Assembly (NCBI GenBank): GCA_913031395.1
Contig: CAJWDT010000010.1
Location: 1-32,336 of the forward strand
Source: an uncultured Gammaproteobacteria bacterium
Lineage (GTDB): Bacteria; Pseudomonadota; Gammaproteobacteria; Magnimaribacterales; Magnimaribacteraceae
DNA length: 32,336 nucleotides
Direction: 5' to 3'
Shown here: one piece after another, positions 1 through 32,336 of the stretch
Position numbering within the stretch: the first letter of the stretch is position 1
How the letters are laid out: every line of letters starts with the position of its first letter
The notes under the pieces: model-generated
Database searches by the model: none
What the model saw: only the letters and a program-made list of their open reading frames with translations
What the model was told of the DNA's origin: nothing
Program-made: the position numbers and the translations under genes

Positions 1-1723
1 CGTCATCATGATCGTCATGACCATCAAGCTCATCTTGAAGAGTGATGTAGTTATCTACATCATTTACATAGAAGCTTGCGTTAGCAAAGAAATCACCGCT
101 TTCATAGTTAAATGTAATATCAAAATTATTTGAGGTTTCACTTTTTAAATTAGGGTTTCCTGTCTCAAGCCTTCCAGTTGCCAAATGAGGACCATTCATA
201 AAGAGCTCGACAACTGAAGGTAACCTCTCAACACTCGCAATACCTATTGTTACATCTAAAGTTTCGCTGAGATCTCTGCCTATATTCAATGCAAAGCTAT
301 TTGTATCATCGTCTATGCTATAACTGTCGATATCATTATGTTCCGCATCTTTGATGCTTCCTGTTCTTTCTATTTGATCTATTCTAAACCCCGCATCAAG
401 ATAAAACATGTCTAGATCAGCACTCAAATAATAACCAATAGTAAATTCTTCATTATTGGCCGGTTCCATGAATTTTTCTTCACCAATAATAGAAGTATCT
501 TCATCTACAAAGTTCAATGCTATTTTTTGTATCAAATTGTCATTTGATATATCAAATATAGCTCCATACTCAGTAGCGTCATTTGAAAATACTGTTGGCT
601 CATGCTCTTCTTCATCGGCATGATCATCGTGACCTTCCTCTTCTGCATGGGCTTCAATTAAAGAATAGTCTGTATCTCTATAAGTATAAGAAACTGAATT
701 AATTAAGTTACCGTTTAGATTGTATAGACCTTTAATCGTGAAACTTTCTTGATCAGTTGTTGAAAAGATTCTTTCGCCTTCATGCTCATCGTGATCATCA
801 TCTCCATGCTCATCTCCATGATCGTCATCGTGATCATCGTCTCCATGCTCATCTCCATGATCGTCATCATGATCGTCGTGACCTTCCTCATCTGAATGCT
901 CACCATGGTAAGGAATTCCGTACATACTTTCATGATTATCAACCGAAATTCCAAAGTATCCCCATTCTCCAGCTCTAGAAATACCGAATTTAGTAGATTC
1001 TATTTCAAGATCTGAATTTTCTAGGTAAGAAAGCTCTTCTTCTCCTTCATGCTCATCATGCCCTTCATGATCTTCATCATGCATTACCGCATCATCAGGA
1101 ATATCAAAATTGCCAAATTCAGACTTCTTATAACCAACATTAACATTGAAGCCGTTTAAGTTGTCTTTGAAGTTAAAGTACTGAGAATCGCCATCATTAA
1201 CAGATTGTGTTTCGAGCCCTGCAATAAATTCTTGTGTAGTAAAATCTTCTGGGGCTATGCAATTATCGACAACATTGATAATCCCACCACTTGTTCCGTT
1301 GGCATAAAGTAAAGACGAAGGGCCTTTTACTATCTCTACTTGCTGCAAATCGTTTAAATCAATATCGTTTAAATGATCAGCTCCAAGACCGGACACGTCC
1401 CTGTTTACCATTCCATTTTTGAGTATTTTTACCCTTGGTCCGGACATTCCTCTAATAATAGGTTGTCCTACAGCAGCGCCATAATCGGCTATAGAAACAC
1501 CTAAATAACTATCTACTGCTTCACCTAAAGTAGTAGTGGCGTTATCTTCTATTTCATCGCCATCTATGACATATAGCGGGTTTAGAATCCTGCTGGGATT
1601 TAATATAGATGATGTTACAACAATCTCATCTGCATCACTTGAATTCTGATCAGAGGATTCATCAGCGTTTATTTGCGTAATAGTTAAACTCATCGCCATG
1701 AGTGCATAAAAGTAAACTTTCAT
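1..1723 (-). CDS. ZnuD-like TonB-dependent outer-membrane receptor, His/Asp-rich (partial, 3' end outside window)
   Basis: The frame is open from the ATG at 1723 to the window edge (574 codons visible). Seen: an export signal of about 20 residues ending in INA; a TonB-box-like DEIVVTSS just after it; a plug domain with GVSIADYG, QPIIRGMSGPRV and VEIVKGPSSLLYANGTSGG; then beta-barrel sequence with patterns such as NFDITFNYESGDFFANASFY. Four acidic His-rich segments stand out at about residues 215-231, 275-320, 358-376 and 565 to the edge (for example EGHDDH, DDDHGDEHG). Known: the plug resembles ZnuD-type zinc receptors, which also carry His-rich loops and use TonB energy to import metal across the outer membrane. 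Inferred: uptake of zinc or another transition metal such as copper. An AGGAG at 1729-1733, five bases from the ATG, fixes the start. The full gene would usually be about 700-780 codons. Family certain; substrate not. Confidence 0.9.
   Translation of the reverse strand, partial: MKVYFYALMAMSLTITQINADESSDQNSSDADEIVVTSSILNPSRILNPLYVIDGDEIEDNATTTLGEAVDSYLGVSIADYGAAVGQPIIRGMSGPRVKILKNGMVNRDVSGLGADHLNDIDLNDLQQVEIVKGPSSLLYANGTSGGIINVVDNCIAPEDFTTQEFIAGLETQSVNDGDSQYFNFKDNLNGFNVNVGYKKSEFGNFDIPDDAVMHDEDHEGHDEHEGEEELSYLENSDLEIESTKFGISRAGEWGYFGISVDNHESMYGIPYHGEHSDEEGHDDHDDDHGDEHGDDDHDDDHGDEHGDDDHDEHEGERIFSTTDQESFTIKGLYNLNGNLINSVSYTYRDTDYSLIEAHAEEEGHDDHADEEEHEPTVFSNDATEYGAIFDISNDNLIQKIALNFVDEDTSIIGEEKFMEPANNEEFTIGYYLSADLDMFYLDAGFRIDQIERTGSIKDAEHNDIDSYSIDDDTNSFALNIGRDLSETLDVTIGIASVERLPSVVELFMNGPHLATGRLETGNPNLKSETSNNFDITFNYESGDFFANASFYVNDVDNYITLQDELDGHDDHDD
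793..870. repeat. 39-bp tandem duplication encoding a His/Asp-rich 13-mer
   Basis: Two adjacent 39-base units (793-831 and 832-870) differ only at about two positions. In the receptor frame each encodes DDDHGDEHGDDDH, so the duplication keeps frame and lengthens a probable extracellular metal-binding loop. Shorter relatives of the unit (encoding EGHDDH) recur near 15 and 625. Confidence 0.9.
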
Positions 1724-1763
1724 GTTTTCTCCTAAATTTAAATTAAAAAAGTTTTAAGTAAAT

Positions 1764-2048
1764 TTAAGAGTTAGGTGGTGCCCTCGCACTGAAGCCCTTA
1801 GAGAAAACGGAAAGAATTTTTTCCTCTTGGCTAGATAAAGTTATTGAATTTAGCGCATAAGACTCTAAAAAGTAATGATCGTATGCTTTTAATTGTTCAC
1901 CCTCACAAAGCTGACATTCAATAACTTCGTGATGAATATCACCTTCTTCTAGAGAGTGAAGAATAGGATCAGCTGACAGACCTACTACAAAGAATAGGCT
2001 AAGTATTAATGCAAACTTATGTTTAGTAATCAGCATAGAACTGAGCAT
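1764..2048 (-). CDS. Small exported CxxC/His protein, possible zinc-chaperone-like partner of the receptor
   Basis: 94 codons (a start at the Met5 ATG, 2036, is also possible). Seen: a hydrophobic N-terminal signal (about residues 12-25), then a short polar protein with His31, His39, His40 and a Cys45-x-x-Cys48 pair in IECQLCEG, and a C-terminal SARAPP. No enzyme domain is visible. Known: small secreted proteins with a C-x-x-C core and a terminal RAPP/RGPP-like end (DUF2946-like; some annotated as zinc chaperones) often lie beside ZnuD-like receptor genes. Inferred: a periplasmic or membrane-anchored metal-binding accessory of the receptor, whose gene begins 40 bases downstream. It lies 6 bases after SCO1 on the same strand, so co-transcription with the oxidase assembly genes is likely. 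I cannot prove the family from sequence alone. Confidence 0.6.
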   Translation of the reverse strand: MLSSMLITKHKFALILSLFFVVGLSADPILHSLEEGDIHHEVIECQLCEGEQLKAYDHYFLESYALNSITLSSQEEKILSVFSKGFSARAPPNS

Positions 2049-2054
2049 ATTAGA

Positions 2055-2681
2055 CTAATTAAGAAGGGAGGCAAGTGCTTTGGATATTTTATTAGTATCA
2101 TGAGGTGCCCTAAAAAAACCTGCATATTGTGCTTCTGGATTAATGACAACAAGGCTACCAGAGTGGTCTACAGTGTAATTAGGCTCTTTACTATTAACTA
2201 CTGGGAAAAATGGGGCATTGACCTGAGTTGAAAACTTATATATTTGATCAATCTCTCCAGTTAAGCCCTGAAATTCATCATCAAAATTATTTAGATAAAT
2301 TCTAAGATTTTCAGGTTTATCTCTATCTGGATCTACAGACACGAGGAAGACCCTCATTTTATTTGAATTCTCTGACAAAGCTTCTTTCACATCTGATAAT
2401 TGTTTCATGGTTAAAGGGCATATGTCTGGGCAGTAAGTAAAGCCAAAAAATAAGATATTCCATTTCCCTTTGAATTGATCTGGAAGAAATTCATTCCCTC
2501 TATCATCTATTAAATTAAAGTCTGCTAACTGCCTTGGAGGATCAATGAAATATGCTCCGAGTGTTTTGTATTCATCCAAGGTCAATTCTCTCGGTGTATA
2601 AAATCTAGATAAGAATAAAGCTAAAATCAGGGCTATAAAGCCTAAGCAGGTTGCGACTGTTATAAAAATGCCTTTATTCAT
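2055..2681 (-). CDS. SCO1/SenC copper chaperone for cytochrome c oxidase
   Basis: 208 residues from the ATG at 2681. Seen: an N-terminal membrane anchor (about 5-25), then a thioredoxin-like domain with FGFTYCPDICP, giving the Cys84-x3-Cys88 copper motif, DPDRD around 118-122, and the distal ligand His173 in VDHSGS. Known: SCO proteins bind Cu through two Cys and one His and help load the CuA centre of oxidase subunit II in the periplasm. The start was chosen because its ATG overlaps the TGA of the heme O synthase gene (ATGA). A longer open frame reaching 2885 runs back inside that gene and lacks family similarity. Last oxidase gene before the metal-receptor module. Confidence 0.95.
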   Translation of the reverse strand: MNKGIFITVATCLGFIALILALFLSRFYTPRELTLDEYKTLGAYFIDPPRQLADFNLIDDRGNEFLPDQFKGKWNILFFGFTYCPDICPLTMKQLSDVKEALSENSNKMRVFLVSVDPDRDKPENLRIYLNNFDDEFQGLTGEIDQIYKFSTQVNAPFFPVVNSKEPNYTVDHSGSLVVINPEAQYAGFFRAPHDTNKISKALASLLN

Positions 2682-3553
2682 AAATAGATAAAATGATCTA
2701 TAAGCATCGCGCCGAACAGAGCGGCTAAATAAATTATCGAATATGCAAAAGTTGGCATAGCCAGCGCATTCGTTTCGTCTTTTAAAAGCCTGTAAGAGTA
2801 AATCAGAAATATACTCCCCAAAATTAAAGCTGAGATGAGATAAATCTCTCCGAACATCTGGACTGCATAAGGTAGCAGTGTGCATGCCAATAAAAGGAAA
2901 GTATAAAGAAGAATATGTTGCTTGGTAAATGGAACTCCTTTCTGAACAGGCAGCATTGGAACTTCGGCATCTGCATAATCTTCAACCCTGTGAACAGCCA
3001 AGGCCCAGAAATGTGGTGGCGTCCAAACCATAATGATCAATACTAGCAATAGGGCATTAGGTTCAATTGTATTAGTAATGGCTGTCCACCCAAGAAGCGG
3101 TGGCATAGCACCTGCAAGCCCGCCTATAACTATATTTTGACTCGTCATGTACTTCAAATATTTAGTATAGATAAATCCATAAAATATGAAGGTTAAGGTG
3201 GTAAGTAGCCAAGTTAGGAAATTGGTATAGAACAAGAGCATCCAAGATCCAGATAAATAGAGAATTATCGAAAAGATTATTGCCTGCCTATCCGATATTT
3301 TTCCTACCACTAGAGGCCTTTCAGAAGTTCGATTCATCTTAGAGTCTATCTTCTGATCGAAAAAATGATTAATAACAGCTGAAGATGCTGCTAAAAAACT
3401 TATACCAATCAATCCAAAGAAAAACACTTGCACAGGTGGAGTAAAGTCTGATCCTATTAGCATTCCACTAGCACAAGAAACAAATAACAACGCCTGGACT
3501 CCGGGCTTTGTTAGCTCGAGATAACCTCTCCAATTAGATAGTATCGATATCAT
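2678..3553 (-). CDS. ctaB: Protoheme IX farnesyltransferase (heme O synthase)
   Basis: 291 residues, an integral membrane prenyltransferase of the UbiA superfamily that adds a farnesyl group to heme B to make heme O. Seen: first aspartate motif NHFFDQKIDSKMNRT (Asn62, Asp66, Asp70) followed by RPLV, second motif VEDYADAEVPM (Asp192, Asp195), about eight or nine hydrophobic helices, and the PPHFWALA segment (179-186). Length is normal for the family. It lies 3 bases after heme A synthase, which uses its product, and overlaps the SCO1 start by 4 bases. Also known as cyoE in quinol-oxidase operons; the cox neighbours favour ctaB. Confidence 0.97.
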   Translation of the reverse strand: MISILSNWRGYLELTKPGVQALLFVSCASGMLIGSDFTPPVQVFFFGLIGISFLAASSAVINHFFDQKIDSKMNRTSERPLVVGKISDRQAIIFSIILYLSGSWMLLFYTNFLTWLLTTLTFIFYGFIYTKYLKYMTSQNIVIGGLAGAMPPLLGWTAITNTIEPNALLLVLIIMVWTPPHFWALAVHRVEDYADAEVPMLPVQKGVPFTKQHILLYTFLLLACTLLPYAVQMFGEIYLISALILGSIFLIYSYRLLKDETNALAMPTFAYSIIYLAALFGAMLIDHFIYL

Positions 3554-3556
3554 ATA

Positions 3557-4534
3557 TTAATGTTCTCTTAACCTTAGAACACCTAAATAAGTAATCAATA
3601 ATAACCCACCTAAATTGTGACCTACAGCAATTAATAAAGGCAATGCAAAAATCACATTAGAGATTCCTAATAAAACCTGCAATGTCAAAAAGGCTATAAG
3701 TCCATATGCCAAATTTTTAAAATTTCTTTTATATAGGTGAAAACTGAAAATTAATAAAAACAAAGTTACCACTACAGCACCGAACCTATGTGTTAAATGA
3801 ATCGCAACTCTAGATTCATGATCTAATTGACCGCCAAGATAATTTGGGCCAATACTCTGAAAGAAATTGAATCCTTCTTTGAAGTTGGCTTCTGGGAGCA
3901 ACTGTCCCTGACACAAAGGCAAATCAGTGCATGAATAAGAGGCATAATTTGTACTTGTCCACGCGCCTAAGAATATTTGAATTGCGACTAAAATAATTGA
4001 TACATTGAATAGCTTCTTCGTCGATGCCTCGAACTTCCATTGACTTCTTTCTTGGATTAAATCTTTAGTTCTGAAATATAAGAGCCAGACAAGAGCAGTC
4101 GTCAAAAAACCTGACATAAGATGTGTAGTGACGACTTGAGGCCAAAGCTTAAGACTGACAGTTAAATAACCGAATGTGCCTTGCATAATTACCCAAACCA
4201 ATAAAAAGTAACTTAATTTTTTTATATTTGATGGAACCTCTTTGTGTTTAAAGGCCAAGAAGGCCATGCATACTATGAAAAATCCAAGAGCGGCAGCAAA
4301 ATACCTATGTACAACCTCAGGAATAGCTTTAGCAACTTCATAGGGTGTCTCAGGAAATTTTGAATTAGCTATATTTATTTCTTCTGGACTGACAGGTATC
4401 GTTACAAATCCATAGCATCCAGGCCAATCAGGGCATCCTAAACCTGCATCAGCTAATCTAGTCCATGCTCCAAGAGCAACCACTACGAATCCAAGAATAC
4501 CAGACCAAAGGGAAAGAGTTTTTATGCGTTCCAT
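3557..4534 (-). CDS. ctaA: Heme A synthase (CtaA/COX15)
   Basis: 325 residues, about eight membrane helices. The enzyme oxidises the C8 methyl of heme O to the formyl of heme A for the oxidase. Seen: the four expected heme-ligand histidines at about His76 (EVVHRYFAA), His138 (TTHLMSG), His249 (HLTHRFGA) and His306 (VGHNLGG). There are two cysteine pairs in non-membrane loops, Cys34/Cys40 (GLGCPDWPGC) and Cys202/Cys208 (SCTDLPLC), as in the cysteine-pair class of CtaA. Two bases separate it from the CxxxC protein gene upstream and three from ctaB downstream, so it belongs to the same unit. Confidence 0.96.
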   Translation of the reverse strand: MERIKTLSLWSGILGFVVVALGAWTRLADAGLGCPDWPGCYGFVTIPVSPEEINIANSKFPETPYEVAKAIPEVVHRYFAAALGFFIVCMAFLAFKHKEVPSNIKKLSYFLLVWVIMQGTFGYLTVSLKLWPQVVTTHLMSGFLTTALVWLLYFRTKDLIQERSQWKFEASTKKLFNVSIILVAIQIFLGAWTSTNYASYSCTDLPLCQGQLLPEANFKEGFNFFQSIGPNYLGGQLDHESRVAIHLTHRFGAVVVTLFLLIFSFHLYKRNFKNLAYGLIAFLTLQVLLGISNVIFALPLLIAVGHNLGGLLLITYLGVLRLREH

Positions 4535-4536
4535 GC

Positions 4537-5121
4537 CTATCCTATTTTTGAGTTTTGAAGAACTTTTTTAATATCTTGTAACAGTTCACCACTAGGAAGG
4601 GTTGAATCATAGATGAGTATTCCATTACCTAGAGGATCAAACAAAATATAAGGGGAGTCCTTTAATTTATTAGAAATAGACGACGGAACTAAATCTGAAT
4701 TAATTTTTCCTGTGTTAAGAAGCGGGTATTCCTCTTCAATTTTTATAATAGATTCTTCAGATAAATTATTTTTATCTATATTGATGAGGTACCTGACTAC
4801 TCTATCGCTATTCTTTGCCAATCGTATGTTAATTTGTCTGGAGGAGTACAAGGTATCCCAACATTTTTCTTCACAATCTCCAGAAACAAACTGAACAATT
4901 GACCACTTGCCAGGATATTCATCTACTAATGGGCCGGATTCTACTTTCAGTTTTAAGTCACTAAGCTGGATAGGTTCAGATAATAAAGTTCCTTTGTTAA
5001 CAGTTCCTTCAGGTGTATATCCGCTATAGAACATGGCCGAACTAGATAATAAAACTATTATTGGAGTTAAAAATATTAAAGAAGCTATTATTCTTCCAGA
5101 ATTTTGTTTACTTATTTTCAT
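4537..5121 (-). CDS. Membrane-anchored CxxxC protein of the cox cluster, function unknown
   Basis: 194 residues. Seen: one N-terminal membrane helix (about 11-30), then a soluble domain of likely thioredoxin-like shape with WSIVQFVSGDCEEKCWDTLY, giving Cys83-x3-Cys87, the same spacing as the SCO copper motif. I see no obvious equivalent of the SCO distal His. Known: a poorly studied protein of this size and motif sits between SURF1 and ctaA in many gammaproteobacterial cox clusters. Inferred: a role in CuA loading or cysteine reduction during oxidase assembly. An AGGA at 5128-5131, six bases from the ATG at 5121, decides the start; a TTG two codons earlier (5127) overlaps the SURF1 stop and is less likely. 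Confidence 0.75.
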   Translation of the reverse strand: MKISKQNSGRIIASLIFLTPIIVLLSSSAMFYSGYTPEGTVNKGTLLSEPIQLSDLKLKVESGPLVDEYPGKWSIVQFVSGDCEEKCWDTLYSSRQINIRLAKNSDRVVRYLINIDKNNLSEESIIKIEEEYPLLNTGKINSDLVPSSISNKLKDSPYILFDPLGNGILIYDSTLPSGELLQDIKKVLQNSKIG

Positions 5122-5123
5122 GA

Positions 5124-5822
5124 TCAATCCTTTTTAAATCCGTAATAGAAAAATGAACAAATTAAAACTATTGCTAATCCAAACCATTGGAGGGCATATC
5201 CGTAATGCCTTGAGGGTTTTAAGTCAACAGGCTTCCAAATTGGTTCGAGAGCTCCGCTTGAACCTGCAGACAATTGAATAACAGAATTATTTATATTCGA
5301 ACCTAAATCTTTCTTGGCAGCTTCGTAATCAATTTGCTGAACTAGTTTTGGCCAAGTATCTACGTAACTCTCGTCTACTAAATTAAGCCCAAATCTGGTG
5401 AATGGAGAGAGAAGACCCTGAATAGAAATGCCTTTTTCTTTTAACAGAATATCTTCATCATAATTAAAACCTTCTTTGGATATCCAACCCCTGTTAATTA
5501 AAAATACGCTATTTTCGGAGGTTTCAAATGTTGTAAAAACCTCATATCCTGCCTCTTGTCTGTAAAGTCTATTATCCAGAAGATAAGACTCTTGGCCAAA
5601 TTCTCCATAGAGATTAACGGTTCTATATTTAAGATTATCCTCATTCATTACAGACATTTCTTTTTCATTGATCACAGGCAAAGATTTATTCATATAGTGT
5701 TTTTCAACAATATCAGTCTTATCAATGCCCCTGCTTACTTGCCACGAGCCTAGGAAGATTAAAATAGGAAAGAAAAACATGACAAAAATGGTCATTGGCT
5801 TTCCCGGACGAAATTTACTCAT
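5124..5822 (-). CDS. SURF1-family cytochrome c oxidase assembly protein
   Basis: 232 residues. Seen: SURF1 layout with one helix at each end (about 10-28 and 207-227) around a periplasmic domain. Conserved segments include LGSWQVSRG near the first helix, LLDNRLYRQEAGYEVFT, and INRGWI. Near the second helix is SRHYGYALQWFGLA, the typical RHxxYAxQWF signature. Known: SURF1 helps insert heme A into oxidase subunit I. It is the first minus-strand gene after the inverted small gene at 5866-6063 and needs its own promoter or read-through; a symmetric -10-like element lies about 20 bases upstream. Confidence 0.93.
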   Translation of the reverse strand: MSKFRPGKPMTIFVMFFFPILIFLGSWQVSRGIDKTDIVEKHYMNKSLPVINEKEMSVMNEDNLKYRTVNLYGEFGQESYLLDNRLYRQEAGYEVFTTFETSENSVFLINRGWISKEGFNYDEDILLKEKGISIQGLLSPFTRFGLNLVDESYVDTWPKLVQQIDYEAAKKDLGSNINNSVIQLSAGSSGALEPIWKPVDLKPSRHYGYALQWFGLAIVLICSFFYYGFKKD

Positions 5823-5842
5823 ATTTTTTTTATTAACCTAAG

Positions 5843-5850
5843 TGTATACT
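5843..5850. promoter_or_regulatory. Candidate shared divergent -10 element (SURF1 / two-helix protein)
   Basis: The octamer TGTATACT contains the palindrome GTATAC and reads TATACT rightwards and TATACA leftwards. It sits in the 43-base gap between the divergent starts at 5822 and 5866, 20 and 15 bases from them. I see no good -35 hexamer on either side, so this is a candidate only. The identical octamer occurs in the purE/def gap. Confidence 0.4.
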
Positions 5851-5865
5851 GCTCATCCTTTCAAG

Positions 5866-6063
5866 ATGATCAAATACTTTATAATTTTCCTAATCGTAGC
5901 TATGTTTATTAGTCTTTTTAGGGGCGCCTTTTTCCTAATTAAAGACGGCGGCTCATCTAAAAGAACCGTTCATAGCTTGGGCGTCAGAGTTTCTATTGCG
6001 ATCGTTCTCTTTATAACTCTAGTTTATGGTTTTGTTACTGGGCAAATTGGCCCAGGAGTTTAA
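5866..6063 (+). CDS. Small two-helix membrane protein (DUF2909-like twin transmembrane protein)
   Basis: 65 residues. Seen: helix 1 about residues 4-26, a short basic loop (KDGGSSKRTVHSLGVR), helix 2 about 42-58, and a GQIGPGV tail. This layout fits the small twin-transmembrane family commonly found beside coxC and SURF1 in gammaproteobacteria; its function is unknown, and an assembly role is only guilt by association. It is the only plus-strand gene in the cox locus, placed tail to tail with coxC (6-base gap). The ATG at 5866 was chosen; a GTG at 5842 would add eight polar residues and lie inside the likely promoter. Confidence 0.75.
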   Translation: MIKYFIIFLIVAMFISLFRGAFFLIKDGGSSKRTVHSLGVRVSIAIVLFITLVYGFVTGQIGPGV

Positions 6064-6069
6064 ACTTAA

Positions 6070-6984
6070 TTACATTACGTATACAAAAGCAACTAAGCAG
6101 ACCCAGACAACGTCAACAAAGTGCCAGTACCATGATCCGGCTTCAAAACCAAAATGATCATCTGCAGAAAAGTGTCCTTTAAGGCTTCTAAAAAGCATTA
6201 TCGTAAGAATAATCGCACCTAAGCAAACATGGAATCCGTGAAAACCTGTTAGCATAAAAAATGTGGTTCCATAAATACCCGTATTTAGGGTCAAGCCATA
6301 ATGCGTATAAGCCTCGTAATACTCCACCCCTTGAACAACAACGAACATATAACCAAGAATTAAAGTAATACCCAACCAAAGATTGAACTGCTTTCTGTTT
6401 CCGTTTTTAAGACCTAAGTGCGCTATATGGACCGTTAAACTTGAAGTTAGTAACAATACTGTATTCCATAAAGGCAACCAGCCTAAAACTCCACCTAAGC
6501 CACCAGACGCGTAGGCTGTAGCTAATGACATATCTTTTTCAGGTCCAGTAAAAACTGCCTGATCAGGTGTTACCATTAGAGGCCAAGTAGCCTCGAAACC
6601 TGGCCAAAGCATATTAGCAAGACCTTTTTCGCCTTCGCCACCAAGCCACGGAACTGCAAAATTTCTTATGTATGCCAGTGCAAAAAAGAAAGCAAAGAAA
6701 AACATTACTTCTGAGAAAATAAACCAAGCCATGCCATATACATATGAATCTTTAAGCATAGGATTGTTCAATCCTGCCTGATTTTCTTGAATAACTTGCT
6801 TGAACCAAAAGTACATTGTGGTCCACATCATGATGAATGAAGCAATTAAGATAAGGTAAGAGTTAGATTCTTTTCCCATATCTATAACTGTATTAGCAGC
6901 ACCAATTATGAAAACCAACATTGTGATTGCCATAGCGAATGGCAATTTACTTGACTCTGGAACGTAATAGGCTTGTTGTGACAT
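6070..6984 (-). CDS. coxC: Cytochrome c oxidase subunit III
   Basis: 304 residues, about seven helices. Seen: typical subunit III signatures, including WFIFSEVMFFFAFFFALAY in the middle, HLGLKNGNR, a GFHGFHVCLGAI helix and a C-terminal SWYWHFVDVVWVCLVAFVY ending. A hydrophilic insert (about 115-155, with WLGGEGEKG and TGPEKDMS) lies after the helix with the conserved glutamate, common in proteobacterial subunit III. Known: it stabilises the catalytic core and proton uptake in heme-copper oxidases. A strong purine run GGGGAG lies just before the ATG. It follows Cox11 by 11 bases. Confidence 0.97.
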   Translation of the reverse strand: MSQQAYYVPESSKLPFAMAITMLVFIIGAANTVIDMGKESNSYLILIASFIMMWTTMYFWFKQVIQENQAGLNNPMLKDSYVYGMAWFIFSEVMFFFAFFFALAYIRNFAVPWLGGEGEKGLANMLWPGFEATWPLMVTPDQAVFTGPEKDMSLATAYASGGLGGVLGWLPLWNTVLLLTSSLTVHIAHLGLKNGNRKQFNLWLGITLILGYMFVVVQGVEYYEAYTHYGLTLNTGIYGTTFFMLTGFHGFHVCLGAIILTIMLFRSLKGHFSADDHFGFEAGSWYWHFVDVVWVCLVAFVYVM

Positions 6985-6995
6985 TTTCTCCCCTC

Positions 6996-7544
6996 TTATA
7001 ATTTAGCTAATTCTTCTTTTGGTTGCACTCTGTCCGTAATATCAAACAAAGTATACCCAAGACTCAAAGATCCAATCTCTTTTGGAAGTGCTGGATCAAC
7101 TATGAATCTAACGGGCAGCTCTATACTCTCTCCTGCTGCCAATACTTGTCTCTCAAAACAAAAACATTCAGTTTTATGGAAATATTCCGCCCCCCTTCCA
7201 GGTGAGACACTAGGAATAACTTGGCCTACCATTTCCTTATTTGTTGGATTATAAAAAACAAAGTTTGCTTCATACTGATTACCGGTAATGACCCTCATTT
7301 GAGATTTCTCTGAATCAAACTTCCATGGCATTGACTCATTATTGTGTGTCATAAATTGAACCAACAATTCTCTTTGTTCGGTTATTGCCAGTGATTCTTT
7401 GCTTAATGAACTTGGACCAGTAACCTTTCCATTTAATCCGGTAATTTCACAAAACACGTCGTACATTGGAACAAGCAACCACCCAAAAGCGAACATACCG
7501 ACAACGATGCCCGTTAAATTTCTTAATGTTTTCTTTGCTTCCAA
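6996..7544 (-). CDS. ctaG: Cytochrome c oxidase assembly protein CtaG/Cox11 (CuB insertion)
   Basis: 182 residues. Seen: an N-terminal membrane helix (about 8-30) with Cys32 just after it, and a periplasmic Ig-like domain containing the copper motif ECFCFERQ (Cys127, Cys129). Also present are YFHKTECF, FIVDP and YTLFDIT, all hallmarks of Cox11. Known: Cox11 delivers copper to the CuB site of subunit I. The start is a TTG one base after the coxA stop; the next in-frame Met would cut into the membrane helix. This is the Cox11-type CtaG, not the unrelated Bacillus CtaG. Confidence 0.95.
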   Translation of the reverse strand: MEAKKTLRNLTGIVVGMFAFGWLLVPMYDVFCEITGLNGKVTGPSSLSKESLAITEQRELLVQFMTHNNESMPWKFDSEKSQMRVITGNQYEANFVFYNPTNKEMVGQVIPSVSPGRGAEYFHKTECFCFERQVLAAGESIELPVRFIVDPALPKEIGSLSLGYTLFDITDRVQPKEELAKL

Positions 7545-7545
7545 A

Positions 7546-9132
7546 CTACTTTACTTGTGGCTGAACAGTAAATGAATGATAAGGAGGAGGAGAACTTAAA
7601 GTCCACTCTAAACCTAATTCACCGGCACCTTCCCAAACTTCAGGCTTAGCTTGTTTTCCAGACCTTATAGTCTTAATCACGATAAATAAGAATAAAAGTT
7701 GTGTCAGTCCAAACATGAAAGCGCCAACACTTATCAAAGCGTTAAAATCAGCAAATTGCAATGCATAATCAGGATATCTTCTGGGCATTCCAGCTAAACC
7801 TACGAAGTGCATTGGGAAAAAAGTAACATTTACAGATATAAAAGTTAGCCAAAAATGTAATTTACCAAGCGTCTCGTCATACATGTTGCCAGTCCATTTA
7901 GGAAGCCAATAGTAAGCTCCGGCTATGATTCCAAAGAGAGCACCTGGAACTAAAACATAGTGAAAGTGAGCAACAACAAAATAAGTATCATGATATTGGA
8001 AGTCGGCAGGCACAATTGCCAGCATCAATCCTGAAAAACCTCCAATAGTAAACAAGGCAACGAATGCTATTGAAAAAAGCATCGGTGTTTCGAAGGTTAT
8101 AGAACCTCTAAACATAGTCGCAACCCAGTTAAAGACCTTAACGCCTGTAGGAATTGCTATCAACATAGTTGAATACATGAAAAATAACTCTCCAGCTAGA
8201 GGCATGCCTACCGTAAACATGTGATGGGCCCACACTACGAAAGATAAGATGGCGATAGAGGCCATTGCGTATACCATTGAGGCGTAACCAAAGATGGGCT
8301 TTCTAGAGAAAGTCTCAATGATATGAGAAACAATCCCAAAAGCTGGAAGAATCATAATATAAACTTCTGGGTGACCAAAGAACCAAAATACGTGTTGAAA
8401 TAGAACTGGATCACCGCCACCAGCAGCATTAAAGAAACTGGTTCCAAAATTTATGTCCATTAACATCATAGTCACTACACCAGCCAGAACAGGCATTACA
8501 GCAATCAATAGATAGGCAGTAATCAACCAGCTCCAAACAAATAGAGGCATTTTCATCAGAGTCATACCGGGAGCTCTCATATTAAATATCGTAGTGATTA
8601 TATTGATAGAGCCTAGAATTGAAGAAACCCCCATAACGTGAACTGAGAAAATGAAGAAATTAACCGTATTAGGTGCATATGTAGTTGATAAAGGAGCATA
8701 GAAAGTCCAACCAAAGTTTGGTCCTCCTTCTGGCATAAATAAAGTAGAAAGCAGAATTCCAAATGCCATAGGCAACAACCAAAAACTCAAGTTATTAAGT
8801 CTTGGTAGGGCCATATCAGGAGCTCCTATTTGCATTGGCAACATCCAATTTGCAAGACCTACAAAAGCAGGCATGATTACCCCGAACACCATAATAAGAC
8901 CATGATTTGTGGTCATCTGATTGAAGAATTCAGGTTGGACAATTTGTAACCCTGGCTGAAATAGTTCAGCTCTGATTACCATTGCCATGGCTCCACCAAT
9001 AAATAGCATGATGAAACTAAACCATAAATAAAGCGTTCCTATATCTTTATGATTTGTTGTAAAGAGCCACCTAGAAAGTCCTTTAGCTGGCCCGTGATGT
9101 CCGTGATCGTGTGTTTCTACTACTGTACTCAT
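7546..9132 (-). CDS. coxA: Cytochrome c oxidase subunit I
   Basis: 528 residues, twelve helices. Seen: all metal ligands and channel residues of an A1-type heme-copper oxidase. Heme a ligands are His77 (TTNHGLIM) and His391; heme a3 ligand is His389 (VAHFHYV). CuB ligands are His254, His303 and His304, with cross-linked Tyr258 in GHPEVYIM; Glu256 is the A1-type glutamate. Asp107 in IGAPDMALPRLNN is the D-channel entrance. A His-rich N-terminal tail (ETHDHGHHG) precedes the first helix. Known: reduces O2 to water and pumps protons. It lies 13 bases after coxB with an AAGGA before the ATG. Confidence 0.99.
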   Translation of the reverse strand: MSTVVETHDHGHHGPAKGLSRWLFTTNHKDIGTLYLWFSFIMLFIGGAMAMVIRAELFQPGLQIVQPEFFNQMTTNHGLIMVFGVIMPAFVGLANWMLPMQIGAPDMALPRLNNLSFWLLPMAFGILLSTLFMPEGGPNFGWTFYAPLSTTYAPNTVNFFIFSVHVMGVSSILGSINIITTIFNMRAPGMTLMKMPLFVWSWLITAYLLIAVMPVLAGVVTMMLMDINFGTSFFNAAGGGDPVLFQHVFWFFGHPEVYIMILPAFGIVSHIIETFSRKPIFGYASMVYAMASIAILSFVVWAHHMFTVGMPLAGELFFMYSTMLIAIPTGVKVFNWVATMFRGSITFETPMLFSIAFVALFTIGGFSGLMLAIVPADFQYHDTYFVVAHFHYVLVPGALFGIIAGAYYWLPKWTGNMYDETLGKLHFWLTFISVNVTFFPMHFVGLAGMPRRYPDYALQFADFNALISVGAFMFGLTQLLFLFIVIKTIRSGKQAKPEVWEGAGELGLEWTLSSPPPYHSFTVQPQVK

Positions 9133-9145
9133 TATTTTATTCCTT

Positions 9146-10297
9146 TTATAAATCTATTCTATTTTTGTAAGCAACAATGTCTTGTGGAGTGACTATGACT
9201 CCATCGCCATTTTCTCCATTTGACCAGGCCTGCCTTGTATAAGTGATGACCGATGCTATATCGACTTCACTGTAAGAGTCTCCAAAGGCAGCCATAGCTG
9301 AACCTTGAACACCTTCCATCAATATTTCTATATGCCTCTTACTATCGAACATAGCGATCTGACTTCCGTCTAGTGCTGGAAAGACAGGGGGTATTCCCTT
9401 ACCATTAATTTGATGGCATGCAGAGCAGTTTGTGGCATAAAAGCCCTCACCTCTTTCCATCAACTCCTCTTTAGTCCAAACTTTAGAAGTTAGCATCCTT
9501 TCTTCTTCGGCAAGAGCCACCTTTGTGGCTATGAAAGCATCAAATTCTTCTCTTTCGACCGCTCTAACTACTACAGGCATAAAAGCATGCTTGATACCAC
9601 ACAACTCTGTACATGCACCTCTGAAAATTCCTGGTTCAGGGACATTTGTCCAAGCGGTATTTATAAACCCAGGTATTGCATCTTGCTTTACAGCAAAATC
9701 AGGAACCCACCAAGAGTGGATAACATCATTACCAGTTATCAGGAATCTTATCCTTGTGTTTGTTGGAATGACTAAAGGCTCATCTACTTCTCTGAGGTAG
9801 AACTCTCCTTTTGGTACTTCTCCATTTATTTGTTCTTGGCTTGTTGATAAATTGCTGAAAAAACCAACTTCATCTTCTAAATATTCATAATGCCACTTCC
9901 ATTGATGACCCGTGATGAGAATATTAATTTCTCCTTCAGCATCATCGTAGGCTTTGACCATGACCTGTGTAGATGGAACAGCCATCCAAACAAGTACCAG
10001 GGTTGCTGCAACAGTCCAGCCTATTTCCAACCAGAAGTTATCGTCGAAATCTGCCGCTACTGCTCCTTTCGATTTTCTATATTTCCAAAGAGACCAAAAC
10101 ATAATTGAAAATACAATTACTCCGATGACAACACATATCCAAAAGATCAGCATATGGAGATCAAAGATACTTTGACTTACTTCTGTTACACCAACTTTCA
10201 TGTTGTAGTCTGAGTCTTCAGATAAAACAAGTGATGAATAAATGATAGGCATAGCTATAAGGATGAACTTTGTGAAAACTTTTTTAATATAAGCCAT
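9146..10297 (-). CDS. coxB: Cytochrome c oxidase subunit II with fused C-terminal cytochrome c (caa3-type)
   Basis: 383 residues. Seen: a signal-like first segment (about 5-25), two membrane helices (about 46-70 and 92-112), and a CuA cupredoxin domain with GHQWKWHYEY and ligands His194, Cys229, Glu231, Cys233, His237 and Met240 (CTELCGIKHAFM). A class I cytochrome c domain follows with Cys291-x-x-Cys294-His295 and probable axial Met335. Known: CuA accepts electrons, here via the tethered heme c, and passes them to subunit I. The ATG at 10297 was chosen because upstream codons to 10393 run through the promoter and lack family similarity. No clear Shine-Dalgarno sequence. First gene of the locus. 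Confidence 0.97.
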   Translation of the reverse strand: MAYIKKVFTKFILIAMPIIYSSLVLSEDSDYNMKVGVTEVSQSIFDLHMLIFWICVVIGVIVFSIMFWSLWKYRKSKGAVAADFDDNFWLEIGWTVAATLVLVWMAVPSTQVMVKAYDDAEGEINILITGHQWKWHYEYLEDEVGFFSNLSTSQEQINGEVPKGEFYLREVDEPLVIPTNTRIRFLITGNDVIHSWWVPDFAVKQDAIPGFINTAWTNVPEPGIFRGACTELCGIKHAFMPVVVRAVEREEFDAFIATKVALAEEERMLTSKVWTKEELMERGEGFYATNCSACHQINGKGIPPVFPALDGSQIAMFDSKRHIEILMEGVQGSAMAAFGDSYSEVDIASVITYTRQAWSNGENGDGVIVTPQDIVAYKNRIDL

Positions 10298-10347
10298 TAA
10301 ATTTTTATATATTTGTTTTAAGGTGGGCGTACCGGAACAGCGCGCGT

Positions 10348-10376
10348 ATTTTAAACCAATCAGATATCTCAAACAA
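10348..10376 (-). promoter_or_regulatory. Sigma70-like promoter for coxB
   Basis: On the minus strand, TTGTTT (10371-10376) and TAAAAT (10348-10353) are separated by exactly 17 bases, upstream of coxB. Transcription should begin near 10341, giving a leader of about 45 bases that crosses a short GC-rich patch (10323-10346). It is the best promoter candidate for the cox locus. Confidence 0.6.
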
Positions 10377-10412
10377 TACTTAAACAAAAACAAATTTAAG
10401 CATTAAAAGTAT

Positions 10413-11231
10413 CTAAAAAAGCATGTCTTTGCTCAATTCTGTATCAGGTCTTTGCTGCGTCCATATCTCAAAGCTAAGTGCCGCCTGCTCTATTAGCATT
10501 CCAATACCGTCGTAACATTTTTTTACCCCTTTAGAGAGAGCAAGATCAACAAAAGGCGTATTACCAGCAGAATAAGAAAGGTCGTAAACAATAGCTTCAT
10601 CAGAAAAAATATTATCTGGGAATTCAATGCCCTGACCCAAGATTCCTGCAGAAGAGGTGTTAATAATTAGATCAGGTTTAAAGGCTATTTCATCGGATAA
10701 TGACATTGTCTGTAGGTTGTCGTGTAAAGAAGAAAATCTTTTTAAAAGAAGCTCAGCTTTTTCAATTGTTCTATTGGCTATGACAACAGAGTGTGGATTA
10801 TTTTTTAATAATGCTGGGGTTATGGCCTTAGCAGAACCGCCCGCCCCCAAGATAAGAATTTTTAATCCCTTTAATTCAATATTTTTTCTTAAAAAATCTT
10901 TTATTAATCCCCTTCCATCGGTTGTGTCTGCGTAAATTAAAGAGTCATCTTGTTTCCAAAGAGTGTTGACAGATTCTGATAACAGGGCTTCGTCAGATAA
11001 AGAATCTGCAAACTTGTAAGCCTCTTCTTTCAAAGGAAGAGTAACGTTGATTCCACTATATCCTTCTTCGAAAAGCTCCTGGACTGATGATAAAAAATTT
11101 ATCTTCTCAACCTGGATAGCTTCGTAGGAGACTGGTATTCCTAGTTTTTCTGCAAAGTGAGAATGAATCTTTGGAGACAAGGAATGTTTAACTGGACTTC
11201 CTATAACCGCAAATTTTTTAATCTCTTTCAT
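10413..11231 (-). CDS. aroE: Shikimate dehydrogenase
   Basis: 272 residues. Reduces 3-dehydroshikimate to shikimate with NADPH in aromatic amino acid synthesis. Seen: N-terminal VIGSPVKHSLSPKIH with substrate serines 16 and 18, NVTLPLKE with catalytic Lys68, Asn89, TTDGRG with Asp105, glycine-rich GAGGSAKA (129-136), NRT (153-155) typical of NADP preference, and a C-terminal GIGMLIEQAALSFEIW. Length is normal. It starts 2 bases after tsaC, the same pairing as in E. coli and Pseudomonas. Confidence 0.97.
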   Translation of the reverse strand: MKEIKKFAVIGSPVKHSLSPKIHSHFAEKLGIPVSYEAIQVEKINFLSSVQELFEEGYSGINVTLPLKEEAYKFADSLSDEALLSESVNTLWKQDDSLIYADTTDGRGLIKDFLRKNIELKGLKILILGAGGSAKAITPALLKNNPHSVVIANRTIEKAELLLKRFSSLHDNLQTMSLSDEIAFKPDLIINTSSAGILGQGIEFPDNIFSDEAIVYDLSYSAGNTPFVDLALSKGVKKCYDGIGMLIEQAALSFEIWTQQRPDTELSKDMLF

Positions 11232-11233
11232 AA

Positions 11234-11767
11234 CTATCTCACAATGAGATCTGTAACAATATCTTGAATTGTCGATGGCCTATTAAGCCCGCCTAAAGCT
11301 CCATCAAAGATTTTAACATCTGAAAAAATATTTTTAATGTCAGTAGCTCCTTCTAGAGTGGGCTGTCCATCTTTATTAGCAGATGTAGAAATGATAGCAC
11401 CTCCAAAATTTTCACAAAGATCACAAACGGCTTTGTGGTCACTTAACCTTAAAGCCACCCTGTCATTCGATCCTTTTATTAATGGGCTAAGGTCTTGCTT
11501 AGCCGGAACCAGCCAGGTGTGTGGGCCCGGCCACTTGGACATTAATTTTTCTCTGTAATCTGCAGCATAAGAATATTGCATGAAATGATCAAAGTTTGAC
11601 CCCAATAAAATTAGACCTTTCTCTGGAGAGCGTTCTTTCAAGTTTAGAAGCCTTTGAACGGCGTCAAGATTATTAGGATCGCAACCCAAACCCCAAACCC
11701 CTTCTGTTGGATAGGCAATCAATTCTCCAGATTTTAAAGTATTAACTATAGAGCTTAGAGAGCTCAT
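11234..11767 (-). CDS. tsaC: Threonylcarbamoyl-AMP synthase (TsaC/YrdC family)
   Basis: 177 residues. Makes threonylcarbamoyl-AMP from threonine, bicarbonate and ATP, the first step to t6A37 in tRNAs that read ANN codons. Seen: a YrdC-domain start with GELIAYPTEGVWGLGCDP, the basic patch NLKERSPEKGLIL, PGPHTWLVPA, RLSDHKAVCDL and the STSANKDGQPT loop. It is the short TsaC form without the extra Sua5 domain. It lies between purE and aroE in a tight minus-strand group (gaps of 2-4 bases). Confidence 0.95.
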   Translation of the reverse strand: MSSLSSIVNTLKSGELIAYPTEGVWGLGCDPNNLDAVQRLLNLKERSPEKGLILLGSNFDHFMQYSYAADYREKLMSKWPGPHTWLVPAKQDLSPLIKGSNDRVALRLSDHKAVCDLCENFGGAIISTSANKDGQPTLEGATDIKNIFSDVKIFDGALGGLNRPSTIQDIVTDLIVR

Positions 11768-11771
11768 CTAG

Positions 11772-12266
11772 TTAAGCGTCGGCAAGTTTTTTATTAGAAG
11801 CCTTAATCGCCTCAACTCCATCTTCTCTTACCTTTAATAAAGCGCTTCTAATTGACGGGGACTCAACTCCTAATATTTGACCAGCCAGATAGGCAGAGTT
11901 AATTGCTCCAGCAGACCCGATTGCTACAGTGGCAACAGGTATACCTTTAGGCATTTGTACAGTTGATAAAAGAGCATCCATTCCGCTTAATGGGCCTCCG
12001 TCACCAGGAACACCGATAACTGGTAGAACAGTTTTTGAAGCAACGGCTCCTGCTAAATGAGCAGCTAAACCTGCCATGGCAATGAAAACTTTAGTTCCGC
12101 CGGCCTCACATTCTCTGATATGAGTCTCAAGAAGTGCAGGTGTCCTATGCGCAGATAAAACTTGAATTGAATTTGATATAGATAATGAATCTAGAGTGTC
12201 AGAGCATTTATTGGCTAAGTCTAAATCTGATTCAGAACCGATTAGTATTGATACAGTTACAGTCAC
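11772..12266 (-). CDS. purE: N5-carboxyaminoimidazole ribonucleotide mutase
   Basis: 164 residues from the chosen start. Converts N5-CAIR to CAIR in purine synthesis. Seen: GSESDLD near the N terminus, LSAHRTP, AMAGLAAHLAG, GVPGDGGPLSGMD, STVQMPKGIPVATVAIG and GAINSAYLAGQIL, all active-site or core segments of PurE. The start is decided by a GGAG (12273-12276) six bases before a GTG at 12266; a TTG at 12278 would overlap that site. PurK, normally its partner in gammaproteobacteria, is not adjacent. Divergent from def. Confidence 0.95.
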   Translation of the reverse strand: MTVTVSILIGSESDLDLANKCSDTLDSLSISNSIQVLSAHRTPALLETHIRECEAGGTKVFIAMAGLAAHLAGAVASKTVLPVIGVPGDGGPLSGMDALLSTVQMPKGIPVATVAIGSAGAINSAYLAGQILGVESPSIRSALLKVREDGVEAIKASNKKLADA

Positions 12267-12287
12267 AATTTTCTCCAAAACAAAAAT

Positions 12288-12295
12288 TGTATACT
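12288..12295. promoter_or_regulatory. Candidate shared divergent -10 element (purE / def)
   Basis: The octamer TGTATACT is identical to the one in the other tight divergent gap (5843-5850). It reads TATACT towards def (start 12316) and TATACA towards purE (start 12266), about 20 bases from each start. No convincing -35 is seen on either side; candidate only. Confidence 0.4.
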
Positions 12296-12315
12296 AATAT
12301 GTCAAAAATTAAATC

Positions 12316-12816
12316 ATGGCTCTATTAAAAATTTTAGTATTTCCCGATCCGAGACTAAGAACTCTCGCTGAGCCTATTATGGATTTTGATGATAGCTTAA
12401 AAAAGTTATCAGAAGATATGCTTGAAACTATGTATGAAGGCTCGGGTATTGGTCTTGCAGCTACACAAGTTAATGTGCACAAAAGAATTATTGTTGTAGA
12501 TATAAGTGAAGAAAAAAATAGCCCATTGATACTAGTTAATCCCACCTTAAAAAAAATTATAAATCCTGAAAAAAAATCTTACTCTGAAGGCTGCCTCTCT
12601 GTTCCTGGTTTTTACGAAGAGCTTTTAAGACCAAGTTCCGTAGAAATAAATGCTTATGACGTCAACGGCGATGAGGTGAATATAGTGACTGAAGGTCTAT
12701 TATCAGTAGTTATTCAACATGAAATGGATCACTTGGATGGCAAAATGATGGTTGATTTTATCTCTAACATCAAAAGAGAAATGATAAGAAAGAAGCTGTT
12801 AAAATCTAAAGCATAA
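12316..12816 (+). CDS. def: Peptide deformylase
   Basis: 166 residues. Removes the formyl group from new N-terminal methionines; a metal (Fe2+/Zn2+) hydrolase. Seen: all three motifs: GIGLAATQ (44-51), EGCLS with ligand Cys93, and QHEMDHLDG with His135, catalytic Glu136 and His139. Normal length. It starts a plus-strand run and is followed 7 bases later by fmt, whose product adds the formyl group that Def removes, the classic pairing. Confidence 0.98.
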   Translation: MALLKILVFPDPRLRTLAEPIMDFDDSLKKLSEDMLETMYEGSGIGLAATQVNVHKRIIVVDISEEKNSPLILVNPTLKKIINPEKKSYSEGCLSVPGFYEELLRPSSVEINAYDVNGDEVNIVTEGLLSVVIQHEMDHLDGKMMVDFISNIKREMIRKKLLKSKA

Positions 12817-12823
12817 TAAGATT

Positions 12824-13774
12824 ATGAAGATTATATTTGCCGGTACACCCGAGTTTGCGTCTCAACATCTAGAAATAGTTTTAGAATCCGATCACGAGGT
12901 TTTATGTGTTCTCACACAACCAGACAGGAGATCGGGAAGAGGAAAAAAAGTAAATTATTCGCCGGTTAAAGAGCTGGCTACTAAAAAAAATATAAAGATA
13001 CTGCAGCCAAATACCTTAAAGGACCAAAATTTAGAAAAAAATTTAAGGGATATAAAGGCCGACATAATTTTGGTCGTTGCGTATGGACTGTTAGTACCAA
13101 AAAATATTTTAGATATACCAAGATTTGGTTGCATTAATGTTCACGGTTCACTTCTACCAAGATGGAGAGGGGCATCGCCTATGGAGTATTCCATTTTAGA
13201 GGGAGATAAGAAGTCAGGCTTAAGTTATATGCAAATGTCAGAAGGCCTTGATGAAGGCCCTGTATATGAAACTCATGAATGTTCAATTAATCATGAAGAT
13301 AGTCTTGGAAAGCTTGAAGAAAAGTTAATTGCATTAAGTAAAGAAAATTTAAATAGCTTCCTTAGCCGTTTAGAGAAAGGACAATTAAAGCCGAAAGACC
13401 AGGATAGTAATCTTGCCACCTTCGCCCCTAAGATAAGTAAAGAGATTCTTCAGTTAGATTGGGTAAACCAAAATGCCCAAAATATTATATGCAAAATTAA
13501 TGCCTTCGAGCCTAAGTATGGTGCTTACTTCCTCTTGGGAGATAAGAGAATAAAAATTCATAAAGCTAAAGAAATATCTTCTCTTCCTTCGTCAATACCA
13601 GGCACTATTTCAATTTTGGAAAATGAAATGATTATATCCTGCAAAGATGCCACTTCAGTTCAGATAGAAATCATCCAGATGGAAGGGAAAAATAAAGTCT
13701 CGGGCCAAGAATTTATTACAGCTTACGAAGATCTTATTAAGAGCCATAAAAAAATTGAATTTACTACTCGATAA
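12824..13774 (+). CDS. fmt: Methionyl-tRNA formyltransferase
   Basis: 316 residues. Formylates initiator Met-tRNA using 10-formyl-tetrahydrofolate. Seen: N-terminal IIFAGTPEFAS, the basic tRNA-contact loop RRSGRGKK (35-42), VVAYGLLVP, and NVHGSLLPRWRGASP. Catalytic Asn105, His107 and Asp143 (SEGLDEGP) are present, then a C-terminal OB-like domain from about residue 205. Normal length. In Pseudomonas and E. coli rsmB follows; here trkA follows after 58 bases. Confidence 0.97.
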   Translation: MKIIFAGTPEFASQHLEIVLESDHEVLCVLTQPDRRSGRGKKVNYSPVKELATKKNIKILQPNTLKDQNLEKNLRDIKADIILVVAYGLLVPKNILDIPRFGCINVHGSLLPRWRGASPMEYSILEGDKKSGLSYMQMSEGLDEGPVYETHECSINHEDSLGKLEEKLIALSKENLNSFLSRLEKGQLKPKDQDSNLATFAPKISKEILQLDWVNQNAQNIICKINAFEPKYGAYFLLGDKRIKIHKAKEISSLPSSIPGTISILENEMIISCKDATSVQIEIIQMEGKNKVSGQEFITAYEDLIKSHKKIEFTTR

Positions 13775-13799
13775 CTATTTTCTATTCATAAAATAAGAC

Positions 13800-13805
13800 T
13801 ATAAT
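13800..13805 (+). promoter_or_regulatory. Possible trkA -10 element
   Basis: A perfect TATAAT lies in the 58-base gap between fmt and trkA, 27 bases before the trkA GTG. The best -35 at proper spacing is poor (ATTTTC or similar), so the promoter is weakly supported. Confidence 0.35.
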
Positions 13806-13832
13806 CGAAGGAAAATTGTCTTACATAAATTT

Positions 13833-15200
13833 GTGAAAATAGTCATTTTGGGGGCCGGAGCGGTAGGTAGCACGCTCGCAAATCTCTTGTCTCAAGAAAA
13901 TGATCTTACAATTGTTGATGATGATCCCATTAAACTTCACAAGCTTGAAGAAGAAGCCGACATAAAAACAATTCTCGGTAGTGCTTCTTATCCCAATATT
14001 CTCGTTAATGCAGGTATAAATGATGCGGACATGGTAGTTGCGGTAACCGGAAGTGACGAAACAAATATTGTTTCATGTCTTATATCCAAGGTGCTTAATG
14101 GTTCGGTTAAAACAATTGCAAGGGTTAGAGAAATCTCTTATTTAAAAGGCAAAACCAAAAAGGCAATGGAATCTGGTGAGATTCCAGTTGATGTTCATAT
14201 TAGCCCAGAACAACTTATAACAGACCATATCGAAGGGCTGATAGAAGTTCCAGGGTCATTGCAAGTAATGGAGTTTGGTCAAGGTCAATTAAACTTAGTG
14301 GCTGTAAAAGCAGTTGAAGGCGGACCAATGATAGGTCATGAAATTGCAGATCTAAAAAAACATATGCCTAAAGTGGATTCTAGGGTTGCCGCTATTTTTA
14401 GGGAAGGTAATTCAATTATTCCCTCTGGGCAAACAAAAATTATGTCAGAGGATGAGGTATTCTTTATCTCTAAAAAAGGAGAGGCTTCAAAGGTTGTAAA
14501 TGAGATGAGAAAAAAAGAAGAAGCTTACAAAAATATTATGATTGCCGGGGGTGGAAAAATAGGCAGTAGGCTAGCCAAAAGGATTGAAGAAAATCATAGG
14601 GTAAAAATAATTGAATCTGACCACGAAAGGGCGAAGAGATTATCAGAAAAACTAGAGGAAACGATTGTTTTAGAGGGTAATGTTTGTGATAAACACTTAC
14701 TTCATGAGGAAAATATAGAGGGAACTGATATTTTTGCTGCAGTTACAAATGACGATGAAGCCAATGTTATGTCGTGCCTTTTAGCAAAAGATATGGGGGC
14801 CCATAAAGTTGTGGCGCTTATTAATAATCCTGCCTATGTTGATTTAGTCCAAGACAAAGGAATAGATATTGCAATTGCTCCTTCTCAAATAACAATTGGT
14901 ACCTTTTTAGCAGAAATAGAAGGTCAGGATGTTATTAAAGTTCACTCACTTAGAAGAGGGGCTGCTGAAGCCATAGAAGCAGTTGCAAAAGAATCGCCAT
15001 CTGGAAAAGTAAGTAGTATAGGCAAAGAGCTTGGAGAAATTTCCCTGCCCGAAGGTGCGACTATAGGCGCTTTAATAAGAGACAATAAAGGAAAAATAGC
15101 GCATGATCACGTCCATTTGAGGGAGAACGACCATGTTATAGTGTTTTTAACAGACAAAACTGCCATCAAGCAAGTAAAAGAAATTTTTTCTCCATCATAA
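13833..15200 (+). CDS. trkA: Trk potassium uptake regulatory subunit TrkA
   Basis: 455 residues, two tandem RCK (Rossmann plus C-terminal) units. Seen: first nucleotide-binding loop GAGAVGS (residues 7-13) with acidic VDDD at the end of strand 2, TGSDETN, and a second loop GGGKIGS from about residue 238 with NDDEANVMSCLLAK. A C-terminal ligand-binding domain ends in HVIVFLTDK. Known: a cytosolic NAD(H)/ATP-binding ring that gates TrkH. The start is GTG; no Shine-Dalgarno at normal spacing. It is one base from trkH, so the two halves of one transporter are co-expressed. Confidence 0.96.
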   Translation: MKIVILGAGAVGSTLANLLSQENDLTIVDDDPIKLHKLEEEADIKTILGSASYPNILVNAGINDADMVVAVTGSDETNIVSCLISKVLNGSVKTIARVREISYLKGKTKKAMESGEIPVDVHISPEQLITDHIEGLIEVPGSLQVMEFGQGQLNLVAVKAVEGGPMIGHEIADLKKHMPKVDSRVAAIFREGNSIIPSGQTKIMSEDEVFFISKKGEASKVVNEMRKKEEAYKNIMIAGGGKIGSRLAKRIEENHRVKIIESDHERAKRLSEKLEETIVLEGNVCDKHLLHEENIEGTDIFAAVTNDDEANVMSCLLAKDMGAHKVVALINNPAYVDLVQDKGIDIAIAPSQITIGTFLAEIEGQDVIKVHSLRRGAAEAIEAVAKESPSGKVSSIGKELGEISLPEGATIGALIRDNKGKIAHDHVHLRENDHVIVFLTDKTAIKQVKEIFSPS

Positions 15201-15201
15201 A

Positions 15202-16650
15202 ATGAAGCTCCCCTATACAACCAGGATCTTAGGCACCCTATTGATGTTGTTCAGTGCAGCTCAATTGTTTCCTGGCTTTCTAGCCTACTTTTTCGATGAA
15301 AAAAACTTAATCAGTACATTTATTACCACTGGCTTCACAACATTTTTCATAGGTTTTGTTCTTTTTTTCCTAGCTTCGAAGAAAAATGGTGACCTCAGAA
15401 CAAAAGATGGTTTTATTATTACAATTTTCTTTTGGACCGTTTTAGGTTTTTTTGGATCAATTCCCTTCTATTTAGCTAATTTAGAAGGAGTTAGCTACAT
15501 AGATTCTTTATTTGAATCTATTTCTGGACTTACAACTACGGGGGCAACCGTTTTAATTGGGCTAGATGACATGCCAAGATCTTTGTTGTTCTACAGACAA
15601 TCTTTACAGTGGCTTGGGGGGATGGGAATTATCGTTTTAGCTGTGGCTGTTTTGCCACTACTTGGTGTTGGTGGGATGCAGCTATATAAAGCTGAGACGC
15701 CTGGACCTCTTAAAGATTCTAAACTAACGCCTCGGATAACAGAAACAGCAAAAGCACTATGGTTTGTTTACCTTACTATGACATTTGCTTGCGCAGTATT
15801 ATATAAAATATTTGGTATGACTTGGTTTGATGCTGTTTCGCATGCTTTTTCAACAGTCTCAATTGGTGGTTTTTCTACTCATGACCAAAGTTTTGCATTT
15901 TTTGATAATCCATCATTAAGGTGGACGGCTATTATATTTATGGTTATCTCTGGAGTAAATTTTGCTTTGCATTATCTGGCATGGACAAAAAAGAGATTAT
16001 TTCATTACTTTTATGATTCGGAAGTAAAGCTTTACCTTTCGTTACTCTTAACTACAGCACTTCTAACTTATTTAACCTTATACTTCAGTGAGAATATATA
16101 TGATGATATGGTAGTAGAGAGTATATTTCAGGCTGTTTCTATTGGAACAACTACAGGCTTCCTTACATCAAACTACTCAAGTTGGCCCCTCTTTGTACCA
16201 ATAATGCTTCTTACTGCAGCATTTATTGGCGCGTGTGCTGGTTCTACCGGTGGTGGTATAAAAGTTATAAGAGCGCTTATTTTGTTAAGGCAAGGTTCAA
16301 GTGAAATAACTAAATTGATACACCCCAATGCTGTTGTTTCTATAAAACTAGGAAGAAAATCACTAGATCCTAGGGTTTCGGAGTCTGTTTGGGGTTTTTT
16401 TGCCGTATATGTGGCAACATTTCTATTATTACTTATGGTTCTTCTTTCGCAGAATAATGACTTTTTAACGGCTTTTTCAGCTGCGGGAGCTACTTTAAAC
16501 AACCTTGGGCCAGGTCTTGGGGCAGTTTCTGAAAACTATAAAGATATAACTGATATTTCTAAAATAGCCTTGTGCGCATCTATGCTTCTTGGAAGGCTTG
16601 AAATATTCACGCTACTTTTAATTTTCACACCTTCTTTTTGGAGAAGTTAA
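15202..16650 (+). CDS. trkH: Trk potassium uptake channel subunit TrkH
   Basis: 482 residues, inner-membrane K+ channel-like transporter of the Trk/Ktr/HKT superfamily. Seen: four selectivity-filter loops, TTTGAT (111-116), TVSIGGFS (218-225), GTTTGF (315-320) and TLNNLGPG (431-438), plus AGSTGGGIKVIR (346-357), the intramembrane gating-loop region of D3. The C terminus LGRLEIFTLLLIFTPSFW is typical. Length matches E. coli TrkH (483). It directly follows trkA, an adjacency not found in E. coli. Confidence 0.97.
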   Translation: MKLPYTTRILGTLLMLFSAAQLFPGFLAYFFDEKNLISTFITTGFTTFFIGFVLFFLASKKNGDLRTKDGFIITIFFWTVLGFFGSIPFYLANLEGVSYIDSLFESISGLTTTGATVLIGLDDMPRSLLFYRQSLQWLGGMGIIVLAVAVLPLLGVGGMQLYKAETPGPLKDSKLTPRITETAKALWFVYLTMTFACAVLYKIFGMTWFDAVSHAFSTVSIGGFSTHDQSFAFFDNPSLRWTAIIFMVISGVNFALHYLAWTKKRLFHYFYDSEVKLYLSLLLTTALLTYLTLYFSENIYDDMVVESIFQAVSIGTTTGFLTSNYSSWPLFVPIMLLTAAFIGACAGSTGGGIKVIRALILLRQGSSEITKLIHPNAVVSIKLGRKSLDPRVSESVWGFFAVYVATFLLLLMVLLSQNNDFLTAFSAAGATLNNLGPGLGAVSENYKDITDISKIALCASMLLGRLEIFTLLLIFTPSFWRS

Positions 16651-16657
16651 GCAACAA

Positions 16658-17530
16658 ATGTCACTTTATCTGTTGTTCTATAGATTACTGCTAAAAACGC
16701 TTGAAATAATACCTTATAAAGCGCTTTTCATAGGCGGGAAGTTTCTTGCCTTTATTTTCTGTCTCTTACCTAACAACCAAAGAAAAATATCCTTAGCAAA
16801 TTTAAAACACGCCTTCCCTTATAAAACAAAAGAAGATATCGATATACTTCTAAGAGATAGCCTGTTTCATAGTATTATGACTTTTCTTGAGAGTGGCCTG
16901 GTTTGGGGAGGCAATGACAAATCTAACAAAGATTCATTTTTAGAATTAAGGAATTTTGAGTCCGTCGAAAAATCACTAAAACTTGGTAAAGGAGTTCTCC
17001 TTTTTACACCTCATTTAGGGAATATTGAGGTTCTCATAAATCATCTTGGGGAGACTACAACGTGCACCATCCCTTACACTAAACCTAAAAATAAATACCT
17101 CGATCAGATAATTACTGAGTCCAGAAATTCATCAGGGGTGAGTATGGTCAATACTGATACTTCAGGAATAAAGAAAATTCTACTTGAACTTAAAGCAGGG
17201 AATGTAGTTGCCATAGCGTCTGATCAAGTCCCTAAAAAAAGTTCAGGGATCTTGTCTACTTTCTTTGAACAAGAATGTTATTCAATGACTCTCTTGCCTA
17301 AACTTCAAAACAAAACAAATTGTTCTGCTCATCTCATGTATTGTGAAAGAAAAACAAATGGAAGGGGTTTTTGTCTGCACTTTAAAGATAAGATTGAATT
17401 GTCAGCGGACGTGCAAAGCGGCGTAGATAAAATGAATTACGAGTTTGAAAAATGTATAATGAACATACCCGGTCAGTACTCATGGGAATATAAAAAATTT
17501 AAAAGAACGGGTTCAGGTCACATATATTAA
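16658..17530 (+). CDS. LpxL/HtrB-family lipid A acyltransferase-like protein
   Basis: 290 residues. Seen: an N-terminal membrane helix (about 20-38), NLKHAFP, the catalytic H-x4-E motif TPHLGNIE (His119, Glu124), ASDQVPKKSSG, a usual cofactor or substrate loop, and the C-terminal QYSWEYKKFKR typical of the family. Known: these inner-membrane enzymes add secondary acyl chains to Kdo2-lipid A. Position before GlyRS-gmhB-plsC matches a lauroyl-acyltransferase homologue in the Pseudomonas origin region. Exact acyl chain and attachment position cannot be told; roles on other lipids are possible. Confidence 0.85.
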   Translation: MSLYLLFYRLLLKTLEIIPYKALFIGGKFLAFIFCLLPNNQRKISLANLKHAFPYKTKEDIDILLRDSLFHSIMTFLESGLVWGGNDKSNKDSFLELRNFESVEKSLKLGKGVLLFTPHLGNIEVLINHLGETTTCTIPYTKPKNKYLDQIITESRNSSGVSMVNTDTSGIKKILLELKAGNVVAIASDQVPKKSSGILSTFFEQECYSMTLLPKLQNKTNCSAHLMYCERKTNGRGFCLHFKDKIELSADVQSGVDKMNYEFEKCIMNIPGQYSWEYKKFKRTGSGHIY

Positions 17531-17565
17531 AGGTTGATAAATCGTAGTAAGCACTCACTAACTAT

Positions 17566-18927
17566 ATGAATAAACACTCAATGGAAGATCTTGTTTCTCT
17601 TTGTAAAAGAAGGGGTTTTATTTTCCAATCGAATGAAATTTACGGAGGCCTTCAAGGTCTCTATGATTATGGGCCTCTCGGCGTTGAGCTAAAAAATAAT
17701 TTAAAAAAAGCCTGGTGGAAATCTATGATTTACGAAAGAGATGATATTGAAGGTTTAGATACTTCAATACTCACCAATCCATTGGTTTTAAAATATTCAG
17801 GACATGAAGAAACATTTTCTGATCCACTAGTGGATTGTAGAGAGTGTAATTCTAGATGGAGAGCGGATCACATCACTGACAACAAATGTCCAGGATGTGG
17901 GTCTTTAGATCTTACTGAACCCAGACCGTTTAATTTGATGTTTAAAACTAATGTAGGACCCGTTGACGATGGAGAATCATTTGCTTATTTACGACCTGAG
18001 ACAGCTCAAAATATTTTTACCAATTTTAAGAATGTCCTGGACTCTACCCCCCACTCTCTTCCATTTGGAATTGCCCAAATAGGGAAAGCTTTTAGAAATG
18101 AAATAACTCCAAGGAATTTTATATTTAGAGTACGTGAGTTTGAACAAATGGAATTAGAATTTTTTGTAAAGCCTGGCGAAGATGATGATTGGCATGAGAA
18201 ATGGACAGAGATAAGGATTAAGTGGTGGGAAGATCAAGGAATAAGTAGAGAAAATATTGAGCTTTATCATGTTCCGGGAGAAGAATTAGCGCATTACTCA
18301 AAAGCAACTGTAGATATCATGTATAAATATCCTCATGGGCTTGAAGAACTTGAAGGAATAGCAAATAGAACTGATTTTGATTTAGGGTCACACACAAAAA
18401 ACCAGGAAGATCTAGATATTAAAGCCTCTGTTAAAGAAAATAAGAGATCTAACGCAAAATTAGCCATACAAGATCTTGAAAGCAAGAACTGGGTGGTGCC
18501 TTATGTCATTGAGCCCTCTGCAGGGGTAGATAGGGGGGTTTTGGCTATATTAAATGAAGCATATAGAGTAGAAAGCTTAGAAGGTGGCAAAGAAAGAACC
18601 GTATTAGGCTTAAAACCACATATTTCACCTATAAAGATTGCAGTTATTCCCTTAAAACGAAATGATGAGAATATTGTTGCCAAATCAATCGAGCTTAAAT
18701 CACAGCTGCAGAAAACTATCCCTGGAAGAGTTTTGCTAGAAAATACAGGTAATATCGGTAAAAGTTATAGAAAACACGATGAAGTGGGTACACCTGCTTG
18801 TATCACCGTCGATTTTCAAACTATAGATGATAATACTGTAACTGTAAGAGATAGAGATACTATGGAACAAAAAAGAGTTAATTTAGAAGAAGTTAGCACT
18901 TTTTTAACGAATAATTACTTCATTTAA
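17566..18927 (+). CDS. Glycyl-tRNA synthetase, single-chain (alpha2) type
   Basis: 453 residues. Charges tRNA-Gly; class II synthetase. Seen: an N-terminal [20 protein letters not shown]; a four-Cys zinc site (Cys91, Cys94, Cys108, Cys111); LRPETAQ (142-148); motif 2 [19 protein letters not shown] (177-195); motif 3 [14 protein letters not shown] (316-329); then an anticodon-binding domain from about 352 to the end. This is the eukaryote/archaea/Firmicutes-like homodimeric enzyme, unrelated in subunit plan to the alpha2beta2 GlyQ/GlyS usual in gammaproteobacteria. It occupies the slot where Pseudomonas carries glyQ-glyS. ATG at 17566; the Met6 ATG is an alternative. Confidence 0.96.
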
Positions 18928-18933
18928 CCGATA

Positions 18934-19491
18934 ATGAACGATTTAGTTGTTCTTGATAGAGATGGGGTTATAAATGTTGATTTGATGACATACGTTACAA
19001 GACCAAAAGATTTTGAACCTATTGAAGGAAGCCTTGAAGCCATAGCACTGTTAAATAAAAAAGGATTCAAGATTGCAATAGCTACTAATCAGGCTTGTAT
19101 TGAAAAAAATATTATTACGGATTTAGAGCTTTTAAAGATACATAATTATATGCAAGAACTTCTAAGTGAGGTTGGCGGTCATATTGAATACATAGCTTAT
19201 TGTCCTCATGCTCCTGAAACTAATTGTAATTGTAGAAAACCAGAAACAGGACTTCTGCAAGAAATAGAATCCGAACTGAGGATATCGCTTAAAAATAAAT
19301 ATTTTATAGGGGACAAGGAATCCGATATTCTTGCTGGGCGTAATCACGGATGTGTTCCTATGTTAATAAAAAAAGGTGGTTACGGAGAGAAAGTTTACAG
19401 AACAAAAAATAGTCCGCCTGAAGAGCATTGCTTTGACAATCTTTTAGGAGCAGCTAATTACATAGTAGAAAGAAAAAGTGATCTATCTTAG
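18934..19491 (+). CDS. gmhB: D-glycero-beta-D-manno-heptose-1,7-bisphosphate 7-phosphatase
   Basis: 185 residues, HAD superfamily. Removes the 7-phosphate in ADP-heptose synthesis for lipopolysaccharide core. Seen: nucleophile motif LDRDGVIN (Asp8, Asp10), ATNQ (50-53), the zinc loop Cys90-Pro-His92...Cys98-Asn-Cys100, Lys102 and the GDKESDILAG acid motif. The zinc loop distinguishes GmhB from other small HAD phosphatases. It starts 6 bases after GlyRS and overlaps the next gene by 14 bases, a gene order shared with Pseudomonas. Confidence 0.94.
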   Translation: MNDLVVLDRDGVINVDLMTYVTRPKDFEPIEGSLEAIALLNKKGFKIAIATNQACIEKNIITDLELLKIHNYMQELLSEVGGHIEYIAYCPHAPETNCNCRKPETGLLQEIESELRISLKNKYFIGDKESDILAGRNHGCVPMLIKKGGYGEKVYRTKNSPPEEHCFDNLLGAANYIVERKSDLS

Positions 19492-20173
19492 GTCTTTTGT
19501 TTTCTACATAGGCTATTTATCTTCTGGAGTGCTCGCAAGCATTGTTGCTTGCTTGGTTGGTCCATTCATAAGCCTGAATCAAAGACTTAAGCTTTTTTCT
19601 CTTTGGCCAAAGTTTGCTAATTGGTTTTTACACGCAACATGCAATATTAAAGTTGAAATCATAGGAGAAGAAAATTTACCCAAAGAACCTTGTGTTGTTG
19701 TTTCAAATCATCAAGGTCAGTGGGAAACATTTTCAATGCAGTATCTATTCCACCCTCTAAGTACTCTATTAAAGAGAGAACTTTTGTTTATTCCATTATG
19801 GGGGTGGGCAATGAGTATGCTTAACCCAATTGCTATTAACAGGGCAAAGCCTAAAGAAGCAATTCTTCAAACTTTGAAGGAAGGTTCTGATAGGTTGAGT
19901 AAAGGTATGTATGTCTTACTGTTTCCAGAGGGGACTAGGGTTAAAGCAGGCAGAGTGGGTAAGTATGCTAGAAGTAGTTTTGAGTTAGCAAAACGTAATC
20001 AAGTTAAAGTTCTTCCTTTATGCCATAACTCAGGTGATTGTTGGCCTGCACATAGATTTATCAAGAAACCTGGAATAATCACCCTGAATATAGGGAAGCC
20101 TTTTTATGTTGAAGACTCGAAACGATCTGCTGAAGATGTTAGGGCTTGGGTAGAAAAAAATCTCAACAAATGA
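19478..20173 (+). CDS. 1-acyl-sn-glycerol-3-phosphate acyltransferase (PlsC family)
   Basis: 231 residues. Seen: an N-terminal hydrophobic region (about 5-32), the acyltransferase motif SNHQGQWET (His78-x4-Glu83), ELLFIPLWGWAM, NR (121-122) and FPEGTR (149-154). Known: adds an acyl chain to lysophosphatidate; this origin-linked subfamily often has Glu rather than Asp in H-x4-D/E, so that substitution is not a defect. The start is GTG inside the end of gmhB, implying translational coupling. It converges on gyrB with a gap of only 7 bases and no room for a hairpin terminator. Exact acceptor lipid unproven. Confidence 0.88.
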   Translation: MIYLRSFVFYIGYLSSGVLASIVACLVGPFISLNQRLKLFSLWPKFANWFLHATCNIKVEIIGEENLPKEPCVVVSNHQGQWETFSMQYLFHPLSTLLKRELLFIPLWGWAMSMLNPIAINRAKPKEAILQTLKEGSDRLSKGMYVLLFPEGTRVKAGRVGKYARSSFELAKRNQVKVLPLCHNSGDCWPAHRFIKKPGIITLNIGKPFYVEDSKRSAEDVRAWVEKNLNK

Positions 20174-20180
20174 TTATTTT

Positions 20181-22652
<2,472 letters not shown>

Positions 22653-22672
22653 CTATGTATTTTAATATAAAT

Positions 22673-23743
22673 TTAGATATTTATCTGCGTAAAATTGGTC
22701 AATTTCTTTAAACAAGAAAGCATTTCGTCACCTTCAATGCCCGTTAAGATTACTTGATGATTAATCTTGAGTATCTCTTCAAGTATCGAGGTTAAGTTAT
22801 GTGCATCCAACTCTGAACTTAAATCGTCAATCATCAATATTGTTTCTGTGTCTTTTAAGTTCTTAAGAAGGCTATAGTTAGATAAAAATATCAATAAAAT
22901 CAATATCTTAAGTTGGCCTCTAGAAAGATTTGAACCTGCTCTTTTTTTATTGATGTTGAAAGTAAAGTCCATGCGGTGTGGGCCTTTAGAGGTATAGCCC
23001 AATGCCTTGTCTCTCTCGATACAATCGTCTAAAGATTCATCGAGTTTTTTTGATCTTTCCCAGCCCTTAGAAAAACTAACATCCAGTCCTTCAAGAAAAT
23101 TAAAAGAATCAACTGAAGTGATGTCTTCAATATACTTCTTTGAGTAATTTTTAAAATGCTTAAAAAAATCATACTGAAGTAAGCTTAAATCAAGGCCGAT
23201 GGAGGACACTTCTTTTGTCCATATATCAATTTCTGAATTATCTCTTTTATTTTTCAGCGCTCTGTTGCGTTGCTTTAAAGCTTTGGTGTATTTGTTGCTT
23301 ATTTTTTTTACATCAGGTTTCACGTGGAACATTAAATCATTAAAATAATCTCTTCTTATATCAGGCTCTCCATCAATCATTTTCAAATCTCTTGAAAGAA
23401 TGGCCTGTAAATAAAAAAGATCATCTTGTCTGATTTTCTTTCCATCTAATATCCGATTTGTAGTAAGTCGACCCTCCAGACTATTAAAGGCTTTAAGACT
23501 AACCTTACCTTCTCCTATAAGGCCATTGGCTGAAATAGCATAAGAGTCTTTTTCGCTTTTAATGCACTCCTTAGTATCTTTTGTTCTAAACGATTTACCG
23601 GACAATAATATATTTAAAGATTCCAGGATAGAGGTTTTTCCTGATCCATTTATACCTAATATTAAGTTTGTTCCTTCTGTGAAGGTGAATGTTTTCTCTT
23701 GGAATAGCCTAAAATCTTTTAGGTACAACCTCTCTAGAGGCAT
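22673..23743 (-). CDS. recF: DNA replication and repair protein RecF
   Basis: 356 residues. SMC-like ATPase that loads RecA at gaps. Seen: Walker A GINGSGKTS (30-38) after LERLYLKDFRLF, the ABC-type signature LSRGQLKIL, and Walker B ILMIDDLSSELD in the C-terminal third. Length is normal. Its ATG shares one base with the dnaN stop (TAATG), so translation is coupled. Confidence 0.96.
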   Translation of the reverse strand: MPLERLYLKDFRLFQEKTFTFTEGTNLILGINGSGKTSILESLNILLSGKSFRTKDTKECIKSEKDSYAISANGLIGEGKVSLKAFNSLEGRLTTNRILDGKKIRQDDLFYLQAILSRDLKMIDGEPDIRRDYFNDLMFHVKPDVKKISNKYTKALKQRNRALKNKRDNSEIDIWTKEVSSIGLDLSLLQYDFFKHFKNYSKKYIEDITSVDSFNFLEGLDVSFSKGWERSKKLDESLDDCIERDKALGYTSKGPHRMDFTFNINKKRAGSNLSRGQLKILILLIFLSNYSLLKNLKDTETILMIDDLSSELDAHNLTSILEEILKINHQVILTGIEGDEMLSCLKKLTNFTQINI

Positions 23744-24843
23744 TAGAGCCTCATAGGCATAATAACGTAGACATCATCTTCGGAACCAGATTCTTTGATG
23801 ATACAACTTGAATCTTCTCCATAAAATTCAAAGTGTACCGTTTCGCTTTCAATGGAGTTAAGAACATCCAGTAAATAGCCAATGTTAAACCCTACTTCTA
23901 GTTCTACACCTTCATAAACAACATCCAAAACCTCTTCTGCAGACTCTTGTTCTGGGTTGTTTGCTGTCAGCTTTAGTTTTCCTTTAGATAACTGGAATCT
24001 AACACCTCTGTATTTCTCGTTAGAGAGTACTGAAGCCCTTGAAAGAGCTGACTGAAGCAGATCTTTGCTTATTTCCAGGGGTAAAGGATCACCTGTAGGG
24101 AAAACTTTATCGTAATCTGGATACTTTCCATCAATGAGCTTGCTTGAAAAGCTTAGATTTTGACATTTCACATCAACATATGAAGGTCCAATCATTAAAT
24201 CTACAGTCTCCTCTCCTGTAGAAAGAAGCTTTGATAGCTCAAGAACTGCTTTTCTTGGGAGAATGTTCCTAACCTCGAGACCTCCCGAAACAGATTGAGC
24301 AGAAGAAAAAGCTAGTCTATGTCCATCTGTTGCTACGCCATTCACTTTACTACCTTCAAGCTCTAACAGCATTCCATTTAAATAGTATCTTACATCCTGA
24401 GAAGCCATAGAGAACGATGTTTTAGAAAGAATTCGTTTTAAAACACCAGACTGAATACTCACAGGCGTTTGTTCTTCATTAATTTCAATCTCTGGAAAAT
24501 CATCAGAAGATATAGTGGCGAAATCTGCATGGAAATTATTAGAACTTACTGTTAGTTTCCCGTTAGCGAGAGAAAAATTTACATTTTCACCTTCCGGTAA
24601 TGACCTACACAACTCCGACATTTTCCTTGCTGAAACAGTAGTTTCGCCCTCTTCCTGAATTTCTTTTAACTCACAATATGTTTTTATCTGTATTTCAAGG
24701 TCTGTTGCTGTTACTTCAAGTTTTCCTTCTACTATCTTAAGTCTTAAGTTTGCAAGAATTGGAATTGTTTGTCTTCTTTCTGCAACTGCGGCAGCGTTTT
24801 GAAGAGAGTCTACAATCTGAGATTTTTCTGTGATAAATTTCAT
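23743..24843 (-). CDS. dnaN: DNA polymerase III beta sliding clamp
   Basis: 366 residues, same length as the E. coli clamp. Three repeated clamp folds of about 120 residues each; conserved segments include PILANLRL near the N terminus, ATDLEI, VNGVATDGHRLA, FPTGDP and the closing VIMPMRL that forms part of the partner-binding pocket. Known: homodimeric ring that tethers polymerase III and other enzymes. It follows dnaA by 7 bases. Confidence 0.98.
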   Translation of the reverse strand: MKFITEKSQIVDSLQNAAAVAERRQTIPILANLRLKIVEGKLEVTATDLEIQIKTYCELKEIQEEGETTVSARKMSELCRSLPEGENVNFSLANGKLTVSSNNFHADFATISSDDFPEIEINEEQTPVSIQSGVLKRILSKTSFSMASQDVRYYLNGMLLELEGSKVNGVATDGHRLAFSSAQSVSGGLEVRNILPRKAVLELSKLLSTGEETVDLMIGPSYVDVKCQNLSFSSKLIDGKYPDYDKVFPTGDPLPLEISKDLLQSALSRASVLSNEKYRGVRFQLSKGKLKLTANNPEQESAEEVLDVVYEGVELEVGFNIGYLLDVLNSIESETVHFEFYGEDSSCIIKESGSEDDVYVIMPMRL

Positions 24844-24850
24844 TTAGATA

Positions 24851-26218
24851 TTATATAGTTAAAACCCTTAAAAGCTTCCTATAATCCTCTTCTATGTCTA
24901 GGTTGAAATCCCTAAGCTCATTTATCTTTTTGCACGCATGGATAACTGTAGTGTGATCTCTTCCACCAAAGGATTCACCTATCTCTGGGAGACTGTAATT
25001 AGTAAGTTCTTTTGCCAAAAACATAGCCATTTGCCTTGGTCTCGCAACAGAACGGCTCCTGCGCTTAGAGAGAATATCACTCAGTTTGATGTTGTAATAC
25101 TCTGCTGTTGTCTTTTGAATATTTTCAACACTTACCTGTCTGGCCTGGATAGCAAGCAGATCTTTTAGAGAATCCTTAATAAGATCAACAGATATAGGGC
25201 GGCCAGTAAAGTTTGAATTAGCAATAACTCTTTTTAAGGCACCCTCTAGCTCTCTTACATTGGATTTAACCTTTTGAGCTATAAAGAATGCAGATTCCTC
25301 ATTTAACTCCTGGTTCATAGACTGAGCCTTTCCAAGTAAGATGGCAACTCTGGTTTCTAGCTCTGGAGGTTCGATAACAACAGGCAAGCCCCAGCCAAGT
25401 CTAGATTTCAGTCTGTCTTCTAAACCATCAATTTCTTTTGGGTATCGATCACAAGTCAAAATCATTTGACTGCCCTTTTCTAATAACGAGTTAAATGTGT
25501 GAAATAGCTCTTCTTGAGATTGTTCTTTTTTTGCAAAGAATTGTATGTCATCTATCAGCAGAGCATCTAAAGATCTGTAGTACTGTTTAAATTCGCTAAT
25601 TGCCCCTAATTGTAGTGATTTTACCATATCACTCACGAACTTCTCAGAGTGAACATAAGATATTTTCTTGGTTGGGTCTTTCCTTAAAAGCTCATTTCCA
25701 ACAGCATGCATTAAATGAGTTTTGCCCAATCCAACTCCACCGTATATAAAAAGAGGATTATATGAGTTTTTCAATCCATCTCCTATTTGACGGGATGCCG
25801 CAAGGGCAATATTGTTAGACTTTCCCTCAACAAAAGAATCGAAAGTAAAACCCTCTATGAGATTGCTTTTCTTAGGCGGCCTAGGTAGAGAGTTGTTTTG
25901 TTCGGTGGGTGGGTTGTTATCTTCGCTCTCATTATTAATAACATTTCCCTTGTCATAATAATCTACAAGAATTTCAAAATTTATATTCAAGTCTCTGTTG
26001 CTTGTTATGGCTGAAATTCTTTCTTTTATAGTTAAACCATAGTTATCTTCTACCCAATCTGATATAAATTTATTTGGAGCTAAAACGCTGTAAGATGGCG
26101 GGGTTGAGCCATTATTTTGTTCTAGTGTTAGAGGCGCTATCCAGGTAGAATACTCTTCTACTGGTAAATCTCTTTCCAAAGTTTTCTTACATTCTCCCCA
26201 AAAGTGTATTTCTGTCAT
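24851..26218 (-). CDS. dnaA: Chromosomal replication initiator DnaA
   Basis: 455 residues. Seen: domain I (1-85), a polar linker rich in Asn, Glu and Pro (about 90-118), the AAA+ domain with Walker [10 protein letters not shown] (160-168), Walker B LLIDDIQF (220-227), sensor motifs and SRLGWGL. Domain IV carries the DNA-binding signature [15 protein letters not shown] (418-432). Known: binds 9-mer boxes at oriC, melts DNA and represses its own gene. Two perfect boxes lie 30-67 bases upstream of its ATG, and a TATAAT lies only 8 bases upstream, so the transcript may be almost leaderless. Confidence 0.99.
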
Positions 26219-26226
26219 ATTGATCG

Positions 26227-26232
26227 ATTATA
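26227..26232 (-). promoter_or_regulatory. dnaA -10 element (TATAAT)
   Basis: A perfect TATAAT on the minus strand lies 8 bases upstream of the dnaA ATG. At 16-18 base spacing the -35 region falls on the first DnaA box (26248-26256), which fits autorepression. A second possibility is TATACT at 26256-26261, giving a leader of about 30 bases. Confidence 0.45.
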
Positions 26233-26247
26233 TACAAACTAACAGAC

Positions 26248-26256
26248 TTATCCACA
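26248..26256 (+). promoter_or_regulatory. DnaA box (perfect TTATCCACA)
   Basis: Exact match to the strong DnaA 9-mer, 30 bases upstream of dnaA. It probably serves both origin function and dnaA autoregulation. Confidence 0.8.
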
Positions 26257-26276
26257 GTATAAACACAGATATTTAT

Positions 26277-26285
26277 TGTGGATAA
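26277..26285 (-). promoter_or_regulatory. DnaA box (perfect TTATCCACA, reverse strand)
   Basis: TGTGGATAA on the plus strand, inverted relative to the box at 26248-26256 and 20 bases from it. Confidence 0.8.
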
Positions 26286-26315
26286 CTTGTTGATATATTG
26301 TAGTGATCTTTTTAC

Positions 26316-26344
26316 TTGTTTAAATGTTATAAAAACTCTATTAT
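26316..26344 (+). promoter_or_regulatory. Sigma70-like promoter for rpmH-rnpA operon
   Basis: TTGTTT (26316-26321) and TATTAT (26339-26344) are spaced by 17 bases; predicted transcription start near 26351, about 20 bases before the rpmH ATG. Strongest promoter seen in the window, as expected for a ribosomal protein gene. Confidence 0.7.
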
Positions 26345-26370
26345 GCGCAACCAATTACCTTTTAAGCATT

Positions 26371-26505
26371 ATGAAAAGAACATATCAGCCCAGTAAGATT
26401 AAGAGAGCAAGGACTCATGGTTTTCGCACTAGAAACTCAACTTTGGGTGGGAAAAAAGTTTTAAGCAGCAGAAGGAAAAAGGGGAGGCTTTCTCTCACGG
26501 TATAA
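26371..26505 (+). CDS. rpmH: 50S ribosomal protein L34
   Basis: 44 residues, the usual length. Seen: [19 protein letters not shown] at the N terminus, then a basic C-terminal half ([12 protein letters not shown]). The ATG at 26371 was chosen by family alignment; an in-frame codon at 26278 would run back through the promoter and a DnaA box. Its stop is immediately followed by the rnpA ATG. Confidence 0.98.
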
Positions 26506-26835
26506 ATGGGCCTCAAGCGCTCTATTTCCTCAAAAGAAGGTTTCAAAGAAATCTTCGACTCTCCAGATCAAAAACATTCAACCCCCAATATATTGATCTT
26601 GTCTAAGAACAATTGCCTGGGTTATGCTCGTGTGGGTGTGGCTATTAGAAAAAAAGATACGAGGCTTGCGGTAGATAGAAATAACATTAAAAGAAAAATA
26701 AAAGGAAGTTTTCGTTCAAAGGTTCTAGAATTACCGGATAGAGATTTTGTTGTTTATGTGAAAAGAAACCTCAAAGGAAAAGAGAGGGAGCTGAAGGAAG
26801 ATCTAGAGAAAATCTGGAAAAAATTTTATAAGTAA
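26506..26835 (+). CDS. rnpA: Ribonuclease P protein component
   Basis: 109 residues. Protein cofactor of the RNase P ribozyme that trims the 5' ends of tRNA precursors. Seen: an N-terminal [27 protein letters not shown], and the conserved RNR-type region [14 protein letters not shown], with a very basic composition. It abuts rpmH with no gap, the near-universal bacterial pairing. Confidence 0.95.
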
Positions 26836-26837
26836 AA

Positions 26838-27074
26838 ATGGTAAAAAAGGCATTCATAAAAAGCATCAGGCTATACCAAAAAGTGCTCAGCCCATTACTG
26901 GGTCAGAACTGTAGATTTCATCCTACTTGTTCGCAATACGCGATTGAGGCATTGGATCATCATGGTGTTTTATATGGTTCATTTTTAGCGCTAAAAAGAA
27001 TAATGAAATGCAACCCCTGGGGTGGCAGCGGAATAGACAATGTCCCTAATGGAGAAAGACATGGATGTGATTAA
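26838..27074 (+). CDS. yidD: Membrane protein insertion efficiency factor YidD
   Basis: 78 residues. Seen: an amphipathic N-terminal segment ([20 protein letters not shown]), conserved [15 protein letters not shown] and [21 protein letters not shown], with Cys25, Cys31 and Cys58 as in the family. Known: small inner-face membrane protein that aids YidC-dependent insertion. It overlaps yidC by 14 bases. Confidence 0.96.
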
Positions 27075-28707
27075 GACTTCGCTTATTTTAGCTATTGCAA
27101 TAACGTTTTATTACCTACTTTTACAGTGGCCACAAGGGTCTGATATGCAGGCTAATAATATTTATGAAGACAATAAAAGGCTGAGTATAGATAGTAGTGA
27201 GTACTTACAAACTAAACCTTTATTACAGCCCAATGACACTCCGAGTTTAAGCGCTATGACCGAACAGGAAACGGTAGAAGATGTAAGTGTTGATGGTGTT
27301 ATTTTTACAATAGAAAATGAAGATTTAATCCTGGAAATTGATGGCTCTAACGGCAGGATATTTAAATCCCTTTTCAAGGGTGTTAAAGAGACGCTAGGAT
27401 CAGAAAAGCCTCTGCCTTTACTTGGGGCAGATGACCAAAATTCTTACTTTGCAAATAGTGGTTTTTTTGATGATGTTAAAAACTCTTATATATATCCAAA
27501 CTTTACAAAGATGGTCCCGGCTGAGAACGATGATGGTTCTGTTACATATATATTCTCAGGTGAAAGTGAAGGGTTGTTTTTATCTAAAGAAATTACTCTT
27601 GCAGAACGAGGTTACGAAATCAAAGTGGAAGACGGAATAAGGTCTGACGGCAACAGAGAAAGTACAAATGTTGTTCCTTATGCGGTAATTGAATCAGAGT
27701 CTCCACAAAAAAAAGATCTTGGTTTTTTTAGCCCTGAAAGATTTGCTTATCATGGGCCGGTATTCTCTACTAATCAGGAAAAGTATGAAAAATATGGCTT
27801 TGATGACCTTCTAGATGAGTCTTATTCCGAGACATCTAGTGGTGGTTGGGTAGCAATCATACAACACTATTTTTTAACTGCCTGGATTCCTGAGCAGTCA
27901 AATGAAAACAAACTGCAAGGTAGGTTCACTGGAAGCAACCAACGTTTTTCAGTGGGTTACACGGGCGAAAAGATGTATTTACAGCCTGGCAATGCGGTTT
28001 TTTCAAGCAATACTCTCTATGTGGGGCCAAAACTGCCCGAACAACTCTCAAAAATTCAAGAAGATCTTAGCTTGACGGTAGATTATGGCTTCTTGTGGTG
28101 GTTGGGCAAGCCAATGTATTGGTTACTTAATATAGGGAATTCTTTGTTTAATAACTGGGGTTTGGCGATTATCTTTCTTACGGTTGTGATTAAACTTTTA
28201 ACATGGCCTCTATCTGCTAAAGCCTATGTTTCTATGGGTAAGTTAAGGGAATTACAGCCAAAAATGGCCCTTTTACAAGAAAAACATGGTGACAACAAAC
28301 AAGCGATGAGCCAAGAGCTTATGGAGATGTATAAAAAAGAAGGTGTTAATCCGCTGGGTGGTTGTTTGCCTATGCTTCTTCAGATGCCTTTTTTCTTAGC
28401 TTTTTACTGGGTTTTGCTTGAGACGGTAGAGCTTAGACACTCTCCTTTGTTTTGGATAAACGACTTATCTGACATGGATCCATATTTTATTCTTCCTATC
28501 TTAAATGCCGCGGGAATGTTTTTATCTCAGAAAATGACACCCACGCCTCCAAACGCAGACCCTATGCAGGCTCAAATGATGAAAATGTTTCCGTTAGTTT
28601 TTGCCTTTATGTTTGCCTGGTTCCCTTCTGGTCTCGTTCTTTACTGGACAATGAACATGGCCATACAAATACTGCAACAGTGGTGGTATTCTAGAAAAAC
28701 CGCCTAA
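27061..28707 (+). CDS. yidC: Membrane protein insertase YidC
   Basis: 548 residues from the chosen start. Seen: an N-terminal helix (about 3-22), a large periplasmic domain (about 30-330) as in Gram-negative YidC, and the conserved C-terminal insertase core with five helices, beginning near [21 protein letters not shown] (about 363). [20 protein letters not shown] and FPSGLVLYW follow. Known: inserts inner-membrane proteins alone or with SecYEG. A GGAG at 27051-27054, six bases before the ATG at 27061, picks this start over ATGs at 27040 and 27049. Confidence 0.98.
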
Positions 28708-28714
28708 TTCCCTG

Positions 28715-30031
28715 TTGATTGATAGTAGAACTATAATTGCACCTGCGTCTGCGTCCGGGAGAGGGGGTATTTCTGTCATAAGAATGTCTGGGCCTCTATC
28801 TAACAAAATTGCAAAAGAAATGTGTGGCGAGCTTGCAGAGCCTTGGCGTTTCAAGAAATGTAACATCACTTCCAATAATGGTTCCTTAATAGATGTTGGT
28901 ATGGTTGTTTTTTTTAAATCACCTTACTCTTACACAGGAGAGGATATTGTTGAGTTTCATTGTCACGGCAACCCGATGATTGTTAACTTAATAATAGAAA
29001 GTGCATTAGTGTTAGGGGCGGTTGTAGCTGAACCTGGTGAGTTTACGAAAAAGGCCTTTTTAAATGATAAAATTGATCTTGCCCAAGCCGAATCTGTTGC
29101 TGATTTAATTAACGCCCAAAGCGAAAGCGCTATTATTGCCGCAAATTCTTCTCTTTCGGGTAACTTTTCTAAACAAGTTAATGGCATATTAGATGAGTTG
29201 ACGGAGGCAAGGGTTTTTGTAGAGGCTAATATAGATTTTCCAGATGAAGATATTGATAGAACGCATATGGAAAATCTGAACGAAAGACTGATTAAGTTGT
29301 TAGGTGTTGTAAGCGGGTTATTAACTTCTGTCCAAGACGGTGTGAAATTGCGTGAGGGTTATAGCGTCGCTATAGTTGGCCCGCCAAATGCCGGCAAATC
29401 AACACTGCTTAATTTGTTAGCTCGCGAGAGAGTTGCCATTACTTCTGATATCGAAGGAACAACCAGAGATTTGGTGAGAGTGCCGGTGAATTTGGCTGGT
29501 CTGATTATAGAGTTCATTGACACTGCGGGCATTAGGGAAGACCCTGAAAATTCAATAGAAGAGGAAGGTATTAGTAAATCCATAGAAGTTATAAATAAAT
29601 CTAATATTACCCTGGTAGTCCAAGACTCTACGTCTGTTAAACCGTTTAATGTTGAACTTGGGGAATCGATAGTTGTGATGAATAAGTCAGATTTGATGAA
29701 GGAATCACAACCAAATGATAAAAACGCTTTTTATGTGTCTTCTGTTTCAGGTGAGGGTGTGCCTGAACTCTTGAGTGAGTTAATTAAAAAGCTCGAGGTA
29801 GATGAAGGAGGTGAAACGGTTTTTTTATCCAGAAAAAGACATGAAGAGTGTTTAATAAAGGGTCGTGATTTTATAGATGAATCCTTGGAGGGTCTAAGGC
29901 AAGATTTGGGGCTTGAGTTGATAGCTGAAAATTTAAAGGAATCTCATAATGTTTTAGGAGAAATATTAAGACCCATGAGTTCAGACGATCTACTGGGTGA
30001 AATTTTCTCAGAATTTTGTATAGGTAAGTAG
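28715..30031 (+). CDS. mnmE: tRNA modification GTPase MnmE
   Basis: 438 residues, slightly shorter than the usual 450. With MnmG it installs the cmnm5 group on U34 of certain tRNAs. Seen: an N-terminal folate-binding TIIAPASASGRGGISVIRMSG, the GTPase motifs GPPNAGKS (222-229), TT (249-250), DTAG (269-272) and NKSD (323-326), and the C-terminal catalytic CIGK (435-438). The start is TTG, 7 bases after yidC. Partner mnmG follows after a 231-base gap with origin-like features. Confidence 0.97.
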   Translation: MIDSRTIIAPASASGRGGISVIRMSGPLSNKIAKEMCGELAEPWRFKKCNITSNNGSLIDVGMVVFFKSPYSYTGEDIVEFHCHGNPMIVNLIIESALVLGAVVAEPGEFTKKAFLNDKIDLAQAESVADLINAQSESAIIAANSSLSGNFSKQVNGILDELTEARVFVEANIDFPDEDIDRTHMENLNERLIKLLGVVSGLLTSVQDGVKLREGYSVAIVGPPNAGKSTLLNLLARERVAITSDIEGTTRDLVRVPVNLAGLIIEFIDTAGIREDPENSIEEEGISKSIEVINKSNITLVVQDSTSVKPFNVELGESIVVMNKSDLMKESQPNDKNAFYVSSVSGEGVPELLSELIKKLEVDEGGETVFLSRKRHEECLIKGRDFIDESLEGLRQDLGLELIAENLKESHNVLGEILRPMSSDDLLGEIFSEFCIGK

Positions 30032-30119
30032 TTGTAAAAAAACTGTTAGAAGAATTTTATTTTTTGTGAGTTAATTTTTTTACCAACAAAATGTACAACA
30101 AAATAAAAGGTTGTTCTTT

Positions 30120-30144
30120 GGGTGGCTAACAGGGTTAGTTTCCC
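30120..30144 (+). other. Hairpin-capable inverted repeat
   Basis: GGG...CTAAC, loop AGG, then GTTAG...CCC: a five-base-pair inner stem and a three-base-pair outer stem separated by a 3x3 internal loop. No U-run follows, so it is not a clear intrinsic terminator for mnmE. Confidence 0.3.
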
Positions 30145-30176
30145 GTAAGAACCTTATAAACTTTATGCCGCAGCGT

Positions 30177-30185
30177 TTATTCACA
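30177..30185 (+). promoter_or_regulatory. DnaA box (TTATTCACA)
   Basis: Matches the relaxed consensus TTATNCACA exactly, 78 bases upstream of mnmG and directly before the AT-rich stretch. Confidence 0.6.
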
Positions 30186-30199
30186 GGAAGGTGTGTCCC

Positions 30200-30258
30200 T
30201 AATAATAACTAATTAATATAAAATACATTTAAAGATAAAATTCTAAAATTAATATTAA
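30200..30258. other. AT-rich stretch, candidate DNA unwinding element
   Basis: About 59 bases containing only four or so G/C bases, composed of TAATAA/TAATTAATA-like elements. It is bracketed by DnaA boxes at 30177 and 30262. Candidate by composition and position only. Confidence 0.4.
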
Positions 30259-30261
30259 GGT

Positions 30262-30270
30262 TGTGGATAA
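30262..30270 (-). promoter_or_regulatory. DnaA box (perfect TTATCCACA, reverse strand) over the mnmG start codon
   Basis: TGTGGATAA on the plus strand; the mnmG GTG start (30263-30265) lies inside it. Same orientation as the box at 26277-26285. Confidence 0.7.
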
Positions 30271-32125
30271 GTACGAAGTTGTAGTAATTGGAGGGGGTCA
30301 TGCCGGAGTGGAGGCGGCTTCTGTTGCGTCACGTTACGGCGCCAAAACACTCTTGATAACCCACGATAAATCGAAAATAGGAGAAATGTCGTGCAACCCT
30401 GCTATAGGGGGAATAGGCAAAAGTCATCTTGCTAAAGAGGTTGATGCGCTTGGTGGGTTAATGGCGAAGGCGGCAGATAAATCAGGAATACACTACCGAG
30501 TTTTAAATTCAACAAAAGGCCAAGCTGTTAGAGCTACAAGAGTCCAGACTGACAGAGACCTCTACAAACTTGCGATACAAGAGCTAATCGTATCCACGAA
30601 GAACTTAACAATAAAAGAAGGCTCTGTAATTGATCTTGATATCGATGATTTAAAGATTAAATCAGTTAAAACTGATTCGGGAGAAAAGATTTTTACTAAA
30701 AGCGTAGTTTTAACAACCGGAACATTTTTAGGTGGTGTTATGCATACAGGGCTTGAACAATCTCCCGGGGGAAGAATAGGAGACCCTTCAAGTGAAAAAC
30801 TAGCCAAGAAACTTAGAAAACTAAATTTATCAGTGGGAAGGTTAAAGACAGGAACTCCTCCGAGATTAAATAAAAACACAATCAACTGGGATTTGTTGTC
30901 ACCTCAATCCGGAGACACACCAACCCCGTTATTATCATATACATCTAATGAAGAGGAGAGACCCAAACAATTAGATTGTTTTATGACAAGAACCAACAAA
31001 GAAACACACAAGATAATTATTGAACATTTAGATGAATCTCCTATGTACTCAGGAGTCATAGAGGGAGTAGGCCCAAGGTATTGCCCCTCTATAGAAGATA
31101 AAGTAATGAGATTTTCAGAGCGTGATTCACACCAAATTTTTGCAGAACCTGAAGGCCTTAATTCTGACTTGATATACCCAAACGGAATATCTACAAGCCT
31201 GCCCTTAAAAGCACAGGAAGCTCTTGTAAGATCTATTAAAGGTTTCGAAAAGGCAGAAATTATCCGCCCAGGCTATGCGATTGAATACGATTACTTTGAT
31301 CCAAAAGGTTTAAAACATTCGCTCGAGACAAAAGAGATAGAGGGTCTCTTTTTTGCAGGCCAAATAAACGGAACAACTGGTTATGAAGAGGCAGCCGCCC
31401 AAGGTCTAATGGCCGGCCTCAATGCTGCACTCCAGACCAACAACAAAGCACCCTTAATTCTAAGACGAGATGAGGCCTATACGGGCGTATTAATAGATGA
31501 TCTGGTTAGCCTAGGAACAAAAGAGCCCTACCGCATGTTTACGAGCAGGGCAGAATACAGGCTTATCCTAAGGGAGGACAATGCAGACATGAGGTTAACG
31601 GAAAAAGGTAAAGAACTAGGAATTGTTCCAGATCTTCTCTGGAAAACCTATCTCCAGAAAAAAGAACTTTCTAACAACGAGCTTGAAAGACTAAAGAAAG
31701 AAAAAATTAAACCCAACTCACCCGAAGCTGAAAAAATCCATCTCTTGTCGGGAGAAACCACTTCTAACAACATAAGTCTTTTAGAAATACTCAAAAGACC
31801 AAAGGTGTTTCATCATCACCTCCCGCAAGGTGAAAATATACTTCCCAACAATGTAATAGACGAGATAGAAGCATCTGTTAAATACGAAGGCTATATAAAA
31901 AGACAAAAAGCAGACATAGAAAAACTTCAAAGAAATGAAAACACACCAATACCCAGCTCTTTAGATTATTCAAATGTAGTAGGGCTTTCGAACGAAGTAA
32001 AACAAAAACTAACTGAAGCAAGGCCTGAGAGTTTGGCACGAGCTTCAAGGCTTCCGGGAATCACACCAGCAGCAATATCATTATTGATGGTACATATAAA
32101 AAAAGGAAGAAGACTAGTTGGATAA
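30263..32125 (+). CDS. mnmG: tRNA uridine-5-carboxymethylaminomethyl modification enzyme MnmG
   Basis: 620 residues, FAD-binding partner of MnmE in wobble-uridine modification. Seen: FAD loop VVVIGGGHAGVEAAS (about 6-20), CNPAIGGIGKSHLAKEVDALGG nearby, GTFLGGVMHTG, GRLKTGTPPR, and the family signatures GTTGYEEAAAQG and FTSRAEYRLILREDNADMRL. Length is normal. The start is GTG within a DnaA box, without a well-spaced Shine-Dalgarno sequence. It overlaps rsmG by 8 bases. Confidence 0.98.
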   Translation: MDKYEVVVIGGGHAGVEAASVASRYGAKTLLITHDKSKIGEMSCNPAIGGIGKSHLAKEVDALGGLMAKAADKSGIHYRVLNSTKGQAVRATRVQTDRDLYKLAIQELIVSTKNLTIKEGSVIDLDIDDLKIKSVKTDSGEKIFTKSVVLTTGTFLGGVMHTGLEQSPGGRIGDPSSEKLAKKLRKLNLSVGRLKTGTPPRLNKNTINWDLLSPQSGDTPTPLLSYTSNEEERPKQLDCFMTRTNKETHKIIIEHLDESPMYSGVIEGVGPRYCPSIEDKVMRFSERDSHQIFAEPEGLNSDLIYPNGISTSLPLKAQEALVRSIKGFEKAEIIRPGYAIEYDYFDPKGLKHSLETKEIEGLFFAGQINGTTGYEEAAAQGLMAGLNAALQTNNKAPLILRRDEAYTGVLIDDLVSLGTKEPYRMFTSRAEYRLILREDNADMRLTEKGKELGIVPDLLWKTYLQKKELSNNELERLKKEKIKPNSPEAEKIHLLSGETTSNNISLLEILKRPKVFHHHLPQGENILPNNVIDEIEASVKYEGYIKRQKADIEKLQRNENTPIPSSLDYSNVVGLSNEVKQKLTEARPESLARASRLPGITPAAISLLMVHIKKGRRLVG

Positions 32126-32336
32126 TACTCAGCAACAGACAATTCTAGAATATCAAACTCAGCTTCTAGCCTGGAACAAAACTCATAATCTGATTTCCAA
32201 AAACCAAGAAAAGCATATTTCGGAACACATTGAAGACTCTTTGCTGATATCGCACACACTTCAGAAACATGTTGTCGATCTTGGAAGTGGAGGTGGCTTG
32301 CCAGGCATACCGCTCGCGATAGTAAACCCTAATAAA
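32118..32336 (+). CDS. rsmG: 16S rRNA (guanine527-N7)-methyltransferase RsmG (partial, 5' end only)
   Basis: 73 codons visible, open to the window edge. Seen: WNKTHNLIS early, EHIEDSLL, and the SAM-binding motif DLGSGGGLPGIPLAI, which together identify RsmG (GidB). It methylates G527 of 16S rRNA. The probable start is TTG at 32118, overlapping the end of mnmG; an AGGAAG lies about ten bases upstream. mnmG-rsmG is the standard order. Confidence 0.93.
   Translation, partial: MDNTQQQTILEYQTQLLAWNKTHNLISKNQEKHISEHIEDSLLISHTLQKHVVDLGSGGGLPGIPLAIVNPNK

Follow-up and report, generated by a model that had tools for sequence, protein, structure and literature searches.

The window analysed here is a stretch of 32,336 nucleotides from an uncultured gammaproteobacterium whose nearest relatives with a name belong to the SAR86 cluster. 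This bacterial clade is uncultured and abundant in the surface ocean. At the start of the window, which is also the start of contig C10 in a genome of 1.08 Mb with a completeness of 80.8%, the reverse strand encodes a TonB-dependent receptor that is preceded by a short leader ORF and by genes for cytochrome c oxidase assembly (Table 1). The receptor ORF is open throughout and, as no contig is left past base 1, its product is truncated at residue 574; complete orthologues mostly comprise about 700-780 residues.

Some features of the flanking sequence should be mentioned. The open frame of SCO1 (2055-2885, minus strand) overlaps widely with CyoE and its true start is probably near 2681, which would make the ORF of 276 residues over-long. 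The protein of 196 residues in the oxidase assembly cluster (4537-5127, minus strand) has no Pfam match and is found at the same place in relatives. A small ORF with two membrane segments, perhaps a DUF2909 protein, is located between Cox3 and SURF1 (5842-6063, plus strand); it splits the oxidase cluster, so that the genes from SURF1 to the receptor may represent a transcription unit of their own. Further along, positions 20181-32125 contain gyrB, recF, dnaN and dnaA on the minus strand, followed by a short rnpA-like ORF, yidC, mnmE and mnmG on the plus strand. These genes were named by eye, and the region looks like a chromosomal origin.

Table 1. Features of the receptor locus, with positions in the window.
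Feature	Position	Strand	Basis or remark
ZnuD-type TonB-dependent receptor, 574 aa, cut by contig end	2..1723	-	ATG at 1723; profile and fold matches
His/Asp/Glu segment 4, start only (aa 568-574, ...GHDDHDD), cut by contig end	2..22	-	predicted extracellular loop L8
H513, aligned with ZnuD zinc ligand His499	185..187	-	alignment
His/Asp/Glu segment 3 (aa 355-378)	590..661	-	predicted extracellular loop L4
E357, aligned with ZnuD zinc ligand Glu340	653..655	-	alignment
His/Asp/Glu segment 2 (aa 271-319), 39-bp tandem repeat	767..913	-	predicted extracellular loop L3
His/Asp/Glu segment 1 (aa 209-232)	1028..1099	-	predicted extracellular loop L2
D116-H117 in plug, aligned with ZnuD zinc ligands Asp99-His100	1373..1378	-	alignment; PMC4557270
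Stem 3' arm AAAUUUAGGAG, contains receptor Shine-Dalgarno AGGAG (1729-1733)	1729..1739	-	RNA folding
Stem 5' arm CUCUUAAAUUU, anti-Shine-Dalgarno; last leader codons over stop codon	1760..1770	-	RNA folding
Leader ORF, 94 aa: putative signal peptide, His cluster, CXXC, C-terminal RAPP	1764..2048	-	start 2048 or 2036
Leader RAPP arrest motif (AGG GCA CCA CCT), two codons before stop	1773..1784	-	function: PMC9426467, PMC12992588, PMC10951233
Leader CXXC (CQLC)	1905..1916	-	motif alignment
SCO1, CyoE, CtaA, 196-aa protein, SURF1 (cytochrome c oxidase assembly), upstream, same strand	2055..5822	-	leader and receptor are the last two genes

The His/Asp/Glu-rich segments of the receptor were delimited by a fixed rule (windows of 14 residues in which His occurs 3 times or more and His, Asp and Glu together make up 60% or more). 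The sequence-only reading had counted four such segments. By our rule, the window holds three full segments, the longest of which spans 49 residues, and a fourth that has just begun at the contig end. Four segments, and five in some lineages, are found at homologous places in the complete orthologues from SAR86. 19 of the 25 His residues of the window receptor are located inside the three full segments, and three or more segments were obtained in only 1 of 5000 composition-preserving shuffles of the protein. Three other TonB receptors were found in the same genome, and the two that were scored by the same rule had no segment. The DNA of the longest segment is a 39-bp tandem repeat of 2.3-2.8 copies, which is probably responsible for the variation in the length of this segment among relatives. 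The receptor was present in 100 of 121 genomes sampled from the SAR86 order, and in 37 of the 39 good-quality ones. Two SAR86 receptor sets, one of them this order-wide sample, were obtained by whole-protein searches; an early search for relatives used patterns that included His-rich stretches, so that the matches outside SAR86 are biased to His-rich receptors.

The plug of the receptor had been described as ZnuD-like, and this likeness was found to extend past the plug. ZnuD ranked first in an NCBIfam profile search (3.6e-55), in a PDB profile search (8e-147 across the whole length; 493.7 bits versus 137.6 bits for haem receptors) and in a Foldseek comparison (4rdt, 1.4e-40), in which OprC/NosA formed the second-best fold family (8e-30). 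No receptor for organic ligands without metal loops came out on top in these comparisons. With the narrow NCBIfam model NF038289, the truncated window protein scored 187.9 bits, which is below the curated cut-off of 950 bits, and a subfamily call by this model is not claimed. The receptor is a new member of the ZnuD type, found in the SAR86 order. In ZnuD of Neisseria meningitidis (PDB 4RDR, 4RDT and 4RVW), the buried zinc ligands are Asp99, His100, Glu340 and His499 in mature numbering (PMC4557270), corresponding to D113, H114, E354 and H513 in chain numbering (the offset of 14 was checked on 288-HDDDNAHAHTH-298). These ligands align residue by residue with D116, H117, E343 and H501 of the complete orthologue from a close relative (L032), and the four residues were invariant in all 54 aligned relatives. 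The CxxxM-HxM copper site that characterises the OprC/NosA receptors (PMC8610252) is absent from the SAR86 receptor, as neither pattern was found in the truncated window protein or in five complete relatives.

An AlphaFold2 model of the L032 receptor, built with 54 sequences (pLDDT 80, pTM 0.81), has 22 strands. If the chain is assumed to enter the first barrel strand from the periplasm, which is the case in known TonB receptors, the four segments map to odd-to-even strand connections, namely L2 (residues 204-238), L3 (270-303), L4 (347-364) and L8 (553-597), and none of them is found in periplasmic turns or in the plug. The pLDDT values drop below 50 in the middle of these loops. The model therefore predicts that all four segments are extracellular, disordered loops, in line with the surface position that the sequence-only reading had envisaged. 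In its fold, plug, D/H/E/H site and His/Asp-rich extracellular loop 3, the SAR86 receptor resembles ZnuD. However, the His/Asp stretches of ZnuD are confined to loop 3 (PMC2895646, PMC4557270), whereas the SAR86 receptor has four or five charged loops and lacks the disulfide cysteines of loop 3.

Of the two possible start codons of the leader ORF, the one at 2036 resembles those of relatives more than the one at 2048. The hydrophobic N-terminus is plain from the sequence by eye. SAR86 relatives have, at the same place, a short ORF that begins with a hydrophobic stretch and contains His residues, a CXXC motif and, at least two residues before the stop codon, RAPP. The CXXC and RxPP motifs were invariant in 41 of 41 aligned leaders, a set that had been chosen for having both. 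Across the 40 distinct SAR86 leaders of the first set, the last Cys of CXXC and the Arg of RAPP were always 41 (33 cases) or 42 (7 cases) residues apart, while the distance from the start to CXXC varied from 35 to 45. As an independent check, 40 further loci of the SAR86 order from other families were fetched afterwards, some of which are close kin and one of which is identical to an earlier locus. An RxPP leader was present just upstream of the receptor in 36 of these, with CXXC at 41-43 in 33 of the 36; a QAPP leader was found in 3 loci and no leader in 1. The QAPP leaders (L161, L164 and L167, all from SAR86 family f2) represent a natural loss of the key Arg. Three loci of family f4 have a leader without CXXC.

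This anatomy suggests a metal-sensing arrest leader of the CruR/CutF type. In the CruR-CrtA (BfrG) system of Bordetella pertussis (PMC9426467, PMC12914433), the leader, which is exported, likewise has CXXC and a C-terminal RAPP and lies directly upstream of a TonB receptor. The CXXC of CruR senses copper and its RAPP stalls the ribosome (PMC9426467); arrest at RAPP was demonstrated in vitro, where the P site holds the third codon of the motif and the A site the fourth (PMC12992588). The SAR86 unit nevertheless differs from CruR-CrtA in several respects. The receptor is closest to ZnuD by sequence and fold; the leader is not the first gene of the operon, as it follows SCO1 in the window and other genes elsewhere; the intergenic distance is about 40 nt in most SAR86 loci as compared with 162 bp in CruR; the CXXC-RAPP distance is 41-43 rather than 46; and a stem that occludes the Shine-Dalgarno sequence is found where CruR uses Rho termination. 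In addition, PepSY_TM follows in over 75% of the loci of the CrtA cluster, whereas no PepSY_TM gene was recognised adjoining the SAR86 units. CutF-CutO of Rhodobacter capsulatus (PMC9973294) shares with the SAR86 unit a leader that is exported in CutF and putatively so in SAR86, a Cys motif, a proline-rich end and a stem-loop that shields the downstream Shine-Dalgarno sequence, but CutF has CxxxC, governs a copper oxidase and would be expected to act in the opposite direction, with metal switching the gene on. The general association of RAPP/RGPP small proteins with downstream TonB-dependent receptors has been surveyed across bacteria (PMC12992588) in a text that has nothing on Shine-Dalgarno sequences, stem-loops or zinc. 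By analogy, the window leader may work like CruR. We call it CruR-like, rather than CruR, because it gave no match to Pfam DUF2946 (PF11162); among the 41 leaders, 6 matched this family at E-values up to 0.1 (best 4.9e-4), and the locus of one relative scored 16.1 bits against a cut-off of 23.7. Matches of the leader to Peptidase_M3_N, CcmH and DUF2607 in Pfam and to flavodoxin in NCBIfam were below cut-off and were taken as spurious.

The Shine-Dalgarno sequence of the receptor is predicted to pair with the end of the leader. In the window, 11 positions are paired (1770-1760 with 1739-1729), with a z-score of -3.96 relative to shuffles. Across SAR86 loci, we determined the pairing of the Shine-Dalgarno sequence with the footprint of a stalled ribosome, defined as the stretch of 23 nt expected to be covered during arrest at RAPP. 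Among 38 distinct SAR86 loci, the median probability of this pairing was 0.96, as compared with 0.23 when the upstream part was dinucleotide-shuffled; 71% of these loci were individually below p = 0.05, and 14 thinned lineages together gave a p-value of 8e-10. With 60 nt of extra upstream context, the median pairing of the Shine-Dalgarno sequence was still 0.95. Freeing the Shine-Dalgarno sequence costs a median of 8.7 kcal/mol, but only 2.4 kcal/mol when the footprint is masked, with a residual structure of 2-4 kcal/mol remaining. At 24 other tandem SAR86 gene starts, which served as controls, the median cost of opening was 1.1 kcal/mol and the maximum 3.0 kcal/mol.

The position of the anti-Shine-Dalgarno sequence is not the same in all clades. 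In the genus of the window, it lies after RAPP, in the last codons and the stop codon, whereas in other clades it includes the Pro-Pro codons (CCUCCU versus AGGAGG). The pairing has therefore been kept by different solutions and not as one inherited stretch. Among close relatives, 94% of the stem positions are paired, as compared with at most 62% when the stem is slid. Covariation within the stem is weak, with a single double change, which is partly due to the high AT content and the similarity of the sequences. The claim of a switch therefore rests on the pairing relative to shuffles, on the gene controls and on the shifting positions of the anti-Shine-Dalgarno sequence. At the 40 further loci, the median Shine-Dalgarno-footprint pairing was 0.75; it was weak in a few other lineages, and in genus g12 of family f3 it was absent from 8 of 8 loci. 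The Shine-Dalgarno switch is thus widespread but not universal in SAR86. The g12 loci (L129, L132, L133, L134, L136, L140, L145 and L147) have kept the leader, with an intergenic distance of 53-57 nt, and may use another form of control. A second small hairpin (AUGAAAG/CUUUUAU; 1706-1723, minus strand) contains the start codon of the receptor; it is also present in several relatives and may only reflect the conserved start of the protein. Rfam searches near the leader returned only chance matches to miRNAs and snoRNAs, and predicted promoters and terminators between SCO1 and the receptor were not above shuffles.

The gene order CyoE - SCO1 - leader - receptor, all on the same strand, is found in the genus of the window and in genus g6; longer flanks, such as that of the window, also show SURF1, CtaA and oxidase subunits further upstream. 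The leader and receptor occur as a pair without oxidase genes in the remaining SAR86 clades that were examined; at one locus (L038), MerC is located downstream of the unit. Outside SAR86, the receptor class adjoins Zur (L064, L067 and L068) or ZIP (L097). RAPP leaders are also present in L064, where the leader lacks CXXC, and in L068 and L097, and none was recognised in L067. At L097 (5189-10226), a RAPP leader separates two tandem ZnuD-like receptors, and a ZIP transporter follows downstream. Two Pseudohongiella loci (L068:14200-16386 and L067:14200-16079) contain a second leader-like ORF, which in L067 ends in RGPP and has CYLC, near ORFs for a MerC-like protein and a COG0523 GTPase; fragments of a second receptor are also present in L068.

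From these features, we infer a mechanism in which a ZnuD-type outer-membrane receptor is induced by metal starvation and its translation is gated by its own upstream leader. Overall, we regard this mechanism as probable. By analogy with ZnuD, the His/Asp/Glu loops would gather divalent metal at the cell surface for transfer to the D/H/E/H site, which lies between plug and barrel, and from there it would be imported in a TonB-driven manner. Translation of the leader would immediately precede that of the receptor. Under metal scarcity, the ribosome would stall with the two RAPP prolines in the P and A sites, as was shown for CruR, and the sequence and the computed energies suggest that the stalled ribosome would cover the anti-Shine-Dalgarno sequence at the RAPP and stop codons, which would open the stem and permit translation of the receptor. 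If metal is abundant, the CXXC/His region of the nascent leader, having just emerged from the exit tunnel, may bind it; the stall would then be relieved, the stem would re-form and the receptor would be switched off. A translational switch of this kind would allow control of the receptor without a promoter of its own, with leader and receptor riding in an oxidase-assembly operon or with unrelated genes.

With moderate confidence, we consider zinc to be the most likely metal. This view is supported by the invariance of the ZnuD ligands, by the missing OprC motif and by the outgroup receptors that adjoin zinc genes. Copper comes second, as a less likely candidate: the same switch could serve a receptor that feeds periplasmic copper to the adjacent oxidase assembly (SCO1, PCuAC), like CrtA in Bordetella, with a leader that senses copper like CruR. 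This is thinkable because of the oxidase operon, in which leader and receptor directly follow CyoE and SCO1, because of the CXXC of the leader, through which CruR answers to copper (PMC9426467), and because CrtA supplies copper for haem-copper oxidases (PMC12914433). Moreover, among 35 genomes of the family, PCuAC is present in 31, whereas ZnuA, ABC-3 and ZIP were each found in none, and there is at most one Fur-family protein per genome and no Zur-like second Fur gene. As neither these transporters nor a Zur-like gene were found, it is not evident by which route zinc would cross the inner membrane in SAR86. Unlike ZnuD, the SAR86 receptor has a candidate translational leader. Neither ZnuABC nor a Zur-like gene was found in the clade, and no Zur box in the window, where two matches with 3 mismatches each were below chance expectation. 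However, since a Nramp-like protein, which leaves a possible route for zinc or manganese, is present in 21 of the 35 genomes, the content of inner-membrane transporters is not decisive for copper versus zinc. COG0523 (PF02492) was above cut-off in 25 of the 35 genomes, but with mixed scores that are not informative. Against copper also speak the lack of an oxidase neighbourhood in the other SAR86 clades examined and a binding site made up of the residues of a zinc receptor. It is very improbable that the receptor takes up haem or another organic ligand, with His segments unrelated to transport. The TonB-hemin and haem receptor profiles do rank second and the fold of ZnuD resembles that of haem receptors (PMC4557270), but ZnuD leads by a wide margin in bit score, none of the four zinc ligands varies and the His-rich loops have kept their positions.

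Two other explanations concern the leader. It could be an ordinary small secreted metal chaperone, with the stem merely coupling the translation of both genes at a fixed ratio, without stalling or sensing. The leader indeed has a putative signal peptide and His/Cys residues, and the opening of an occluded Shine-Dalgarno sequence by upstream translation is a common coupling device. We nevertheless judge this unlikely, as the C-terminal RxPP and the distance of 41-43 residues to CXXC have been kept despite drifting sequence between them, which fits an arrest peptide and would have no reason in a chaperone, and as the RAPP of CruR stalls ribosomes in vitro (PMC12992588). Slightly less likely still is that the leader stalls but acts through Rho-dependent attenuation, as does CruR of Bordetella (PMC9426467), and that the stem is incidental. 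The g12 loci, which keep the leader without footprint pairing, would fit this explanation, whereas the short intergenic distance in most SAR86 loci, as compared with CruR, and the pairing of the Shine-Dalgarno sequence far above shuffles and gene controls in most lineages argue against it. Going one step further, we tentatively propose that SAR86 controls its one ZnuD-type receptor solely via a nascent-chain zinc sensor whose stalling codons would at the same time serve as the anti-Shine-Dalgarno sequence; in some clades, these would be the Pro-Pro codons of RAPP themselves.

His-rich ZnuD receptors, RAPP leaders upstream of TonB receptors and stems that shield Shine-Dalgarno sequences are each already known. 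In the open-licence papers that were consulted, we found no description of a RAPP leader and a Shine-Dalgarno stem combined in a ZnuD-type receptor, of arrest codons that overlap an anti-Shine-Dalgarno sequence, or of this SAR86 locus, and no priority is claimed. If the leader senses zinc, metal-sensing arrest leaders, which have so far been experimentally shown only for copper, would extend beyond copper, and the locus would offer an explanation for the control of a ZnuD-type receptor in genomes that have no Zur-like gene. With copper as the metal, the locus would be a case of a ZnuD-type receptor recruited to the respiratory oxidase. The locus thus bears on the sensing of trace metals by SAR86, and the proposed switch can be tested cheaply without a SAR86 culture.
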